The translations under genes and the position numbers were made by a program. From a virus: a stretch of DNA of 64,000 nt. This document shows positions 1 to 64,000 of the stretch, in pieces. How positions within the stretch are numbered: position 1 is the first letter of the stretch; the number at the start of each line of letters is the position of its first letter. The notes below the pieces were generated by a model. It saw only the letters and a program-made list of their open reading frames with translations, was not told the DNA's origin and made no database searches. The DNA lies in the IMG/VR virus record IMGVR_UViG_3300017991_000056, positions 1 to 64,000 of that record; one strand, 5' to 3'.

Positions 1-200
1 ATTCAGGGGTGGCAGGGTGTCCAGGGATGGCAAGGCGCTCAGGGTTGGCAGGGAGATGTTGGGTTCCAGGGAGTCGATGGCATTCAGGGGTGGCAGGGCG
101 TCCAGGGATGGCAAGGCGCTCAGGGTTGGCAGGGAGATGTTGGGTTCCAGGGAGTCGATGGCATTCAGGGGTGGCAGGGCGTCCAGGGATGGCAGGGAAC
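1..200 (+). repeat. 81-bp direct tandem repeat within the collagen-like gene
   Basis: Two near-identical 81-bp units (1-81 and 82-162) and a partial third begin with attcaggggtggcaggg. Each encodes 27 residues, that is nine collagen triplets, so copy-number change keeps the frame. The array may continue upstream of the window. Confidence 0.85.
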
Positions 201-3200
201 GGGTCTTCAGGGACCAGGCGGGGCCACTGGGCCGGTAGGCGATCGGGGTGCTCAGGGAAGCCAGGGTGTCGAAGGTTCCCAGGGCGTTCAGGGAAGTCAT
301 GGCCTCACGGGTCCGCAGGGCTACGAGGGTCCCCAGGGTCCGGGGCCTGCCGGTCCTCAGGGAAACCAGGGCGCTCAGGGTTGGCAGGGCAATCAGGGTG
401 CTCGAGGTCCTCAGGGATGGCAGGGCGCTCAAGGATCTCAGGGTGTCCAGGGCCTCCGGGGTTTTCAGGGTGTTCGTGGGCTTCAGGGCGTGCAGGGCCT
501 TGGAGGCTTTCAGGGTTTCCAGGGTGTTCGTGGCTTCCAAGGCTGGCAGGGCAATCAGGGATGGCAGGGTTTCCGTGGCTTCCAGGGCGTTCAGGGTTTT
601 CAGGGGAATCGGGGTAGCCAGGGTGTCCAGGGGCCGCAGGGTTTCCAGGGATGGCAGCGTGTTCGTGGCTTCCAAGGCTGGCAGGGCAATCAGGGCCTTC
701 GTGGCAACCAGGGCGAGAGGGGTTTCCAAGGTGTCCAGGGGCTTCGCGGCTTCCAGGGATGGCAGGGAAGACAGGGCGATCAGGGCTGGCAGGGTTTTAT
801 GGGTCCGCAGGGTGTTCGTGGCTTCCAAGGCTGGCAGGGTGTCCAAGGCGCCAGGGGACTTCAGGGGGACCAGGGCATCCAGGGTGCCCAGGGGTCGCAG
901 GGCTTCAGGGGCTTCCAGGGAAATCAAGGATGGCAAGGCCACCAGGGCTGGCAGGGTCCGCGAGGCTTCCAGGGCGATCAGGGATGGCAGGGCGTCCAGG
1001 GTCCCCAAGGCTTCCAGGGCTACCAGGGCGTCCAGGGTCTTCAGGGTGTTCGTGGTCTTCAGGGAAACCAGGGATGGCAGGGCGTTCAGGGTGCTCGTGG
1101 TCCTCAGGGCGACCAGGGATGGCAGGGCGTCCAGGGCGCTCGTGGCTTTCAGGGGTGGCAGGGCGTCCAGGGTGCTCGTGGTTTTCAGGGCAATCAGGGA
1201 TGGCAAGGGCCCAGAGGCTACCAGGGCGTTCAGGGAGTGCGTGGGTATCAAGGATGGCAAGGGAATCAGGGGAGCCAAGGGTGGCAAGGCGTCCAGGGAC
1301 TCCAGGGTCTTCGTGGTCTTCAGGGCAATCAGGGCCTGCGTGGGTTGCAAGGTTGGCAAGGAAGCCAGGGCAACCAAGGCATTCAGGGGGCGCAGGGCTG
1401 GCAGGGCGACTTCGGTGAGACAGGGTTCCAGGGCGAAGTGGGGTTCCAGGGGAGCCAGGGCTGGCAAGGTGTCGGACTTCAAGGGCCAGGTGGAACAACG
1501 GGACCGGTCGGAGATCAAGGACCACAAGGCAGCCAAGGCTTCGATGGAGACCAGGGTGTCCAGGGACCTGGTGGAGCAACTGGTCCCCAGGGCTATGAAG
1601 GCTCTCAGGGACCTGGTCCGGCAGGTCCACAAGGCCATCAAGGCCCGCAGGGCAACCAGGGCTTCCGTGGGTTCCAGGGGAGTCAGGGCAGTCAGGGTAG
1701 TCAGGGCTGGCAGGGTTTCGGATTCCAGGGAGCCGAGGGGAACCAGGGGTGGCAGGGAGTTGCCGGCAATCAGGGTCTTCGTGGGTTTCAGGGCTGGCAA
1801 GGTGAAAGAGGCCATCAGGGGGTCAGAGGCTATCAGGGCAATCAGGGTCGTCAGGGGTTTCAGGGCGTTCGTGGTTTTCAAGGTGTTCAGGGCTGGAGGG
1901 GCTTCCAGGGCTGGCAAGGGAACCAGGGATGGCAGGGGTCGATCGGGATTACAGGTGTCCAGGGGCCTCGCGGTCTCCAGGGCGTCCAGGGAGTCCGTGG
2001 GCATCAAGGCTATCAAGGAAATCAGGGTTGGCAGGGTGAGCGCGGCTATCAAGGTGTTCAAGGGGCCAGGGGCAACCAGGGCTGGCAGGGTCCGCGAGGC
2101 TTCCAGGGCGACCAGGGATGGCAGGGCGTCCAGGGTCCTCAAGGCTTCCAGGGCTACCAGGGCGTCCAGGGTCTTCAGGGTGTTCGTGGTCTTCAGGGAA
2201 ACCAGGGATGGCAGGGCGTTCAGGGGTTTCAGGGCGCCCAGGGTCTCCGTGGCTTCCAGGGAAACCAGGGTGCTCAGGGTATCCGGGGTCTTCAGGGCAA
2301 CCAGGGTTGGCAGGGGAATCAGGGCTGGCAGGGTCTTCAGGGCAACCAGGGTTGGCAGGGCGCTCAGGGTCCTCAGGGCCTTCGGGGTGTTAGGGGTTTC
2401 CAGGGGGTTCGTGGCTTCCAGGGCAATCAGGGCGTGCAGGGATGGCAAGGCGTTCAGGGTGTTCGTGGGCTCCAGGGCAACCAGGGACGGCAAGGCGTTC
2501 AGGGGCCGCAGGGCTTCAGGGGATTCCAGGGCTGGCAGGGTCTTCAGGGCGTTCGTGGCCACCAGGGAACTCAGGGAGTCCGGGGTCTTCAAGGCTACCA
2601 GGGTTGGCAAGGTGTTCGGGGTGTTCAGGGGTGGCAGGGGGTTCAGGGGAATCATGGTCCCCAGGGTGTCCAGGGTCTCCGGGGTTTCCAGGGAAATCAG
2701 GGAAGCCAAGGCGTCCAGGGTCTCCAGGGTTTCCAGGGAAATCAGGGAAGCCAAGGCGTCAGGGGTTTCCAGGGCAATCAAGGCCTTCGCGGGCTTCAGG
2801 GTGTTCGTGGGCCCCAGGGCAATCAGGGTGTTCAGGGAGTTAGAGGTTTCCAGGGTTGGCAGGGCGTTCAGGGCCTGCGAGGTCTCCGAGGTTTCCAGGG
2901 GAGCCAGGGATGGCAGGGGAATCAAGGCAACCGGGGGCTTCAGGGAGTTTGGGGCTTCCAGGGATGGCAAGGCGTCCAGGGCGTCCGAGGGCTTCAGGGA
3001 TCCCAGGGGCTTCGTGGTTTCCAGGGCAACCAGGGACGGCAAGGCGTTCAGGGTCTCCGTGGTTTCCAGGGAAACCAGGGACGGCAAGGCTGGCAGGGTT
3101 CGCAGGGCGAGCGCGGGCTCCAAGGGAATCACGGTCTTCAAGGTGTTCGTGGCTGGCAGGGAAACCAGGGCGCCCAGGGCTGGCAGGGTCTTTGGGGCTC

Positions 3201-6200
3201 CCAGGGCAATCAGGGCTCTCAGGGATGGCAGGGAAATCAGGGCTGGCAGGGCGCTCAGGGCGCTCGTGGCCTTCAGGGGTGGCAGGGCTTCCAGGGCAGG
3301 CAGGGAGTTCAGGGTCCTCAGGGTGTTCGTGGTCTTCAGGGAAACCAGGGGGTCAGAGGCTTTCAGGGCTGGCAGGGCTGGCAGGGCTGGCAGGGCGTCC
3401 AGGGGAATCAGGGTTTCCAGGGCAATCAAGGTGTCCAAGGCGTTCGTGGCTTCCAGGGAAATCAGGGAGTCCGTGGCTTCCAGGGCAATCAAGGTGTCCA
3501 AGGCGTTCGTGGCTTCCAGGGTTGGCAGGGTCCTCGTGGCCTCCAGGGCAATCAGGGCTGGCAGGGTGATCAGGGTGTTCAAGGTGTCCAGGGCAACCAT
3601 GGAAGGCAGGGCGTCCAGGGCTGGCAGGGAACAGGTCTTCAGGGACCTGGTGGAGTTACGGGGCCGGTAGGAGATCAGGGTGCCCAGGGAAGCCAGGGTG
3701 TCGAGGGGACGCAGGGGAACCAGGGCTGGCAGGGCCTCACGGGTCCCCAGGGCTACGAGGGTCCTCAGGGTCCGGGTCCGGCCGGCCCCCAGGGAGTCCG
3801 TGGTTTCCAGGGCAATCAAGGCCTCCGCGGGTTCCAGGGCGTTCAAGGCGTCCGCGGGCCTCAGGGCAATCAGGGTGTTCAGGGAGTCAGAGGTTTCCAA
3901 GGCCCTCAGGGCAATCAGGGCTTCCAGGGCTCGCAGGGCGTTCGTGGCCTCCAGGGAAATGAGGGAGTCCGTGGCTTCCAGGGTTTCCGAGGCTTTCAGG
4001 GGAATCAGGGCCGGCAGGGGCTTCAGGGAGTTCAAGGAGTTCGAGGCCTCCAGGGCAACCAGGGCTGGCAAGGCGTTCGGGGAGTTCAGGGGCTTCGTGG
4101 CTTCCAGGGCGTTCAGGGCAGCCAGGGCTGGCAGGGTGTTAAGGGCTGGCAGGGCAACCAGGGAGTTCAGGGCGTTCAGGGCTGGCAGGGCGACCAGGGT
4201 TTCCAGGGCGACCAGGGTTTCCAGGGTTCGCAGGGCGTTCGAGGTTTCCAGGGCGTTCAGGGGTGGCAAGGTGTTCAGGGTTCGCAGGGTCCTCGGGGCT
4301 TTCAGGGAAACCAAGGTTGGCAAGGTGCTCAGGGCCCTCGGGGCAACCAGGGCGTTCAGGGGGCTAGGGGCCTCCAGGGCTGGCAGGGCTGGCAAGGAGC
4401 CCAGGGTCCGCAGGGTCTCCGTGGCAACCAGGGCGCACAGGGCCCTCGGGGCAATCAGGGCTTCCAGGGTTCGCAGGGAGTTCGTGGCTTCCAGGGCAAC
4501 CAGGGAAGTCAGGGAATCAGGGGCCTCCAGGGCAACCAGGGCTGGCAGGGCGTTGGGGGGACTCAGGGCCTCCTGGGCTTCCAGGGCAACCAGGGAAGCC
4601 AGGGCTGGCAGGGGAATCAGGGCCTTCGTGGTTTCCAAGGGAACCAGGGAGCTCAGGGTTCTCAGGGGCTTCGAGGGTTCCAGGGCAACCAGGGAAGCCA
4701 GGGCTGGCAGGGCGCTCAGGGTCCTCAGGGCCTCCGGGGCGTCCAGGGTTTCCAGGGTCCTCAGGGTCTAAGAGGCTTCCAGGGATGGCAGGGCAACCAG
4801 GGCGTTCAGGGCAACCAGGGCGAGAGAGGTTTCCAAGGTGTCCAGGGCGTTCGTGGTTTCCAGGGCGACCAGGGTTTTCAGGGCGACCAGGGTTTCCAGG
4901 GTAATCAGGGCGCCCAGGGCGAGAGAGGTTTCCAAGGTGTCCAGGGCGTTCGTGGTTTCCAGGGCTACCAGGGTTTCCAGGGCGACCAGGGTTTCCAGGG
5001 TAATCAGGGCGCCCAGGGCGAGAGAGGTTTCCAGGGTAATCAGGGCGCCCAGGGCGAGAGAGGTTTCCAGGGCAACCAGGGCGCCCAGGGCCTCCGAGGC
5101 TTCCAGGGCAATCAAGGTGCCCAGGGTCTAAGAGGCTTCCAGGGATGGCAGGGCAACCAGGGCGTTCGTGGTTTCCAGGGCAACCAGGGCGTTCAGGGCA
5201 ATCAGGGTGTCCAGGGTCTAAGAGGCTTCCAGGGTATCCAGGGAGTTCAGGGGCTTCGTGGCTTCCAGGGCAACCAGGGCGTCCAGGGCCTTCGAGGCTT
5301 CCAGGGATGGCAGGGCAACCAGGGTATCCAGGGAGTTCAGGGGCTTCGTGGCTTCCAGGGCAACCAGGGATGGCAGGGTTGGCAGGGGGATATTGGGTTC
5401 CAGGGAGTTGATGGCGTTCAGGGCTGGCAGGGCGTCCAGGGCTGGCAGGGAACAGGTCTTCAGGGACCTGGTGGAGCTACGGGGCCGGTAGGAGATCAGG
5501 GTGCCCAGGGAAGCCAGGGTGTCGAGGGGACGCAGGGGAACCAGGGCTGGCAGGGCCTCACGGGTCCCCAGGGCTACGAGGGTCCCCAGGGTCCGGGTCC
5601 GGCCGGCCCCCAGGGCGCTCAGGGATGGCAAGGTGTTCGCGGCTTCCAGGGTGTTCGTGGGCTTCAGGGTGTCCAGGGCAACCAGGGAGTGGATGGGTCG
5701 CAGGGCGCTCAGGGATGGCAGGGTCTTCGCGGCTTTCAGGGTGCTCAGGGCAACCAGGGCTGGCAGGGCGTTCGGGGAATTCAGGGTTTTCAGGGCCTTC
5801 GAGGTTTCCAAGGTTGGCAGGGCGTTGGGGAGACCGGTGTTCAGGGTTCTCAGGGTCCGCAAGGCGTTCGTGGTTTTCAGGGCAACCAGGGCAACCAGGG
5901 CTGGCAGGGCAACCAAGGTTGGCAAGGCGTTCAGGGTGTTCATGGCTTCCAGGGCTGGCAGGGCGCTCAGGGCTTCCAGGGTCTGCAGGGTCCGCAGGGG
6001 CCCCAGGGCTTCCAGGGCTGGCAGGGGCTCCAGGGCCCGCAGGGGCTCACCGGGCCGTTCGAGGCGGTATCCGAGATCATCACGGAGCCGACGCATGGTT
6101 TCACGGCGGGCGACGTGGTGCGGTTCGACGGGGCGAACTACGTCAAGGCGCAGGCGGACAGCGAGACGAACGCCGAGGTCATCGGGATAGTCAAGAACGT

Positions 6201-6579
6201 CATCGATCCCGACACTTTCGAGCTTGCCTACATCGGTGATCTGACGGGGCTGTCGGGCTTGACGCCGGGTGAGGTGTACTACCTCTCGGACGTCACGGCT
6301 GGGCTGCTGACGACGACGGAGCCGACGGCCAACGGGACGGTCTCCAAGCCGCTCCTGATCGCGAACTCCTCGACGACCGGGGTCATGTTCAATTTCCGAG
6401 GCTTCGTCAATGGCGGGATAACGGGTACGACGCAGCAGCTGGCGGTGGTGACGGACATGGTGTACTATCCGTCCACCGGAAACTTCGACAAGATATACAG
6501 GACGATCACGTTCACGGGCTCGATAGGCGCGCAGGGTGCCCAGACAGTGTTCACGGCGACCGGCTGTCAGGGTGGTTGA
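1..6579 (+). CDS. Giant Gly-X-Gln collagen-like fibre protein, 5' end outside window
   Basis: The frame is open from base 1, so the true start lies upstream. About 2,000 residues are Gly-X-Gln triplets in which X is often Phe, Trp, Asn, Val or Leu, with Arg-Gly interruptions such as VRGFQG. Four cassettes with the core [14 protein letters not shown], ending [11 protein letters not shown], punctuate the run near 205-363, 1477-1632, 3633-3792 and 5452-5613. The run ends near 6045 and is followed by about 175 non-collagenous residues predicted to be beta-rich ([31 protein letters not shown]), a fold common at phage fibre tips. The family role is a trimeric tail or head fibre used for host or surface binding. 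Attachment to the tail is inferred from family behaviour and from the two related genes at 11978 and 34622. Confidence 0.85.
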
Positions 6580-6618
6580 CGCACCTTCGGGTTCTGTCCT
6601 GGCGGGCGGGTTCCGGGA

Positions 6619-6801
6619 ATGCTATACATTCAACGAAGAAGTTCAGATGGCTTGATCCTGAAGTTCACTACCACTGACGAGATCATGGGCGAATGCTGCT
6701 GCAACTTCGAGTATGAACCCTGCGATCCGATCCCGACTCCGACGCCCACCGTGACTCCGACGCCGACCGTCACGCCGACTCCGACCCCGACGCCGACCTG
6801 A
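6619..6801 (+). CDS. Small Cys-rich protein with a short TPTPTV tail
   Basis: This is a 60-residue protein. An N-terminal beta-like segment is followed by a GECCCNFEYEPC cysteine cluster and a tail of about four Thr-Pro-Thr-Pro-Thr-Val units. It has the same order (short head, cysteines, TPTPTV stalk) as the much larger protein at 6990 and looks like a short paralogue or truncated copy. No strong ribosome-binding site precedes the first ATG; an internal ATG at the MGECCC position is an alternative start. It lies 39 bases downstream of the giant fibre gene. A surface-fibre accessory role is inferred only from context. Confidence 0.55.
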   Translation: MLYIQRRSSDGLILKFTTTDEIMGECCCNFEYEPCDPIPTPTPTVTPTPTVTPTPTPTPT

Positions 6802-6900
6802 TAGGTGGTCCTCCGAATTGTGACGAGTGCGGAGGAAGGTGGGCGACGGCCGACTTCGACCTGGCGGGTGCCGGGTCGGCGATGGACGAGAAGGAGGTGG

Positions 6901-7002
6901 ATGAAAGCAATCGCATTGGCAGTGGAGCGTCACTGGGTCCTATCGTATTGGGGTGACATATTACGGGACATGGCCCGTAGGGACGGAGAATGGCGAACGT
7001 AA
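6901..7002 (+). pseudogene. Short ORF carrying a duplicated copy of the glycosyltransferase gene start
   Basis: This 33-codon reading frame follows an AAGGAGG site. It begins MKAIALA, encoded by atgaaagcaatcgcattggc, the same sequence that opens the real glycosyltransferase gene at 9648. After those codons the two diverge completely. It overlaps the start of the next gene. It looks like a leftover from the duplication that produced the 6990-9461 gene, though it may still be translated as a leader. Confidence 0.5.
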
Positions 7003-9461
7003 TCATAAGTGAAAAGGTCGCGGAAGTGATCCGGGTGGGTGGCGTCTGTTACGTCTTCAAGCAGAGCACCTCGTTGCAGGTCACGAACCCGCTTGAGGAC
7101 GTTCAGGCCGAGTACGACACTTGCATCCAGTGCACTCCGACCCCTACTCCGACCGTTACGCCGACGCCGACCGTGACACCGACGCCCACCGTGACACCGA
7201 CTCCGACCCCGACGCCGACCGTGACACCCACGCCGACCCCGACTCCGACCGTGACACCCACGCCGACCGTGACACCGACTCCGACCGTCACGCCTACGCC
7301 GACTCCCACTGCGTCGGTGACACCCACGCCGACTCCGACACCGACCGTGACACCCACGCCGACTCCGACACCGACCGTCACTCCGACTCCGACCGTGACA
7401 CCCACGCCGACGCCCACCGTGACGCCGACGCCCACCGTCACGCCGACTCCGACCGTGACCCCGACTCCCACCGTGACCCCGACTCCCACCGTCACGCCGA
7501 CTCCGACTGTCACGCCGACTCCGACTGTCACGCCGACCGTGACTCCGACGCCCACCGTGACCCCGACTCCCACCGTCACGCCGACGCCGACCGTCACGCC
7601 GACTCCCACCGTGACTCCGACGCCGACCGTGACACCGACGCCCACCGTGACACCTACGCCGACTGTTACCCCGACGCCCACCGTCACGCCGACGCCGACC
7701 GTGACTCCGACGCCCACCGTTACTCCGACGCCGACCGTTACCCCGACGCCGACCGTGACTCCGACGCCCACCGTGACTCCGACGCCGACTGTTACCCCGA
7801 CTCCCACCGTTACGCCGACGCCGACTGTCACGCCGACACCGACCGTGACTCCGACGCCCACCGTTACGCCGACTCCGACCGTGACACCTACGCCGACCGT
7901 GACTCCGACGCCCACCGTTACTCCGACGCCCACCGTTACGCCGACGCCTACCCCGACTCCGACTGTCACGCCTACTCCGACTGTCACGCCGACTTCGACC
8001 GTCACGCCTACGCCGACCCCGACGCCCACCGTGACCCCGACGCCCACACCTACGCCCACCCCGACGGTGACGCCCACCGTGACCCCGACTCCGACTGTCA
8101 CACCTACCCCGACTCCGACGGTGACGCCGACTCCGACACCTACGCCGACGCCGACCGTGACACCTACGCCGACGCCTACCGTGACGCCGACCGTGACACC
8201 GACGCCGACTGTCACGCCTACTCCGACTCCGACACCGACCGTTACACCGACACCGACATTGACACCGACGCCTACTTTGACCCCGACTCCGACCGTGACG
8301 CCGACGCCGACCGTGACACCGACGCCCACCGTCACGCCGACTCCGACCGTGACTCCGACTCCGACCGTCACGCCGACACCGACCGTCACGCCGACACCGA
8401 CCGTCACACCGACATCGACCGTGACTCCGACCGTCACGCCTACGCCGACCGTCACGCCGACGCCGACCGTGACACCGACGCCCACCGTCACGCCTACGCC
8501 GACCGTGACACCTACGCCGACTGTCACGCCGACACCGACCGTTACTCCGACTCCCACCGTGACACCTACGCCGACTGTCACGCCGACACCGACCGTTACT
8601 CCGACTCCCACCGTGACACCTACGCCGACTGTCACGCCGACACCAACCGTGACTCCGACCGTCACGCCGACGCCCACCGTGACTCCGACGCCCACCGTGA
8701 CACCGACTCCGACCCCGACGCCGACCGTGACCCCGACTCCGACTGTCACACCTACGCCGACTCCGACCGTGACGCCGACACCGACGCCGACACCGACGGC
8801 GACCTCCACGGTCACTCCGACTCCGACCTCCACGGTCACCCCGACTCCGACTCCTTGGCCCAGCGTCACTCCGACGTGCTGCACGGCCGATACCGATCCT
8901 GCTGACAATGACTGGATAGTTCAGTCGGGAGGCTACGACACCTATGCCGAGGCTTGTGCGGCTCTTGGGGCGGGGAATGTTGCCCTTGGCACCTGGAACG
9001 GCGATAGCTACTATGTCGATTTGAATTGCAGCACGAACCTGCGTGTCTGCCTCGGGTCCGGCCTCAGTTGCAGTGGCTGGACGGCCGCTGACGGCTGCGT
9101 CTGGAAGGTCTTCAATCCGGCCGGCGTCAGCCCCGGGGTCGGCGGCATAGTCGAAATCGAAAAGCCGGTCGGGGAGGGTGGCGGTCATTGCCGGTTCAAG
9201 TTCGTCGCGGCTCCCGCCTTCACGGCCTGCGTGGATCAGGGGGCTTGGTATTGCGTGGCAGCTTTTCATTGTACTGCGGAGGGTTGCCTGGACTGTGAGG
9301 TTGTTACGAGGGAGTGTCTCCTTCTGACTCAGGCGGAAGTAGATGATTATCCCACAGAGTGCAAAGAGGAGGCGGAAATCTGGGGCTATGGTGACATCGT
9401 GGGTGGTCCGTGGTGTACTGAGGCTATTTGTGAGGTGACAGAGAATTGCGACGAGCTGTAG
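6990..9461 (+). CDS. Mucin-like TPTPTV-repeat protein with Cys-rich C-terminal domain
   Basis: This is an 823-residue protein. Residues 1-48 form a head ([16 protein letters not shown], with cysteines). About 575 residues follow, made almost entirely of Thr-Pro-Thr-Pro-Thr-Val units. A C-terminal domain of about 190 residues contains roughly 19 cysteines (from VTPTCC onward; [21 protein letters not shown]). Such low-complexity Thr/Pro stalks are extended and are common O-glycan carriers in secreted proteins. The adjacent gene encodes a glycosyltransferase, and a sulfotransferase lies 6 kb downstream, so a glycosylated virion stalk or fibre is a reasonable inference. It starts at an ATG with a GGAG at very short spacing. 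A virion location is not proven by sequence. Confidence 0.7.
7134..8866 (+). repeat. 18-nt coding minisatellite (TPTPTV units)
   Basis: About 1.7 kb of degenerate 18-bp units (actccgaccgtcacgccg type) run in phase with the coding frame. The repeat leaves long open frames on both strands (for example Gly-Val on the minus strand) that are by-products of the repeat rather than genes. Synonymous variation between units suggests an old or selected array rather than a recent expansion. Confidence 0.9.
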
Positions 9462-9519
9462 CACGACGAGGCTGAAGGGACAGATGGGTTGGTCGTGAAA
9501 AGATGGCTTAGGCAGAATA

Positions 9520-9636
9520 ATGGCGAACGTCATCATAAGTGAAAAGGTCGCGGAGGTCATCCGGGTGGACGGGACCTGCAAGGCCGTAGGCGGGATTGTT
9601 GATCCTCCGCCACGTGGCGGGAAATATGAGACTTGA
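9520..9636 (+). CDS. Small ORF duplicating the head of the TPTPTV protein
   Basis: This is a 38-residue ORF starting [16 protein letters not shown], identical over its first 16 residues to the start of the protein at 6990, with about 90% DNA identity over some 50 bp. It then diverges and ends after PPPRGGKYET. It has no clear ribosome-binding site. It is probably a truncated duplicate head left beside the glycosyltransferase gene. Its 3' end contains a palindrome followed by AATATGAGA that may be regulatory. Confidence 0.5.
   Translation: MANVIISEKVAEVIRVDGTCKAVGGIVDPPPRGGKYET
9606..9629 (+). promoter_or_regulatory. Palindrome followed by AATATGAGA upstream of glycosyltransferase
   Basis: CCGCCACGTGGCGGG forms a near-perfect inverted repeat directly followed by AAATATGAGA, 18 bases before the glycosyltransferase ATG. 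The same arrangement (GCCCCATGGGGC then GGGCAATATGAGA) precedes the sulfotransferase at 15730. This shared layout suggests a common control element for the two modification enzymes, either an operator or an mRNA hairpin. Confidence 0.35.
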
Positions 9637-9647
9637 GAAAGGTGGAA

Positions 9648-11960
9648 ATGAAAGCAATCGCATTGGCAACTGACAGCGTTCTCGGGAACCCGCTCGGGCG
9701 GTCCCTGAAGTATTGCTGCATGACGTGCGGGATCGAGCTCGACACGCACTCCGTGACGGCCGGGTGCGCCGAGTACAAGCCGCTGTTCGAGAAGTACGAC
9801 CAGGTCATCACGTGGAACTGCCGCATGCCTCACAACTGGCCGACGGCCCGGGGCAAGAACGTCCTCTTCGTCGAGAACGCCCTCTTGTCCCAGGGCTGCG
9901 GGGCCTTCGTCGACGCGAGGGGCTTCTTCTCGCAGTCGAACCTTTGCAGGGAGAGGCACTGGGACTCGGTCTCGTACGAGGCTCACGCCGGCCGTGTCAG
10001 GGACTTCGTCCGGGACAAGTTCAAGTGGGAGGCCTTCTCTGGGGGGACGCCCGGCGGCCCGGTCCTGGTGGCGCTCCAGAACTCGCTCGACTGCAACATG
10101 AGGTACGAGTTCCCGTTCGGGGCGAAGAGGGGAGGGGACCGGCTGCTGTCGAGCCTGGAGGTGCTGGCGACGCACCTTCCGAGGTTCGGGGACCGGAAGG
10201 TGCTCATACGGCCGCATCCGCGGTTCATGGCCTGGTGGGACGAGCATTTTGAGGAGTACAGGGGCAAGTTCTGGAGGGACGAGTGGGAGCTCAACCTGGG
10301 GGGCAGCATCTACGAGCTCATGCCGAGCTGCTCGGCGCTGGTGGCGGTGAACTCGACGGTCATCAGCGAGGGCATGACGCTGGGGCTTCCGATAGCCGCC
10401 ATCGGGACGGGCGCCTTCAGCGGGTGCGGGGGAATCCTCGAGTGCGCCGCCGACCCGTCGAGGCTGGGAGAGATCGGGTCATTCGAGCCGGACGTCGAGG
10501 CCTGCAAGAAGTACGTGGCGGCCGTGCTCACGAGGCACCAGATGATGTACGCCTGGAAGCCGACGGAGGTGTTTGCCAACGAGGAGTTCCAGAAGTGGGT
10601 CAAGAGGGGCCGGAGCATGTTCCGGCCGAAGGCCCTCAACATCGGGGTGGACTGGCAGAAGAAGATAGCGGAGAGCAGGAAGGCGAACCCGTTCACGGTC
10701 GACGTCCTGGACAGGCTGAGGAACGAGGGCATGCAGTATCTCGACGCCGACGCCGGAAGCAGAAAGAGGAAGCGGTGCTGCGGGGGCAAGATCAGGAGCG
10801 TGTACCTGGAGCGATGGGAGAGGGAGAGCAAGAGGGGGGATGTCCAGAGGTACGCCAGGCTCGACGAGCTGAAAAGTGGAGGGAGGGTGGTCCTTGGGTA
10901 TTTCGGGAGTGCCCACCTGGGTGACTGCGTCGTCACGACCACGCTGCCTCGGAAGCTCAAGGAGAAGTACGGCTGCGAGGTGATGGTGGTCAGGCACAGG
11001 AGGACCATCGAGGTCTTCGGGAACAACCCGCACTTCGACGGGCACTTCGTCGCCGGCCGCGTCGCGCTCGGGGGGGCGCAGTGCGGGAACGGCACGCATG
11101 TCCAGCGGGTCGAGCGCTATTTCGATCTTCCGGAGGAGCCTTTCTCGAAAGGGGAGATATACTTGACGGAGGGCGAGCAGAGATGGGCGAACGACCTGAG
11201 GGCCAGCTTGCCGGACAGGCCGATCGTCGTCCTCTGCAACGGCTCCGGGACCAACAACACCGAGGACCCGTTCAACCTGCGCCCGTGGCAGGCGTGGGCC
11301 GACGTCATCGGGGAGGGCGCCACGGTGATCCAGCTGGCCATGAAGAGCAAGGCGGCGTACCAGGAGAGGAAGAACCGGCAGGGGATGGCGGACGTGGAGG
11401 CGATCCTGGACGGGCACCTGGTCCTGGCGAACCTGCCGACGAGGATGTTCCTCGCGGTCTTCAGCGTGGCCGACGCCTATTTCGGGACGTGGGCAGCGGG
11501 GTCGCACGCGGCGGCGGCGTTCGGGCTTCATTCGATCGTTCACCTGAACAGCCACTTGAAGGGCTGGCCGGAGTTCCCGGGCAGTACGCGCCTGGAGCAG
11601 TTCCTCTACCCGCAGCACTCGTTCGCGAGGTGGGGCGACGAGGTTCCGCTCCCTCCGGACGAGCTGCCCGCGAGGAAATCCCCGAAGAGGGCGACCCCGG
11701 AGGAGGCCGCGAAAGCGACGGAGGCCGTGGCGGGGGCGGGGGACCAGAAGAGGGCGGCGGCCGAATACGAGGAGGTCGCGGCAGAGATAGACGCCTCCAT
11801 AGATTCCGAGATGCAGGCGCTTCTGACGGCGCATCGAGAGGCTGTTGAGAGGCCAGGCATGGACCCGGCCATATTGGCGGCCGGTAGGTCGGACGTGGTG
11901 AGCGTCTGGCGCCTGAAGAGGCCTCCCGAGGAAGAGAAGGATTGGCCCGCCGGGTCCTGA
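9648..11960 (+). CDS. Two-domain glycosyltransferase (KpsS/CDP-glycerol-like plus GT9-like)
   Basis: This is a 770-residue protein. The N-terminal half (about 1-330) resembles GT-B capsule-polysaccharide/CDP-glycerophosphotransferase enzymes: RPHPR at 188-192 and NSTVISEG at 235-242. The C-terminal half (about 412-660) resembles the GT9 heptosyltransferase fold: GYFGSAHLGDCVVTTTLP near 417, a CNGSG loop and WAAGSHAAAAFG. The start is ATG at 9648, behind AAAGGTGG; an in-frame TTG 15 bases earlier is less likely. It sits between the TPTPTV protein and a collagen-like fibre, so virion fibre glycosylation is the likely job, although modification of host surface sugars is possible. The C-terminal 110 residues are charged and low in complexity. 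Confidence 0.75.
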   Translation: MKAIALATDSVLGNPLGRSLKYCCMTCGIELDTHSVTAGCAEYKPLFEKYDQVITWNCRMPHNWPTARGKNVLFVENALLSQGCGAFVDARGFFSQSNLCRERHWDSVSYEAHAGRVRDFVRDKFKWEAFSGGTPGGPVLVALQNSLDCNMRYEFPFGAKRGGDRLLSSLEVLATHLPRFGDRKVLIRPHPRFMAWWDEHFEEYRGKFWRDEWELNLGGSIYELMPSCSALVAVNSTVISEGMTLGLPIAAIGTGAFSGCGGILECAADPSRLGEIGSFEPDVEACKKYVAAVLTRHQMMYAWKPTEVFANEEFQKWVKRGRSMFRPKALNIGVDWQKKIAESRKANPFTVDVLDRLRNEGMQYLDADAGSRKRKRCCGGKIRSVYLERWERESKRGDVQRYARLDELKSGGRVVLGYFGSAHLGDCVVTTTLPRKLKEKYGCEVMVVRHRRTIEVFGNNPHFDGHFVAGRVALGGAQCGNGTHVQRVERYFDLPEEPFSKGEIYLTEGEQRWANDLRASLPDRPIVVLCNGSGTNNTEDPFNLRPWQAWADVIGEGATVIQLAMKSKAAYQERKNRQGMADVEAILDGHLVLANLPTRMFLAVFSVADAYFGTWAAGSHAAAAFGLHSIVHLNSHLKGWPEFPGSTRLEQFLYPQHSFARWGDEVPLPPDELPARKSPKRATPEEAAKATEAVAGAGDQKRAAAEYEEVAAEIDASIDSEMQALLTAHREAVERPGMDPAILAAGRSDVVSVWRLKRPPEEEKDWPAGS

Positions 11961-11977
11961 TCCTGAGGAGATAGAAG

Positions 11978-14900
11978 ATGAGCGGTTCAGCATTTCCATT
12001 GCAGAGGGTCGGCCCTCAGGGCTGGCAGGGTCTTCGTGGCTGTCAGGGTCTCGTCGGAGACCAGGGTCTTCGCGGGTTTCAAGGCAATCAGGGCGTCCAA
12101 GGTCTCCAGGGCTGGCAGGGTTGGCAGGGCAACCAGGGCGACCAGGGCCTACAGGGGACGAACCCGGGGCCGCGCGGCTTTCAGGGCCCTCAGGGCAACC
12201 AGGGCTGGCAGGGAGCTCAGGGTCCCCAGGGCCTTCGGGGCGTCCAGGGTTTCCAGGGAGCTCGTGGCCTTCAGGGTAACCAGGGCCTTCAGGGCTGGCA
12301 GGGTCCCCAGGGTCCCCAGGGCCTTCGGGGCGTCCAGGGTTTCCAGGGAGTTCGTGGCCTTCAGGGTAACCGGGGCTTTCAGGGCTGGCAGGGTCCCCAG
12401 GGCCTGCGGGGCTTCCAGGGAGCTCGTGGCTTTCAGGGTAACCAGGGCCTTCAGGGCTGGCAGGGTCCCCAGGGCCTTCGGGGCTTCCAGGGCTTCCAGG
12501 GAGCTCGTGGCTTTCAGGGCAACCAGGGCTGGCAGGGAGTTCAGGGTCCCCAGGGTTTCCAGGGCAACCAGGGCCTCCAGGGTCCTCAGGGTTCCCAGGG
12601 CAACCAGGGTCCTATTGGCATTACGGGGGTGACAAGGTTCTACGGTCTTCCCGAGACTGTGTTGCTGCTCCATATGGATGGGGTAGATGAATCAACAGAC
12701 TTCCCTGACTCTGCCCTCGGGGGGAATGCGCCTCACACGGTGACCGCAGTGGGGGATGCCCAGGTGGATACCGCCTTGAAGGAGTATGGGTCGGGATCGG
12801 CACTGTTTGATGGCAATGACTATCTGTCCGTGCCGGATAGTGACGACTGGGACTTTGGCACAGGCGACCTGACGATGGAGGCTTGGGTCTACCTGGAGGA
12901 TAACATTGCCAATAACAATGAACAGCCTGTTCTGGGCATATACGTAGACAGCAGCAACTATTGGGGCCTCTGGCACGACGGCACCACCAATGGGTGGACC
13001 TTCAAGATAAAAGTGGGGGGTGCGTACCTACTGAATGACCTTCTCAAGCAGGGAGGGTCAACCATAACCAAGCAAACCTGGACCCACGTAGCTGTTGTTC
13101 GAGATGGCAATGATTGGTATATCTATGAAGATGGCACCCAGGTTGCCTCCACCACTGGCGACATAACTTTTCCAGATTTCTCCACGACCGACCTGTACAT
13201 AGGAAGGTTTGATCGGAATAGCAACACCCATATCAAGGGCAACATCGATGAGCTGAGAGTCACGAAGGGTGTTGCCGAGTACACCGGAGCTTTTACGCCT
13301 GCCGGGCCATTCTCTCCATACCTCCAGGGCAACCAAGGCTTTCGTGGTTTCCAGGGCAACCAGGGCTGGCAGGGGATGGGTCTTCAGGGCCCGGGAGGCG
13401 CGACCGGCTCGGTTGGCGACCAGGGCGCGCAGGGCGTTGCGGGCAGTCAGGGGGTCGAGGGCGCGCAGGGCTATCAAGGGCCGCAGGGGGTCGGGGGGGA
13501 CCAGGGCTATCAAGGGCCGCAGGGTACCGCCGGAATGCAGGGTTGGGTGATGGATGAGTATGGGAACCTGCTTCCCCCCAATGACAACCAGGAAGACCTC
13601 GGCACGCAGGCGCGACGTGTGCGTTCTCTCTATCTTGGCCCGCAGAGTCTCCATCTTGGCTCCCAGACAGTCACCGAGAACGACGGCGAGCTGTATGTCG
13701 GCCTTCAGGTGATTCCCCGCATTCAGGACAGCGCCCGCGTCGGGGCCATAACGAAGGTCCTCTCGGCAGACAGGCTCGCCCCGAGAATCATTTACAACAG
13801 AAGCAACGAGATTCTCGCGACCGACAACGACAAGCTAGTCGCCGCCTACTACGATGCCAGCGGGTACGGAGGAAACGACGCCAACACCGTTCTTCTTCTC
13901 CATTTCAATGGCCCTTCGGGTTCCACCGAGATTGCCGATGACGCCCTGGGTGGGTCGGCCCCTCACGTCGTGACGGCGGTTGGCAACGCCAGAATCAGCG
14001 GTTCGCAGGTCAAGTTCGGGAGCGGCGCGATTTTCTTTGACGGTTCCGGGGACAATCTCGTCGCCGTGGACAGCCCCGACTTTGCCTTTGGCGCTGACAA
14101 CTTCGTTATCGACTTCTGGACATATGCCACTGGCTATTCGAACCAGAGGCTTTTCGGGCAGTACGAGAGCGCGGACAACTTCGTTTCGTGCTTCGTCGGC
14201 TCTGTTGGTCCGGAATTCCAGCTCAAGGTCAGTGGGGGTACCCTTATCAGTCTGTCGGATTCGGGGATTCCGTCGGCTGGCTGGCACCACTGGGCGATAC
14301 TGAGGAGTGCCAACACCTGGCGCATGATGCTGGACGGGGTGTCCATAGCGGCCACGTCGCAGGCTGGCACGTATCCAGACCTTGACGCGCCCTTCCTGAT
14401 AGGCGACGACACTCTCGGCAGCGGTACCCCGTTCTCCGGCTGGATGGACGAGTGGAGGGTTTCCTCGGACACGGACCGCGGGTGGGCTAGTGGTTTCACT
14501 CCTCCCGATCACGAGTACGAGGAGGCGGGCATCGTCCAGCGGTGGGCCATGCTGTCGACGAAGGTCACCGAGCTGGTAAAGGGTCCAGAGGGGGTCACGC
14601 CGGGCTACCTTCCGTCGTGGACGGGGAACCAGACCGTAAATCAGGGGTTTCAGGTCGTGTATCTCCTAGGGATACAGGGGAGCCAGGGGCAGGTGCCGAC
14701 CGCCCATGCCGTCACGGAGGCCATTGCCGCAGCGCAGAGTACTGGGCCGCAGGGAGCGCAAGGCTCGACAGGTGACACGGGTGCCGCGGGAGCCCAAGGA
14801 GTTGATGGTTCGCAGGGCGTTCAGGGTCCTCAGGGCCTCCGAGGTTTCCAGGGAGTTCGTGGCTTTCAGGGCTGGCAGGGCGTCCAGGGTGTTCAGGGAA

Positions 14901-15670
14901 ACCAGGGCAACCAGGGATTCCAGGGTCCTCAAGGCCTCCGTGGCTTCCAGGGTGTTCAGGGCAACCAGGGTGTTCAGGGAAACCAGGGCAACCATGGATT
15001 CCAGGGTCCGCAAGGCCTCCGTGGCTTCCAGGGTGTCCAGGGCAACCAGGGATTTCAGGGTCCGCAAGGCCTCCGTGGCTTCCAGGGTGTCCAGGGCAAC
15101 CAAGGCTGGCAGGGCGTCCAGGGTGTTCAGGGAAACCAGGGCAACCAGGGATTCCAGGGTCCTCAAGGCCTCCGTGGCTTCCAGGGTGTCCAGGGCAACC
15201 AGGGATTCCAGGGCTGGCAGGGAAACCAGGGTCCTCAGGGCAACCAGGGTTGGCAGGGATTTGGAGAAGAGGGAGTCCAGGGTCCGCAAGGGGACAAGCT
15301 GGCCATCGTCGAGACGTCGCAGGGATACCGGGCGCTCTACTGCATGGAGTCCCCGGAGGTGCTGTTCGTCGACGTGGTGAGGGTTGGGCATCGAGGCGAC
15401 CTCTCGACGCACGTGCTCGACGGGATTTTCGTGGAGGCGTGCGAGCCGGATTCCATATTCGTGATGTCGGTGGTGGCGGGGAGGCCGGTCGCTGTCTCGG
15501 CGAACGTGGAGGGCGAGATTCTGACGGTGAGGACGGAGAGGGAGGTTGACACGAAGGTGGTCGTGGCGGTAGTCGGGACGAGGAAGGGGGCCGCTGGTCG
15601 AAGGTTCGAGGGGCATACCGAGGAGGAGGCGAAGCGGAACGCCTCGTTCTGGAACGGCTGGAGGGGCTGA
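11978..15670 (+). CDS. Collagen-like fibre protein with two LamG-like domains
   Basis: This is a 1,230-residue protein with a GAGGAG site 7 bases before its ATG. It has an N-terminal Gly-X-Gln run (about 10-215). A concanavalin/LamG-like beta-sandwich follows (about 225-445; [43 protein letters not shown]). Next come a short collagen cassette, a linker ([12 protein letters not shown]) and a second LamG-like domain (about 640-850; [27 protein letters not shown]). A second collagen run and a unique C-terminal domain of about 125 residues complete it. LamG domains in phage fibres commonly bind glycans. The gene lies between the glycosyltransferase and the sulfotransferase. It is a probable receptor-binding or surface-adhesion fibre. 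Confidence 0.85.
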
Positions 15671-15691
15671 GGTGGCCCCGAGCGTGGCGAG

Positions 15692-15717
15692 CTGCCCCAT
15701 GGGGCGGGCAATATGAG
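15692..15717 (+). promoter_or_regulatory. Palindrome followed by AATATGAGA upstream of sulfotransferase
   Basis: GCCCCATGGGGC is followed by GGGCAATATGAGA, the same layout as the element at 9606-9629. It lies just before the AAGGAGA ribosome-binding site of the sulfotransferase gene. Confidence 0.35.
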
Positions 15718-15729
15718 AAGGAGAGCGAG

Positions 15730-16800
15730 ATGATCGTGGTGACAGGATGTCCGAGGTCCGGGACGAGTCTGATGATGTTCACCCTCCGAGGGGCGCTCGG
15801 GGAGGACCGCATCATGGGGGCGGAGTTCCCCCAGGACGAGGGGCTCAAGCGCTTCTTGGAGAAGCATGAGGACGAGACCGACAGCGAGTACGACGCCAGG
15901 ATGTACGTCCGGGAGCAGAGGGTGGACCTGGGGCGGGAGGAGGAGGACAGGAGGCTCATCCGGGAGATGAACCCGAACGGCTTCTGGGAATGCCGGTATT
16001 CCGTCCAGGTGGTCGACTGGCATCTCGGGATCGAGGAGGAGTGTCTGCCTGACAAGGTGTGCAAGATCGTGAGCCAGGGTCTCGCCAGGACCGATCCGCA
16101 GTTCGTTGACAAGGTGATCTTCATGGCGAGGAGCCCGAGGCAGGTGGCCAAGTCGCAGGAGAACCTGAGGCACATGCCGGTCGGGACGATTCAGGAGCAG
16201 AGGGACATGAAGATCCACACTCCGCTGATGTTCTGCAACGTGACGGCGGCCGTGGCCATGTGGCTGAAGGCCTATCCGGACGTCCCGGTCCACATGGTCG
16301 TGTTCGACGATTTCATAGAGAGGCCGGACGAGGTCCTGGAAGGGGTTCGCGAGTTTCTCGGCGAGGGTGACTTCTCGGGCCATCCGGTCAATCCGAAGCT
16401 GAGGCGCAGCTACCCCGAGGACATCGAGCACTACCTCTGGCCCTACGCCGACCACATGTACGAGTTGCTTCTCCGCAAGGACTGGGCGGCCATTGTCGAG
16501 TATTTCCAGGAGAACGCGCGCGACATTCATAAGAAGGAGACGTCGGTCTATTGCGCCAGGAGGGCCACGCCGGCGCCCTATGGGGAGTGCGTGCTCTGCC
16601 GCGGCGACAAGCTGACCAGGGACAACTTCCGCCGGCAGGCGGAGTCGTCCGGGATCGACTGGCGCACGGAGCCCTGCATGTTCGAGTGTTTGAGCCCTTC
16701 CTGCGAGGGGCACGTCTCGATGGCCGAGAGCGTCGAGAGGAACTTCTGGGTCGAGGAGGTTCCGGCCAGGGCCGAGGGCGACAAGGCCCTGTTGGTTTGA
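15730..16800 (+). CDS. PAPS-dependent sulfotransferase family protein
   Basis: This is a 356-residue protein. GCPRSGTSL at residues 6-14 matches the 5'-phosphosulfate-binding loop of the sulfotransferase superfamily. RSPRQVAKS around residue 138 matches the 3'-phosphate-binding motif. A helix-rich sulfotransferase core continues to about 260, followed by an extra cysteine-rich tail (CVLCRGD, CMFECLSPSCEG) that could bind zinc. The ATG is preceded by AAGGAGA with 5-base spacing. The family transfers sulfate from PAPS to a sugar or protein hydroxyl. The gene sits in the fibre region with a glycosyltransferase, so sulfation of fibre glycans is the likely role; sulfation of a host metabolite is an alternative. 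Confidence 0.75.
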   Translation: MIVVTGCPRSGTSLMMFTLRGALGEDRIMGAEFPQDEGLKRFLEKHEDETDSEYDARMYVREQRVDLGREEEDRRLIREMNPNGFWECRYSVQVVDWHLGIEEECLPDKVCKIVSQGLARTDPQFVDKVIFMARSPRQVAKSQENLRHMPVGTIQEQRDMKIHTPLMFCNVTAAVAMWLKAYPDVPVHMVVFDDFIERPDEVLEGVREFLGEGDFSGHPVNPKLRRSYPEDIEHYLWPYADHMYELLLRKDWAAIVEYFQENARDIHKKETSVYCARRATPAPYGECVLCRGDKLTRDNFRRQAESSGIDWRTEPCMFECLSPSCEGHVSMAESVERNFWVEEVPARAEGDKALLV

Positions 16801-16809
16801 GGTTCGGGT

Positions 16810-16838
16810 GCTGCCCCGCGACCATCCGAGCGGGGAGC
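16810..16838 (+). other. Intergenic hairpin after the sulfotransferase gene
   Basis: GCTGCCCCGC pairs with GCGGGGAGC around a loop of about 10 bases, with one bulge. No T-run follows, so it is more likely an mRNA-stability or processing hairpin than an intrinsic terminator. Confidence 0.45.
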
Positions 16839-16905
16839 AGGAACGCGAACAGGCCGCTGCCGGACGATGGTCTGGCGAGGCCGTGCGGGAACTAGGAGGT
16901 CGATT

Positions 16906-17103
16906 ATGCTGGCGTGGTTCTACGACGTGGCGAAGAGGCAGAAGGTGCAGCGGCCGGTGATCGGCAAGCTGGTTGTGATGGGCAAGGACAAGAATCCCAG
17001 GTTCTCGATGGTCGGCAAGACCGTGGACGGCCGGCGCCTGGTTCTCATGGTGAGCAAGAAGGCCTACAAGCAGTCCGATGTCCCGAGGCTGAAGAGGAGG
17101 TGA
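16906..17103 (+). CDS. Small basic protein, unknown function
   Basis: This is a 65-residue basic protein beginning MLAWFYDVAKRQKVQR and ending in RLKRR. The start is ATG at 16906, 7 bases after TAGGAGGT; an upstream in-frame ATG lacks a ribosome-binding site. It is predicted to be a small beta-strand-rich fold without transmembrane segments or recognisable motifs. It is the last gene before a strong terminator. Confidence 0.65.
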   Translation: MLAWFYDVAKRQKVQRPVIGKLVVMGKDKNPRFSMVGKTVDGRRLVLMVSKKAYKQSDVPRLKRR

Positions 17104-17121
17104 CTTCCGGCTCCCCTTTCG

Positions 17122-17152
17122 GGCCCGCTCGAACGACGAGCGGGCCTTTTTT
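17122..17152 (+). terminator. Rho-independent terminator closing the fibre/modification operon
   Basis: A perfect 10-bp stem (GGCCCGCTCG / CGAGCGGGCC) with loop AACGA is followed by six T residues. Confidence 0.95.
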
Positions 17153-17175
17153 GTCGAAAGTCCGACCTGGAGGTG

Positions 17176-17181
17176 TATAAT
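17176..17181 (+). promoter_or_regulatory. Sigma70-like -10 box (TATAAT)
   Basis: A perfect TATAAT in the context GGTGTATAAT lies between the terminator and the TAGGAGGT site of the next gene. The -35 region is weak (TTGTCG at 17151, 19-bp spacer). The same GGTGTATAAT context occurs at 56593-56602 before the RNA locus. Confidence 0.7.
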
Positions 17182-17206
17182 AGGGCGTGACAGGTAGGAG
17201 GTGGAT

Positions 17207-18415
17207 ATGGCGGACATGAGGAATGTGCTTATTCGCGGCGTGGTCGAGCTGACGCGCAGCAAGGAGTTCTACGGCCATGTCGTCCAGCAGTTTGAGAAGG
17301 TTTACCTGGAGGGGGACTCCGGAATGGCCAGGAAGGTGCAGACGGCCGCTGTCGGCCGCGTTCCGGGCGACCGCTTCGTCAAGCTGTACCTGAACAAGGA
17401 CTACTTCGGGTCGATCTACGACGACCATGGCGCCGACAAGGGGTGGGAGTACGTCCTCGGGGCCATGGAGCACGAGACGTTGCACGTGGTCCTGGACCAT
17501 CTCTTCCTGGAGTTCGAGGACGAGGTGAGGGGAGGGGTCGCCGTCGACTGCGTGGTCAACCAGCTGATTCCGAAAAGCAGGGTCATGGACGCGTGGGCGC
17601 ACCCCATCAAGTACGGCCTGCCGGAAGGCAAGTCGTCGATCTGGTACTACAAGAACCTGGCCGGCAATTCCGAGTTCCAGAAGCAGCTGGCGTCGGGGGC
17701 GTTCGGGCCCGGAGGCGTCATGGAGTGGCTGAGGAGCTCGCATGGCCTGTGGGGCGACGTGGGGAAGGACGAGCTGGCCCACGAGATCATGAAGGACATA
17801 ATCCGGAAGGCGAGGGACATGTGCGACGGGAACTACGGGGACATTCCCGGGTGCGTCGCCGAGAGTATCGAGGAGCTCCTGAGGCGAAAACCTCCGAGGA
17901 TTTGCTGGGGGAGGGTCCTGAGGATGTTCTGCGCTTCCGCGATAGAGAGCGTCCTGGACTACACGATGAAGAGGGTGAGCAGGAGGTTCGGCACCCGGCC
18001 GGGGACGGTCCACGGCGACGTCCTGGACGTGGCGGTCATCGTTGACACGTCGATGTCGATCGACAAGTGGCAGGTGGCGGCCTTCTTCAACGAGATCGAG
18101 TGGATACGCCGGAACGGGGCGGTCATAACCGTCTACGAGGCGGACGCGAGCCTGAAGAGGACCTACCGCTACACCGGCAGGTTCGACGGCGAGGTTCATG
18201 GGCGTCGCGGGACGTGCCTGGACCCGGCCCTGGAGGAGGCGGAGAGGAGGCGCCACGACGCGGCGATCTACTTCACCGACTTCGAGGCGCCGGCGCTGAA
18301 GAGGAGATACGGGCTCCCCGTGCTGTGGGTCCTGACGAGGGACATGGCCAAGGAGGAGCGGCCCTGTGACTGGGGCACGGTTATCGTGCTGGACGAGCCG
18401 AGAAGGGTGGCGTGA
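17207..18415 (+). CDS. VWA-like metallopeptidase domain protein
   Basis: This is a 402-residue protein. The zinc-peptidase signature HETLHVVLDH spans residues 89-98. A C-terminal von Willebrand A-like domain carries VDTSMS (D280, S282, S284) as the MIDAS-type metal site. This matches the predicted metal-dependent peptidase/VWA family (COG3864-like), which often works beside AAA+ ATPases of the MoxR type. The start is ATG at 17207, 5 bases after AGGAGG, under a sigma70-like -10 box. The AAA+ gene in this window (53514) is of Bcs1 type and is distant. A role in protein remodelling or early host takeover is inferred, not shown. Confidence 0.7.
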   Translation: MADMRNVLIRGVVELTRSKEFYGHVVQQFEKVYLEGDSGMARKVQTAAVGRVPGDRFVKLYLNKDYFGSIYDDHGADKGWEYVLGAMEHETLHVVLDHLFLEFEDEVRGGVAVDCVVNQLIPKSRVMDAWAHPIKYGLPEGKSSIWYYKNLAGNSEFQKQLASGAFGPGGVMEWLRSSHGLWGDVGKDELAHEIMKDIIRKARDMCDGNYGDIPGCVAESIEELLRRKPPRICWGRVLRMFCASAIESVLDYTMKRVSRRFGTRPGTVHGDVLDVAVIVDTSMSIDKWQVAAFFNEIEWIRRNGAVITVYEADASLKRTYRYTGRFDGEVHGRRGTCLDPALEEAERRRHDAAIYFTDFEAPALKRRYGLPVLWVLTRDMAKEERPCDWGTVIVLDEPRRVA

Positions 18416-18432
18416 GGCATTGGGAGCATGAC

Positions 18433-18813
18433 ATGAAGACTTTGTTCGTGTGCGCGACGAGGAACATCGACAGGCACGTCGGCGAGGAGTACGACGACAT
18501 CCTGGAGGTGGAGGACCAGCCGACGACCGAGACGATCAAGCTGTGGGCCGACCGCGTGATGGACCACATCAGGAAGGTGCACGCCATGGACGCGGGGTCC
18601 GACGACCGCGGCGTCTCCGTCCATCTGGACGCGGCGAGCCCTTTCAACGCGATGCTCGTCAACCTGCAGATCAGGATGGGCCAGGACGAGGGTGTCAAGA
18701 TTGACCTGCCGTACCTTGACTCCGCGATCCGGACGACGAGCGATCCGGAGGCGTTGGCGGCGATAGGGAAGCTGGAGGCAAGGGAAAGGAGAAAGCGAGA
18801 TGGCGAGGAATAG
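18433..18813 (+). CDS. Hypothetical Rossmann-like protein
   Basis: This is a 126-residue protein beginning MKTLFVCATRNIDRH and containing SPFNAMLVNLQIRMGQ. Alternating beta strands and helices (TLFVCAT, SVHLDAAS) suggest a small alpha/beta fold. The start is ATG at 18433 with a weak GGGAG. It overlaps the next gene by 14 bases, indicating translational coupling. No family could be assigned with confidence. Confidence 0.6.
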   Translation: MKTLFVCATRNIDRHVGEEYDDILEVEDQPTTETIKLWADRVMDHIRKVHAMDAGSDDRGVSVHLDAASPFNAMLVNLQIRMGQDEGVKIDLPYLDSAIRTTSDPEALAAIGKLEARERRKRDGEE

Positions 18814-19405
18814 CGACTGGACTCAGAGCGTCGAGGTCCAGAACATCATGGAGGAGTTCGTTGACAAGTTCCCCCAGGTGTTCGAGACCTTCGATCCGCA
18901 GGGCCTTCATGTGATCCACACCCAGAAGAAGAAGAGGGGGCCGGTCGTCACGCTGCGCAGCGTGACCTATCCGAACGAGGTCTTCGTTGGGAAGCCGTAC
19001 ATCGTCGAGGTGCTGGAGGAGAGGTGGAAGGGCCTCGACAAGAAGAGGAAGCGCCTGTGGGTCTTTCGGACCATGTGCTCGATCCCGCTCGGCGGCTTCG
19101 ACCAGGAGAGCAAGTTCTACGCCAAGAAGTGCAAGCCGGACATCCAGATGTTCAGCCTGGAGTTCGCCGCGTGCGGAGGGGTTCCGAACTGGATGGAGAA
19201 TCCGGCGGCGACCGATCCGCTGGAGGTGTCGCAGGAGGAGATGACGGAGCGGGCGAAGGCGCTGGCTGCCGGCGCGGAGGCCATTCCGCCGCTGGAGGAC
19301 GCGGGGGACGACGTTGTCCCGGAAGAGGGTTCCGACGGCGTCACTAGGGTTCCGATGACCGTGGGTGACATCGTCGACGAGCCGCGGCAGAGGAAGACGG
19401 GGTGA
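18800..19405 (+). CDS. Putative degenerate phage metallopeptidase-like protein
   Basis: This is a 201-residue protein with a good AAGGAGA site. Its layout resembles the PhageMetallopep family: an N-terminal helix, a central strand pair, a tryptophan before a helix (RWKGLDKKRKRLWVFR), then a late KPDIQMFSLEFAACGG segment. Where that family has its HELxH zinc site, this protein reads RTMCS, so it should not be catalytic. The last 60 residues are acidic and disordered. The family match is my recognition of pattern and needs a profile search. Confidence 0.5.
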   Translation: MARNSDWTQSVEVQNIMEEFVDKFPQVFETFDPQGLHVIHTQKKKRGPVVTLRSVTYPNEVFVGKPYIVEVLEERWKGLDKKRKRLWVFRTMCSIPLGGFDQESKFYAKKCKPDIQMFSLEFAACGGVPNWMENPAATDPLEVSQEEMTERAKALAAGAEAIPPLEDAGDDVVPEEGSDGVTRVPMTVGDIVDEPRQRKTG

Positions 19406-20031
19406 GCAGCAAGCGAGACCTGAAGCTGGACGACCTTCGGCGCATGTCCGACATGGAGGTTCGGAACTTGAACCTCGGGCGTCGCAGGCGTCGTCGCGGG
19501 CGCTACAAGAGGCATCCGCGGGAGAAGATGTCCAGGAAGGAGCTGATTGCCTATCTCCGGAAGACGGGGATCACGACCCAGAGCGGTCTCCGGGCCAGTC
19601 GCGGGGAGGGTGATCCGACGGACTACGACTACCAGGTCGAGTTCGGGAGCTGGACGAGGGCCCGGGAGATCGCTTTCGGGATTGACCTGAGGCTGCCGGT
19701 GGACCAGGTCGACGTTGCCGAGAGCATTGTCCGCTTCAAGCTCTGGAGCAGGGAGGGGTATCTGCGCTTCAGGAATGCCCACATGTCGCTTCCGTCGTAT
19801 CACGCGATCCGGAAGAAGTGGGGTTCCTGGAGCAATCTGGTGCACGTGGCCAGGAGGGTGGCCGTGTCGGCGGCGCTTGAGAAGTACATGAGCCTGATGA
19901 GGCGTTTCGGCCGGCTGCCGACGGAGGAGGAGTGCAGGGATGCCGGGCTCTCCATGGCAGATGCCGTTGAGTTTTTCGGAAGCAAGGCCGAGATGGACGA
20001 GTACGTCTCCGGCCTCAAGGGGGTCGTATGA
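19402..20031 (+). CDS. Homing-endonuclease-associated-repeat-like DNA-binding protein
   Basis: This is a 209-residue basic protein starting at a GTG that overlaps the upstream TGA (GTGA). It has an Arg-rich N-terminus (LGRRRRRRGRYKRH) followed by repeat-like segments including SYHAIRKKWGSWSNLVHVA, which resembles the FGSW-containing repeats found beside HNH homing endonucleases. No HNH or other nuclease motif is visible. Probably DNA-binding. Confidence 0.5.
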   Translation: MSSKRDLKLDDLRRMSDMEVRNLNLGRRRRRRGRYKRHPREKMSRKELIAYLRKTGITTQSGLRASRGEGDPTDYDYQVEFGSWTRAREIAFGIDLRLPVDQVDVAESIVRFKLWSREGYLRFRNAHMSLPSYHAIRKKWGSWSNLVHVARRVAVSAALEKYMSLMRRFGRLPTEEECRDAGLSMADAVEFFGSKAEMDEYVSGLKGVV

Positions 20032-20477
20032 GAACGGAAGAGGAAGTCCTGGCGCGGTTCGACGACCTGCGGTCCAGGAGGCTCAAGGCCAGGAAGGCCA
20101 GGTACCTCTCGAGAGAGCCTATCAACTGCCGGTGGAACAGGCGCCTGCGGGTGAAGGGTGACGGGAAGGTGGGCTTCTGCGCGCATCCCATCGTCATGTC
20201 CAGGGCTGGGGACAAGGGCATCTCCGTCTGCAACGAGGACCGCGTCGCCAAGAAATGCAGGCTGTTCGACTGCGCCCATGTGCCGGAGTCCGTCGAGAAT
20301 AGTTTCGAGGAGGTGTTGCGGTCACCTTCGAGGTGCGGCAACGAATATCCGAAGCTGGCGATCCTGATTTGGTTCCTCCAGAACCAGAGGCGCCCGTCGA
20401 GAGGCGCTCGTCTGAAGGGGGCGGTGATGGACGTTGGGAGATCGCTGTGGCGCGCGGTCACGTTTGGATGGTGGTGA
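20028..20477 (+). CDS. Hypothetical Cys-containing basic protein
   Basis: This is a 149-residue protein translationally coupled to its upstream neighbour (ATGA overlap). Four cysteines lie in the central part (FCAHPIV, SVCNED, KKCRLFDCAHVP) and could bind a metal. Both termini are rich in arginine. It has no recognised family and shares an operon with a putative DNA-binding protein and a NusG-like protein. Confidence 0.6.
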   Translation: MRTEEEVLARFDDLRSRRLKARKARYLSREPINCRWNRRLRVKGDGKVGFCAHPIVMSRAGDKGISVCNEDRVAKKCRLFDCAHVPESVENSFEEVLRSPSRCGNEYPKLAILIWFLQNQRRPSRGARLKGAVMDVGRSLWRAVTFGWW

Positions 20478-20478
20478 C

Positions 20479-21087
20479 GTGGATGGGTGGGTCTGTCTGG
20501 TCGTAGGCGGCAGTGACCATGACAGGATGGTTGCCGAGGTCACGAGGATTTTTGGCGACGACCTGGTCGAGGTCAGGGTTGTTACGCCCCTGGACGATTC
20601 CTCCGAGTCGTATTGCCTTGTTAGGTGCCGGGACTACCTTCCGCATGTCGGCGAGCTTATGTCGTCGTCGGTGGTCCGAGCCGCGCTTCCCTCCTATGAG
20701 CGCCCCCAGCCCCTGACCGACGAAGAGGTGGAGGAGTTCTGTCTGTCGATGGAGCCGAAGGCGTCGAAGCGTCCTTGCAGGGGGGACCTCGTGAGGGTGC
20801 TGGACGGCTACCTCTCCGGCCTTTTCGGGATCGTCGCGGGGCCGGGGAAGGGGGATGGCTGGAGGGTCTTGTTCAGGTTCCACGTCAAGGATTTCGAGGA
20901 GGAGCTGATGCCGCTCCAGCTGGAAATCCTGGACAATGTGTTTCGGAGCTTGAAAATGCCCGTAACGTCTGATACGGTAGATGAAAGAGGGATGAGGGTG
21001 ATGGCGCAGGCGATGGGGGAAAAGCTCTTCATGGAATACATGGTGGAGCGTCGTGGCATCAATAAAGTACGTGGGAAGGAAAGTTGA
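20479..21087 (+). CDS. NusG-like protein with KOW domain
   Basis: This is a protein of about 202 residues. Residues 3-90 have the order of a NusG N-terminal domain (WVCLVVGGSDHDRMV, then YCLVRCRDYLPHV, then PLTDEEVEEF). Residues 99-150 are a clear KOW-type SH3 barrel (RGDLVRVLDGYLSGLFGIVAG). NusG and RfaH bind RNA polymerase and govern pausing and termination. The start is uncertain: GTG at 20479 follows the upstream stop by one base, and a TTG at 20464 is possible. The C-terminal 50 residues are an extra helical tail. It is followed directly by the sigma-like gene. The KOW call is firm and the NusG N-terminal domain less so. Confidence 0.65.
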   Translation: MDGWVCLVVGGSDHDRMVAEVTRIFGDDLVEVRVVTPLDDSSESYCLVRCRDYLPHVGELMSSSVVRAALPSYERPQPLTDEEVEEFCLSMEPKASKRPCRGDLVRVLDGYLSGLFGIVAGPGKGDGWRVLFRFHVKDFEEELMPLQLEILDNVFRSLKMPVTSDTVDERGMRVMAQAMGEKLFMEYMVERRGINKVRGKES

Positions 21088-21646
21088 GGAGCTCGGGGCA
21101 GGCGTCCGCTTCGAGGGTGCCGTAGCCGCGCCGGGGTTCTCCGTTGAGCAGGTCCGGACGTTCAGGCCGATCATGAGCTTCCTGAACGAGAAGGACCGCG
21201 ACATCCTGCATCTGATCTTCGTCGCCGGCAAGAAGCAGAAGGAGGTGCAGCGCATCCTCGGGCGCTCTCAGCCGTCGCTCTGCTACGACATCAAGCGCAT
21301 CCGGCGCAGGCTCAAGTTCGTCTTCTACCTCCATTCCGTCTTCGACATCTTCGTCGAGTTCCTGACCAGGTCCAGGGAGGACGACTCCTTCGAGCTGGAG
21401 GAGCTTGACGTTCTCACCATGATGTTCTACACGACCTCGTTCACCCTGGCGGCCAGGGTGCTTGGAATGTCCCAGGTCCGCGTCCGTTATCTCTACGACA
21501 GGTGCCTCCGGCGCATGCGGGAGGAGGAGCTCTGGGACGTCTATGAGATATTCGTGGTGGTGAGGTCGAACCTGAACATCGTCCGAAGGCTCTATTGCCA
21601 CGAGGAGCCCGGCGTCGACCTTCGGCACGCGTTTATCCCTTATTAG
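21053..21646 (+). CDS. Protein with two sigma-region-4-like helix-turn-helices
   Basis: This is a 197-residue protein from a GTG start with a GGAG 4 bases upstream, overlapping the NusG-like gene by 35 bases. Residues 44-90 (LNEKDRDILHLIF, then VQRILGRSQPSLCYDIKRI) resemble sigma factor region 4. Residues 113-157 (FELEELDVLTMMFY, then AARVLGMSQVRVRYLYDR) form a second copy of the same fold. Sigma-70 regions 2 and 3 are absent. It is the last gene before a CTTTTATATTCG promoter-like box and is the leading candidate in this window for a phage transcription factor that acts on such boxes. That functional link is inference. Confidence 0.6.
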   Translation: MASIKYVGRKVEELGAGVRFEGAVAAPGFSVEQVRTFRPIMSFLNEKDRDILHLIFVAGKKQKEVQRILGRSQPSLCYDIKRIRRRLKFVFYLHSVFDIFVEFLTRSREDDSFELEELDVLTMMFYTTSFTLAARVLGMSQVRVRYLYDRCLRRMREEELWDVYEIFVVVRSNLNIVRRLYCHEEPGVDLRHAFIPY

Positions 21647-21659
21647 GGCGCATGTGCTC

Positions 21660-21676
21660 ATTTCCTTTTATATTCG
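21660..21676 (+). promoter_or_regulatory. Putative phage late promoter box 1
   Basis: CCTTTTATATTCG lies 26 bases before the first gene of the packaging operon, just ahead of a TAGGAGG site. It belongs to a family of boxes also seen at 33288, 44535, 49833 and 59436. Confidence 0.6.
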
Positions 21677-21701
21677 CGGCCTTGATAGGAGGACGTGTGC
21701 A

Positions 21702-21965
21702 ATGAATGACATTTTCAAAGATTTCGTCTGGCATAGCGCCATCGGCATCGACATGGACCTCGACGGGAACAAGAAGTTCGTCACCAGGGTGGCGAACACC
21801 AAGGAGGCAAGGAGGATGTTCGTCGCTTCCGGCGACAGTCTTCTGATCCACAAGACGACCAAGGCCCTCTGGAAGTTCTCGGAGGACAACAAGTGCATAG
21901 AGCCCGTGTTCAGCGCCGACGTCCTGACGGAGGACGAGGTGCGGGAGGCCATGGAGGAGAGTTGA
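21702..21965 (+). CDS. Hypothetical small acidic protein, first gene of packaging operon
   Basis: This is an 87-residue protein beginning MNDIFKDFVWHSAIGIDMDL. The start is ATG at 21702, 8 bases after TAGGAGG and downstream of the promoter box. No motif is recognised. The acidic C-terminus ends DEVREAMEES. Confidence 0.6.
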   Translation: MNDIFKDFVWHSAIGIDMDLDGNKKFVTRVANTKEARRMFVASGDSLLIHKTTKALWKFSEDNKCIEPVFSADVLTEDEVREAMEES

Positions 21966-21966
21966 G

Positions 21967-23070
21967 ATGAACCTGACTGAGATCTTGAAGGACGCCTCGC
22001 TCCAGAATCACTCGTGGATGGCCGACGGCCTCACGAGGCCCGGCGAGTTCACGTTCGACCCGGAGGCGCACGACGTTAAGAACCCCAACAACACCAAGCC
22101 CGAGCTGGAGATGGAATGGGGGTATGGCGGCATGGAGCCGATATTCATGGAGGACCCGTCCGCCGGAGAGGTGCGGAGAAACTTGCCGCCCGACGCCGTC
22201 GAGGATGCCGGGGAGGTCATCCGCTTCGCCCGTGACATGATGAATCGCGGACACTCCAGGGAGTTCGTGGCGAAGGCGATCACGTCCTCGTTCCCGATGA
22301 GGACCCTGGCGCGGGCGACTGACGAGCTCAGAAGCCTTTTCTCGCTTGACGGCATCGTGGGAAGGATCGCCGTGGACGCCCGAGGCTATGACAGCTGCAA
22401 GGACGCCCTGAAGGCGGCGGCCAGGTCGCCCTACAAGCGCTTCATCAAGTACGTGATCGGCTGCGACTGCGGCGACCCGCAGATGATCCACGACCATCGC
22501 GACGGAGGCCTGGTGGCCTCGGACGATGTGGGGTTTGACGGTTTTCTGAAGGAGGACGAGAGGCGTCCGTACGAGGCGAGTCTCCGGCCGCATTGCCGGT
22601 CGACCATGCTCCCGATCCTGGCCGGGATGGGGGACCTTGACGAGTCCGAGATGGACAGCACGCTCATTGATCTCATGAACCTGACGAACCTTCCGGAGTC
22701 GATCGTGGAGGAGGATGCCGGGAGGACGCCGCTGGCGAGGGTCCGTGACGCCTTCAGGGCCATCGACAGGATGGCGGCGAAGGCGCGGGCTGCCGCCTAC
22801 GACGAGCAGCCGGACGCGTCGGAGTTCGTGGTCCGGATGGCTGACAACGAGGTCGAGATCGACGCGCCGGCGCGGCCCCCCATCGAGCTGGATGACACGA
22901 GGGCGGCGAAGGTGGAGCTGGACGTGATCGAGTTCGAGGGCATCGACGTCGACATGGCGCAGGGGATGCCCGGCATCTTCGCCGGCGTGGACGAGATCAG
23001 CCTTGATGACGTCGTGGAGCCGGTTTCGGCGCTCGACGTCGACACGAGGTACCAGATGGTGGTGGAATGA
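21967..23070 (+). CDS. Hypothetical protein upstream of terminase
   Basis: This is a 367-residue protein with GGAGAG before its ATG. The middle is helical (EVIRFARDMMNRG, ATDELRSLFSL) and contains a cysteine/histidine cluster (YVIGCDCGDPQMIHDH). The C-terminal 90 residues are acidic and beta-prone. It ends with an ATGA overlap into the next gene. Its position just ahead of the terminase genes suggests a packaging or head-assembly role, but no family is recognised. Confidence 0.6.
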   Translation: MNLTEILKDASLQNHSWMADGLTRPGEFTFDPEAHDVKNPNNTKPELEMEWGYGGMEPIFMEDPSAGEVRRNLPPDAVEDAGEVIRFARDMMNRGHSREFVAKAITSSFPMRTLARATDELRSLFSLDGIVGRIAVDARGYDSCKDALKAAARSPYKRFIKYVIGCDCGDPQMIHDHRDGGLVASDDVGFDGFLKEDERRPYEASLRPHCRSTMLPILAGMGDLDESEMDSTLIDLMNLTNLPESIVEEDAGRTPLARVRDAFRAIDRMAAKARAAAYDEQPDASEFVVRMADNEVEIDAPARPPIELDDTRAAKVELDVIEFEGIDVDMAQGMPGIFAGVDEISLDDVVEPVSALDVDTRYQMVVE

Positions 23071-23645
23071 GCGACTTCGACGACATGGACGCCCAGGCAG
23101 CCGTCATGACGTCTCCAGCGCGCCAGCCGGGGACGCCGGTGCAGGGTGGCGTGAGCGAGTTCCGGGCCGATCTGGTCAGGAGCTACCACGGCGGCCAGCC
23201 GTCGCTCGTCGGGCGCCTGGAGAAGGATGGCCGGAACGACGTGATGTCCATGGCGGTGGAGCTCCTGAGGGAGATGGTCCAGGAGACGGACCACCTTCTG
23301 GGCAACGAGCTGGTGGCGACGCAGAACGGCGACCTGCGGGACTCGTCGGTCATCTCCTACAAGAGGGCCGAGGTCCTGGAGAAGGCCATCAAGGCGGCGC
23401 ACGCCAGGATGAGGTTCGAGCGGGAGACCAGCGGCTTCGACCTGGACTCCCCGGCGATGATAGTGGTCTTCAGGTTCTTCATGGGCAAGGTCCGGGACGT
23501 CTTCGAGCGCATAGGCGTGGACGCGGAGATGTCCGACATCTTCTTCCGGCAGCTGGGGGAGGAGATGGAGAACTGGAAGAAGGAGCTGCGAGAGCAGGTC
23601 GAGGCGGCCGGCGGCGCTACCGTGGCGCCCGCGAGAGGGGCCTAG
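23067..23645 (+). CDS. Candidate terminase small subunit
   Basis: This is a 192-residue mostly helical protein, coupled by ATGA overlap to its upstream neighbour and immediately preceding the large terminase. Helices such as DVMSMAVELLREMVQETDHLL and the acidic C-terminus would suit an oligomeric small terminase. No helix-turn-helix is obvious. The call rests on gene order and helical content. Confidence 0.45.
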   Translation: MSDFDDMDAQAAVMTSPARQPGTPVQGGVSEFRADLVRSYHGGQPSLVGRLEKDGRNDVMSMAVELLREMVQETDHLLGNELVATQNGDLRDSSVISYKRAEVLEKAIKAAHARMRFERETSGFDLDSPAMIVVFRFFMGKVRDVFERIGVDAEMSDIFFRQLGEEMENWKKELREQVEAAGGATVAPARGA

Positions 23646-25511
23646 ATGCCGAACAACCTCATAGCCCAGATCGCCAACGAGTTCGTCTCGGGGCCGACCG
23701 AGGATGTCGTCGACATCGTCACCTTCGCGGAGGCGCCCTGGGGGCTGGGGCTCTCCCTGTACCCGGTTCAGAAGTTCATCTTGCGGTGCCTGTACGGGAT
23801 GGCGCTGGATGGAAGCTCCAAGACTATCAAGATCAACGACGTGGTCAACGAGCATCTTCTCTACACCTTCACCGAGAAGCAGTTCCTGAAGTGGCTCTAC
23901 GAGGAGGGGCGCTGCAACACGGACGAGGTCGAGGGCAAGATATTCCAGGAGCTCGTGCTGGTGCTCGGGCGCCGCGGGACAAAATCCAGCCTGGCCTCGG
24001 TCCTCTCCAACTACGAGCTCTACAAGCTGGTTCGGAGGGGTGACCCGTCCGAGTTTTATGGCTTCCCGCGTCAGACGGAGATCGCGATCTTGAACGTCGC
24101 GCCGACCGACGAGCAGTCCGGGATCGTCTTCAACATGATCCAGGCGATGGCGATGCAGTGCCCCTACCTGAGGGACCGCTCGCTCAACCAGACGATGACC
24201 TACTTCAACCTTCAGACCGACGCCGACATGAAGGCGCACGGCAAGCCGAAGGCGAGCCTGGTCTCCATCGCGGGCGGCTGCTCGTCGAATTCCCTCCGCG
24301 GCAGGAACGGGCTGACGGTCATCATGGACGAGATGGCGTTCTTCATCGACAACGGGGGACGCTTCTCCGGCGACGAGGTGTACAAGGCCCTGACGCCGTC
24401 CATCGCCGACTTCAGGCGCGACGGGAAGGTCCTCTGCCTGTCGAGTCCGTATGCCAAGTTCGGAAGGTTCTACGAGCGCTTCGACGAGTCCTTCCAGGAG
24501 CCGGACTACACGCTGATGTTCAAGATGTGGAGCTCGATGGTCAACCCGTCGATCCCGTCTGAGATTCTGAAGGCCGCGAGAAGGCGCGACAGGGTCTCGT
24601 TCATGTGCGAGTACGGCGGGGAGTTCTCCGACCGGGTGACGGCCTGGATCGACGACGAGCACGAGTTCAGGAGGTGCGTGAGCAAGAGGCCGGCCCAGTC
24701 CAGGGGGACCGGGGACGTGGAATACTTCTACGGCGTCGATCTCGGCTTCCGGAACGACGGGACGGCCATCGCGATCGTCCATCGGGAAGGGCAGAGGATC
24801 GTCCTGGACTACGCCGACGTCTGGTTCTCGGGCTCCTCCGACGTGTGGGAGTTCGACAACTCGATCTACTCCGGGTGCAACAAGTACGCCAAGCACGAGC
24901 TTCTCAGGATGGCCGACATCGTCGAGGAGCTCAAGTGCCTGGCCAGGTGGTTCCCGCCGAAGGCCGGGGTCTTCGACCAGTCCAACGGCTACGGCCTCGC
25001 CGAGCTGCTCGGGAAGGCGAAGCTGACGAGCCTGGAGATGAAGCATTTCACGGACGCCCTGAACGACGAGGTGTACCGGCTCGTGAAGCACCTCTACGCC
25101 GGGAGGCTCGTGGAGATGTTCGACCATCCGGTTCTGATCCCCGAGATGCTGGCGCTGGAGGCGGAGAGGAAGAGCGGCCTCAACAACAGGATGGTTGCCG
25201 GGTCCGAGGTGAGGGGCAAGGTGATGGTCCAGGCTCCGAACAGGAGGGGCGCGCACGACGACATTTCGGATGCCTACGTGAGGGCGGTGTGGTCTTGCCA
25301 CAACCACACCCACGGGAAGCCGCAGAACGTGGCGGTCGGGGCTGGCGGGCGTCTTGGGGCGCACGGGGATGTCAGGATTCCCGGGCAGCCGTTCGCCAGG
25401 CAGGAGAGCCAGGCTTCCTTCATGATGCGCAAGGTCAAGATGCACGGCGCCCATCCGAGAGGACTTCACAAGATCAAGAGGCAGCGTGGGCCAGTCCGGA
25501 ACATGAGGTGA
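23646..25511 (+). CDS. terL: Terminase large subunit
   Basis: This is a 621-residue packaging motor and nuclease. The ATPase domain has a Walker A-type LGRRGTKSS (about 107-115) and a Walker B VIMDE (D228, E229). The C-terminal RNase H-like nuclease starts at FYGVDLGFRNDG (D365), with a later acidic segment around AGVFDQSNG and a conserved HDDISDAY near residue 541. Length and motif order fit the family. It is followed directly by the topoisomerase-protease gene and, further on, the portal. Confidence 0.95.
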   Translation: MPNNLIAQIANEFVSGPTEDVVDIVTFAEAPWGLGLSLYPVQKFILRCLYGMALDGSSKTIKINDVVNEHLLYTFTEKQFLKWLYEEGRCNTDEVEGKIFQELVLVLGRRGTKSSLASVLSNYELYKLVRRGDPSEFYGFPRQTEIAILNVAPTDEQSGIVFNMIQAMAMQCPYLRDRSLNQTMTYFNLQTDADMKAHGKPKASLVSIAGGCSSNSLRGRNGLTVIMDEMAFFIDNGGRFSGDEVYKALTPSIADFRRDGKVLCLSSPYAKFGRFYERFDESFQEPDYTLMFKMWSSMVNPSIPSEILKAARRRDRVSFMCEYGGEFSDRVTAWIDDEHEFRRCVSKRPAQSRGTGDVEYFYGVDLGFRNDGTAIAIVHREGQRIVLDYADVWFSGSSDVWEFDNSIYSGCNKYAKHELLRMADIVEELKCLARWFPPKAGVFDQSNGYGLAELLGKAKLTSLEMKHFTDALNDEVYRLVKHLYAGRLVEMFDHPVLIPEMLALEAERKSGLNNRMVAGSEVRGKVMVQAPNRRGAHDDISDAYVRAVWSCHNHTHGKPQNVAVGAGGRLGAHGDVRIPGQPFARQESQASFMMRKVKMHGAHPRGLHKIKRQRGPVRNMR

Positions 25512-25512
25512 C

Positions 25513-26610
25513 GTGTTGCCGAAGCCGATGACCAAGGAAGAGCAGACGCGTCGCCGGAAGAAGACCGACTCGGTCAGGAGGCTGGCCCAGAAGATATTGG
25601 GTCTCCGCCAGAAGGTGACGAGGGACCTGAAGTCTGACGACGAGAAGACTCGCCTGACGGCTCTCGCCGTGGCGCTCATGGACAAGACGGCCGAGAGGGT
25701 CGGGAACGAGGCGTCGGCCAGGGACGGCCACGTCGGCGTCACCGGGTTCAAGAAGAGCCATGTCGAGGTCGACGGCAACACGGTCAGCCTGAAGTACACG
25801 GGAAAGTCGGGCGTGAAGCAGGAGAAGCAGTTCTCGGACGAGGCCGTGGCGAAGGTCGTCAAGGAGTGCCTGAGGAACTGCAAGGGCGACTCGCCGATCC
25901 TCGTGACGTCGGACGGCTTCAAGGTGAGGGCCGACAAGGTCAACCGGTACCTCAAGGAGTTCGAGGTCACGGCGAAGGACATCCGGGGCCACGCGGCCAA
26001 CGACCTGGTCGTGAGGCTCCTGAGGGGCTCCATGGTCCCGTCGGACCCGGACGAGCGGAAGAAGAAGTTCCGCGAGGTGATGAAGACGGTGGCCGAGAAG
26101 GTCGGGCATCAGCAGGCGACGCTGAAGAGGCACTACTTGCTGCCGGGCTTCGAGGAGCAGTATGTCGGGAAGGGCACCGTGCCCTCCGTGAAGGAGGCGT
26201 CGGTGTCCCAGGTGGTGCTCGAGAGGCTTTTGTCCGTCAGGGTGGCGCGGGGTCTCCTGCGGGGGCGGATGGAGGAGATGGTTGCCGACCTGGTCGGCGA
26301 AATATCCGGCAAGGTCGACAGGGCGTGCAGGGAGGTGGTCGGGCGCGAGTCCGAGATGCCGGACGAGATCGACGTCGAGATCGACGGGGTGCCGACAGGC
26401 AAGGTAGCCCAGTTCGTGCCGCCGGGCTCGGGACCCGCGGTGCTGCGGGTGAGCTCGAAGCTGTTCGACGAGCCCGGCAAGGTCAGGATAGCCGTGACGC
26501 ACGAGCTCTGTCACGCGGCGCTCGGGCATGAGAGGAACGCGGGCTCGCATGACGAGGAGTTCCAGAAGCTGGCGCGGGCAATGGGCGTGCCGGAGAGGAT
26601 GAGGGACTGA
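25513..26610 (+). CDS. Topoisomerase IB catalytic domain fused to SprT-like metalloprotease
   Basis: This is a 365-residue protein from GTG at 25513, one base after the terminase stop, with GAGGTG upstream. Residues 45-218 match the catalytic core of type IB topoisomerases, and all five catalytic positions can be placed: R62 (ERVGN), K98 (TGKSG), R158 (AKDIRGH), H199 (KVGHQ) and Y208 (KRHYL). A helical linker covers 225-280. Residues 281-365 form a zinc-protease module with HELCH (H330, E331, H334) and a second histidine in GSHDEEFQKLA (H346), as in SprT/Spartan proteases. Spartan-type proteases digest DNA-protein crosslinks, including trapped topoisomerases, so the fusion could be self-resolving. 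It may act on packaged DNA. The domain calls rest on visible residues; function is inferred. Confidence 0.75.
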   Translation: MLPKPMTKEEQTRRRKKTDSVRRLAQKILGLRQKVTRDLKSDDEKTRLTALAVALMDKTAERVGNEASARDGHVGVTGFKKSHVEVDGNTVSLKYTGKSGVKQEKQFSDEAVAKVVKECLRNCKGDSPILVTSDGFKVRADKVNRYLKEFEVTAKDIRGHAANDLVVRLLRGSMVPSDPDERKKKFREVMKTVAEKVGHQQATLKRHYLLPGFEEQYVGKGTVPSVKEASVSQVVLERLLSVRVARGLLRGRMEEMVADLVGEISGKVDRACREVVGRESEMPDEIDVEIDGVPTGKVAQFVPPGSGPAVLRVSSKLFDEPGKVRIAVTHELCHAALGHERNAGSHDEEFQKLARAMGVPERMRD

Positions 26611-26611
26611 C

Positions 26612-27226
26612 GTGGGCGACCAGGTATACAAGCTGAAGGATGGCGAGGAGGTTCCTGTCGAGCCGGCTGACAGCCTTGTCGCCACTGGCTGGCTTCAGGG
26701 CACGTGGGTCCGGTACGCGTCCGGCGCCCCGACCTTCTCGCCAGGCGTCATCGGCGTGGTGGAGAGGTCCGACGGCGAGGGTGTCATGTGCGGGTTCCTG
26801 ATCCGGGGCCCGCAGCACGTGACGCCGATGCAGCGGCTCAGCGACATGTGGGACGCGGACATCCTCCAGCGCCCGGGCGGCGACAGCGTCTCGGACTGGA
26901 CGGCCCACGATCCGGGAGGGCCGCTCCACTTCGACAACGAGAAGCAGCTCCAGAGGCTGGGCAGCCGGGTGGTGACGATGTACGTGCCTCCGACCGGCTA
27001 TTTCAGATGGTACACGTTCGAGACCGAGGACCTGGCGGAGAGGACGACCCCGGGCACCGGGGCGCCGCTGGTCTATGTGCCGAACGACAAGCTGTACGTG
27101 AGCGACCAGGGCCTTCTGACGAACGAGCAGGAGGGCGTGGCGCATGCGTGGACGGGATACGTGGTGGCCAGGGCGACCTCCGACCAGGAGGGCAGCTTCC
27201 TGGTTGTCACGGCGGCTGTCGGATGA
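26612..27226 (+). CDS. Putative virion structural (decoration-like) protein
   Basis: This is a 204-residue beta-rich protein from GTG at 26612. The segment DKLYVSDQGLLTNEQEG resembles the decoration-protein-like segment of the gene at 51482 (AQGFLTNETSSEG), pointing to a similar beta-barrel. It lies between the topoisomerase-protease and the portal-upstream gene. A head or neck structural role is likely. No enzyme motif is seen. Confidence 0.5.
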   Translation: MGDQVYKLKDGEEVPVEPADSLVATGWLQGTWVRYASGAPTFSPGVIGVVERSDGEGVMCGFLIRGPQHVTPMQRLSDMWDADILQRPGGDSVSDWTAHDPGGPLHFDNEKQLQRLGSRVVTMYVPPTGYFRWYTFETEDLAERTTPGTGAPLVYVPNDKLYVSDQGLLTNEQEGVAHAWTGYVVARATSDQEGSFLVVTAAVG

Positions 27227-27256
27227 TGGTCGTTGCAACCCAGAAGGGTTGAGATT

Positions 27257-27787
27257 ATGGATGCGAGTTTGCTTGAGAGCGCGAGGGCGGCCGAGGAGTC
27301 GCTGAGGAGGCGGGAGATCGAGGGCGTCGTCGAGGGCGTGCCGGAGGACCACCCGCTGAAGGATGCGATGCGGAAGAACCGGCTCCGGGCGCAGGACCTT
27401 GAGGGACTGCCGGAGGGCCATCCGCTCCTGGCTGCCTTGGCGGCGGCCAAGGAGCGTCACGATCTCGGCGAGGCCATGGGGCGGGAGCAGGTTCGGACGT
27501 CCGAGGTCCATAAGGCGAGGAAGATAGAGCGTCGCGAGGCCAGGGAGCGTGAGAGGGCGACTGAGCGAGAGGGCAGAAGGATGGCGGCCGACGCGGCCGA
27601 GGTGGTGAATCGGAGCCTGGACAGGGCGACGGAGGCAGTCAAGGTCCTGGTGGGGGCCTTGGAGGAAGGAGCGGGACCGTTGTCGGCCATGCCGGAGTCT
27701 AGGGTCAAGATCAGGCGACTGGAGAGGTTGGCGAACGCCGCATTGTCGGGGTTCGCCTCTTCCCGCGTCAGGGTTAGGAGGACTTGA
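27257..27787 (+). CDS. Hypothetical coiled-coil protein upstream of portal
   Basis: This is a 176-residue highly charged, helical protein. Residues 75-135 are rich in Arg/Glu (KARKIERREARERERATER) and predicted coiled coil. Two PEDHPL/PEGHPL repeats lie near residues 35 and 55. The start is ATG at 27257. It directly precedes the portal gene and could be a head-assembly or adaptor protein; no family is assigned. Confidence 0.55.
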   Translation: MDASLLESARAAEESLRRREIEGVVEGVPEDHPLKDAMRKNRLRAQDLEGLPEGHPLLAALAAAKERHDLGEAMGREQVRTSEVHKARKIERREARERERATEREGRRMAADAAEVVNRSLDRATEAVKVLVGALEEGAGPLSAMPESRVKIRRLERLANAALSGFASSRVRVRRT

Positions 27788-27789
27788 CC

Positions 27790-29754
27790 ATGGCCCGTGG
27801 GCAGATAGTGAGAACTCCGGTGAGGGACGCGGATATCAGAAGCCTGTCCGGGAACGGGTTCAGGGGCGGCGTGAGGCGCCCGGCCGTGACCACCGGGAAG
27901 GCTGATCCGATGAAGGCGAGGATGGCGAAGGTGGCCACGGGCACGGCCATGGGCGGCAGCATGTTCAGGAACGCCGGGATGCTGGTGGACTTGACGCCGA
28001 ACAGGCCGTACACGTCCGGGTACGCCCTGGAGGCCTACCGGACGTCCTACGCCAACGGCCTCTCGGACATGTCGGGGACCTTCGACGTCCCGACCTACTT
28101 CGTTCAGATGAACGAGCAGAACGGCGGGATGATCTACTGGCCCGTGACCCTTAGGGAGAAGTACCAGTGGTATAGATACTGGACTAGGAGCGATGCCTAC
28201 GTGGGCCGCGCGCTGGAGATGCTCGCGGACCTTCCGATGAGCAAGCTCACGCTGAACATCCCCAAGCACGTCCCTGAGGACCGGCGCGAGGAGATGAAGG
28301 ACTTCTTCACCTACCAGCTGGAGGTGGTCAGGGGCTTCGAGCTCTGCCAGAGCATCCTGTGGGAGCTCAACATGATCGGGAACTGCCATCTCTTCCACGA
28401 ATGGAACGATGTCAGGAAGATGTGGAAGAAGGTGGTCATGCTGCCGCCCGAGGAGGTCTACGTCTTCCAGTACCCGTTTTCCGACACGAAGCGGGTCGAG
28501 TACAGGCCGGAGAGGCTCATCTCGCTGATCGAGGGGGAGCGCGGCCATGGCGGCGTCTCGGCCTCCTCGCTTCCGGGCTCGTCGTCGAAGTGCGACAACG
28601 CGGACCTGGACCAGAAGATCGTCGAGAACATCCCCGAGGAGATCGTCGAGATGGTCAAGAACGAGGGGTGCATCGTCATGGACAGCGATCCCATGACCGG
28701 CTCCTTCGTCCACACGATCTCCCGGCGCCGCTCGCCGTACCTCGATCTCGGGTCGTCCGTCCTGGAGCGCGTGCTGGTGCCGATGCTCCAGAAGGAGCAC
28801 TTCCGGTACACCCAGCTCAGCCTGGCGAGCCGGAACATGACGCCGAAGAACCTCATCACCGCCCCGGGCCTGACGCCGGAGCAGGTCGACGAGCTCAGGA
28901 CGCAGGTCGACCTGTCCTTCATGGACCCGGAGTACAGCATCATAACCAACTACGACGTGACGTGGGAGCAGATCGGCGCCCAGGACCGGCTGCTGGACCT
29001 GGACAGGGAGTACGAGAGGATCGAGAACCAGGTCTTCGCGGCGCTCGGGGTGACGAGGGAGCTCCTGACGGGGGAGACCACGTTCTCGGGGAGCAAGATC
29101 ACGGTCGAGATCCTGAACAGCATGTTCCTGCTGACGCGGGAGATACTGACCGACTACATCGAGCGGCAGCTGTTCGTGCCGATCTGCGAGAGGCGGGGAT
29201 GGTTCACGGAGGACAAGAACGGGGTGAAGAAGTATTGGCACCCGCGCGTGGGCTTCAACCGTCTCACGATCCGGGACAATGCCGAGGTCTTCGACAGCCT
29301 GTTCCAGCTCTACCAGAAGGGCAGCCTCGACGTCGATGTCATCCTGGAGCTGTTCAACATCGACAGCGAGGAGCAGGCGGTGAAGCTCAAGGGGCAGTTG
29401 TTCACGGTCAAGGACGCCAACTTCAACAGGCTCGTCGAGGAGGTGTGCAGCGACGTCGGGCGCAATCTCGTGGAGAACAGCAACGTGGCCGAGAAGATCG
29501 CCACGTACCTGGGGCTGGAGTTCGACGGGCCGGCGGAGGACGAGGGTGGTTTCGGCGGCGGTTTCGGGGGAGACGACCAGCAGTCGTTCGGCGAGTCCGG
29601 CGGTGCCGGAGGGGCCGAGGCTGACGCGCAGCCGGCGGAGGAGCCGGGCGGGGAGGGCGGCAGGTCGACCGACGACATGGCCGTGGCCATAGCGGACGCG
29701 TTGCCGGAAGGCGTGGACGAGGAAGATGTCAGGAGCGTCGTGGAGGCGCTTTGA
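27790..29754 (+). CDS. Portal protein
   Basis: This is a 654-residue protein; ATG at 27790 lies 8 bases after AGGAGG. Features typical of portals: an N-terminal region leading to REKYQWYRYWTRSDAYVGRAL, a central NITPKN-type loop (SRNMTPKNLITAPG), a helical LDREYERIENQVFAALGV segment and the ETTFSG-SKITVEILN motif before a long stem helix. The C-terminus is Gly-rich and acidic. It lies two genes after the topoisomerase-protease and just before the HD-domain protein. It forms the dodecameric DNA channel at one capsid vertex. Confidence 0.85.
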   Translation: MARGQIVRTPVRDADIRSLSGNGFRGGVRRPAVTTGKADPMKARMAKVATGTAMGGSMFRNAGMLVDLTPNRPYTSGYALEAYRTSYANGLSDMSGTFDVPTYFVQMNEQNGGMIYWPVTLREKYQWYRYWTRSDAYVGRALEMLADLPMSKLTLNIPKHVPEDRREEMKDFFTYQLEVVRGFELCQSILWELNMIGNCHLFHEWNDVRKMWKKVVMLPPEEVYVFQYPFSDTKRVEYRPERLISLIEGERGHGGVSASSLPGSSSKCDNADLDQKIVENIPEEIVEMVKNEGCIVMDSDPMTGSFVHTISRRRSPYLDLGSSVLERVLVPMLQKEHFRYTQLSLASRNMTPKNLITAPGLTPEQVDELRTQVDLSFMDPEYSIITNYDVTWEQIGAQDRLLDLDREYERIENQVFAALGVTRELLTGETTFSGSKITVEILNSMFLLTREILTDYIERQLFVPICERRGWFTEDKNGVKKYWHPRVGFNRLTIRDNAEVFDSLFQLYQKGSLDVDVILELFNIDSEEQAVKLKGQLFTVKDANFNRLVEEVCSDVGRNLVENSNVAEKIATYLGLEFDGPAEDEGGFGGGFGGDDQQSFGESGGAGGAEADAQPAEEPGGEGGRSTDDMAVAIADALPEGVDEEDVRSVVEAL

Positions 29755-29766
29755 CGGGAGACGGAA

Positions 29767-32700
29767 ATGGATTTCGAGGTGGTCAGGAACAGCGTGGCGA
29801 GAGGTTTCGGGGTGGTCCTTCGCGTGGCGAAGGATTTCAAGACCCAGAACGCCTTGGACGAGTACCTGAAGAGCCATCCTGGCGCCAAGAGGACCGACCA
29901 CGGGGTGGTCTCCCCCGCCGAGCGCGACTTCCAGAAGAAGGAGCAGCGCGAGCGCGAGCAGGACGACCGCGCCTCCGCCGGCGCCGAGACGAGGAAGGAT
30001 GACGAGAAGAAGCAGGAAGGTGGCGCCCCGGCAGGGGAGCGGGGCGACGCCGAGCCGCGGCAGCCGCAGCGGGGCGACCCGTCGCAGCCGGAGGACGTCG
30101 GGGAAGGGATGATAGTCCTTCTGGACCAGGAGCCGGGCTCGAAGGAGGCTCGCGTGGCGGAAGCCTTCTTGGCGTCCGCGAGGATGGCGGCGCAGTGGGA
30201 GCCCGTGCGTGGCAACCCGAACCGTCAGCGCAGGCGCAAGCCTGGTGGCGGATACGCCTATCGTGACAAGCCGGCCGACGACCAGGGGAAGGCCAGGGAC
30301 GAGACGGGTCCGGCCAAGGGCCCGGCCAAGGACGGGGCTCCGGCGCCCGCCAAGGGCGCGCCGATGGAGGTGAGGCTGAAGCAGGTCCTGGGCGAGGACC
30401 CGGGCGACGGGTGGGGGCAGCATCCCATCGCCGAGCATCAGTTGACGCACGGGGTCCAGGTCAGGTTTCCGGACGGGAGCTCCAAGAAGTACGGGGAGCT
30501 GTCCGACGACGAGAAGGCCAGGGTCCAGAAGGCCCTGGCAGACGGCAATGCGGCGACCAGGGGGATGAACGACTACTCCAAGGTGGACGTCGAGACCCTG
30601 AAGGCCAACATGGCCCGGAACCTGGGCTTCTACGACTCGGGCTCGGAGGAGAAGGCCAACTCGGACGCGTCGCCTGTGACGAAGGAGAACGCGAAGCAGG
30701 TGGCGGACTCCATCAGGGAGAATGCCAAGAGCGTGCTGGAGAAGTATTCGAAGGCCATGTCGAGCGTGTCGAGGCCGATGGCCGAGGCCTATGTCGACGA
30801 CATGGCCTCCGCCGTGGAGGAGGCGGCCAGGGACGGCTCGTTGGGCGACGTGTCCCAGGCCGACGTCGACGCGTTGGTTCGCGAGGACGTGAGGAGGATG
30901 CTGCACCAGGAGGTCGAGACCAGGCGCCGGTCGCTTGGGGACCACGGCATCCGGCACGCGACGACCAACGCGGCGAACACGGAGGCGATGCTGGGGGAGC
31001 TCCAGAAGGCCGGGCTGCCGGTCACGGGCAAGGACAAGCTGATGGCCATGACGATCCAGGCCAACCACGACGTCGGGTACACGGTCGGCGACCCGGCCAC
31101 AGGCTTCAAGGGGAGCCACAAGGACAACTCCGAGGAGCTCTTCAACCAGGAGAGGGGCAGGTTCGACAAGGTCTTCGGGGCCGATTCCATGGACGACATG
31201 GCGAAGATCATCAAGACGCACGACGCGAACGACGTGGACTGGGACAAGGACCCGGTCGGGTCGGCGGTCAGGCTCTCCGACTCGACGGCTCTCTTCGGGC
31301 AGGAGAAGGTCCAGGAGCTGTTCGTCCGGCAGCCGAGGACCATGGAGCTGGCCTGCAAGCTGAGGCTGGCGGCGGAGGCGGACCCGGGGAACGACCAGCT
31401 GATCGAGTCGATCAAGAAGCAGATGCACCAGGCCGTGGAGGACGGCGACTTCGACGAGGTCGACAAGAAGCTCCTGAACGACCAGGTGAGCGAGATGGGG
31501 GAGAAGGGGTTCAGCGCCTCGAAGGACATCCTGTCGAGGTTCAGCGGCCGCATCGACGACTTCAGCTTCGACAAGGATCGGAAGGTCATGACGGTGGGGA
31601 TGAGATACTCGCCGGAGGGCCAGACCGTCGACATGCTGTTCGGGGACAAGCTGGCGGCAAAGAAGTTCAACAGCTTCATCGAGGACATGGGCGGCAAGCC
31701 GGTGGAGGGGCAGGCCCGTGGCGAGATGGAGTTCGAGAGCAACGGCAAGCCGGCCTTCAGGCTGGAGATGCGCGGCTTCGACGACGATCCGGCGGAGACC
31801 GCCCATACCGAGGCCATGAAGGGGTTCGTGGAAAAGACGGCCAGGGCCGGGTTCAACTCGGCGAAGAGGAGCATCATCCCGCCTCCGGGCATGGTCGAGG
31901 ACGACGTGGACAAGGCCTTCGAGTACGTGAAGAAGGAGAGGGGCAAGTTCAACGACGCGGAATGGGCCTCCATGGAGAAGCTGTTCAAGGACGGGCGAGG
32001 AAATCCCGCGTCCATCGTCGAGGCGCTCGGTAAGTGGCCCCTGCTGGAGTCGGAGAAGGCGTATCTCGGGACGTCCGGGGCCGCGCCGTCCGGAGGTGCT
32101 GGCGACGTGTCTGGAAAGGCCGACGACCTGATGGGCAGGATCAAGGAGTTCGAGGGAGAGGACAAGGACCGGGTCGTCAAGCTGGTCGAGCGGCTCGAAG
32201 CTGTGAAGGACAAAATGATGGGCAAGGCGGCGTCGATTCCGAGACATGCGGCCCGGATGCTCCTGGCGTCCGTGGCGACCAAGGGCGTCTTCAGGCGGCT
32301 GGCGCAGCTCTCCGACGAGGAGAAGGCGGAGGTCGTCAAGAAGGTGATGGAGAAGATTCAGGGTGGCGGGCAGGAGGCAGAGGGAGATGCGCCGGCGGAT
32401 GCCGGAGACGCCAAGGGGCTCGACGCCATGGAGAAGGAGGTCGAGGCCCTGGAGCAGGAGGCCGCTGCGGACGTGGCGCCTCCGGAGGGCGGCGACGAGG
32501 CACCGGAGGCAGACGCGCCAGGGCCAGAGGAAGATGTCCCGGAGGCAGATGCTCCGGCCATGTCCGACGACGACGGGGAGGGTGGCCTCCTGAAGGTCGT
32601 CGAGGACCTGGCTGCCGAGGTTGAGCAGATCAGGTCCGACGGCAGGGTCGATCCCTCCGAGGTGCTCGGCCTGTTCGACAACATGATGCAGATGGTGACG

Positions 32701-33006
32701 TTCCTGGTTGACACGAAGGCGCCGGCCAAGAGGCGGCGCAGGCGCAAGTCGTCGCTCGGCGTCGTCGACTTCGAGATGATGGTGGGTCGGGTGGCCGCGT
32801 CGTTCGCGGCGACCAGGGGCTTGCAGGTCCGCCGGAAGGACAAGGACACGATGGCGGACACGGGCGGCGTCTCCAAGGGCCGCGAGCGGGAGCCGGAGTT
32901 GAAGCCCCCGCGCGAGGACGGCAAGAAGACGCACCGGACCAAGGACAAGCCTGCCGGCGAGCGGGACCGGGATACTGACAGCGATCCCGATATTCGGAAG
33001 GATTGA
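29767..33006 (+). CDS. Large portal-adjacent protein with HD phosphohydrolase domain
   Basis: This is a 1,079-residue protein. Residues 40-200 are charged and disordered. Residues 390-515 carry an HD-domain metal site: H393/H397 (GDHGIRHATT), H434-D435 (NHDVGY), H451 (GSHKDNS), H485 (KTHDAND) and D505 (RLSDSTALF). HD domains hydrolyse phosphoester bonds in nucleotides or signalling molecules. The remainder is helical, with an acidic Pro/Ala-rich stretch (about 900-940) and a basic tail. Two short helical motifs, VAEAFLASARMA and VGRVAASFAATRG, resemble motifs in other proteins here. Its position after the portal suggests it is packaged in the head. Substrate unknown. Confidence 0.65.
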   Translation: MDFEVVRNSVARGFGVVLRVAKDFKTQNALDEYLKSHPGAKRTDHGVVSPAERDFQKKEQREREQDDRASAGAETRKDDEKKQEGGAPAGERGDAEPRQPQRGDPSQPEDVGEGMIVLLDQEPGSKEARVAEAFLASARMAAQWEPVRGNPNRQRRRKPGGGYAYRDKPADDQGKARDETGPAKGPAKDGAPAPAKGAPMEVRLKQVLGEDPGDGWGQHPIAEHQLTHGVQVRFPDGSSKKYGELSDDEKARVQKALADGNAATRGMNDYSKVDVETLKANMARNLGFYDSGSEEKANSDASPVTKENAKQVADSIRENAKSVLEKYSKAMSSVSRPMAEAYVDDMASAVEEAARDGSLGDVSQADVDALVREDVRRMLHQEVETRRRSLGDHGIRHATTNAANTEAMLGELQKAGLPVTGKDKLMAMTIQANHDVGYTVGDPATGFKGSHKDNSEELFNQERGRFDKVFGADSMDDMAKIIKTHDANDVDWDKDPVGSAVRLSDSTALFGQEKVQELFVRQPRTMELACKLRLAAEADPGNDQLIESIKKQMHQAVEDGDFDEVDKKLLNDQVSEMGEKGFSASKDILSRFSGRIDDFSFDKDRKVMTVGMRYSPEGQTVDMLFGDKLAAKKFNSFIEDMGGKPVEGQARGEMEFESNGKPAFRLEMRGFDDDPAETAHTEAMKGFVEKTARAGFNSAKRSIIPPPGMVEDDVDKAFEYVKKERGKFNDAEWASMEKLFKDGRGNPASIVEALGKWPLLESEKAYLGTSGAAPSGGAGDVSGKADDLMGRIKEFEGEDKDRVVKLVERLEAVKDKMMGKAASIPRHAARMLLASVATKGVFRRLAQLSDEEKAEVVKKVMEKIQGGGQEAEGDAPADAGDAKGLDAMEKEVEALEQEAAADVAPPEGGDEAPEADAPGPEEDVPEADAPAMSDDDGEGGLLKVVEDLAAEVEQIRSDGRVDPSEVLGLFDNMMQMVTFLVDTKAPAKRRRRRKSSLGVVDFEMMVGRVAASFAATRGLQVRRKDKDTMADTGGVSKGREREPELKPPREDGKKTHRTKDKPAGERDRDTDSDPDIRKD

Positions 33007-33008
33007 AG

Positions 33009-33281
33009 ATGGACAGGGAGAGGATCGCAGCCATGGCTATGAATGTCGCGAGAAGCGTGTCCGCGGTGGATGGCGAAGACGAGAAGGCGCTCGCGAACGT
33101 GGACGGGGCTGTCGACGCCATGATCGCGGGGATACAGACCATCGAGGAGAACCTTCCCGGCGTCCGGGCGGACACCGTCCCGGAGAAGGCGGCCAAGGAG
33201 GCCATCCAGGAGCTTTTGGACGAGGCCATAAAGCCGTACCTCGCCGACCTGGTGAAGGCGCTGGAGTCGTTCGGCGGTTGA
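33009..33281 (+). CDS. Small helical protein, unknown
   Basis: This is a 90-residue protein beginning MDRERIAAMAMNVARSVSA, a helix that resembles the recurrent N-terminal IAS/VAR motif noted elsewhere in the window. The remainder is acidic and helical (IQELLDEAIKPYLADLVKAL). It is the last gene of the packaging operon before a promoter box. A head-internal role is only a guess. Confidence 0.6.
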   Translation: MDRERIAAMAMNVARSVSAVDGEDEKALANVDGAVDAMIAGIQTIEENLPGVRADTVPEKAAKEAIQELLDEAIKPYLADLVKALESFGG

Positions 33282-33283
33282 CG

Positions 33284-33300
33284 ATTCCTTTTATATTTCG
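33284..33300 (+). promoter_or_regulatory. Putative phage late promoter box 2
   Basis: ATTCCTTTTATATTTCG lies 28 bases before the first gene of the second fibre operon and is followed by an AAAAGGAGG site. It matches the box family but has one extra T before CG. Confidence 0.6.
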
Positions 33301-33327
33301 TCCCTTGGTAAAGAAAAGGAGGACGTT

Positions 33328-33726
33328 ATGGCTATCAACGAACGCGTCCAGTGGGACATCAACGACATACCCTATGGCCAGCTCGCGCCCTCTCAGGCTG
33401 GCAGGACGGACTTCACGCCGGGCACGGCATCGGCTCGGCCTCTCGACATGAACTGGCCGAAGGACTTCCGCATTCCGACCGGCGTTCCGGCGCTCGATGC
33501 TCCGTCTCCATGCGAGGTGGAGCGCGTGCGCGTGCTCAAGCTGAAGAGGAACACCATCTGCGACCAGACGGTTCTTGAGCCCGTGGTGGTGAAGACCGTG
33601 GTCTCGACGGTGGAGTGTGACTGTGGGGGAACCTGTGGCACGCATATCTTCGTGGAGACCGAGACTCCCGAGAACCTGGCTGAGCGTGAGAGGCGGACGG
33701 GCTCTGACTGGGCCAAAGGAGCGTGA
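33328..33726 (+). CDS. Hypothetical structural protein, first gene of fibre operon
   Basis: This is a 132-residue protein with AAAAGGAGG upstream. The centre contains a cysteine cluster (CDCGGTCGTHIFVE). No transmembrane segment is present. It begins the operon that encodes the fibre proteins, so it is probably virion-associated. Confidence 0.55.
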   Translation: MAINERVQWDINDIPYGQLAPSQAGRTDFTPGTASARPLDMNWPKDFRIPTGVPALDAPSPCEVERVRVLKLKRNTICDQTVLEPVVVKTVVSTVECDCGGTCGTHIFVETETPENLAERERRTGSDWAKGA

Positions 33727-33728
33727 TC

Positions 33729-34613
33729 GTGCGCGTTTACCGTGTTGTCAGGGAATTCCATTACAGGTCGCTTGGGAAGTCGATCCCAACCGGGTCCGTC
33801 GTTTACACCGAGGACGATCTGGCTGGCTGGGTTGCCGTGAGCCCTCCTTCCGTCCCGGACCCGCTGACGACCTTCGTCGGTGGTATGGAGATCGCCGGTT
33901 TGCGGAATTTCGTGAGCGCGGGGCTTCTTGAGCTCCATGGTGCGATTGCAGAGGGCCATGAGCAGGAGGAAGAGGTGGAGGCACGGCAGGATAGGCCCGT
34001 CAACTTGGGGCTGTCTACGTGGGAGGAAGAGAGCAAGCCGGTATTGCGGGCAGCTCCGCAGCCCAACCGACCTGGATACTATCCGTGTGGTCGGCATATC
34101 GAGCTTCGGACGGCCACGCTTGAAGACTCGTTCACGGACACCAAGATTGACTTGAAGACCATGCGGCGTGTGGACTGGGGCGAGGTGAGGCTGGTGGGTG
34201 TCTATCGTGACGACAATGGTAGCCTCGTCAAGTGTGAGAAGGGTGCTGAGAATGCGGTGCTGTCGGTGTGGGATTTTCAGCCGAACGACCAGACTCCGGA
34301 TAGGACTCCTGTCAACTGGGACCTCAAGGAGTGTGTCGTGCTGGCTGGAGAGAAAAGCAAAGGGTGTTGTCGGGTAGACATGGTGCTGGGTCCTGAGGTC
34401 CATGAAGGCCGGGGAGGTGGTATCCGATTCGCCAGTGGGGCCATCGGTGACATCAACAGGAGTGTCGGGGTTGATTGTCCGGCAGCGCTGCAGCTTGATG
34501 CGGAGTCGCGTCACTCCTCTTCGGTGGTGCGCGTGTTTGTGTCTTACCCCCTTGGCCAAAAGGAAACGTATGTGCTTAGGCTGGCGACGTATCGACGTCT
34601 TGGCACATTCTAG
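33729..34613 (+). CDS. Fibre-associated protein with shared N- and C-terminal modules
   Basis: This is a 294-residue protein. Its first 57 residues (RVYRVVREFHYRSLG, then VPDPLTTFVGGME) match the N-terminus of the giant fibre at 34622. Its C-terminal 150 residues (WGEVRLVGVYRDD, NAVLSVWDF, GGGIRF, YPLGQKETYVLR) match the protein at 42216. GTG at 33729 is preferred over GTG at 33723 because it lies 7 bases from AAAGGAG and aligns with the 34622 paralogue. The shared N-terminus suggests a common attachment site on the virion; the C-terminal half is probably a beta-sandwich. Confidence 0.65.
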   Translation: MRVYRVVREFHYRSLGKSIPTGSVVYTEDDLAGWVAVSPPSVPDPLTTFVGGMEIAGLRNFVSAGLLELHGAIAEGHEQEEEVEARQDRPVNLGLSTWEEESKPVLRAAPQPNRPGYYPCGRHIELRTATLEDSFTDTKIDLKTMRRVDWGEVRLVGVYRDDNGSLVKCEKGAENAVLSVWDFQPNDQTPDRTPVNWDLKECVVLAGEKSKGCCRVDMVLGPEVHEGRGGGIRFASGAIGDINRSVGVDCPAALQLDAESRHSSSVVRVFVSYPLGQKETYVLRLATYRRLGTF

Positions 34614-34621
34614 GAGGCGTC

Positions 34622-37600
34622 GTGCTCGTTTACGAAGTAGTCAAGGAGTTCTACCTTGAGCAGATACGACAGACGGTCACTGTCGGGTCTGTAATCTATT
34701 GTGTGGAGAGCGACGGCCGGGCCTATGTCGCCATTGATCCTCCTCCCGTCCCGGACCCTCTTGCCAACTTCGTCGGCGGCATTGAGCTGGGTTGCGAGGG
34801 GGACTGCTTCTGCGAGTGGGTGGCGCGTCCCGACGGCCAAGAGTTTACCGAATACAGGAACACCCTTCCAGACCCGCCTCCAGACGGAGAGGGAGCAACA
34901 GGTCCCCAAGGGCCGCAGGGGAGTGGCGGCGGCCCCACCGGACCTCCAGGCCCCCAGGGTCCTCCGGGTGGCGCCACCGGGCCTGTCGGGCCTCAGGGAT
35001 TGCAGGGAGCCCAAGGCAGCCAGGGCTGGGAGGGCGAGCTTGGCCAACAGGGCTACGTCGGGGACCAGGGGGTTGTCGGCCCCCAGGGCCCGGGGCCGGT
35101 TGGCCCGCAAGGCAATCAGGGATGGCAGGGCGCCGGCCTTCAGGGGCCGGTCGGAGGGCAGGGGTCGCAGGGGCTTGTCGGGTCCGACGGGAGCCAGGGG
35201 AGCGACGGACCCACAGGAGTCGGTCTTCAGGGGCCCATTGGCCATCAGGGCGCAGATGGGTTGCAAGGAAGCGTCGGAGCCCAAGGGCCAGATGGGTTTC
35301 AGGGCTGGCAGGGAGCCGCCGGAGCCGATGGCACTCAGGGTGCCCAGGGCAATCAGGGAACTCGGGGCACCCAGGGCAATCAGGGTGGTCAGGGCGTCCA
35401 GGGCTTCCAGGGCTGGCAGGGCGCCCAGGGTCCGCAGGGCGTTGAGGGTCTTTCGGGCTGGCAGGGACCTTCGGGCAACCAGGGCTTGCAGGGTGTTGGG
35501 GATCGCGGTTTTCAAGGTGATGCCGGAAGCGTTGGCGCGACCGGCGACCAGGGGTCCCAAGGCTATGCCGGGTCGCAGGGGAAGATCGGACTCCAGGGAG
35601 TCGACGGGGCAACGGGTGTCGGGTTCCAAGGTTATGCCGGGGCACAAGGCTTGGATGGTCCGGTTGGGCCGCAGGGGTTTCAGGGCGATGGCCATCAAGG
35701 CCCGCAGGGCTCTCGGGGGCAGACGGGCGCGGACTCGACGGTGCCTGGGCCTCAAGGTTCGATCGGGGTGGGGCTTCAGGGGCCGCAGGGGAGCGCGGGA
35801 GCGACAGGTGTCGGGACGATTGGCGCGCAGGGCTCTCGTGGGCCGCAGGGCTACGATGGGGAGCGCGGCTTCCAGGGCTTGAAGGGTGCCGTCGGCGAAG
35901 ATGGGGTGCAGGGACCGGTTGGGGCTCAGGGCTTCCAGGGCGCTCAGGGCTTTGGCGTTCAAGGTTCGCGTGGTCCTCAGGGCGACACCGGCTTTCAAGG
36001 CACGCAAGGTCAGGGAGCTCAAGGCCCGCAGGGTACTCAGGGTGCCGACTCGGCGACACCGGGTCCGCAGGGGCCTCAGGGTGATGGCTATCAGGGTCCG
36101 CAGGGCTCTCAGGGTTCTGGCGCTGATGGTTCCCAGGGGCCGCAGGGTCCTGAAGGGGTTCAGGGGTCAGAGGGTGACGGTGTCCAGGGCGCCCAGGGCG
36201 TGGTTGGCTCTCAGGGACACCAGGGAGTGGTCGGTTCCGGGACTCAGGGGTTTCAAGGTTCGGACGGAACGGGTCTTCAAGGGGTGGTTGGCCCTCAGGG
36301 AGGCCAGGGGCTCACGGGTATCGGCGTTCAGGGTCCGCAGGGGATCGTCGGACAGGATGGAGTTCAGGGAGGCCAGGGCGAGCAGGGGGCCACCGGAGCC
36401 GAGGGGGTAGGAGTACAAGGGCCTGTTGGTAGCCAAGGGCCTCTTGGCAGTCAGGGTTCGCAGGGAAGTGGGGCTCAGGGCGCTCAGGGTCCGGTTGGCT
36501 TGACAGGGGTCGGAGCACAGGGAGCCGTGGGTCCGCAGGGAACAGGCGGGAGCCAGGGAGTTCCTGGGGTTCAGGGCCCGTTGGGGCCTCGGGGCCTTCA
36601 GGGTGCCCAGGGTCTTGAAGGCGTTCAGGGTTCCGCGGGCGCGACGGGGGTCGGGGTTCAGGGGCCTGTTGGCGTTCAGGGCGTGACGGGAAATCAGGGC
36701 CCGGTTGGCGCCGTTGGCGGTTTCGGGCCGCAGGGCTTGCAGGGATGGCAGGGCAATCAGGGCGTGGCTGGACAGGATGGCTCTCAGGGCGTGGTTGGCT
36801 CTCAGGGTGATCGGGGCTCGACGGGCGTCGGTGTTCAGGGGCCGCAGGGATTGGACGGCCAGGACGGCGTTCAGGGGCCTCAGGGGGCCGCAGGAGACGC
36901 AGGGGCGACCGGGGCTGGGTTCCAGGGTCCGCAGGGCTTGGAGGGCCAGGGCGGGGCACAGGGGGCTCCTGGGACGCAGGGATGGCAGGGTTCCGGTCTT
37001 CAGGGTCCGGTTGGCTTCCAGGGAGTTGTCGGCCAGGACGGGGCTCAGGGCTCGGTTGGCTTCCAGGGCGTTGTCGGAGCCCAGGGCCATCAGGGGGCCA
37101 CCGGTGTCGGGGTGCAGGGCGATTCCGGTATTCAGGGGTCGGATGGCCAGGACGGGGCTCAGGGTGCCCAGGGCGTCGCCGGACAGGACGGATTGCAGGG
37201 GCCGGCTGGCGCTCGGGGCTATCAGGGCGATGTGGGATCGACCGGGGCCGACGGCGTTCAGGGCCCGGCTGGTCCGCAGGGCATCGCCGGCCAGGACGGG
37301 GCCATCGGCTTCCAGGGTGTTCGTGGTTTCCAGGGAGATGTCGGGTCCACGGGAGCCGCCGGGGTCGGCGTTCAGGGCACTCAGGGAATCGAAGGCCAGG
37401 ATGGCGTTCAAGGGGCTCAGGGACCGCAGGGCGAGATCGGCTTGCAGGGTGTTGCCGGGCAGGACGGGTCGCAGGGAGCTCAGGGGCTTGCCGGACAGGA
37501 TGGCGACCAGGGCTTGCAGGGTGTTGCCGGGCACGACGGGAGTGACGGTTCGCAGGGCTCGGCTGGGGTTCAGGGATTTCAGGGTCGAGATGGGCAGGAT

Positions 37601-39883
37601 GGGGTCCAAGGCCTTCGCGGCCTCCAGGGCGATCTGGGATGGCAGGGCGTTGCGGGAGATGACGGCGTTCAGGGCGTCCAGGGTTGGCAGGGGTCGGGGC
37701 TTCAGGGGCCTGGTGGCATAACCGGCCCGGCGGGCGACCAGGGGCCGCAGGGCAGCCAGGGCGTCGAGGGAGCCCAGGGATATCAGGGCTATGAAGGCGA
37801 GACTGGTCCTCAGGGCTACGAGGGTCCGCAGGGTCCGGGCCCGGCGGGACCTCAAGGCCTTCAGGGTCCGCAGGGGGTTGTCGGCCAGGAAGGGGCCCAG
37901 GGCGCTCAGGGGGCTCGGGGACCGCAGGGTCTTCGGGGCTTGCAGGGCTGGCAGGGGGTCGCCGGCCAGGACGGTTCCGATGGGGCGCAGGGGGTTGTTG
38001 GGCCGCAGGGTTTCCAGGGTTGTCAAGGCCCCCGGGGTGTTCGGGGGCTTCAAGGTGGCATCGGCCAGGATGGAGCTCAAGGCGTCCAGGGTTCCGTTGG
38101 CCTTCAGGGTCTCGTGGGCCAGGACGGGGCTCAGGGCTTCCAGGGAGTCGTCGGCCAGGACGGCGTCCAGGGAGCCAAGGGGGATGTCGGGAGCCAGGGG
38201 CCTGTTGGCCCACAGGGCCTTCGTGGCTTCCAGGGCAATCAGGGCGTTCGGGGATTCCAGGGAGCCGCAGGCCAGGATGGGGCCGATGGGGCTCAGGGCT
38301 CTCAGGGAGCTGATGGCCAGGACGGGGCTCAGGGATATCAGGGTTTAGTTGGAGTGGGTTTCCAGGGGAATCAGGGGTGGCAGGGCGTGGCCGGGGAGAC
38401 TGGTGTCGGCGTTCAGGGGGCAGCTGGGCCGCAGGGTGTTCGGGGGACGCAAGGGAATCAGGGCGAGATTGGGGCTCAAGGAGTTGTCGGCGACACTGGC
38501 GTTCAGGGGGCGCAGGGTTTTCGGGGCCATCAAGGTGCTGCGGGGCAGGATGGGACACAGGGTTCCCAAGGTTCGGTTGGCTACCAGGGTGTTCGTGGCT
38601 TTCAGGGTGTTGCTGGCCAGGATGGTTTCCAAGGAAGTCAGGGACATCAAGGGTCGCAGGGTAACGCCGGACAAGACGGAGCTCAAGGCCCTCAGGGTCA
38701 AGCGGGTACAGATGGGACTCAGGGCAACCAGGGCTGGCAGGGTTTTGGCGATCAGGGAGTTCCGGGCTATCAGGGATGGCAGGGTCCGGGTGAGATTGGG
38801 GTTCAAGGACCAGATGGGGCTGTTGGCAGTCAGGGCTCGCAAGGGCCTGTCGGCAATCAAGGATATCAGGGTTCGGTTGGTGTTCAGGGTGTTGTCGGGT
38901 TTCAGGGCGTCCAGGGCCTGGTTGGCGATCAGGGAGTTCAAGGGCCACAAGGAAATCAAGGCATGGTCGGACAGGTTGGCGCTCAGGGGGATCAGGGGCT
39001 TGCTGGTCAAGATGGGGCGCAGGGAAGTCAAGGGCCTATCGGGCACCAGGGCAATCAAGGTGTTGCCGGCCTTCAGGGGTTTGTCGGCTTCCAGGGTTCG
39101 GCGGGGAGCCAGGGGCTTGCCGGGGCTCAAGGTCCGCAGGGCTTTATGGGCTTTCAGGGCAGCCAGGGCAATCAGGGCTGCCAGGGTGTTGCCGGTCAGG
39201 TGGGTGCCCAGGGCAATGACGGTTCACAGGGCGAGCGTGGTTCTCAGGGGAATCAGGGATTCCAGGGGCTGACGGGCGCTGACTCGACGGTGGCTGGTCC
39301 TCAAGGGGTCGCCGGACAAGATGGGGCTCAGGGCTGGCAGGGCAATCAGGGCTGGCAAGGGCTGTCGGCGATTGGGGTTCAAGGCCCGGATGGGTCTGTC
39401 GGCAGTCAGGGTCCGCAGGGCAACCGGGGTTGGCAAGGCGTCCAGGGAGGGCAGGGGCTGCTTGGCGGGACGGGGTATCAGGGTTCGCAGGGGCTCACGG
39501 GGTCGGGCGGCATTCAGGGGCCTCAGGGTTTCGGTATCCAGTTCGATGTTATTGCCTTGACTGCCGGAAAGAGACTCGACACGACGGGTACGTATCTTCG
39601 CGGTCCAGGGAATGTCGCGACGAACGTGGCAGGTCTTGTTGTCGCGTGTGACGCCACCATAATTGGCATCGGGGTGGCCACGAGGGGCGCCGAGACGTGG
39701 ACAGCCGAGGTAGAGAAGAACAACCTCGGAGTCACGCTGGCGTCGCTTTCGATCAGCGCCGCGCAGAGAGGCAGCCGTTTCGATCTGAATGTCGACGTCG
39801 ACGCCGGTGATGAGCTCCAGATTTACTGCAATGGCACGAACATAGCCGACCCGGTGGTCACTGTGTATTTGAAGAGGAGGTAG
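34622..39883 (+). CDS. Giant collagen-like fibre protein with virion-anchor head
   Basis: This is a 1,753-residue protein from GTG at 34622, 4 bases after AGGAGG. Residues 1-85 form an anchor module shared with 33729. Residues about 92-1630 are collagen-like, richer in classical triplets than the gene at 1-6579 (GADGAQG, GPQGPAG) and with many GxQGxDGAQG units near 37000-38500. The common cassette (LQGPGGITGPAGDQG to [11 protein letters not shown]) lies near 37690-37860. The C-terminal 120 residues form a globular beta domain (GVATRGAETWTAEVEKN, VTVYLKRR) suited to trimerisation or binding. Confidence 0.85.
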   Translation: MLVYEVVKEFYLEQIRQTVTVGSVIYCVESDGRAYVAIDPPPVPDPLANFVGGIELGCEGDCFCEWVARPDGQEFTEYRNTLPDPPPDGEGATGPQGPQGSGGGPTGPPGPQGPPGGATGPVGPQGLQGAQGSQGWEGELGQQGYVGDQGVVGPQGPGPVGPQGNQGWQGAGLQGPVGGQGSQGLVGSDGSQGSDGPTGVGLQGPIGHQGADGLQGSVGAQGPDGFQGWQGAAGADGTQGAQGNQGTRGTQGNQGGQGVQGFQGWQGAQGPQGVEGLSGWQGPSGNQGLQGVGDRGFQGDAGSVGATGDQGSQGYAGSQGKIGLQGVDGATGVGFQGYAGAQGLDGPVGPQGFQGDGHQGPQGSRGQTGADSTVPGPQGSIGVGLQGPQGSAGATGVGTIGAQGSRGPQGYDGERGFQGLKGAVGEDGVQGPVGAQGFQGAQGFGVQGSRGPQGDTGFQGTQGQGAQGPQGTQGADSATPGPQGPQGDGYQGPQGSQGSGADGSQGPQGPEGVQGSEGDGVQGAQGVVGSQGHQGVVGSGTQGFQGSDGTGLQGVVGPQGGQGLTGIGVQGPQGIVGQDGVQGGQGEQGATGAEGVGVQGPVGSQGPLGSQGSQGSGAQGAQGPVGLTGVGAQGAVGPQGTGGSQGVPGVQGPLGPRGLQGAQGLEGVQGSAGATGVGVQGPVGVQGVTGNQGPVGAVGGFGPQGLQGWQGNQGVAGQDGSQGVVGSQGDRGSTGVGVQGPQGLDGQDGVQGPQGAAGDAGATGAGFQGPQGLEGQGGAQGAPGTQGWQGSGLQGPVGFQGVVGQDGAQGSVGFQGVVGAQGHQGATGVGVQGDSGIQGSDGQDGAQGAQGVAGQDGLQGPAGARGYQGDVGSTGADGVQGPAGPQGIAGQDGAIGFQGVRGFQGDVGSTGAAGVGVQGTQGIEGQDGVQGAQGPQGEIGLQGVAGQDGSQGAQGLAGQDGDQGLQGVAGHDGSDGSQGSAGVQGFQGRDGQDGVQGLRGLQGDLGWQGVAGDDGVQGVQGWQGSGLQGPGGITGPAGDQGPQGSQGVEGAQGYQGYEGETGPQGYEGPQGPGPAGPQGLQGPQGVVGQEGAQGAQGARGPQGLRGLQGWQGVAGQDGSDGAQGVVGPQGFQGCQGPRGVRGLQGGIGQDGAQGVQGSVGLQGLVGQDGAQGFQGVVGQDGVQGAKGDVGSQGPVGPQGLRGFQGNQGVRGFQGAAGQDGADGAQGSQGADGQDGAQGYQGLVGVGFQGNQGWQGVAGETGVGVQGAAGPQGVRGTQGNQGEIGAQGVVGDTGVQGAQGFRGHQGAAGQDGTQGSQGSVGYQGVRGFQGVAGQDGFQGSQGHQGSQGNAGQDGAQGPQGQAGTDGTQGNQGWQGFGDQGVPGYQGWQGPGEIGVQGPDGAVGSQGSQGPVGNQGYQGSVGVQGVVGFQGVQGLVGDQGVQGPQGNQGMVGQVGAQGDQGLAGQDGAQGSQGPIGHQGNQGVAGLQGFVGFQGSAGSQGLAGAQGPQGFMGFQGSQGNQGCQGVAGQVGAQGNDGSQGERGSQGNQGFQGLTGADSTVAGPQGVAGQDGAQGWQGNQGWQGLSAIGVQGPDGSVGSQGPQGNRGWQGVQGGQGLLGGTGYQGSQGLTGSGGIQGPQGFGIQFDVIALTAGKRLDTTGTYLRGPGNVATNVAGLVVACDATIIGIGVATRGAETWTAEVEKNNLGVTLASLSISAAQRGSRFDLNVDVDAGDELQIYCNGTNIADPVVTVYLKRR

Positions 39884-39889
39884 GCGGCA

Positions 39890-41818
39890 ATGGCCTACGA
39901 ACTTCTGCTGTCGACGACGGGGACTCAGGACCCTGTCGTGATTGAGGACCTGGGTGGCCGTTCGTTCTCCCATCCCACAACGGACTTCGATCTGCTCGCC
40001 GAGTTCCTTCCGAACGAGGTGATGAACTCGGACGACCTTCAGAGCGCGCTTGACAGTGGCTACGTGACGCTCAAGTGCAACAATGTCAGCATTGACTCTC
40101 TGATGGAGGAGGTGGTTCCGTACTTCGCGGTCCTGGCCGACGATGTCTTTGCTGCGGCGCATGAGAGGACCGGCTTCCCGAATCGCGACGAGACGACGGT
40201 TGCCTTCTCGGACTCGTCGCCGGACAGGACGTATACCATCTCCCCGGTATCGTCGGAGTTCCGGTTCTACATCAACGGGAGGAAGCATGTCAAGACCTCC
40301 GCCCAGTCGATTCAGATGGCCGACACCGAGGGTGTCCATTACATCTACTTCGACAAGGACACCCAGGTTCTGACGGAGACCACGACGTTCGTCCTGGCGA
40401 TCATCACCGAGCATGTCCTCTGCGCCATTGTCTACTGGGACGCGTCCAACAGCCAGCATGTGATTTTCGGTGACGAGCGTCATGGCATGACGATGGATGG
40501 CCAGACGCACGCCCACCTTCACACGTCGTGGGGCACCCGGTACATAAGCGGACTCGCCCTGGAGGATATAACGCCGGACGAGGATGGGAGTACCGACTCG
40601 CACGCCCAGTTCGGAGTCGAGAGCGGCGTCATCCGGGATGAGGATTTGGTCCACAGCTTGCCAGCGGAGGCCAAGCCGGCCCAGCTGCCGGTGCTCTATA
40701 AAGATGGCGCGAGCGGCTATTGGCGGTTCGACGCCGCTGACAACTTTCCGGTCAAGAACTACTCTGGCGGCAGTGGCTTTCTCGCCTATAACGAGTACAC
40801 CGGCTCGACTTGGCAGCAGGCGGAGGTGCCGGAGGGGAGCTACGTCCTTGCGCACATTGTCGCGACCAACGATCCGAACAACCCGTTCGTGGCCATACAG
40901 GGGACGTTTTTCTATACCAATATCTCGATCGCTAGAAGGGAGGCTCTGAATGAGTTCGCGGAGTTGAACCGCACGGGCATCCCTCTGATTGAGTTCGTGC
41001 TGATCGGGATTGTGATATATCAGACGAGCACGTCATACGCGAACACCCCCAAGGCGAGGATTGTCCGGACGGACGAGGGCGAAGATTACATTGACACGCG
41101 CGAGGACAAGATCGGCGTCCGCTACCTCCCGCAGGAGATCGGCTCCGTCTCGAAGTTCGTCTGGGCGCAGGCGCCGACCTTCAACGGACAGGTTGACCTT
41201 GTGGGCTGGTTCGCCGAGACGGATACTGCCGCGGCGCTGGCCAGCGGCTCCCCGGTGACCGCCTCCGAGGAGGCCTACAATTCGAGATGGGCCGTAGAAG
41301 TGGCTTCCGCTTCGGGGGCTCCCTTTACGATCCGGGTGGCGGGGACCTCCGTTGATCGCATAACTGGTGCCACGACGGCAAGCGATACCGAGGACATTTC
41401 CGTTGCTGGCAATGGCAACTACTTCACTCAGAAGGCGTGGCTCGACGCCTCGCAGTTCTCTATTGTGGAGGGCGGCAAGTCCTGTGACGTGACGCTGACC
41501 AAGGTGTCCGCATGGAACAATGCGGGGAAGAGGTTTGTCGTCACGGGGTGCCATCTTGAATGGACTCCGTCGTCCACCACATGGGGCATGCAGATACTCC
41601 TCTATAAGATCAACGCGGACGGGACGAGGACGGCCATCGATACGACTGCCTTCGCGAGCACAGACTCGATAAAGAGAGCCAAAAAGGACATCCGCGGCAG
41701 GTACAGCGTGGAGAACTACAACGAGATAGTTGACGGTGATGGGTTTGAGGGCATCGTTGTGGCTGTTCTCCAACAGTCGCTGATCGACTTCTTCCTGGAG
41801 GTCTACTACTATGAGTGA
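39890..41818 (+). CDS. Large beta-rich fibre or baseplate protein
   Basis: This is a 642-residue protein with GAGGAGGT before its ATG. The N-terminal 90 residues include FLPNEVMNSDDLQSAL. A central region contains a histidine cluster (DGQTHAHLHTSWG). The C-terminal 230 residues are beta-rich (WTPSSTTWGMQILLYKI) and end VYYYE. There is no collagen repeat. It is coupled by 8-bp overlap to the next gene. It is likely a structural component attached to, or co-assembling with, the fibre encoded immediately upstream. Confidence 0.6.
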   Translation: MAYELLLSTTGTQDPVVIEDLGGRSFSHPTTDFDLLAEFLPNEVMNSDDLQSALDSGYVTLKCNNVSIDSLMEEVVPYFAVLADDVFAAAHERTGFPNRDETTVAFSDSSPDRTYTISPVSSEFRFYINGRKHVKTSAQSIQMADTEGVHYIYFDKDTQVLTETTTFVLAIITEHVLCAIVYWDASNSQHVIFGDERHGMTMDGQTHAHLHTSWGTRYISGLALEDITPDEDGSTDSHAQFGVESGVIRDEDLVHSLPAEAKPAQLPVLYKDGASGYWRFDAADNFPVKNYSGGSGFLAYNEYTGSTWQQAEVPEGSYVLAHIVATNDPNNPFVAIQGTFFYTNISIARREALNEFAELNRTGIPLIEFVLIGIVIYQTSTSYANTPKARIVRTDEGEDYIDTREDKIGVRYLPQEIGSVSKFVWAQAPTFNGQVDLVGWFAETDTAAALASGSPVTASEEAYNSRWAVEVASASGAPFTIRVAGTSVDRITGATTASDTEDISVAGNGNYFTQKAWLDASQFSIVEGGKSCDVTLTKVSAWNNAGKRFVVTGCHLEWTPSSTTWGMQILLYKINADGTRTAIDTTAFASTDSIKRAKKDIRGRYSVENYNEIVDGDGFEGIVVAVLQQSLIDFFLEVYYYE

Positions 41819-42206
41819 TCGGCGGTTTAAGTTCGCGTTTGAAGATGAATATGCCGAGGTGCTTGGTGAGTCGCAGACTAGCGACACGAGTTGGAGCGAC
41901 AAGGTGGTGTTGGTCACTTCCTCGTTTCCGGCCGGCGACTATCTTGTTGGGTGGAGTGCTGAGCTGTACTCCTCGAAGACTAACAACGAGTGCGAGGCGC
42001 AGGTGGTCGTTGACGGGGTGGGAGACCCCATTTTTGAAGGTGCCCACGACCGTAAAAGCTGGCTGTCCTGTTCTGGTTTTGGCGAGGTGGCGCTGACGGG
42101 CAATGGCGTTCGCACAGTTCGTTTCCAATACCGTAAGTCGCCTGATGCTGTGTCGCAGGCAGCAGCTTACATTCGGCGCGCGTCACTGAAAATACGTCCT
42201 TTGTAG
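41811..42206 (+). CDS. Small beta-sandwich fibre-associated protein
   Basis: This is a 131-residue protein overlapping its upstream neighbour by 8 bases. Alternating strands (YLVGWSAELYSSK, AQVVVDGVGDPIF, RTVRFQYRK) suggest a jelly-roll or fibre-tip chaperone-like fold. It contains no cofactor motif. Position favours a fibre tip or fibre assembly role. Confidence 0.55.
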   Translation: MSDRRFKFAFEDEYAEVLGESQTSDTSWSDKVVLVTSSFPAGDYLVGWSAELYSSKTNNECEAQVVVDGVGDPIFEGAHDRKSWLSCSGFGEVALTGNGVRTVRFQYRKSPDAVSQAAAYIRRASLKIRPL

Positions 42207-42215
42207 GAGTGGGCC

Positions 42216-43091
42216 ATGAGCACGAAGTATGTATACCCGGTCAGCGACACGGCCAATGACCTTGTTGATGTTGGTAGTCTGACGCAGGAGATTGCCGATT
42301 CGACGATTGCCATTGCGCTTGACTACATTGCCGTGGATGGTGTCGACGTGGACATCTGGTTCAAGGCGGCCATCTCGGGCGCGGAGGAGACGACGTTGGA
42401 CGGGATCGTGGCGGCTCACACGGGCGAGCCGTTGCCCGACGTGCAGGACGTCAGCATCGACAACTTCGGGACGCTGGAGGACCCTACCAAGAACATCCAG
42501 CGCGTGGTCGTCCAGCCGGGCCGCACCGGCTACTACATGTGCGACCGGGACGTGAAAGTCTGCACGTCGATGTACGCGGCGGCGGACGCTTTGGAGGACC
42601 TCAAGGTCATCGTGTCCGACAACACCCAGGAGCCGTGGGGGGAGTTCAGCCTGGTGGGGTGCTACAAGCTGTCCGAGGGGGCCTACGTCTCTTGCGACGA
42701 CCAGGACGACGCGAACGCCAACGCGGTCCTGTCGGTCTTCGACTTCCTCGTCGTCGACCAGACCACCGAGGAGGAGATCGAGTACGACTTCAAGGGCGGC
42801 TGCCTGTGGAGCGACGCCGCCCTTGAGGCTCCCGTGTGGGATCATCGCCTGTACGCCATGATGGCCCCGAACATCCCGCCGGCCAATGGGGGCGGCGTCC
42901 GCTTCTTCGACGGGTACCTCTACCCCTATCAGGGGAAGTGGCAGGAGTGCATCAGCAGCCTGTCGCTGAAGGTCGACCCGTCCGTCTCCGTCGAGGCGGC
43001 GAGGATCAGGTTCTGGATTTACTACCCGGCGGGCGCGAAGCAGACTCACGTCCTCCGGACCATCACCTACAGGCAGCCGGCGACGTTCTAG
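42216..43091 (+). CDS. Fibre-associated protein, C-terminal paralogue of 33729
   Basis: This is a 291-residue protein. Its C-terminal half (WGEFSLVGCYKLSEG, NAVLSVFDF, GGGVRFFDG, YPAGAKQTHVLRTITYR) matches that of the protein at 33729. The N-terminal 80 residues are different, so the two proteins appear to carry the same domain on different heads. TAGGAGT precedes the ATG. It ends the second fibre operon. Confidence 0.6.
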   Translation: MSTKYVYPVSDTANDLVDVGSLTQEIADSTIAIALDYIAVDGVDVDIWFKAAISGAEETTLDGIVAAHTGEPLPDVQDVSIDNFGTLEDPTKNIQRVVVQPGRTGYYMCDRDVKVCTSMYAAADALEDLKVIVSDNTQEPWGEFSLVGCYKLSEGAYVSCDDQDDANANAVLSVFDFLVVDQTTEEEIEYDFKGGCLWSDAALEAPVWDHRLYAMMAPNIPPANGGGVRFFDGYLYPYQGKWQECISSLSLKVDPSVSVEAARIRFWIYYPAGAKQTHVLRTITYRQPATF

Positions 43092-43101
43092 GAGGCCTTC
43101 G

Positions 43102-43677
43102 ATGAAGAGGGTGTGGTTCAAGATACTCCGATTCTTCCTGGGCGCGTTCGGGAGCTTCCAGCTTCACTGGTGGCCGATGTGGTTCATGTGCGGCGACACC
43201 CACTACAAGGTAAAGGGGCCGGAGACGAGAGCCGTTCTCAGCAAGCTCAGGAGGGGCGACATCCTTCTTCGGAGGTATCGCAACTACATGACGAGCTGGT
43301 TCATTCCAGGATACTACACCCATGCGGCGATAATGGTGGACGACGAGACCGTCATCCATTCGGTGACACCCTGCGTGACGAGGGAGGACATCCTCACGTT
43401 CCTGCGGTGTGATGACGTTGCCGTTCTCCGTCCCAACGTCACTCCGGACGAGATTGACAAGGGTGTTGCAGAGGCGATCGGGATGCTTGGGAGGGACTAC
43501 GACTACTTTTTCGAGCCGGAGAACGACAAGCTGTATTGCAGCGAGGTGATTCTTCATTGTTATCCGATGCTGTTTCCTGGTCTGGAGAAGGTGGTTCTAC
43601 CTGAAGCCATTATGGGCTTGGATGTGGAGCTTATCCATGAGAGCTTAAAGTGGCGCAAGGAACAGTGCGAGGCGTAG
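43102..43677 (+). CDS. Permuted papain-like (NlpC/P60, YiiX-type) amidase
   Basis: This is a 191-residue protein; ATG follows TAGGAGGCC. The circularly permuted NlpC/P60 order is visible: RRGDILLRRY, then the catalytic histidine region YYTHAAIMVDDETVIHS (H74), then the cysteine motif LYCSEVILHCY (C146). The N-terminal 30 residues are hydrophobic and aromatic and may form a membrane anchor or signal. The family cleaves amide bonds in peptidoglycan or lipids. It may be a lysis or entry enzyme; its site at the end of the fibre operon also allows a virion-associated role. Confidence 0.75.
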   Translation: MKRVWFKILRFFLGAFGSFQLHWWPMWFMCGDTHYKVKGPETRAVLSKLRRGDILLRRYRNYMTSWFIPGYYTHAAIMVDDETVIHSVTPCVTREDILTFLRCDDVAVLRPNVTPDEIDKGVAEAIGMLGRDYDYFFEPENDKLYCSEVILHCYPMLFPGLEKVVLPEAIMGLDVELIHESLKWRKEQCEA

Positions 43678-43678
43678 C

Positions 43679-44038
43679 GTGCCGAATCCGGTCATATCGG
43701 ACCCGAACCCTTTCAATCTGACCTTCCCCTATCCCCTGATCGGGACGACGGTGAGGCCGACGGGGCACGGGTGCTCGTCCTGCGTTCACACGACCTACTG
43801 CCCGGCCCTCTACTGGTTCAGGCGGGGAGCGGACTCGAAGGGGTTCGTGGAGCAGCCGGTGGACGATGAGAACTTGGGTCGCGCGTGCGAGTCGTGGAGT
43901 GACGATCCGGCGCAGAAGGTCACGGCGGTGACGGCCGACGACCTGGCGGAGAACGAGTACATCTACAACCAGGGCATCGGCTCCGAGGCGAACAGGAACG
44001 GGATAACGGCGCCGGTGACGGGCAAGGCGGGATACTGA
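43679..44038 (+). CDS. Hypothetical Cys-containing protein
   Basis: This is a 119-residue protein from GTG at 43679, two bases after the amidase stop. A cysteine cluster (HGCSSCVHTTYCPALYWFRR) could bind zinc or an Fe-S centre; a further Cys lies at GRACESW. No family is recognised. It is tightly packed between the amidase and WYL-like genes. Confidence 0.55.
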   Translation: MPNPVISDPNPFNLTFPYPLIGTTVRPTGHGCSSCVHTTYCPALYWFRRGADSKGFVEQPVDDENLGRACESWSDDPAQKVTAVTADDLAENEYIYNQGIGSEANRNGITAPVTGKAGY

Positions 44039-44039
44039 C

Positions 44040-44447
44040 ATGCCGAGATCGTACCAGGAGGTGGTCGAGCGAGGGGTCCGACGGGCCCTCTGGCTCCAGG
44101 AGCAGGAGGCCAAGGCGCCGAGGAGGCGTCCGCGGAGGGTCGGCATGCGGCCGGCGACCGGCACGCTCTTCGCCATGAGGAACAAGCGCCTGGCGATCAG
44201 GGAGGCGGCCCTTCGCCTTTCCGAGATCGTCATCACCTACCGGAAGACGACGACCGGGGAGACCAAGAAGTACGTGGTGGCCCCGTACGAATGGAAATAT
44301 CGCCGACTGAGAGTCGGGCTGAGGAAGATGCTCTATGCTTATGACATGAGGGATAAGCATATCAAGTCCTTCGCGCAGAGAAACATTCGGAACGTTGCCA
44401 TAACCGACAGGAAGTTCAGACCGAAATGGCCGGTCAGAATAGCGTAG
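44040..44447 (+). CDS. WYL-like domain protein
   Basis: This is a 135-residue protein. The C-terminal 80 residues have the order of a WYL domain: IVITYRKTTTGETKKYVVAP, then MLYAYDMRDKHIKSFAQRNI, then VAITDRKFRPKWPV. WYL domains are SH3-like ligand or nucleic-acid sensors, usually attached to an HTH. Here only an Arg-rich N-terminus (APRRRPRRVGMRP) precedes it. It could be a stand-alone regulator or polymerase-binding protein. Confidence 0.6.
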   Translation: MPRSYQEVVERGVRRALWLQEQEAKAPRRRPRRVGMRPATGTLFAMRNKRLAIREAALRLSEIVITYRKTTTGETKKYVVAPYEWKYRRLRVGLRKMLYAYDMRDKHIKSFAQRNIRNVAITDRKFRPKWPVRIA

Positions 44448-44459
44448 GGGCTCTTGATG

Positions 44460-44480
44460 CCGGGGCGTGACTCGCCCCGG
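44460..44480 (+). other. Strong intergenic hairpin, no U tract
   Basis: CCGGGGCG / CGCCCCGG with loop TGACT follows the WYL-like gene and precedes promoter box 3. It may be a weak terminator or RNA-processing site. Confidence 0.5.
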
Positions 44481-44529
44481 CCGGCATTGGCGGTCGGCTG
44501 GCTGGTCGAGATCGCCTGGGTGGTTGCTA

Positions 44530-44546
44530 CAATTCTTTGATATTCG
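44530..44546 (+). promoter_or_regulatory. Putative phage late promoter box 3
   Basis: CAATTCTTTGATATTCG lies about 24 bases before the next ATG and just ahead of TAGGAGG. It shares the upstream ACAATTC with box 4. Confidence 0.6.
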
Positions 44547-44569
44547 CTCCTGTGAGTAGGAGGATTGAC

Positions 44570-46207
44570 ATGCGAACAAGACGCGGCGCGAGCTATTGGC
44601 CGGGACCCCTCGGCAACATGATCGACCAGTTCCGGCCCGGGGACATCGTCGACTCCATCGTCACGGGGTCGTCGGACCTCTGGGGGGTCGTCGTGAGCGT
44701 GGACCGGAAGTGCAACAAGGTCGTCGTCGCCTGGGCCGGGGGCTCCGAGGTCCAGCACGACCCCGACGAGATCCAGCCCGCCCTCCTCGTGGGCGAGGAG
44801 CTCAAGGAGAGGATGAGGACGATCGCGACCAGGGACTCCAGGCTGGCGAGCAGGCGCGCGAAGGTCGCCGATCCCGGCGACGCGTTCCCGGCGCCGTCTC
44901 CGCTCAGGAGCCGCAGGGACCTCGGGGCCGGTCCGGTGAATGCCGCGATGTCGGGTGAGAGTTTCGCCAGGTTCAGGAAGATAAGGAACAACGGCAAGCT
45001 GATCGGCCACGGGAAGTTCAAGAACGAGTTCGAGCTTGACGACTACTACCTTCATGACGGGAACGTCTGGAGGGTGACGAATCGGAGCGTCGTCAATCAG
45101 GGGAGCCCGGCCGATTTCGAGAAGAAGGGCATCAAGCTCAAGAAGGCCGCGGTCAGCATCGGCGAGCCGCAGGCGGACGACCCGCAGTACGTCGGCGACC
45201 CGAAGACGCACGGCCTCGACGCCCCCCGGGGCGGTGGCTTCTCCATCATGCAGAACCTCCAGAAGGACCTGCACGAGGAGTCGTACGAGGAGAGCGGCGC
45301 CGACGGGAGGGTGGGCTCCAGGCGTGCCTCGCTCGGCCTGGCGGGAAGGTCGACGCACGTCCACTGGGGGCGTCGCGGAGGCTCCGACGGGAAGACGTTC
45401 GGGAGCGGGGCCGAGGCGACCTACTCGTTCGAGGACGGCGACAAGAAGCTCCGCGTCTATGTCGGCAAGGACATCGCGAGCGTCGACGACAGCCCCGACC
45501 GGACGGTGGGCGTCGCGAGCTTCGCGGAGGCCATGGACGCCTCCGAGGACATCGAGCGGGACCTCCAGAGCGGCCGCGTGGCCAGGATGCTGACGGCCAA
45601 GAAGAAGACGCTCCGGACGACGGTCGAGGACAACAACGGCCAGACCTTCGTGGCGACGCTGGAGTCGGGAGTGAAGGGTGGCGTCATCCTCCGGCTCCGG
45701 GAGAAGACCGGGGCGACTGGCGGGACCTGGACGTGGCGCGTTTCCACCCTCATGGGGCTGGACGGCTGGAGCGATCCGGTCGGCGACAAGCTCGCCCTCG
45801 ACGCCGGGAGGGGTTGGTACGTGACCGGCATGAGCCGCGTCATGGACGAGGTCGAGAAGTCCGTCAGGATGGAGCCGGTCCTGGCTTCCAGGCGCGACCG
45901 GAAGGCGATGTACTGGTGCTCCCCGGAGCGGACCTACCGCCTGACGAAGGGCGACCAGGAGACCGGCGCGGCCAGGTGTCCGTCGTGTGGCGGGGAGATG
46001 GCCGTCGAGCCCTACACCAGGAGCGAGAAGATGTGGCGCTGCGGCGACTGCGGCTTCAAGGTGCCGTCGGGCAAGGCCGTGACCAGGAAGGTCGAGATCG
46101 AGATTGAGCCGTCTGGCGAGATGGAGGTCGAGGTCGTGGCCTCCCTGAGGTCCAGGCGCTCGGTCGCGAAGGCGGCGAAGAAGGAGCTCAAGAAGAGACT
46201 CGGGTAG
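44570..46207 (+). CDS. Large protein with SH3-like N-terminus and C-terminal zinc ribbon
   Basis: This is a 545-residue protein from ATG at 44570, 6 bases after AGGAGG. Residues 15-75 resemble a KOW/SH3-like barrel (FRPGDIVDSIV, WGVVVSVDRK, KVVVAWAGG). A zinc ribbon near residues 475-505 has two CxxC pairs (CPSCGG, CGDCGF). Arg-Arg-rich segments recur (LASRRAKV, SRRASLGLAGR, VASLRSRRSVAK) and the C-terminus is basic. It heads its own promoter. Nucleic-acid binding is likely; whether it is a virion protein is not clear. Confidence 0.55.
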   Translation: MRTRRGASYWPGPLGNMIDQFRPGDIVDSIVTGSSDLWGVVVSVDRKCNKVVVAWAGGSEVQHDPDEIQPALLVGEELKERMRTIATRDSRLASRRAKVADPGDAFPAPSPLRSRRDLGAGPVNAAMSGESFARFRKIRNNGKLIGHGKFKNEFELDDYYLHDGNVWRVTNRSVVNQGSPADFEKKGIKLKKAAVSIGEPQADDPQYVGDPKTHGLDAPRGGGFSIMQNLQKDLHEESYEESGADGRVGSRRASLGLAGRSTHVHWGRRGGSDGKTFGSGAEATYSFEDGDKKLRVYVGKDIASVDDSPDRTVGVASFAEAMDASEDIERDLQSGRVARMLTAKKKTLRTTVEDNNGQTFVATLESGVKGGVILRLREKTGATGGTWTWRVSTLMGLDGWSDPVGDKLALDAGRGWYVTGMSRVMDEVEKSVRMEPVLASRRDRKAMYWCSPERTYRLTKGDQETGAARCPSCGGEMAVEPYTRSEKMWRCGDCGFKVPSGKAVTRKVEIEIEPSGEMEVEVVASLRSRRSVAKAAKKELKKRLG

Positions 46208-46216
46208 GATCGAAGG

Positions 46217-46240
46217 CCGGGACGGAGACGAGTCCGGCTT
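46217..46240 (+). other. Intergenic hairpin
   Basis: GGCCGGGAC is nearly complementary to GTCCGGCT around GGAGACGA. It lies between two genes with no T-run after it. Confidence 0.4.
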
Positions 46241-46257
46241 GAACAGGAGGTAGAGAG

Positions 46258-46497
46258 ATGTACAGCAAGGCGTATCAGACGGTGACGGCCGGACGCGTCC
46301 GAGAAGACGAGGCGATCGCCTTCTTCGGCGACAACAAGGTGGCGACTCCGGCGCGGGTCACGAGCTTCAGTCCGCAGGGCGGCAGCCCGACCCCGCACCT
46401 CGAGATCGACCCGCTGAACCATGAGGGCGTGGGCAAGCCGGGCACCGAGTCCGACGTGATCGACGCCTACGTGAATCCGCCCTGCAACTTGTCGTAG
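46258..46497 (+). CDS. Small hypothetical protein
   Basis: This is a 79-residue protein with AGGAGGT upstream of its ATG. It starts MYSKAYQTVTAGRVRED and ends in NPPCNLS. It is rich in Pro and Gly in the second half, with no recognised motif. A terminator follows 22 bases after its stop. Confidence 0.6.
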   Translation: MYSKAYQTVTAGRVREDEAIAFFGDNKVATPARVTSFSPQGGSPTPHLEIDPLNHEGVGKPGTESDVIDAYVNPPCNLS

Positions 46498-46519
46498 GCG
46501 GTTCCGCGGAGCTTGGGTG

Positions 46520-46549
46520 CCGGCGCGGTTTTCCGCGCCGGGACTTTTC
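46520..46549 (+). terminator. Intrinsic terminator
   Basis: A perfect 9-bp stem (CCGGCGCGG / CCGCGCCGG) with loop TTTT is followed by ACTTTT. Confidence 0.75.
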
Positions 46550-46596
46550 GCATTCGGGCCTGACGGGTCTGGCAATATTACAACAGGAGGTCCGGC

Positions 46597-46965
46597 GTGA
46601 CGGTGCACGGGATCAACAACGGGCAGTACGCGAGATGGGTCACGGTGGTCGGCAGGACGATGAGGATGAACCCTCTGGTCGAGGGCTCCCTGGAGGAGCT
46701 GGCGGCGAGGTCCTTCATCGCCTTCATGTACAAGGAGCGGCCATGGCTCCGGGGCAGGCTCCACAGCAACTCGGAGCGGCTCCAGGGCCTGGTGCGGGCG
46801 GACAACCCGCAGGCCTACGGCAAGAACGTCGAGGTCGTCGGGCGGGACATCCTGAGGGTGCCGATCCGCGACGAGGCGGAGAAGGCGCAGGTGGACACGC
46901 TGCTGGCGGCGACCGGGGGCAGGATGCACGGAGGCGGTCCGGAGTTCGTCGAGCGACTGGCATGA
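46597..46965 (+). CDS. Hypothetical protein, start of capsid module
   Basis: This is a 122-residue protein from GTG at 46597, 6 bases after AGGAGG. It is helical, with ARSFIAFMYKERPWLRGRLH and DEAEKAQVDTLLAATGG. A CAATATTAC sequence just upstream could be part of a promoter. No family is recognised. Confidence 0.55.
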   Translation: MTVHGINNGQYARWVTVVGRTMRMNPLVEGSLEELAARSFIAFMYKERPWLRGRLHSNSERLQGLVRADNPQAYGKNVEVVGRDILRVPIRDEAEKAQVDTLLAATGGRMHGGGPEFVERLA

Positions 46966-46975
46966 GGAGGTGGAC

Positions 46976-47203
46976 ATGGACGGCAAGATGATCGCGAGCG
47001 AGCTTCTCCTGGCGGCGAGGGACCTGGTCGGCGGCAAGGACGACAAGTGCGGCGAGAAGGGCTGCATCCGGCAGGTCGACGGGAAGTGGCGCGTGATGTC
47101 GGGCAAGACCGGCAAGCTGTGGCCCGCAAAGTACGACTCCGAGGGGTCCGCCAAGGACGCCCTGGACGCGTGGCACGCCAGCAGGTTCAAGGGAGCCAAG
47201 TGA
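46976..47203 (+). CDS. Small protein with recurrent IASELLLAAR motif
   Basis: This is a 75-residue protein; ATG at 46976 lies 5 bases after AGGAGG. Its N-terminal helix MDGKMIASELLLAARDLVGG closely resembles that of the protein at 62793 (GIRLASELVTLAREIAAK). The remainder has two cysteines (CGEKGC) and KWRVMSGKTGKLWPAKYD. Its stop overlaps the start of the intein-containing gene. Confidence 0.6.
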   Translation: MDGKMIASELLLAARDLVGGKDDKCGEKGCIRQVDGKWRVMSGKTGKLWPAKYDSEGSAKDALDAWHASRFKGAK

Positions 47204-49464
47204 TGGACTCCAGAAGGTGCACGTCCGAGAGCTGCCAGGTCGCCGCGGCCAGGATGGCCCGGTTCGACGTCCCGGTTGCCTCCGTCCTGTTCGACCCGCA
47301 GGTCGAGTGGGCCAGGACGGCCTACGGCGGCGGCCGACGGGTGGCCAGGGCCATCGAGGTCGACTGGGACGAGTTCAACAGGGACGACTACCTTTTCAGC
47401 CATTGCACCATCGTCTCGTCCGTCCAGGTCGAGACCGACGAGTCCAAGCCCGGGGCCGGCTACTACATCGACCCGGTCTGTTCGGGCCTCGTGAACAACA
47501 ACGGCAATGCCTGGACCGACCCGGTCCTGCTGGCGACCTTCGGGACCTTCAGGGGCGCCCAGAACTACCTGGAGCACGTTCAGATACCGGAGCTGTCGAA
47601 GGGCAGGATACTGGACGCGGTCGTCAGGCCGGTCAGGTACAAGGACGACGAGGGGCGCGAGGCCAGTGTGAGCTACGTGGACATCCTGGTGGCGACCAGC
47701 AAGCGCCACGGCGGCCTCGTGGGCAAGATTGCCAGCGGCGAGATGAACGCGATGAGCATGGGGTGCTTCATGTCCGGCACGAGGGTGTTGATGGCTGATG
47801 GGACCACAAAGGCCATTGAAGATGTGATGGTTGGGGAGCGGGTTCGCACGCATAGCGGAGCTTCAGCCGAGGTCGAGTCGTGCAGGGTAAGATTTACGTC
47901 CGATGGCGAGACGAGACGCCTCGGGGTGAGCGGTGTGCCAGACACCTTCGTGACGGGAGAACATCCCTACTGGACGCTTACGGGCCATGATCGTTGTCCG
48001 GGATGTGGTGGCGATCTTCCGAAGAAGAGGGCTATTGCGAGCAACGGGTTGTCTGCCTTGGATAAGAAATCGTGGTGCTCTCATTCGTGTATGCAGTCCA
48101 ATTTCAACTCGTACTCGCCAGCGATGCAGGAGGTTGCGGTGTTGGTCGAGCAGGAGGTGAAGTTTGACTGGGTGAAAACAGAGGACCTTTTGGTGGGGGA
48201 TTACGTGGCGGTGCCGCTGGGGAGGCCAAAGGCCGAAAGGTCGTGTCTCGACAAGGCAAGGTGTCAGATACTTGGGTTCTATGCGGCGGAGGGGAACATC
48301 CAGAGAGACGCGAACGGCCTGGCGAGAGCGACGGAGTTCACTTTCGGGCTCGGCGAGTCGGTCGTGGAGGATTTGATCTCGGCTCTTCGCGATTGTGGGG
48401 TTGCGGATGAGGCGGTTTATCGCCAGGATAGGAAAAGGGATACCGGGGACAGCACTCGCGTTGTGGTTCATGATGCCGGGCTTGCCCTCTGGCTCCTAGA
48501 GTCCTGCGGGGAGCATTGTGATGGAAAGGTTCTGGCTCCGTGGGTGATGGGGCTTGACGACAATAGTCTCTTGGTGATTCTTGGAGCTTACATCGACGGA
48601 GACGGTCATTGTCGAAAGGACTCGGCAAGGTTTTCGACCTCGTCGTGCAGTAGGCGTCTCTCCGAGCAGGTCTGGAGCATGATGACGGCGCTCGGTATTC
48701 CGGCCTCTTTCAACGGGCCTTACGAGAAGGATGGGCGCAGGCCGTATTGGATGGTTGTGTCGCGGAAGGGCCATGCGTCGCGTTTGGAGGGTCGTTGTCG
48801 AAAGTATCGAAAGCAGCGAGCTGGTAGAGATCGCATCTCGTCTTTCCATGGGCACATGTTGAGGCGCGTGACCACCAACGAGCGCCTGGCAGGTTGCTAT
48901 CCGGTCTACAACATGCACGTGGTCAACGACCGTGGAGACCATTCCTACGTCGCGAACTGGAATGCGGTTCACAACTGCCTGGCTCATAAAATCCAGTGCT
49001 CCAAGTGCGGGGTGATCCTGGCCGACGAGGACCCCAACTGCGTCTGCATCGAGAGCGAGCTCATGCGCCCGTTCGTGGACGAGAACGGGGTGCGCAGGAT
49101 GACGGCCGAGCTGTGCGGCGTGTGCCTCTACGACCAGAACACCGGCAAGCTGGCCCGGGACGAGAACGGGAACCTGGTCGGCGATCCGAAGAGCCTGGAC
49201 TTCATCGAGGCGTCCTGGGTCGGGAGGCCGGCGTTCGGCGGGGCGGTCCTCAACCACTTCCTGTCCGACGTTCCGATGTCCGCGGCCAAGGTGCTGCGGA
49301 TGGACGCCCCGGACCTGGAGCTGGTGGCGAACGACATCTTCAGGATGCGCGTGGCGGACGCCGCGGGCATGATGGTTCTGAGGGTCGCGCGCGCGGAGAT
49401 GATCCGGCGCCGGCGGATGGAAATGGCCATGCGCGTGGCCCGGGGTTTCTGGAGGTTCGACTGA
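47203..49464 (+). CDS. Capsid-module protein (possible head maturation protease) interrupted by an intein
   Basis: This is a 753-residue precursor. Extein residues 1-187 include SSVQVETDESKPG, VYLEH-like strands, SYVDILVATSKRHGG and end NAMSMG. Residues 188-591 are an intein. Extein residues 592-753 continue CLAHKIQCSKCG and then LDFIEASWVGRPAFGGAVLNHF. The spliced protein (349 residues) has the EASWV-PAF-GAV ending and C-x2-C zinc pair seen in a family of phage head proteins thought to include prohead proteases; no catalytic triad can be placed with confidence. Its position, just before scaffold-like proteins and the capsid protein, fits that role. ATG at 47203 overlaps the previous stop. 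Confidence 0.6.
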   Translation: MDSRRCTSESCQVAAARMARFDVPVASVLFDPQVEWARTAYGGGRRVARAIEVDWDEFNRDDYLFSHCTIVSSVQVETDESKPGAGYYIDPVCSGLVNNNGNAWTDPVLLATFGTFRGAQNYLEHVQIPELSKGRILDAVVRPVRYKDDEGREASVSYVDILVATSKRHGGLVGKIASGEMNAMSMGCFMSGTRVLMADGTTKAIEDVMVGERVRTHSGASAEVESCRVRFTSDGETRRLGVSGVPDTFVTGEHPYWTLTGHDRCPGCGGDLPKKRAIASNGLSALDKKSWCSHSCMQSNFNSYSPAMQEVAVLVEQEVKFDWVKTEDLLVGDYVAVPLGRPKAERSCLDKARCQILGFYAAEGNIQRDANGLARATEFTFGLGESVVEDLISALRDCGVADEAVYRQDRKRDTGDSTRVVVHDAGLALWLLESCGEHCDGKVLAPWVMGLDDNSLLVILGAYIDGDGHCRKDSARFSTSSCSRRLSEQVWSMMTALGIPASFNGPYEKDGRRPYWMVVSRKGHASRLEGRCRKYRKQRAGRDRISSFHGHMLRRVTTNERLAGCYPVYNMHVVNDRGDHSYVANWNAVHNCLAHKIQCSKCGVILADEDPNCVCIESELMRPFVDENGVRRMTAELCGVCLYDQNTGKLARDENGNLVGDPKSLDFIEASWVGRPAFGGAVLNHFLSDVPMSAAKVLRMDAPDLELVANDIFRMRVADAAGMMVLRVARAEMIRRRRMEMAMRVARGFWRFD
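47764..48975 (+). mobile_element. Intein with LAGLIDADG homing endonuclease
   Basis: This is a 404-residue in-frame insertion. It starts at Cys188 (CFMSGTRVLMADGTTKAIED, splicing block A), has a block B histidine (FVTGEHPYWTL), and two LAGLIDADG-type motifs (ILGFYAAEGNIQ and ILGAYIDGDGHC). It ends YVANWNAVHN followed by Cys (block G His-Asn/Cys). Splicing would join SMG to CLAHK. Base composition is visibly less GC-rich than the exteins, with more AGA, TTG and T-ending codons, indicating acquisition from elsewhere. All residues needed for splicing appear present. Confidence 0.93.
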
Positions 49465-49484
49465 CCAAGAAGGAGGATGACAGG

Positions 49485-49811
49485 ATGAGACGCAGGATGA
49501 CGAGCAGGAAAAGGACGGCGAGCGAGCCGAGGAGCATTCTCGCCGAGATCAGGGATGTCGAGAGGATGATCGAGGCCGTCGACGACGAGGAGCTGGCCAA
49601 GGACGCCCAGGGCCTGGCGAACGAGGACGAGGAGATCGTCAAGGAGTCGACGCCGGCGGACGTGGACGTGCCGTCCGGGGACATCCTCGACGAGAACGCC
49701 AAGGCGATGGACAACTGGCCGACCACGGCCCGACGGAAGTTCGCGGCCCGCCTCCTGAGGATCGCCGACATGATTCTCGCCGAGGAGGAAGAGGAGGAAT
49801 GCGGCGACTGA
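49485..49811 (+). CDS. Small acidic capsid-module protein
   Basis: This is a 108-residue protein; ATG lies 8 bases after AAGGAGG. The N-terminus is basic (MRRRMTSRKR), the centre acidic, and a helical motif near the end (ARRKFAARLLRIADMILAE) resembles the recurrent helix motif of this genome. It ends in a run of Glu. A scaffold or inner-head protein is suspected. Confidence 0.55.
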   Translation: MRRRMTSRKRTASEPRSILAEIRDVERMIEAVDDEELAKDAQGLANEDEEIVKESTPADVDVPSGDILDENAKAMDNWPTTARRKFAARLLRIADMILAEEEEEECGD

Positions 49812-49827
49812 CGGGTCGGAAGTGTAA

Positions 49828-49844
49828 CAATTCTTTTATATTCG
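49828..49844 (+). promoter_or_regulatory. Putative phage late promoter box 4
   Basis: CAATTCTTTTATATTCG sits 70 bases before the scaffold-like gene at 49915, leaving a leader of roughly 60-70 nt. It is the best match to the family consensus. Confidence 0.65.
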
Positions 49845-49914
49845 CCTCATTTGATGAGAGCGGTGCGTCCGCAGGATGGAATGAAGAGATGTGGTTGAGC
49901 AATAGGAGAGTCCA

Positions 49915-50460
49915 ATGAGCAAGGCTGTGATTGCAACCCTTCGAGGGGAAATCCGGGAGCTCGAACGGACGCTCTCCGGTCCTACTCGGAAGGCTTCTCG
50001 GGAACCTCGCCGGCGCGTGAGCGCAAGGGACAAGGTGATGGCCGAGATCAGGGACATGGAGGAGCGTCTCGGGTGCACGTACATGGAGGACGACGTGGAG
50101 GAGGAAGCCTTTCCCCTCATGGGTGTTGACGAGCTCGAGATGGCTCCCGCGTGCGGCGACCCGATGACGGCCTCCGAGACGGAGTCCGGAGTCGAGGACG
50201 AGATCACCCAGGACTACCTCTCCGACGTCGAGGACGAGGAGCACGGCACGGAGTTGGCGACCGATCCGACGACGCTGGCCGTCGGCGAGAAGGTCGGCGA
50301 CGGTTCCAAGCCCATGTTGGCGCGGTGGAAGAGGGCCTCGGCTCGTCTCGACCGCGTGTCTGACTATCTGGAGAAACACGGACAGGAGCGGCTCGCCCTG
50401 CGTATCGACCAGATCGCGGATCGCGTCGACGCCGCCATCAAAGAAGAGGAGGGCGAGTAG
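49915..50460 (+). CDS. Acidic scaffold-like protein
   Basis: This is a 181-residue acidic protein; TAGGAGA precedes the ATG. Helical ends flank a disordered acidic middle. The C-terminal helix (RLALRIDQIADRVDAAIKEEE) resembles that of the protein at 49485. Gene order before the capsid protein suggests a scaffold or head-core component. Confidence 0.55.
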   Translation: MSKAVIATLRGEIRELERTLSGPTRKASREPRRRVSARDKVMAEIRDMEERLGCTYMEDDVEEEAFPLMGVDELEMAPACGDPMTASETESGVEDEITQDYLSDVEDEEHGTELATDPTTLAVGEKVGDGSKPMLARWKRASARLDRVSDYLEKHGQERLALRIDQIADRVDAAIKEEEGE

Positions 50461-50462
50461 TC

Positions 50463-51467
50463 ATGGCAAAGAGAGTACGACTCACCCAGAGGCAGGCGCG
50501 GAGCAAGCGTGCGGTCGAGGACGGCATTCCCTATCCGGGGACGGTGAACCAGCCCGACAGGCAATTCAAGCGTCGCGACGAGTATGACAACTGGCAGGAG
50601 GTGGTCAACCACCCGCTGCCGGACATGAGGCACGACTGGAACTCCGACGAGCGCGACGACATCGGCTTCGGCATTCCAGAGGCCTGGGGCACGTCTCCGA
50701 CGACGGCCTCCGTGAAGGTCGGAGCCCACAAGGCGGTTCGCCTGGCGGTCCTGCTGCTCGGCGAGAAGACCCCAGAGGAAGTCGTCGAGGCGCAGGCCAT
50801 GGACTTCATGATGCTGGGGCCCGAGATCATGGACAAGACCCTGGAGCGCTACGCCGAGACGGCCAAGCTCTACCAGGCGTCCGAAGAGGACGAGGAGGCC
50901 ACCGAGGCCTCCGAGAAACCCAAGACCGCCAAGGCCGAGCCCAAGAAGGCCCAGGACGAAGAAGAGGAGGACGAGGAGGTCGTCGAGGAGGCCACCGAGG
51001 CTTCCGAGAAGCCCAAGACCGCCAAGGCCGAGCCCAAGAAGGCCCAGGACGAAGAAGAGGAGGACGAGGAGGCCACCGAGGCTTCCGAGAAGCCCAAGAC
51101 CGCCAAGGCCGAGCCCAAGAAGGCCCAGGACGAAGAAGAAGAGGACGAGGAGGTCGTCGAGGAGACCACCGAGGCGTCCGACGTCATGCCGAAGAAGCGG
51201 CTTGGCGAGTTCGACATCGAGCTCACGGGCTCGATTGACGGAGAAGACGACGTTGATCCGAAGACGGCCCGGGAACTGGGCGAGGCGCTCTTCGGGTCCG
51301 ACGACGTCGAGCCGGACCTCCCGCAGGTGCGGGAGGCGTCCGAAAAGAAGGGGATCGTGAAACTGGGCGGGCAGCCTCGTGTTGCCAGCGCCGGTGGAGC
51401 CGCTCCCGGTATTGGTGACATCTGGGGCAACCTCGACGCCCCCGACGTCAGCGCAGTGTTCAACTAG
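50463..51467 (+). CDS. Acidic repeat-containing scaffold-like protein
   Basis: This is a 334-residue protein. Residues 145-240 are tandem Lys/Glu-rich repeats (ATEASEKPKTAKAEPKKA then QDEEEEDEE). The N-terminal 130 residues are folded (WQEVVNHPLPDMRHDW). The C-terminus ends GIGDIWGNLDAPDVSAVFN, a plausible capsid-binding tail. Charge, repeats and position suit a capsid assembly scaffold. No protease motif is present. Confidence 0.6.
   Translation: MAKRVRLTQRQARSKRAVEDGIPYPGTVNQPDRQFKRRDEYDNWQEVVNHPLPDMRHDWNSDERDDIGFGIPEAWGTSPTTASVKVGAHKAVRLAVLLLGEKTPEEVVEAQAMDFMMLGPEIMDKTLERYAETAKLYQASEEDEEATEASEKPKTAKAEPKKAQDEEEEDEEVVEEATEASEKPKTAKAEPKKAQDEEEEDEEATEASEKPKTAKAEPKKAQDEEEEDEEVVEETTEASDVMPKKRLGEFDIELTGSIDGEDDVDPKTARELGEALFGSDDVEPDLPQVREASEKKGIVKLGGQPRVASAGGAAPGIGDIWGNLDAPDVSAVFN
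50895..51180 (+). repeat. Tandem coding repeat (81/93 bp) in scaffold-like gene
   Basis: Three near-identical units start at about 50898, 50991 and 51072, with a partial fourth at 51164. Two of them differ by a 12-bp insertion encoding VVEE. High DNA identity suggests recent duplication. Confidence 0.85.
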
Positions 51468-51481
51468 AGGAGGATTGAGAC

Positions 51482-51976
51482 ATGGCATTGACTATTCTCA
51501 TCCGCGGGCAGCTCAACGCGATTCCGGTGCTGAGTGACGAGTGCTTCACGAAGCAGAACTACGGAGTCAACACCAACACCACCCTGTCGGTCAACACGCC
51601 CCGCGGCGTGCTCGGCGGCAGCGTGGCCGGCGTCAGCGCGGGTCTGGACTACACGGCGGTCCCCTGCACCGACGAGCTTCGGCCGATCGGGCTTTTCGTC
51701 AACGACGCGGCTGGCGCGGCGTTCGAGAACGCCCCGGCCGTGGCGTCCGGCAAGGTTACCGTGATGAAGGCCCAGGCCTCGGTCGAGGTCGACGTCTACG
51801 AGACCAGGAACGCGGCCGGCCTGGCGGACCTCACCTACTCGGTGGGCGACCTGCTGTACTGCTCGGCGCAGGGCTTCCTGACGAACGAGACCAGCTCCGA
51901 GGGCACGGTTATCGGGGTGTGCACGAAGGCACCGTCCACCGCGTCGCCGACGTTGGGACTTGACGAGCGCATCTGA
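51482..51976 (+). CDS. Head decoration-like protein
   Basis: This is a 164-residue beta-rich protein directly upstream of the major capsid gene; AGGAGG lies ahead of the ATG. Segments KVTVMKAQASVEVDVYET and VGDLLYCSAQGFLTNE, ending in VIGVC, are typical of small beta-barrel decoration proteins. It has two or three cysteines. It probably binds the outside of the capsid. Confidence 0.6.
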   Translation: MALTILIRGQLNAIPVLSDECFTKQNYGVNTNTTLSVNTPRGVLGGSVAGVSAGLDYTAVPCTDELRPIGLFVNDAAGAAFENAPAVASGKVTVMKAQASVEVDVYETRNAAGLADLTYSVGDLLYCSAQGFLTNETSSEGTVIGVCTKAPSTASPTLGLDERI

Positions 51977-52027
51977 CGCCGGAAGGCGTGGTGCGCGAAA
52001 CGCAACCACTAGAAGGAGGGTTTCAAC
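51977..52027 (+). promoter_or_regulatory. Structured leader before the major capsid gene
   Basis: Two hairpins are visible: CGCC-GGAA-GGCG and GTGGTGCGCGAAACGCAACCAC. They are followed by an AAGGAGGG site 11 bases before the capsid ATG. They could stabilise or process the capsid mRNA. Confidence 0.4.
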
Positions 52028-52888
52028 ATGGCAGTTGACAACCAGACCAAGCAGGAAATCATTTCCCAGCACATCCGCACGGCAGCCGGCCGCGCTCGCC
52101 TCGCTGCGAGCATGATTCAGCCGCTCAGGCGGCGCAGGGACTACACGAGCGTAGGGAGAAAGGCGTTTTACGTCGAGGCGTTGCCCGATGGCGCCCTGCC
52201 TATCTACGACAAGGACCCGAACGTGGTGGCCTACGTCATCGGCGAAGAGGGCGAGAACATCGTCTCGGTCGCGAAGCCGAAGCGCGTGATGTTCCCGCTG
52301 TTCGAGATCGCCTCGAACCCCGAGATCCAGCTGACCGAGATCAAGCAGCGGCGCTTCGACCTGATCGAGCGCTCCGTCGACCTCGGCAAGAGCGAGATCC
52401 AGGCCGAGGAGGACCGCAAGGTCTTCGCCGTCATGGACGCGCTCGCGGCCGACCCGACGAACCCGAACCCGCCGATCCCCGTCACGGGCAACCTGACGGC
52501 GAACGCGCTGGCCGACGCCTTCGCGAACATCGAACGCACCGACATCCGTGTCGCGACCGTGTTCCTGAACGCCAAGGACTACGCCGACCTGCGCAAGTGG
52601 GACCGGGACACGCTGGACATCGAGACCCAGGCGATCCTGCTGAAGACCGGGCTCATGGCCACCCTCTGGGGCGCCAAGCTCATGGTCAGCCGCATCGTCC
52701 CCGAGGGAACGGTGTACTGCTGCGGCGAGGCCGAGTTCTTCGGCCGCATGCCCGTCCGGACGGAGCTCACGGTCCTGTCCGCCGACGACCCCAAGAACAG
52801 GCTGATCGGCTTCAGCATGTTCGAGCAGCTCGGAATTGGGGCGTATAACCCCTTTTCCCTGCAGGTCCTTCAAATTACTCGTGTTTGA
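52028..52888 (+). CDS. Major capsid protein
   Basis: This is a 286-residue protein after AAGGAGGG. It has an N-terminal helix (QEIISQHIRTAAGRARLA), a spine-like segment (RRFDLIERSVDLGKSEIQAEEDRKVFAVMDAL), an A-domain strand (RVATVFLNAKDYADLRKW) and a C-terminal strand region (GAKLMVSRIVPEGTVYCCGE). The order fits the HK97-fold capsid proteins of large phages. It is followed by a strong terminator and preceded by decoration and scaffold genes. Confidence 0.8.
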   Translation: MAVDNQTKQEIISQHIRTAAGRARLAASMIQPLRRRRDYTSVGRKAFYVEALPDGALPIYDKDPNVVAYVIGEEGENIVSVAKPKRVMFPLFEIASNPEIQLTEIKQRRFDLIERSVDLGKSEIQAEEDRKVFAVMDALAADPTNPNPPIPVTGNLTANALADAFANIERTDIRVATVFLNAKDYADLRKWDRDTLDIETQAILLKTGLMATLWGAKLMVSRIVPEGTVYCCGEAEFFGRMPVRTELTVLSADDPKNRLIGFSMFEQLGIGAYNPFSLQVLQITRV

Positions 52889-52929
52889 CGTTACAAACGT
52901 CTAAGCGCGAAAGGTTTGTGACCTTTCAA
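52889..52929 (+). other. Two hairpins between the capsid stop and terminator
   Basis: GACGTTACAAACGTC and GAAAGGTTTGTGACCTTTC form consecutive stem-loops just before the terminator, probably protecting the 3' end of the capsid mRNA. Confidence 0.5.
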
Positions 52930-52963
52930 GCCCCTGGTCAATCCGACCAGGGGCTTTTCTTTT
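52930..52963 (+). terminator. Strong Rho-independent terminator after capsid gene
   Basis: A 10-bp perfect stem (GCCCCTGGTC / GACCAGGGGC) with loop AATCC is followed by TTTTCTTTT. Confidence 0.95.
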
Positions 52964-53279
52964 GTTGGCTAAGGAGTGGTTCCAGCCCGAGACGGCCAAG
53001 GCCCATCGTCAGAAGTGCGTCTCCGACCATCCCGACGCCTACGAGGAGGGCGTGGACCACGTGAGGTGCCCGGAGTGCCAGGCGCCGATGCTGCGCCTCG
53101 GAAGGCATCTCCGGGTCGAGCATGGGTGGGGTGACGACTCCGGCCCGGTTGAGGTCAAGGAGAAGCCGAGTTGTGGCAATGATGGCACCTCCTGGCACCG
53201 GTTGGACGCGGCGTATAATGGGGTTGAGTTGATGACCGCGGCCTGTGTGGAGGAAGCATGGAAACGCCGAGAGAGCTAA
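52962..53279 (+). CDS. Small zinc-finger protein (Ros/MucR-like finger), start uncertain
   Basis: The reading frame encodes about 105 residues from a TTG in the terminator tail. No ribosome-binding site is convincing. The centre has a C2H2 finger, VRCPECQAPMLRLGRHLRVEH, like single-finger Ros/MucR regulators and fingers attached to homing enzymes. It may be a remnant of a longer gene. Confidence 0.45.
   Translation: MLAKEWFQPETAKAHRQKCVSDHPDAYEEGVDHVRCPECQAPMLRLGRHLRVEHGWGDDSGPVEVKEKPSCGNDGTSWHRLDAAYNGVELMTAACVEEAWKRRES
53214..53219 (+). promoter_or_regulatory. Sigma70-like -10 box (TATAAT)
   Basis: GCGTATAATGGGG lies 38 bases before the next ATG. No clear -35 is present. Confidence 0.5.
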
Positions 53280-53500
53280 TCGAGGAACATCTTCAAGGAC
53301 GGATGACTGTAGAGAAGTTTATGGAGGGTGTGGTCGAAGAGTTTCAGCTAGCCGAAAAAGACATCGCCGAGCGACGTTTCGGGGTGGTTGCGATGCTGGC
53401 AAGTCGGTGTCTTCGACTACAGCACGAGATGAAGTGCGAGATGCGCCTACAACCCGTTGGATGCAAGGATGGCCTCATTTACTACCTGCTGAGAGGATAG
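53258..53500 (+). CDS. Small hypothetical protein
   Basis: This is an 80-residue acidic helical protein; GGAGGAAGC precedes its ATG. It begins METPRELIEEHLQGRMTVEKF. No motif is recognised. It shares an operon with the downstream AAA+ ATPase. Confidence 0.6.
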   Translation: METPRELIEEHLQGRMTVEKFMEGVVEEFQLAEKDIAERRFGVVAMLASRCLRLQHEMKCEMRLQPVGCKDGLIYYLLRG

Positions 53501-53513
53501 CGTGGAGGAAGCG

Positions 53514-54809
53514 ATGATTTCAAAGGCAGTTTTGGGAGGGGGCGCCATCATCGGGGTGATTGCGGGCTTCTGGGGCAGCATCAAGCTCTATCTGACGAAG
53601 ATGTGTTCCCTTTTTGTCATACGCGCCCGTCTTGACGGCCACAACCCGACGTCGGCCATGTCTCATCTTCTCTGGACCGAGTTCAGGTGCTCCAGGCTCA
53701 CGAAGAAGTGCTACCGGGGCATCACCGACTACGTGAGGCCGAATCGGCGCAACGAGCTAGTCCTGTACGAGCGCCTGCCCGTGGAGCAGACGATCTTTTG
53801 GCGTGGGTGGAAGCCTCTGGCCGTGAAGGGTGATTCGTGGGGGGAAGGCTACTATCTTGACATCGTCTTCCTTCGGTGGACGTTTGACTCGGACGATCTC
53901 TTCACCGAGGCCATCAAGAAGTTCAACGCTCGCGGGCATAAAGAGGAGGCCCGTTTCTTCGTGAAGCGGATGACGGGCTCGATCGGGGACAAGATGGACA
54001 GCTTGGCGCTTCTCAGCTCGAAGGGGGAGGGCGCCGACATGGCGAGGTTCGCGGGCAACTCTGTCTCCAAATTGAACTCCCGTCCGGTCGGGTGGGGGTA
54101 TGATCAGCTGGGGCTTCCGAGAGCGGACAACGCCTTGGGGGCCTTGGCCCTTCCGAACGACGCGGAGCCCGCGATTGAGGAGGCGAAATGGTGGTTGGGC
54201 AATGAGGAGTGGTTCAAGGATCATCTCGTGCCCTGGAAGTACGGGTTGATGTTCGAGGGCCCGAGCGGCACCGGGAAGACCGCCACGGCTCGGTCGATCG
54301 GCCAGCATCTCGATCTTCCGATCTTCGTTTTCGACGTGGCCACCATGAACAACTCGGACTTCGTGGAGAAGTGGGGCGAGATGATTGAGAAGAGCCCGTG
54401 CATTGCCTTGTTCGAGGACCTCGACAATGTCTTCGAGGGCCGCGTGAACATCGTGAAGAGCGGCAACGAGGCCGTGCTGACGTTCGACTGCTTCCTGAAC
54501 TGCCTGGACGGCGTCGACAGCACTGACGGGGTCTTCGTCATCATCACGACCAACCACATCGACAAGTTGGATGCAGCTCTCGGGGTGAACAATGGGGGCG
54601 ACATATCGACGCGACCGGGCCGCGTTGATCGGGTTGTTCATTTTGGGCCGCTCGACGAGATGGGTAGGAGAAAGATTGCCGCTCGCATCTTCGAAGGCTT
54701 CGAGGTAAGCGAGTGGGAGCATCTTGTTGCAGAGGGGGATGGCGATACGGGGGCTCGGTTTCAGGCACGTTGCTGCCGCCTCGTGAGAAAGTTGAAAGGG
54801 AGGCGATGA
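53514..54809 (+). CDS. Bcs1-type AAA+ ATPase with N-terminal membrane segment
   Basis: This is a 431-residue protein. Residues 3-28 (AVLGGGAIIGVIAGFWGSIK) form a predicted membrane helix. A Bcs1-like N-terminal beta domain follows to about 220. The AAA+ core has Walker A GPSGTGKT (249-256), Walker B IALFEDLD (297-304; E301, D302), a sensor segment IITTNHIDKLD and the arginine-finger region STRPGRVDR. In mitochondria Bcs1 moves folded proteins across a membrane; bacterial and phage relatives are unassigned. ATG at 53514 is preferred to the GTG at 53502 because GGAGGAA is placed 4 bases away. Confidence 0.8.
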   Translation: MISKAVLGGGAIIGVIAGFWGSIKLYLTKMCSLFVIRARLDGHNPTSAMSHLLWTEFRCSRLTKKCYRGITDYVRPNRRNELVLYERLPVEQTIFWRGWKPLAVKGDSWGEGYYLDIVFLRWTFDSDDLFTEAIKKFNARGHKEEARFFVKRMTGSIGDKMDSLALLSSKGEGADMARFAGNSVSKLNSRPVGWGYDQLGLPRADNALGALALPNDAEPAIEEAKWWLGNEEWFKDHLVPWKYGLMFEGPSGTGKTATARSIGQHLDLPIFVFDVATMNNSDFVEKWGEMIEKSPCIALFEDLDNVFEGRVNIVKSGNEAVLTFDCFLNCLDGVDSTDGVFVIITTNHIDKLDAALGVNNGGDISTRPGRVDRVVHFGPLDEMGRRKIAARIFEGFEVSEWEHLVAEGDGDTGARFQARCCRLVRKLKGRR

Positions 54810-55041
54810 GCGTTCCGATCTCGTCGGTGCTTGGTGCGCGAAGGCGATCGGGGACCTGAACGCGAAGCCTGTCTGGCGTAGGGGGAGGTGTGTGGTTCGT
54901 GTTCCGGTGATTTCCTGTGGGCGCTGCGTCCTTTGTTCGGCGGTAATTTTCTCGCGCGTGCTTGGGAACGGTGACTCGTACCGTATTATAGGGTTGGAGT
55001 AGACTGACGAAAACGCAAGCAGCAACGAGGAGGACAAGAAA
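54810..55041 (+). other. Intergenic region with promoter and a decayed repeat of downstream sequence
   Basis: These 232 bases carry no convincing gene. Bases near 54837-54870 (GAAGGCGATCGGGGACCTGA...) resemble 55340-55375 (GAAGGCGATCAAGGACCTGA...), suggesting an old duplication of the 55042 gene's 3' end. A sigma70-like promoter lies at 54962-54989. Confidence 0.5.
54962..54989 (+). promoter_or_regulatory. Sigma70-like promoter TTGGGA-N16-TATTAT
   Basis: The two boxes are separated by 16 bp and lie 52 bases before the ATG of the duplicated-module gene. Confidence 0.65.
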
Positions 55042-55419
55042 ATGAACAAGACGACGACTGTGGTAATGGCTCCCGGCATTGAGCCCGAGCAGTTGGAAGG
55101 ACTGAAGGTCGAAATCGAGAAGTCCATGGAGGACGCGGCCCATGTTGTCTGCGTCCCTTACGTGTTCAGCGTGGAGCAGATGGAGCTACGGCAAGACGAA
55201 ATGGCGATAATGGCTCCCGGCATTGAGCCCGAGCAGTTGGAGGGACTGAAGGTCGAAATCGAGAAGTCCATGGAGGACGCGGCCCATATCATCTTTACCA
55301 ATTACGCGTTCAGCGTGGAGCGCATGGAGCTGCGGGGCGAAGGCGATCAAGGACCTGAACGAAAACCCAGTGTGGATGAAATGAGAGAAAAGATTGCGCG
55401 AGCGTTTGAAGGAGGTTGA
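55042..55419 (+). CDS. Small acidic protein made of two tandem modules
   Basis: This is a 125-residue protein after GAGGAGGAC. It consists of two copies of a 48-residue module: residues 9-56 and 57-about 98, each with MAPGIEPEQLEGLKVEIEKS followed by MEDAAH. The DNA copies (from 55066 and 55210, period 144 bp) are almost identical over the first 80 bp, so the duplication is recent. The C-terminus is KPSVDEMREKIARAFEGG. Function unknown. Confidence 0.65.
   Translation: MNKTTTVVMAPGIEPEQLEGLKVEIEKSMEDAAHVVCVPYVFSVEQMELRQDEMAIMAPGIEPEQLEGLKVEIEKSMEDAAHIIFTNYAFSVERMELRGEGDQGPERKPSVDEMREKIARAFEGG
55066..55335 (+). repeat. 144-bp tandem duplication
   Basis: Copy 1 is 55066-55209 and copy 2 begins at 55210. 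The first 81 bp of each differ by about one base; later parts have diverged, with the downstream ends encoding YVFSVEQMELR and YAFSVERMELR. Confidence 0.85.
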
Positions 55420-55630
55420 TGAGGATCGGCGCGGATGCGCTTATCCTGGTGCCTCGGAGATGCGGGAAGCATTGGAGGCCGTCGACAAGGATTTGGCTTC
55501 CTGTCGGGCTTCTGACAAGGGGCCTGCGTATCTGGGGCTTTTGATGGCGGTTCAGGACTTGTTGGCGGAGTTTCGCATTGACGGGTTCTGTTTGGAGATG
55601 ATGGCGAAGGGCCATGCGCGTCCTGGATGA
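55394..55630 (+). CDS. Small hypothetical protein, start uncertain
   Basis: The frame encodes up to 78 residues from TTG at 55394, overlapping the previous gene; an ATG at 55460 would give a 56-residue product. It is helical and acidic (MREALEAVDKDLASCRASD, LMAVQDLLAEFRIDGF). No recognised family. Confidence 0.45.
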   Translation: MRERLKEVDEDRRGCAYPGASEMREALEAVDKDLASCRASDKGPAYLGLLMAVQDLLAEFRIDGFCLEMMAKGHARPG

Positions 55631-55877
55631 CGTGGAGTGGGTCGACAGCATCACGGACGATCACGATCCCAACATGTGTCCGTCCTGCGGCGGTTTCCAG
55701 AGCCATCGGCACTCGCAGGAGAACGTCGGGCACAGGGAGGGCTGCGAGCTTGTCGGGGCGAGGCGCGAGCTGTTCCGGCAGGCTGTGGACGTCGCGTCGG
55801 GGATGCCGGACGGGAATCTTTTTCTCAACATGGTTGTCGGGCTGCATCTGGCGAGGCCGGTCCCGAGGTTCGGATGA
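55614..55877 (+). CDS. Small protein with CxxC/HxH cluster
   Basis: This is an 87-residue protein overlapping the previous gene, with AAGGG ahead of its ATG. NMCPSCGGFQSHRHSQENVGH and GCEL suggest a zinc site. It is coupled by ATGA overlap to the next microprotein. Confidence 0.55.
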   Translation: MRVLDDVEWVDSITDDHDPNMCPSCGGFQSHRHSQENVGHREGCELVGARRELFRQAVDVASGMPDGNLFLNMVVGLHLARPVPRFG

Positions 55878-55951
55878 GGGGAGGCGAGGAGGGCGGCCAC
55901 TGTTCCTTGCACGGCTGCATGAGGGCAATCTGCGGCTGCGAATATGACTAG
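55874..55951 (+). CDS. 25-residue Cys-rich microprotein
   Basis: A 25-residue ORF coupled by ATGA to its upstream neighbour and overlapping the next start. Four cysteines and two histidines are present (GGHCSLHGCMRAICGCEYD), consistent with a tiny metal-binding peptide. Confidence 0.4.
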   Translation: MRGGEEGGHCSLHGCMRAICGCEYD

Positions 55952-56198
55952 TGGGATCGTCGAGACCAGGATGGTGCGTCTTCGTGACCGGGACGTCGAG
56001 GTGTCCTTCCGCGGGGACGGCAGGGGATCGTGGAAGATATCCATGGTGGGCGGGAGGAGGTTTCGGTCGGCGTCCAGGTTCGAGTCGTTGGGGTCGGCGG
56101 TCGTCGGGGTGCAGATGCTGGACTGGGAGTTCCGTGGGGGTCGCGACGACGGGGAGGTTCTCTCCGTCGGGGAGGTTCTCTCCGTCGATGACGCATAG
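55944..56198 (+). CDS. Small hypothetical beta-rich protein
   Basis: This is an 84-residue protein beginning MTSGIVETRMVRLRDRDVEV. Strands alternate (EVSFRGDGRGSWKISMVGG). The end contains a short direct repeat GEVLSVGEVLSV. No family is recognised. Confidence 0.5.
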   Translation: MTSGIVETRMVRLRDRDVEVSFRGDGRGSWKISMVGGRRFRSASRFESLGSAVVGVQMLDWEFRGGRDDGEVLSVGEVLSVDDA

Positions 56199-56214
56199 CG
56201 TAGGAGGTGGCCGG

Positions 56215-56601
56215 ATGTCAACGAAGCGGAAGCAGGACAAGAGGCGCGCCCGCGCCAAGAGCGTGGTCAAGGCGAAGAACAGGCTGAAGGCGAAGCCGAG
56301 GCCGAGGTTCTATCTGGAGGCGGACCTTCCCGGGGGCGTCGGGTGGAAGAAGGTCATGGCCTTCAGGAAGATGGAGGACGTGGACGCCTATGTCGAGTCC
56401 GTCGAGGACATCAGGAGGAGGAATGCCTCCGAGATCGTGAGGGGGCGCGTGGTCATGGCCTCGACTGGGCGAGTGGTGGCGGTGATCGAGCCGCACGAGA
56501 TCGAGGGGCCGGAAATCCTGGGGGCTTCCGGGCATGTCCGGGGCCGAGGGAAGAAGGAAAATGCCGAGGGGGCTTTGGAAAAGGAGGCCGAAGGTGTATA
56601 A
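56215..56601 (+). CDS. Small basic hypothetical protein
   Basis: This is a 128-residue protein; TAGGAGGTGG precedes its ATG. The N-terminal 30 residues are strongly basic (KRRARAKSVVKAKNRLKAKP), followed by a small folded domain (VMAFRKMEDVDAYVESVEDI) and a charged tail. Nucleic-acid binding is possible. The promoter for the RNA locus lies inside its 3' end. Confidence 0.6.
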   Translation: MSTKRKQDKRRARAKSVVKAKNRLKAKPRPRFYLEADLPGGVGWKKVMAFRKMEDVDAYVESVEDIRRRNASEIVRGRVVMASTGRVVAVIEPHEIEGPEILGASGHVRGRGKKENAEGALEKEAEGV

Positions 56602-56602
56602 T
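56575..56602 (+). promoter_or_regulatory. Sigma70-like promoter for the RNA locus
   Basis: TTGGAA-N16-TATAAT, in the context GGTGTATAAT, is the strongest sigma70-type promoter seen here. It overlaps the end of the preceding gene. Transcription should start near 56609 and read through the structured RNA and probably the tmRNA and tRNA. Confidence 0.75.
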
Positions 56603-56608
56603 GTCCGT

Positions 56609-57318
56609 GAGAGGGCGACGGTTTCCCAGAGCTTCTTTGAGAAAATCTTCTCGCCGCGTGGAAAACCGTCCTCTTTTGGCAATATGGTTGGTGAGCGAGT
56701 TCTTTGAAAATCGAATGAGACAGCGTTCCTGGCTCGGGGTGCCGTTCTGAGTGCAACGAAGCCAGGGGGTCTGGGAGAGAGGACGCGCACCCCGGCGGCT
56801 AGCGTCCAAGTAGCGAATCGAGCTGCGCCATAGAGCGTGGCCGCCCCTTCGGGAGGGCTGGCGAACGGAACGGCGGGATCGGGCTCTGCGAAAAGTGGGC
56901 ATGCCGAAGCGAGGCAGGTTGCCGGTAGGCGAGAGCCACGCCGGAATCGTACGTGGCCCATGACCGAGCCTCCGAACGAAGGGTTCAAGGGTGGACATGG
57001 AGAAGGACGCTCCGAACCAGGGACGCTGGAGAATGAACAAGATTTTCCGGCACCGGCCCGACCCGGACAGCTCCGGGCTCAGGGCGGTGAGCGCGAAAGG
57101 GGTCCTCTAGTAGGGATCGGGACAGCGATGCGCGGTTTGAGTCCGTCGCCCGAAGCACGCATGGGCAAGCGTACCACGATCGGGACAGCGATGCGCGGTT
57201 TGAGTCCGTCGCCCGAAGCACGCATGGGCAAGCGTACCACGACCGAACGCGGGTTCCGAGTACGACGCGTCGTCACTCTCGGACAAGGCCGAGGCGGGCG
57301 GGTTGCCGGGATTAACTT
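56609..57318 (+). ncRNA. Large structured non-coding RNA candidate, class unknown
   Basis: About 710 nt lie between a strong promoter and a tmRNA without a convincing gene. Stems visible by eye: GACGGTTT (56637) with AAACCGTC; a perfect H-type pseudoknot (56728-56734 with 56760-56766, and 56735-56742 with 56787-56794); GGACGC 56781-56786 with GCGTCC 56802-56807; GGCTCT 56882-56887 with AGAGCC 56932-56937; GCCACG 56935-56940 with CGTGGC 56952-56957; GGTTC near 56982 with GAACC; and CCCGGA with TCCGGG near 57062-57077. Its size and its place beside a tRNA and tmRNA recall the ornate large RNAs GOLLD and ROOL of phages, but I cannot confirm membership. A CTTTGAAAATCG sequence at 56702 could be an internal promoter. 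Confidence 0.55.
57115..57240 (+). repeat. 63-bp exact tandem duplication inside the structured RNA
   Basis: 57115-57177 and 57178-57240 are identical 63-bp units. Each contains a GCGA...TCGC hairpin over TTTGAGT and a GCACGCATGGGCAAGCGT segment. The period is too short and the copies too few for a CRISPR. Confidence 0.9.
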
Positions 57319-57713
57319 GGGGGCGAAATGGTATCGACTGGCGCGGCTGAGCTTGAGACTGCATGTGGAGGATGACCGTTGGCCTCCTGAATCATCGGTC
57401 GCAGAGACAACTGCAAAAAACATTCTTTCCTTCCCTGGTCGGCCTCGGCTGGCCATCGCTGCCTGAGAAGGCGGCGCGGGTGTCCCTGCCTGACGCCGAT
57501 AGGGGTCGGGGGCAACGACATCGGTGGACAAGCCATGGAGAGACATGCTGACGAGGAGCACGGAAAGACGTCTCTGGCAGCCTGGAAAGACGGGACGGGG
57601 CCTGCCGACGGGGCCTGAGCCGGACTAGACATCCGGCAAGCCTTCGGCTAAGCATGTAGATGTCCGAGGGACGTCCGTTCAGGACCCGGGTTCGACTCCT
57701 GGCGCCTCCACCA
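57319..57713 (+). ncRNA. ssrA: Transfer-messenger RNA (tmRNA)
   Basis: This is a 395-nt tmRNA that releases stalled ribosomes and tags the nascent peptide. The 5' end GGGGGCG pairs with CGCCTCC at 57703-57709, followed by ACCA (CCA is encoded). A T arm with loop TTCGACT closes the tRNA-like domain. The conserved CTAAGCATGTAG lies near 57648. The tag frame opens at GCA 57413 after GAGACAACT and ends at TGA 57464-57466, encoding AKNILSFPGRPRLAIAA (17 residues, with an additional Ala from the charged tmRNA). The AA ending resembles degradation tags; the PGRPR centre is unusual. No smpB gene is in the window, so host SmpB is presumably used. Confidence 0.92.
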
Positions 57714-57756
57714 AGTTTTCGATCATGAGCATTATCGCGAGAGGTACTTTTTTAAT

Positions 57757-57833
<77 letters not shown>

Positions 57834-57840
57834 AACTTTT

Positions 57841-57880
57841 AGTACCGTAGGTCGCAGGTTCGATTCCTGCCGGGGGTGCC
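57841..57880 (+). pseudogene. 3' half of a tRNA (fragment)
   Basis: GCAGG-TTCGATT-CCTGC is a perfect T arm followed by CGGGGGT-G-CC, the 3' half of a tRNA acceptor. The 5' half is missing; the sequence upstream is the 3' flank of tRNA-Arg. It differs from tRNA-Arg(CCT), so it derives from another tRNA. Such 3' fragments are typical of recombination or att-site scars. Confidence 0.7.
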
Positions 57881-57892
57881 GATGATGCGGCT

Positions 57893-57952
57893 CTGGCAAG
57901 TTACCCTCCCCTCCCCTCCCCCCTTCCCTACTTGCCAGGGCCCTTTTTTTTT
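57893..57952 (+). terminator. Intrinsic terminator with polypyrimidine loop
   Basis: CTGGCAAG pairs with CTTGCCAG around a 30-base loop rich in CCCT repeats; GGCCC and nine T residues follow. The C-runs would be G-quadruplex-forming on the minus strand. Confidence 0.7.
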
Positions 57953-57985
57953 GGCCGTCGGTTCGCCGACGGCCATTTTTTCTTT
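57953..57985 (+). terminator. Strong Rho-independent terminator
   Basis: A perfect 9-bp stem (GGCCGTCGG / CCGACGGCC) with a UUCG tetraloop is followed by ATTTTTTCTTT. It closes the RNA locus. Confidence 0.95.
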
Positions 57986-57992
57986 GATACGG
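57982..57992 (+). promoter_or_regulatory. Weak late-promoter-like box
   Basis: CTTTGATACGG resembles box 3 (CTTTGATATTCG) and lies 38 bases before a small ORF with a strong ribosome-binding site. It overlaps the terminator tail. Confidence 0.3.
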
Positions 57993-58029
57993 GGGACTGT
58001 GGTAGAGACCACCTTCAAAGGAGGATGAT

Positions 58030-58158
58030 ATGAGACCGCAGCCGACCGCGACCAGGCCCCAGGGCCTTCTCCGACCCCGTCCGGCCCGGGCCGAGCTCTC
58101 CGCCGGCCCCGTCGTCCAGGGCACGTGCGTGGCCCAGGTGATCGGAGGTGGCCGATGA
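58030..58158 (+). CDS. Small Pro/Arg-rich leader-like protein
   Basis: This is a 42-residue ORF (MRPQPTATRPQGLLRPRP...) with AAAGGAGG 6 bases upstream of its ATG and an ATGA stop-start overlap with the next gene. A hairpin (GTGGT-AGAG-ACCAC) precedes it. It could be a translated leader that couples expression of the transferase gene. Confidence 0.5.
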   Translation: MRPQPTATRPQGLLRPRPARAELSAGPVVQGTCVAQVIGGGR

Positions 58159-59426
58159 GCGACCTGGCGGAATGGCGCTGGAGGTCCTTCGAGTCGGTGC
58201 TGAGGCACGTATGCGTGAAGCGTCGGCCCAGGAGGGTCCTGGAGTGGGGCCCGGGCCTCTCGACCGAGATCGTCCTGGAGACGTGCCCGGACGCCTCGGT
58301 CCTGACTGTCGAGCATGATCCGAAGTGGGAGGCGAAGGCGAAGGAGCGCCTGGCCGGCAAGGGCGACGTCGAGATCGCCAAGCGGGTCATCAGCATGAAG
58401 GGGGGGCTGTCGGACGGCTACGTGAACCATCCTGTCCTGAGGAACCTCCGGGAGAACGGAGGGGTCGTGGCCCCCGAGTACGACCTGGTCTTCGTGGACG
58501 GCCGATTCAGGTGCGACTGCCTGGTCGCGGCCCATCTCCTGGTGAGGCCCGACGGCGTGGTCGTCGTCCACGACACTCACCGCGGCAACTACTTGGACGC
58601 CATCAGGCTGTTTCGGCACTGGCAGCAGTTCGCGGAGCTGAGGACGGCCGTCATGTCCAAGTCGCCGATGCCGTGGCTGGAGGGCGCCGGGAAGGGGATC
58701 GGGGGCGTCCTGTCCGACGTGGACACCCTCGACGACCTGGAGAGGCGCCTGGTGTCCGGGAAGCCGTTCACCTACCTCCGGTTCGGGGACGCGGACCTCT
58801 ACTTCATGGTGGACCCGAACTTCGGCGGGAACCGGCGCCACGATCCGGTCCCGGGGCTTTCCAGGGAGCTCCGAGGGTCGTTCGCCATCGACCATCCCGA
58901 CTACCTGATCGGGTGCGTGGCCGGTGGAAGGGTCTTCAAGAGCAAGGAGGACGAGCTGAAGGAGATCGCGGCCCGCTTCCACACGGGGAGGACGTACCAT
59001 AGCGCGGTGGCCCTCCACATGGCCTATGGCCGCGATCCGGAGAGGTTCGCGGCCTTTTGCAGGAACAGCTTCGGGGGACGTCGCGTCCTGATGGTGGGAG
59101 GCGCGGCGATATGCAGGGACCTTCTGGTCAGGAAGGTGTTCAACGTGACGGCGACCATAGAGCTGACGGACAGGAACGCCTACCAGGGGCTCGACGCCCA
59201 GATGGAGCGGATAAGGAGGAACGTGCCGAAGTTCGACGTGATGGTGAGCGCCCTCGGGCAGGCGACCAGGGTCCTCGGGGGGCGTCTCTGGGACGAGGGG
59301 GCCAGGGACATTCAGTATTTCGACGTGGGGTCGGCGGTGGACGCCCTTGCCGGGAGGGAGCTCCGGAGCTGGATCAGGAAGTACGCCGGGAGGCGCGAGG
59401 AGTACCGGCGCATGTTCCTCGGGTGA
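58155..59426 (+). CDS. Methyltransferase-like plus GT-D glycosyltransferase-like fusion
   Basis: This is a 423-residue protein coupled to the upstream small ORF, with GGAGGTGG before the ATG. Residues 20-180 resemble a SAM-dependent methyltransferase (LEWGPGLSTEIVLE, LTVEHDPKWEAKA, LVFVDGRF, VVVHDTHRG). Residues 200-423 resemble the GT-D glycosyltransferase family: the diagnostic YLRFGDADLYFM, then VLMVGGAAICRDLL and FDVMVSALGQ. This is a third glycan-related enzyme in the window after those at 9648 and 15730. It may act on virion glycans or host surface sugars. Confidence 0.65.
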   Translation: MSDLAEWRWRSFESVLRHVCVKRRPRRVLEWGPGLSTEIVLETCPDASVLTVEHDPKWEAKAKERLAGKGDVEIAKRVISMKGGLSDGYVNHPVLRNLRENGGVVAPEYDLVFVDGRFRCDCLVAAHLLVRPDGVVVVHDTHRGNYLDAIRLFRHWQQFAELRTAVMSKSPMPWLEGAGKGIGGVLSDVDTLDDLERRLVSGKPFTYLRFGDADLYFMVDPNFGGNRRHDPVPGLSRELRGSFAIDHPDYLIGCVAGGRVFKSKEDELKEIAARFHTGRTYHSAVALHMAYGRDPERFAAFCRNSFGGRRVLMVGGAAICRDLLVRKVFNVTATIELTDRNAYQGLDAQMERIRRNVPKFDVMVSALGQATRVLGGRLWDEGARDIQYFDVGSAVDALAGRELRSWIRKYAGRREEYRRMFLG

Positions 59427-59429
59427 TGT

Positions 59430-59447
59430 GACAATCTTTTTATATCG
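59430..59447 (+). promoter_or_regulatory. Putative phage late promoter box 5
   Basis: GACAATCTTTTTATATCG follows the fusion gene stop and precedes the receiver-domain operon. It shares the ACAAT...CTTTTTATAT core of the family. Confidence 0.5.
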
Positions 59448-59533
59448 TTGCCCGTAGTAGGAGAACGAAGCGATTCTCCCGCCTAGCGGTTGATTGTTAG
59501 GGCGGTTCTTTGGCCGTCGGCGGAAAGGTCGCC

Positions 59534-59911
59534 ATGAACGATGCGGCAATGGATGGAAACCCCCTCAAGAGGGTTTTGATACTTGACGACGACAGAAAGC
59601 TCCGAGATATCATGTCGAGGATCGTGAGGCGTCTCGGCATGGAGCCGTTTTCGACCGACGACGGAAGGGCGGCGATCCATGAGCACTCGGAGAGGCGGTT
59701 CTCCGCTATGTTCGTCGACCTTCTGATGCCGAAGATGCGAGGCGAGGAGTTCATCTTGGAGGCGCGCCAGGTCAATGGGAGTCCGGATCGGCCCTTGGTG
59801 GTCGTGATGACGGGACTCCAGGACGTGACGCTGGCGGGCCTCGACGTTGACGGCGTTATCCTGAAGCCTTTCGGGGTCCGCGAGGTCGCGAAGGTGCTTG
59901 AGGAGATATAG
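59534..59911 (+). CDS. Stand-alone response-regulator receiver domain
   Basis: This is a 125-residue CheY-like protein. All key residues are present: acidic pocket LDDD (18-20), phosphoacceptor D62 (FVDLLMPKMRG), T93 (VMTG) and K111 (LKPFG). No output domain is attached. The start is ATG at 59534 with AAAGGT 6 bases upstream. No histidine kinase is in the window, so the phosphodonor would be a host kinase or a small molecule. It sits in a membrane/lysis-like operon. Confidence 0.8.
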   Translation: MNDAAMDGNPLKRVLILDDDRKLRDIMSRIVRRLGMEPFSTDDGRAAIHEHSERRFSAMFVDLLMPKMRGEEFILEARQVNGSPDRPLVVVMTGLQDVTLAGLDVDGVILKPFGVREVAKVLEEI

Positions 59912-59920
59912 GAGGCGGAC

Positions 59921-60214
59921 ATGAGCCCGTTGACCCAGGCGGAGAGGATGTCTCGGCTGCTCCAGGTATACGGAGGGTGGGGTATGTGCGCGATACTGAT
60001 CATTGGCATCGTCGCCCTCTACTGGAGCATGGGAAGGGTGATATCCCAGCAGAACGCCCAGCTCCAGGCCCTCCTGCGGGAGACGGCTACGGTCTTGGCG
60101 GAGGCCAGGGATACCAATCGCGATGTCGCGGAGACCAACAGGACGACCAGCAACACGCTGGAGAGGGTGGGTCCTCAGCTCGTTGTCCTTGAGCAGCTCC
60201 AGCGAAATCGCTAG
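59921..60214 (+). CDS. Small membrane protein with coiled-coil tail (holin/spanin-like)
   Basis: This is a 97-residue protein after AGGAGGCGG. One transmembrane helix covers residues about 20-42 (WGMCAILIIGIVALYWSMG), followed by a hydrophilic coiled coil (ALLRETATVLAEARDTNRDV). The layout fits a small holin, an inner-membrane spanin or a signalling partner for the flanking receiver proteins. Confidence 0.55.
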   Translation: MSPLTQAERMSRLLQVYGGWGMCAILIIGIVALYWSMGRVISQQNAQLQALLRETATVLAEARDTNRDVAETNRTTSNTLERVGPQLVVLEQLQRNR

Positions 60215-60224
60215 GAGGATTGAG

Positions 60225-60767
60225 ATGACTTTGACACTGAGGTCGGGGTTCGTGAGTGGGTTGAGGGATCTCGACAGCGAACTGCGAAACTTCTTTGCTG
60301 CCTCGACGTCGTACCGGGCGGCTTCCGGCAGGGGGAGTGTCATCCTGATCCTGGATGAGGACGAGGAGCTGGGCCGGCTTGTCAGGTTCCTGGCGGACCG
60401 GACGAAGATGGAGGTGCGCGTGGTGTGCATGTCGGACCCGCGTGCCGCCAGGAAGTTTATCGAGGATTCCGGCGAGTCGTCCGTGAAGGCGGTCATCGTC
60501 GACGTCGAGCTGCTGAGCGGGACGGGCGCGTCGTTCTACTCGTGGGTTCGGAGTGAGGAGCCTGACGTGCCGATCTTTATGAAGGGCACGAGGAAGCAGA
60601 TAGTTGAGTTCACCGGCAACGGCAACGGCAGCGGCAACGGCAATGGCTGGAGGTTCGGGACGTTCGTCCTGGAGGACACGACGGACATGGACTATGTCAG
60701 GGCGCTGGGGTTCCCGAGCAGGTGTGACAAGCTCGTGCGGGAGTTCCGGCACGAGCATGCCGGATGA
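60225..60767 (+). CDS. Second receiver-like domain protein
   Basis: This is a 180-residue protein from ATG at 60225 after TAGGAGG. Residues 38-125 look like a receiver domain (ILILDEDEELGRLVRFL, acidic D44-E47; VIVDVELLSG with D93). The usual Lys is replaced in a GTRK segment, so it may be atypical. A Gly-Asn repeat (131-141) follows, then a unique C-terminal region. Confidence 0.65.
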   Translation: MTLTLRSGFVSGLRDLDSELRNFFAASTSYRAASGRGSVILILDEDEELGRLVRFLADRTKMEVRVVCMSDPRAARKFIEDSGESSVKAVIVDVELLSGTGASFYSWVRSEEPDVPIFMKGTRKQIVEFTGNGNGSGNGNGWRFGTFVLEDTTDMDYVRALGFPSRCDKLVREFRHEHAG

Positions 60768-60786
60768 GTGAACAGGAGGTGTCGAG

Positions 60787-61026
60787 ATGCCGACGGACAG
60801 AAGCAACGTGACCAACAAGCAGCAGAGCGACCTCGAGGAGGCGGAGTTCGACGGGGGCTCGCCGGTCTTCGTCGAGCAGAGGACCAGGGTCGTGGCCAAG
60901 GGCGTGCAGACGGCGTCCTACAGGACCGCGAATGCCGGGTCGACCATCCGGAACAACGCCGGCGTGTGCATGCCGCACGACGACGTCCCGGGTCGTTTCG
61001 TGGAGACGAGCCAGGGCAAGCCGTAG
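60787..61026 (+). CDS. Small hypothetical protein
   Basis: This is a 79-residue protein after AGGAGGTG. It is polar (MPTDRSNVTNKQQSDLEEAE), with FVEQRTRVVAKGVQTASY and a single cysteine. No motif is recognised. Confidence 0.55.
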   Translation: MPTDRSNVTNKQQSDLEEAEFDGGSPVFVEQRTRVVAKGVQTASYRTANAGSTIRNNAGVCMPHDDVPGRFVETSQGKP

Positions 61027-61041
61027 TCCGAGGAGAGTCGC

Positions 61042-61596
61042 ATGCAGGAGGAGCCCAGGAAGAGCGGGAAGGTCTTGATTGCCAAGGCGGTCGGCCTTGG
61101 AGGTTGCCTTGTTGCCTTGCTCGGGTTCTTCGGCGAGCAGACCTGGAGCCAGTTCGTCGGGATGCGGAGCGGCATCCATACGCTCGATGCCAGGCTTGCT
61201 GGCGTCGAGGGCAGGCTGGATGACAGGGACGGCGACAGGAGAGAGGACTCGGCCCAGTGGAGAGCCTTGAACAAAGCCGACCAGCGACTGGCAGAGGTCT
61301 TCATTCGGGTCAGGGTGGTCGAGGAGCTCATCAGGCATCATGACGTCCTGGGGCGCGCGGGGCGGCACGGCATGGCCGAGCCGGAGAAGGCTGCCGAGGA
61401 GCTTCCTCCGCCTCCTCCGCCTCCCCCGGAGTCCGATCCGGAGTCTTTGGAGCAGGCCGAGGAGACGCGGATGGCGCCCGAGCGGCAGAGGGCGCTCATG
61501 AACGAGGTTCGCACGATGAGGTCGATGAGGCGTGGCGACAGCGAGTACCGAAGCGACATGATGCGCCAGCAGCCGGCGAACAAGGGAGACATGTGA
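61042..61596 (+). CDS. Membrane-anchored coiled-coil protein (i-spanin-like candidate)
   Basis: This is a 184-residue protein after GAGGAGAG. The N-terminus has a membrane segment (AKAVGLGGCLVALLGFFG), then a coiled coil (ALNKADQRLAEVFIRVRVVEE), a Pro-rich stretch (PPPPPPPP near 130) and a charged tail. Topology fits an inner-membrane spanin, two genes before a lipoprotein. The length is greater than usual for an i-spanin. Confidence 0.5.
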   Translation: MQEEPRKSGKVLIAKAVGLGGCLVALLGFFGEQTWSQFVGMRSGIHTLDARLAGVEGRLDDRDGDRREDSAQWRALNKADQRLAEVFIRVRVVEELIRHHDVLGRAGRHGMAEPEKAAEELPPPPPPPPESDPESLEQAEETRMAPERQRALMNEVRTMRSMRRGDSEYRSDMMRQQPANKGDM

Positions 61597-61874
61597 TGTC
61601 CTTGTCACTTGCGGCCGGAACCGTTCTGGGGAAGCTCCTCAAGAGCCTCGTGGAGGGCGTGTATTGCATCTTCAGCAAGGAGCGCAGGCGCATGAGGGCG
61701 GAGAAGGCGGAGGCCCTCATGAAGGCCAACGAGAGCGTCGAGGAGAGCCTGGACGTGGAGAAGGCGGTCAGGGACAAGCAGGACGCGGTCGACAAGCCCG
61801 GGAGCAGGTCGGACGTCGAGGACAAGGATGGCGGCCTGGGCTTCGGATCGTTCAACGACGGGGACGGCAAATGA
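61596..61874 (+). CDS. Small amphipathic/charged protein between spanin-like genes
   Basis: This is a 92-residue protein; its ATG overlaps the upstream TGA. An N-terminal amphipathic helix (SLSLAAGTVLGKLLKSLVEG) is followed by a charged, coiled-coil-like region and an acidic Gly-rich tail. It may be a membrane-associated lysis regulator. ATGA overlap to the next gene. Confidence 0.5.
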   Translation: MSLSLAAGTVLGKLLKSLVEGVYCIFSKERRRMRAEKAEALMKANESVEESLDVEKAVRDKQDAVDKPGSRSDVEDKDGGLGFGSFNDGDGK

Positions 61875-62155
61875 ACAAGCGCGCGATCATCTTGCTCTTG
61901 CTCCTGGCTCCGTTTTGCCCGAGCTGTACCACCTACTACCAGAACCGGTTCCCCGTCCTGGAGCGCCCCGAGAGGCCGCGGCTGGCCGACGTCCCGGCCG
62001 CGGAGATGACGAAGATGGGGGAGCAGGCCAGGCACGACGTCGCGGGCAACTTCAACTCCTTGATAGACTACGCCAGGAAGCTGGAGGTCGCCATTGACGA
62101 GTACAACGTCTTCGCGACCAGGAAGAACAGGCAGTTCAGGGAGGGCGGCCCATGA
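61871..62155 (+). CDS. Outer-membrane lipoprotein, o-spanin candidate
   Basis: This is a 94-residue protein coupled by ATGA to its upstream neighbour. A lipoprotein signal is visible: MNKRAIILLLLLAPFC followed by PSC, with Cys18 or so as the lipidated residue. The mature part is short and charged (FPVLERPERPRLADVPAAEM). This suits an outer-membrane spanin in Gram-negative lysis. Confidence 0.6.
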   Translation: MNKRAIILLLLLAPFCPSCTTYYQNRFPVLERPERPRLADVPAAEMTKMGEQARHDVAGNFNSLIDYARKLEVAIDEYNVFATRKNRQFREGGP

Positions 62156-62793
62156 GTTTCCGGAAGCCGAGCGGCAGGATGGAGAGGACGATCTTCGACG
62201 AGCTGGTCAGCAAGACCAACGCCTTCGGGGCCAGGTGGTTCACCGTGGCCGACCTGGCGGGCGACGTCGGGGCCGAGGGGCGGGAGGCCGCGACCTCCCT
62301 CTTCAGGAAGGCGCTGGCGGAGCGCCGGGACGGCAGGGGCGGCATGGAGCTGAGGCTCCCGCTGGACGTGCACGAGAGGCTGTACGAGCCCAGGATCGCC
62401 CGGAGGGTGGCGAGGAGGTTTGCTGGCGATGATGACGAGTTGTACGACGCCGTGACCGACTTCCTCTCGACCCATCCCGAACCGGATGACAAGGTCTTTC
62501 ACGAATGGGCCGAGGCTCATGGCTATGACACGCACGAGGCCGAGGCCGCGGCCTACAAGCTGGCGACTAAGGCGGCCAACTTCCTCAAGGGCGGGAGGGC
62601 CAGTGCGGTTGGTTTCACAAGGGAAGATGCCGATCCCGACGAGCTGGCCATGGGCATCGAGATCGAGTACGAGCACACGCCAGATAAGTCCACGGCTCAG
62701 AGGATCGCTCTCGACCACCTGGCCGAGCTGGACGACTACTACACCAGGCTCAAGGCCATGGAGGCCGAGGGCGAGGATGAAGGGGACGACTGA
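62152..62793 (+). CDS. DUF5661-like protein
   Basis: This is a 213-residue protein, ATGA-coupled. The C-terminal 60 residues carry DELAMGIEIEYEHTPDKST and IALDHLAELDDYYTRLKAME, which match the DUF5661 pattern of phage proteins. The N-terminal part is helical (FDELVSKTNAFGARWFTVAD). Function unknown; the family recurs in large phages. Confidence 0.6.
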   Translation: MSFRKPSGRMERTIFDELVSKTNAFGARWFTVADLAGDVGAEGREAATSLFRKALAERRDGRGGMELRLPLDVHERLYEPRIARRVARRFAGDDDELYDAVTDFLSTHPEPDDKVFHEWAEAHGYDTHEAEAAAYKLATKAANFLKGGRASAVGFTREDADPDELAMGIEIEYEHTPDKSTAQRIALDHLAELDDYYTRLKAMEAEGEDEGDD

Positions 62794-63473
62794 TGAACGG
62801 GATCAGGCTGGCATCTGAGCTGGTGACGCTGGCGAGGGAGATCGCGGCCAAGAGGATCACGGTCCACTACGATGCCGTCGACGGCTATCACGAGAAGCGG
62901 TCGTACTCGACGGTCGAGAAGGCGCGCAACTACGCCTGGAAGTGGGTTGGCAAGCATCCCGAGGTTGGTTTCGGGTATGCCGTGTCGACAGACGGCGTTG
63001 GCAAGGTCTCGGTGGACGGCATCACCATCGAGGAGTTGTTTCGCACGTCCGCCGACGAGAAGCGCCTGGAACGCGAGGAATACGAGAGCAACCTCAAGCG
63101 GGCCAAGGGGTTGTTCGCCGAGATTGCGAAGGTCGTGGCGAAGCCGGCTGTCGCGGTCTTGAAGAAGGCCGGACTGGACAATGTCAAGTCCGAGACCAGC
63201 TGGGACCGGAACGGCGGGTTCGTGACCGTTCACGGTGACCTGCCGGGGTGGACGAGGGGCAGCAACAACATGCTCCTTCAGGTTTTCGTGAACTACGAGC
63301 CGCAGGCCATCGGCAGGTTCTACGTCTTCTGGCGCGTGCTCGACAGGGAGAACACGATTTACGGCGACCTGGACTTCGATCCGAGGAGGTTGCGAGGGTT
63401 GGACAGGCTCCTGAAGGAGAAGGTCGACGAGAAGATCACAGAGAACCTAACAAAGACTCTCGGGAGAATGTGA
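62793..63473 (+). CDS. Hypothetical protein with recurrent LASELVTLAREI motif
   Basis: This is a 226-residue protein. Its first 20 residues (MNGIRLASELVTLAREIAAK) form the recurrent helix also seen at 46976. The middle has strands (ITVHYDAVDGYHEKR) and the C-terminal part (LLQVFVNYEPQAIGRFYVF) looks globular. One-base overlaps connect both neighbours. No family is recognised. Confidence 0.55.
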   Translation: MNGIRLASELVTLAREIAAKRITVHYDAVDGYHEKRSYSTVEKARNYAWKWVGKHPEVGFGYAVSTDGVGKVSVDGITIEELFRTSADEKRLEREEYESNLKRAKGLFAEIAKVVAKPAVAVLKKAGLDNVKSETSWDRNGGFVTVHGDLPGWTRGSNNMLLQVFVNYEPQAIGRFYVFWRVLDRENTIYGDLDFDPRRLRGLDRLLKEKVDEKITENLTKTLGRM

Positions 63474-64000
63474 TGGATGACAGGCCAGCCATAGCGGTCG
63501 ACCTGGACGGGACGATCCTGTCCTACGACCCGCCGGCCTATCCGGGGCTGGGCGAGCCGTTGCCGGGCGTGATAGAGGCGTTGACGGCCCTTCGGGACAT
63601 CGGCTATAGGATCATCGTGCACACCTGCCGGCTGAGGGGCGCGCCGGAGGAGGTCGGGGCCGAGGCGGCGAGGATAGCGGCGCACCTGACGGAGCGTGGC
63701 GTTCCGTTCGACGAGCTTTTTCTGCCAGGGGCCGGCAAGCCGATGGCGGAGTGGTACATTGACGACAAGGCCGTCGCCTTTCGGGGCGACTGGGATGAAG
63801 TGCTGGAGGAGATTGTGGAAGCTGACATTTCGAGGATGGCGAGCAGGGTGGCCTCGGCCTTCCTGACCGAGTTCGAGAAGGACCTGAAGTCGCGCGAGAA
63901 CAAGAAGACCGCCGGGGCCCGGGTGGCGGCCGACTGGGCCGTGAGGTTCGTCGACGACGCCATCGGCTCGATCCGCGAGCTGGAGACGAGGGCGCTGCCG
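63473..64000 (+). CDS. HAD-superfamily phosphatase, 3' end outside window
   Basis: The 176 visible residues contain the HAD motifs: motif I DLDGT (AIAVDLDGTI, residues 8-17), motif II IIVHTCR, motif III GKP and motif IV YIDDKAV, in a size typical of small phosphatases and polynucleotide-phosphatase domains. The domain ends near 120; beyond it ISRMASRVASAFLTEFEKD repeats the helix motif seen in other proteins here. The gene runs off the right edge. Confidence 0.7.
   Translation, partial: MDDRPAIAVDLDGTILSYDPPAYPGLGEPLPGVIEALTALRDIGYRIIVHTCRLRGAPEEVGAEAARIAAHLTERGVPFDELFLPGAGKPMAEWYIDDKAVAFRGDWDEVLEEIVEADISRMASRVASAFLTEFEKDLKSRENKKTAGARVAADWAVRFVDDAIGSIRELETRALP

Follow-up and report, generated by a model that had tools for sequence, protein, structure and literature searches.

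A topoisomerase-protease gene at a phage head locus

The window analysed here covers positions 1-64,000 of a virus record of 133,403 bases. One of its genes encodes, in a single open reading frame, a predicted type IB topoisomerase (TopIB) core followed by a SprT-type metalloprotease domain (Table 1). The whole record contains one TopIB match and one SprT match, and both lie inside this gene. It begins 2 nt after the TGA stop codon of the terminase gene (25509-25511), and its GTG start is backed by a related contig (L039), where an ATG lies one codon off in the alignment ('MPKPMT..'). The first-pass annotation correctly placed the gene beside the terminase, between terminase and portal, although two further small genes precede the portal.

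The 1079-aa protein encoded after the portal had no convincing assignment in a Pfam search. By eye, its C-terminal 'KPPRED' module looks like a module found behind the topoisomerase core in many relatives; in L006, a module of this type forms an ORF of its own. A 'DHGIRHAT...NHDVGY...KTHDANDVDW' region of the same protein looks HD-hydrolase-like, also by eye.

Table 1. Coordinates of the predicted features in the window, with the evidence for each.
Feature	Position	Strand	Evidence or remark
Large terminase, directly upstream of the fusion	23646..25511	+	phrog_9, E 1e-17
TopIB-SprT fusion gene	25513..26610	+	GTG start, 365 aa, single ORF
Type IB topoisomerase catalytic domain, residues 8-222	25534..26178	+	PF01028; PDB 2f4q/3m4a
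R62, catalytic Arg 1	25696..25698	+	invariant; aligned to variola TopIB
K98, catalytic Lys on beta hairpin	25804..25806	+	invariant; aligned to variola TopIB
R158, catalytic Arg 2, in TAKDIRG (KxxR)	25984..25986	+	invariant; aligned to variola TopIB
H199, in VGH	26107..26109	+	invariant; aligned to variola TopIB
Y208, predicted DNA-attacking tyrosine	26134..26136	+	invariant; aligned to variola TopIB
Linker, residues 223-232	26179..26208	+	pLDDT <50 at 230-239
SprT-type metalloprotease domain, residues 233-365	26209..26607	+	PF10263, AlphaFold2, Foldseek
HELCH zinc site, residues 330-334	26500..26514	+	HExxH invariant, 16 sequences
H346, predicted third zinc ligand (SHDEEF)	26548..26550	+	invariant, 16 sequences
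204-aa gene, same cluster	26612..27226	+	conserved (present in L003, L006)
176-aa gene, same cluster	27257..27787	+	
Portal protein	27790..29754	+	phrog_16240, E 1e-16
1079-aa protein after the portal	29767..33006	+	C-terminal 'KPPRED' module
Major capsid protein	52028..52888	+	phrog_2522, E 3e-54

Several other features of the window were recorded. A phage tmRNA (57319-57713, tag AKNILSFPGRPRLAIAA) is followed by a tRNA-Arg(CCT) (57757-57833), and three very large collagen-like genes are rich in Gly-x-x repeats (490-6579, 11999-15670, and 34622-39883). The gene at 17201-18415 encodes a vWA protein whose N-terminal part looks like a HETLH metallopeptidase (DUF2201, E 1e-16); its PHROG label of HNH endonuclease looks wrong. 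MoxR-vWA-peptidase pairs have been described (Iyer 2021, PMC7824862).

A TopIB-type core joined to a small zincin

Profile searches placed both domains above their Pfam cut-offs. Topoisom_I matched residues 11-207 with an E-value of 4.5e-28 and 98.6 bits (cut-off 23.7), and the closest solved structure by sequence is the TopIB of Deinococcus. The five catalytic residues proposed by the first-pass annotation (R62, K98, R158, H199, and Y208) are all at the positions it gave and are invariant in 70 relatives: these residues or their equivalents are unchanged throughout two alignments, one of 44 rows and one of 26 long ORFs. They coincide in an alignment with the catalytic residues of variola TopIB, and the R-K-R-H/N-Y set has the order and spacing of a type IB topoisomerase. 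The position of H199 is occupied by His in poxviruses and by Asn in Deinococcus TopIB.

TopIBs share their fold with tyrosine recombinases, the VGH...Y spacing is also found in recombinases, and XerH appears lower in the fold search, all of which could be taken as signs of a tyrosine recombinase or resolvase, instead of a topoisomerase, at the N-terminus. However, TopIBs are the best matches by both fold and sequence, by many orders of magnitude: Foldseek on the predicted structure ranked 3m4a first (E 5e-12), then the variola and human enzymes, with XerH-type recombinases well below and no recombinase ahead of any TopIB. Motif II is KDIR (in TAKDIRG), i.e. the KxxR of topoisomerases instead of the HxxR of recombinases, and the core-binding domain of recombinases is missing. 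The fold is thus not that of a recombinase only, and we dropped this reading as very improbable. By sequence and predicted structure, the N-terminal part is a TopIB-type catalytic core, putatively active.

Most type IB topoisomerases have a DNA-clamp domain outside the catalytic fragment, and poxvirus TopIB carries it at its N-terminus. It is absent here, since the Pfam core begins at residue 11 and neither Pfam nor the predicted structure places anything upstream. The protein resembles the poxvirus enzymes (vaccinia H6R, variola) in being a viral TopIB with the same catalytic set, including the His, and the vaccinia catalytic fragment 1a41 matches it; unlike them, it has a protease and lacks the clamp. 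Vaccinia H6R is counted among the known enzymes of the virion (PMC1540416), which is a precedent for a TopIB in virions.

The SprT-like profile matched residues 310-358 marginally (E 6.9e-6, 26.3 bits for a cut-off of 25.6), and 15 of the 16 subfamily members match it at E<0.01. H330, E331, H334, H346, and the aromatic F350 are invariant in 16 SprT-domain sequences, in agreement with the HELCH module and downstream histidine noted at first pass. The protease span proposed there (281-365) does contain the module, but the fold begins around residue 233, with a long helix. Modelled alone with AlphaFold2, the C-terminal domain reached a pLDDT of 89.5 and a pTM of 0.80, and the prediction puts HELCH within a small zincin fold, not outside a metalloprotease fold. 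Among solved folds, Foldseek placed two minigluzincins, selecase and abylysin, closest (probability 0.99-1.00, E 5e-3 to 1e-2), and several viral 'SprT-like' models match in BFVD. The full protein, modelled with a 29-row alignment, reached a pLDDT of 88.6 and a pTM of 0.62; its linker is weak at 230-239, and the relative placement of the two domains in the model is therefore unreliable.

Like SprT/Spartan (SPRTN), the domain has an HExxH followed by a distal His and then an aromatic residue, with a Pfam SprT-like match above cut-off. Unlike SPRTN, it is fused to a topoisomerase, has minigluzincins as its closest solved folds, and lacks the Spartan zinc-binding/ssDNA-binding subdomain: the protein ends 15 residues past F350 with no further domain. 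Because this subdomain is missing, we call the domain SprT-type and not Spartan proper. On profile and model evidence, the C-terminal part is a compact SprT-type zincin, putatively proteolytic. The SprT profile search also matched 14-3-3 and other chains, at chance level, and an NCBIfam search gave nothing useful. A 40-row alignment of standalone SprT proteins and topoisomerases misaligned the two and was left out of folding.

Relatives of the fusion and of its two parts

Single-sequence scans of viral and genome collections with P0001 gave no match, and a two-sequence alignment was required. The family scan then returned 101 relatives, of which 80 were retained; with three more from bacterial genome contigs, this led to 70 distinct ORFs. 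A tblastn search of phage records gave one real match (LR745208), and the same search of plasmids returned ordinary bacterial TopIBs only, in every case over less than 80% of the query.

The search for the same architecture in other phages produced four further contigs. TopIB and SprT are fused in a single ORF in 4 of the 70 relatives (L006, L039, L040, and L042), at 47-56% identity to the window protein. With the window included, the five fusions lie straight after the terminase and about 2.1-2.7 kb ahead of the portal, with one 126-aa ORF between terminase and fusion in L006. An assembly or annotation artefact joining two genes would have to have left the fusion uninterrupted in five distinct contigs, at the identities given above. 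We found no point in favour of such an error and dropped it, its probability being negligible given the recurrence in independent contigs. In the tree, the five fusions and the SprT-less L003, L005, L041, L043, and L119 form one strongly supported group of 10 rows. The presence of SprT in this group needs two changes, which would be explained by a single gain with a later loss or by two gains.

The wider TopIB family exceeds 100 genes, most of them located in the head modules of large environmental phages. A terminase, portal, scaffold-like, head-protease-like, or capsid gene was found in the fetched flank of 51 of the 70 relatives. The head-gene setting reported at first pass is conserved, and it points to TopIB being a recurrent head-module enzyme in large phages. 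The core is fused in relatives to HAD_SAK, 2'-5' RNA ligase, PolyA_pol, RNA_ligase, NUDIX, PAP2, GNAT, InPase, LPD1, DUF5661, and other HExxH types, in ORFs that reach 2834 aa. Giant head-locus ORFs (L017:4845-13349, L091, L066, L086, and others) string together InPase, zincins, TopIB, RNA ligase, PolyA_pol, and 2H, with RVAxR[FYW] motifs repeated at apparent domain borders. In the record itself, DUF5661, tag-bearing, and HAD-hydrolase-like genes stand side by side at 62152-64132, where the last gene crosses the end of the window; DUF5661 and HAD domains accompany TopIB in relatives too.

These fusions bring to mind the polyvalent proteins (Iyer et al. 2017, PMC5512222), which combine several enzymes per polypeptide in phage head loci, often with a zincin partner. 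The window protein, encoded by a portal-terminase phage and with at least two different enzymatic domains, shares this feature with them. It could be a small member of this class, in which unrelated payload enzymes are loaded in the head and delivered with the DNA, and the protease would attack host or defence proteins or free the payloads. This would agree with the variety of enzymes and HExxH types joined to the same TopIB core, and with zincins being the commonest hub domain of polyvalent proteins, for which a processing role has been proposed (PMC5512222). A link between TopIB and HExxH might only reflect protein length, but a strict zincin pattern is 5.5 times denser in the topoisomerase ORFs than in neighbouring genes, long ones included; since polyvalent proteins are generally rich in zincins, this density alone does not support the clearing of DNA adducts. 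LPD1 and DUF5661, which are of the polyvalent type, occur in the relatives L013 and L017. Unlike polyvalent proteins, the window protein is short, has two domains only, and lacks LPD or other known polyvalent-associated domains. TopIB and SprT were not found as domains in the parts of PMC5512222 that were searched. A payload role also does not account for the specific retention of a separate SprT gene next to TopIB in cultured jumbo phages (see below). We regard it as doubtful, although it is the strongest rival of the reading that we favour.

Two short motifs recur in these genes. The first, [RK][VIL]A.[RK][FYW], has 88 occurrences in the 70 topoisomerase ORFs, where shuffles give 2.3 (at most 8), and 45 in 950 neighbouring genes, where they give 5.1; it stands 17-48 aa before the TopIB core in 33 ORFs. 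The second, EL..[hydrophobic]A[RK], is related to it and was derived from L003/L005, i.e. outside the window's genome; within that genome it occurs 12 times (0.96 in shuffles) and 6 times at N-termini (0.13 in shuffles). L003 and L005, which are SprT-less sisters of the window gene, have the pattern at the topoisomerase N-terminus, and the window fusion has no such N-terminal tag. A slightly wider pattern was found within the first 110 residues of 10 genes, all at 46.9-74.3 kb, a span that holds 41 of the 131 called genes. Small proteins encoded at 46976-74217 of the record (46976-47203 and 62793-63473 in the window) share an N-terminal 'hARELhxMAREh' helix, which is restricted to this stretch and may be a head-targeting tag. 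We read both motifs as possible head-targeting or processing tags. An unsupervised motif search of the N-termini of the window genome was overfitted, with close likelihoods for real and shuffled sequences, and was discarded.

The SprT domain also occurs without a fused TopIB. A scan with it returned 14 loci (L105-L118) with standalone genes of 134-192 aa in T4-like phages, near gp22-like/gp23 and other head genes. The L106 SprT gene has gp23 (Pfam Gp23, E 5e-70) and the gene of a head maturation protease (phrog_207) as neighbours. An [LIV][LIVF]xE-type N-terminus is present in 51 of the 151 genes of these loci, compared with 12.7 expected (maximum 25), and in 10 of the 11 SprT genes as called; we take it to resemble the T4 capsid-targeting/gp21 cleavage signal. 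Many SprT neighbours in L105-L118 have a 'MKKRVIRLTESDLEKLVKKIIKEE' N-terminus, which is capsid-targeting-like. The location of these same-subfamily genes in the gp22-gp23 region would suit an auto-processing or prohead-maturation protease that cuts the linker, so that the free topoisomerase core enters the head, with packaging proteins as its substrates. The linker is flexible and of low confidence in the model, and P1 DdrB, with a C-terminal zincin, is processed before packaging (PMC5512222). Against such a role, the cluster in the relative L010 also encodes a head maturation protease of its own, and SprT-less topoisomerases occupy the same place in L003 and L041, and we consider it quite unlikely.

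In cultured jumbo phages, the two activities are found as neighbours. Phage-specific TopIBs have been reported in PaBG, Lu11, NCTB, Motura, and phiRSL1, and SprT-like proteins separately in the same phage group (Iyer et al. 2021, PMC7824862). In PaBG, gp084 (TopIB) and gp089 (SprT) lie in one gene run between the major head and tail sheath genes, and Lu11 and HRDY3 have the same layout, with both genes on the same strand in all three. The SprT and TopIB genes of PhiXhv-15 share 4 nt, and Ep032, a record without annotation, shows the same adjacent pair. The distance between the two matches is 4.2 kb in PaBG, 3.4 kb in Lu11, 3.8 kb in HRDY3, and about 1.2 kb in PhiXhv-15 and Ep032; these genomes are of 227-314 kb and have one detected SprT match each. 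Counterexamples are Motura and RHph_I42, where the two lie 12-25 kb apart, and NCTB, where the genome has no SprT match and another HELGH gene directly follows TopIB. The jumbo-phage TopIBs, whose catalytic domain is of the tyrosine-recombinase superfamily, share with the window protein a TopIB catalytic core in a large phage and, in PaBG, Lu11, HRDY3, and PhiXhv-15, an SprT-like gene close by. They differ from the window protein in their length (about 540-690 aa), N-terminal extensions, and lack of a fused protease, and their tblastn match to the window family is weak or none. That the two activities are fused in one lineage and closely linked in two more argues that they serve one purpose.

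A possible role for the pair

We favour, tentatively and with a probability of roughly 45%, the reading in which topoisomerase and protease work as a pair and the protease clears TopIB trapped on DNA. It is the most economical because known SprT proteases digest DNA-bound proteins and cleave themselves. In SPRTN, DNA activates the proteolysis of DNA-bound proteins, and the enzyme also cuts itself (PMC5128726); it is reported to repair topoisomerase 1 crosslinks in vivo (PMC10547559). The minimal TopIB domain would nick one strand and hold it through a 3'-phosphotyrosyl link to Y208 while the DNA relaxes, and would then reseal the nick. It could thereby relieve torsion or handle DNA at the portal during packaging, or act just after DNA entry. 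The SprT protease would digest topoisomerase trapped on DNA, be it its own or a neighbour's, and such clearing would keep the genome able to be packaged, ejected, or copied. The fusion is presumably made with the head proteins and perhaps packaged or injected; its location and the tags, from which this idea is drawn, suggest packaging in virions. We infer all of these steps, i.e. catalysis, the action of one domain on the other, its timing, and the packaging of the fusion.

The partnership between the two domains already proposed in the first-pass annotation thus gains from the neighbouring TopIB and SprT genes of cultured jumbo phages, but most relatives lack SprT, found in only 4 of 70, and many are fused to quite different enzymes. 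The T4-like SprT genes without a fused TopIB, the missing Spartan zinc-binding/ssDNA-binding region, the distances in Motura and RHph_I42, and NCTB without an SprT match also count against it. So does the PaBG virion, where gp84 and gp89 are missing among the 14 Coomassie-visible proteins (PMC7412058 Table 1; RefSeq gene numbering assumed). Since polyvalent proteins often contain zincins, most TopIB relatives are SprT-less, and SprT occurs without a fused TopIB, the payload and self-processing roles discussed above keep some weight. A broader proposal joins a self-clearing head TopIB with its metalloprotease, TopIB as the constant part of an RVAxR[FYW]-tagged class of head-delivered multi-enzyme proteins, and a pairing reached at least twice independently, by fusion and by neighbourhood. 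We think it unlikely that this combination holds in full.

The components are each known. As far as could be checked, the fusion and the gene linkage are apparently undescribed: we found no earlier description of a phage TopIB-SprT or TopIB-metalloprotease fusion in the open-access literature, in line with the first-pass annotation, which knew of none. Cells remove trapped topoisomerase 1 via a separate, tightly regulated protease. If the pair works as we suggest, this would point to topoisomerase trapping as a real hazard when long phage genomes are packaged or ejected or begin to replicate, and the fusion would offer a compact system to test how SprT recognises DNA-linked topoisomerase. The recurrent short motifs point to a possible tagging scheme for head-delivered enzymes.

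What the first reader, a model, noticed from the sequence alone, without database searches (positions are those of the whole stretch)
56609..57318. About 700-nt highly structured RNA with a perfect pseudoknot next to tmRNA and tRNA
A strong promoter drives a stretch with no plausible gene but many exact stems, including an H-type pseudoknot with 7-bp and 8-bp perfect stems whose 5' strands are adjacent. Large ornate RNAs (GOLLD, ROOL) occur in phages beside tRNAs. This may be one of them or a new class.
Basis: partly seen in the sequence, partly recalled or inferred. Interest (0 to 1): 0.82.

Follow-up and report, generated by a model that had tools for sequence, protein, structure and literature searches.

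The report
Phage RNA with rRNA-style leader
Just before its tmRNA gene, a large phage encodes a roughly 310-letter structured RNA that matches no catalogued family and, like ribosomal RNA, follows an antitermination-type signal and is closed by a long end-to-end helix; what it does is unknown.

Summary
The 710-nt span is not one RNA and as a whole folds no better than shuffled sequence. Inside it lies a discrete 308-nt unit, 56721-57028, with two diverged homologues in other phage contigs (306 and 321 nt). All three share a boxA-like leader (GTTCTTTGAAAATCGAAT in the window), the block AGGACGCGC, and a 15-20-bp helix joining the two ends. That helix differs in sequence in all three yet pairs at 15 of 15 registered positions in each. 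No Rfam family fits; GOLLD and ROOL models give nothing. boxA-like sites lie within 700 nt upstream of tmRNA in 13 of 15 phage loci; relatives carry islands of other structured RNAs there, one class with a piece resembling 23S rRNA (GTPase-associated centre). Best reading: a new class of phage structural RNA, transcribed with tmRNA and tRNA-Arg under rRNA-type antitermination and bounded by a leader-trailer-like helix. Transcription, Nus dependence, processing and function are inferred. Only three members are known; the interior fold is unresolved.

The parts
56575..56602 (+). promoter-like site TTGGAA-16-TATAAT
   Evidence: consensus scan, 10 of 12; function not shown
56609..56677 (+). leader hairpin upstream of boxA
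   Evidence: fold of 56609-56690, z -2.2, 5 of 200 shuffles as good
56699..56716 (+). boxA-like element GTTCTTTGAAAATCGAAT
   Evidence: resembles E. coli rrnB boxA read from the fetched record; boxA-like 9-mer upstream of tmRNA in 13 of 15 loci; only TTCTTTGANAAT in the whole record
56721..57028 (+). structured RNA unit, 308 nt
   Evidence: homologues of 306 and 321 nt in L038 and L123; MFE z -2.6
56721..56737 (+). 5' arm of closing helix P1
   Evidence: duplex beats 300 of 300 shuffles; 15 of 15 registered positions pair in all three sequences
57012..57028 (+). 3' arm of closing helix P1
56747..56763 (+). block CTGAGTGCAACGAAGCC, identical in L038, diverged in L123
56778..56788 (+). conserved core AGAGGACGCGC; AGGACGCGC invariant in three sequences
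56965..56979 (+). block CGAGCCTCCGAACGA, identical in L038, not conserved in L123
   Evidence: strands present (3 of 400 shuffles) but stem 1 excludes P1 and is not conserved
57115..57240 (+). two perfect copies of a 63-nt repeat between the RNA and tmRNA, absent from L038
57319..57713 (+). tmRNA, tag AKNILSFPGRPRLAIAA
57757..57833 (+). tRNA-Arg (CCT)
57952..57975 (+). terminator-like hairpin, the only one in 55000-59000

Best explanation
A new class of phage-encoded structured RNA, about 306-321 nt. It is transcribed from the promoter at 56575-56602 together with tmRNA and tRNA-Arg, up to the terminator at 57952-57975. The boxA at 56699-56716 would load the host Nus antitermination complex, as on rRNA, so that RNA polymerase crosses the long untranslated stretch while the 5' end stays tethered. 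When the 3' arm emerges about 290 nt later it pairs with the 5' arm that lies just behind boxA to make P1, the counterpart of the rRNA leader-trailer helix. RNase III-type cleavage at P1 would then free the RNA from the tmRNA precursor. The product would be a stable RNA acting in trans in the infected cell, most plausibly on translation, since its companions are tmRNA, tRNAs and RNAs with rRNA-like pieces. Shown: the unit, its homologues, P1 with compensatory changes, the boxA-like element and its association with tmRNA. Inferred: transcription, Nus binding, cleavage, stability and any action on translation.
For: Three homologues of near-equal length. P1 duplex beats all 300 shuffles in each (z -4.1, -5.3, -5.8), with the partner 307, 308 and 319 nt after boxA. 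15 of 15 registered positions pair in all three, each with more than one pair type; arms swapped with L123 pair at only 2-5 of 16. The core folds better than shuffles in WIN and L038. A boxA-like 9-mer lies upstream of tmRNA in 13 of 15 loci, against 1 antisense and 1 reversed-control site. The L123 copy ends about 1.27 kb before a tmRNA that has its own boxA, so the unit is not tied to tmRNA. Role of boxA and leader-trailer helices in rRNA: PMC10250234.
Against: Only three members; wide searches found none more. L123 is a weak sequence match over all held DNA (E 0.11). The P1 register was set by hand. A significant long closing helix was found behind only 4 of 16 boxA sites tested (WIN, L038, L123_4, and L123_2 at 2 of 300). 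The interior fold is not resolved. No expression data.
Confidence: 0.6

Rival explanations
1. It is only a long cis leader of tmRNA: boxA and a folded leader that aid antitermination and tmRNA maturation, with no separate RNA product.
For: In the window and L038 it lies directly between boxA and tmRNA, and in L038 only about 40 nt separate P1 from tmRNA. Several relatives have boxA right before tmRNA with no such RNA between.
Against: In L123 the homologue ends about 1.27 kb before a tmRNA that has its own boxA. Unit length and end-closing helix are kept in all three.
Confidence: 0.25
2. Chance structure in GC-rich spacer DNA; no functional RNA.
For: The whole 710 nt folds no better than shuffles; few homologues; the interior fold is not conserved.
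Against: P1 with compensatory change in three diverged sequences, boxA and AGGACGCGC blocks, and near-equal unit length.
Confidence: 0.08
3. A diverged GOLLD, ROOL or other catalogued RNA, for example a group I intron.
For: Phage setting beside tRNAs, as for GOLLD and ROOL (PMC12286853, passages).
Against: No Rfam match to E 10 in the window region, none in the L123 region to E 2 apart from tmRNA and an HDV-like ribozyme, none to the GOLLD and ROOL models in the three records.
Confidence: 0.07

Closest known systems
Bacterial pre-16S rRNA leader (boxB-boxA and leader-trailer helix; PMC10250234)
   Same: Hairpin, then boxA, then the 5' strand of a long helix whose 3' strand follows the enclosed RNA; tRNA in the same transcript
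   Different: Encloses about 275 nt of unknown RNA instead of 16S; phage-borne; followed by tmRNA; Nus and RNase III involvement not tested
GOLLD RNA (RF02032)
   Same: Large structured phage RNA beside tRNA genes
   Different: No match to the model; about 310 nt, whereas many GOLLD exceed 800 nt (PMC12286853, passages)
ROOL RNA (RF03087)
   Same: Large structured phage RNA near tRNA genes
   Different: No match to the 574-position model (without positive control)
nut sites of lambdoid phages
   Same: Phage boxA with a hairpin
   Different: Here the boxA resembles the rRNA one and serves non-coding units (RNA, tmRNA, tRNA); no N-like protein was sought

Membership tests
GOLLD (RF02032) | match to the family covariance model | tested here: not met
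   no match at E<=10 in G000, G016, G009; none in all-Rfam scans
GOLLD (RF02032) | homo-oligomeric nanocage | not testable with these tools
   needs cryo-EM
ROOL (RF03087) | match to the family covariance model | tested here: not met
   no match at E<=10 in G000, G016, G009; no control genome rang, so weaker; none
rRNA-type antitermination leader | boxA sequence | tested here: met
   GTTCTTTGAAAATCGAAT and GCTCTTTGACAATCGAAT (L038) against E. coli GCTCTTTAACAATTTATC read from the fetched rrnB leader
rRNA-type antitermination leader | long helix joining leader and trailer around the RNA | tested here: met
   P1 in three homologues
rRNA-type antitermination leader | binding of NusB-S10 and resistance to termination | not testable with these tools
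   needs binding and transcription assays
ribosomal RNA (LSU) | match to RF02541 | tested here: not met
   no match in G000; one 14-bit match in G010, in a different RNA class
   stem 1 excludes P1, is 5 bp without covariation in L038 and absent at the homologous place in L123; stem 2 has different pairing strands at shifted places in L038

The most novel reading that the evidence does not exclude
This RNA is one of a set of phage RNAs that imitate ribosomal RNA in how they are made (boxA, leader-trailer helix) and in part in what they contain (a GTPase-associated-centre piece in the sister class of L117, L119 and L124), and that bind host ribosomal proteins or translation factors to redirect translation alongside phage tmRNA and tRNAs.
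Probability: 0.2. Interest if true: 0.92.

Novelty: new variant of a known kind. Interest (0 to 1): 0.62.

Why it matters
Large phages carry tRNAs and tmRNA, but an rRNA-style layout (boxA leader, end-closing helix) around uncatalogued structured RNAs would show how they make long untranslated RNAs without premature termination. It also gives a concrete, testable set of RNAs that may act on host ribosomes; the sister RNA with a GTPase-centre-like sequence makes that idea directly checkable.

Tried and rejected
GOLLD, ROOL, LSU rRNA and all of Rfam: no match for the unit.

A sarcin-ricin-like reading of GAGAGGAC in the core was dropped: L123 has AACAGGAC there, and such short matches to rRNA are expected by chance (hand estimate, no call).

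Stem 1 as a conserved alternative partner of the P1 arm (a switch): 128, 879 and 25 of 1000 shuffles do as well in WIN, L038 and L123, so not supported as a shared feature.

More homologues: DNA patterns in viral contigs and genome contigs, neighbour proteins, whole-record searches. Rejected as chance: L148-L156, L157 (apparently coding), G028/G030 at E about 1e-3 (inside the small basic-protein gene), G001/G002 at E 5e-4 to 9e-4 (40 nt of the interior, downstream of their tmRNA, not followed up). GenBank phages: no match to the RNA beyond 23-32-nt pieces at E 10; the hits that are listed lie in the tRNA part.

RNAalifold on two and three sequences: interior helices depend on the alignment. 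Alignment A5 mixed orientations and was not used.

Full report
What is at the place. The window is part of a 133,403-base virus record whose likely genes lie on the + strand (my reading of codon-position composition), with a major capsid protein at 52028-52885 (PHROG 2522, E 3.4e-54). Its nearest named relatives by capsid are Tunturiibacter phage Tunturi_5 (48%) and Bacillus phage G (37%), after an uncultured metagenomic phage (68%). The finding sits between a small basic-protein gene (ends 56601) and tmRNA (57319-57713), followed by tRNA-Arg (57757-57833) and a terminator-like hairpin (57952-57975). A promoter-like site lies at 56575-56602 and no terminator-like site was found between it and 57952. 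So RNA, tmRNA and tRNA are probably one transcript (inference).

The 710-nt span is not the unit. As a whole it folds no better than shuffles (z +0.9). Blastn against 80 capsid-linked contigs (the best 80 of 123 relatives found) gave one homologue, L038, just before its tmRNA (73% over 90 nt, E 1.9e-6). The WIN/L038 comparison places conserved blocks from 56699 to about 57028 and none in the last ~290 nt before tmRNA. Indels of 1, 2, 4 and 5 nt speak against a shared reading frame. A third homologue, L123 (about 9576-9896), was found by nhmmer: E 2.6e-4 with WIN against 23 hand-cut units, but only E 0.11 as the best non-self hit over 1.27 Mb of held DNA with the two-sequence profile. Its support therefore rests also on structure. 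A model from all three finds no further credible member in 39 and then 43 records; two weak hits lie inside a coding gene. Pattern and protein scans of public collections added none.

The closing helix. Directly behind the boxA-like element, the first 17-21 nt pair with a segment 288-300 nt downstream: 16 pairs and one C.A mismatch in the window, 16 contiguous pairs in L038, 20 pairs and one C.A mismatch at the same place in L123. Each duplex beat all 300 shuffles of the downstream sequence (z -4.1, -5.3, -5.8). Registered on the mismatch (my choice), all 15 shared positions pair in all three, each with more than one pair type. Arms swapped between L123 and the others pair at 2-5 of 16; swaps between WIN and L038 still pair at 13-14 of 17, since those two are closer. 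The units are 308, 306 and 321 nt long. Of 16 boxA sites tested, only these three and one other (L123_2, 2 of 300) have a significant distant partner, so the helix is not general to all units. The interior fold is unresolved.

The leader. GTTCTTTGAAAATCGAAT resembles the E. coli rrnB boxA, CTGCTCTTTAACAATTTATC, read from the fetched record. TTCTTTGANAAT occurs once in the whole 133-kb record. In 15 loci (window, L038 and 13 relatives) a boxA-like 9-mer lies in the 700 nt upstream of tmRNA in 13, against 1 antisense and 1 reversed-pattern site in the same stretches and 4 in 41 kb downstream. In 39 records a longer pattern gave 64 matches against 18 for its reversed control (my sums). It also stands before tRNA genes (L131, L135-L137, L142). 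The layout of hairpin, boxA and end-closing helix is that of pre-rRNA: in E. coli the leader-trailer helix is essential, RNase III cuts it, and boxA recruits NusB-S10 (PMC10250234, abstract and Introduction).

Surroundings in relatives. tmRNA is above cut-off in 17 of 38 capsid-linked records; three pairs of these look like the same virus (two pairs and part of a third seen as identical upstream stretches). In several of them the kilobases before tmRNA hold further boxA-led RNA units. One class (L124, L117, L119) begins with a sequence like 23S 1057-1077, identical over 21 nt in L124, and ends with GGCGTAAYAGCAC, which I read as like the 23S 1086-1104 loop; both belong to the GTPase-associated centre, with up to a few hundred nt between them. 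At 6 or fewer mismatches the first half is found 4 times in the 5-kb upstream regions, three of them in this class (0, 4 and 5 mismatches), against 0.83 on average and at most 3 in shuffles; the E. coli-derived second half is not enriched (2 hits against 0.6). The Rfam LSU model sees only one of these (14 bits). In minus-strand controls blastn to E. coli rRNA also gives 4 hits at E 0.08-0.55, so only the exact 21-mer and the shared position are persuasive. HDV-like ribozyme matches below cut-off abut the tmRNA 3' end in L091 and L097, and a twister-P5 match is in L098. Theta ribozymes at phage tRNAs are known (PMC10879173, seen in a search listing with the start of its abstract).

Reading. I take the unit as a new class of phage structural RNA made by an rRNA-like route (0.6). 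The main rival is a cis leader of tmRNA (0.25); the L123 copy, about 1.27 kb from a tmRNA that has its own boxA, speaks against it. I found no description in print: searches returned ROOL/GOLLD, theta-ribozyme, rRNA-leader and other papers whose listings did not describe it. The library lacks most subscription journals and all preprints.

Noticed in passing
L124:8512-8932, L117 (oriented, -3893 to about -3545 from tmRNA), L119 (-246 to -20): A boxA-led RNA class whose 5' end carries a 23S GTPase-associated-centre-like hairpin (21 of 21 nt identical to E. coli 23S 1057-1077 in L124) and whose 3' end carries GGCGTAAYAGCAC, like the second loop of that centre.
   Followed up: partly
L124 (-1331 to -850 from tmRNA), L123 (-2107 to -1670), L118 (-567 to -100), L117 (-3446 to -2975), oriented: A second boxA-led RNA class of about 450 nt, starting near ACTGGCAGC and ending near GGTGAGAATCCGGCCTGCCAGT, shared by four phages.
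   Followed up: partly
L135 and L136 (between tRNAs); L113 upstream of tmRNA: Repeated elements GTACGCTTCAG...TTTTTGGTAC; two of them enclose what reads like a circularly permuted tRNA (3' half before 5' half).
   Followed up: no
L091:1431-1501 (-), L097:1919-1988 (+), L098:912-988 (+): HDV-like ribozyme matches (below cut-off) directly at the 3' end of tmRNA, and a twister-P5 match just over its cut-off, in relatives' RNA islands.
   Followed up: no
window 57840-57880; L038:7150-7200: Orphan 3' halves of tRNA (T arm and acceptor strand) with no 5' half seen nearby.
   Followed up: no
L038:6220-6693: A possible homing-endonuclease reading frame (LAGLIDADG-like, recalled, not searched) right after tmRNA, followed by a copy of the tmRNA 3' end ACTCCCGCCGCCTCCACCA.
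   Followed up: no
L122 and L121, last 60-100 nt before tmRNA: A lone sequence like a CRISPR repeat (…GTGGATTGAAAC) just upstream of tmRNA in two phages (CRISPR likeness recalled).
   Followed up: no
window 56215-56601; L038:4903-5382; L014:14567-14947; L121:8679-9080: A small basic protein (32-37% identity to the window's) lies upstream of the tmRNA region in these four phages.
   Followed up: partly
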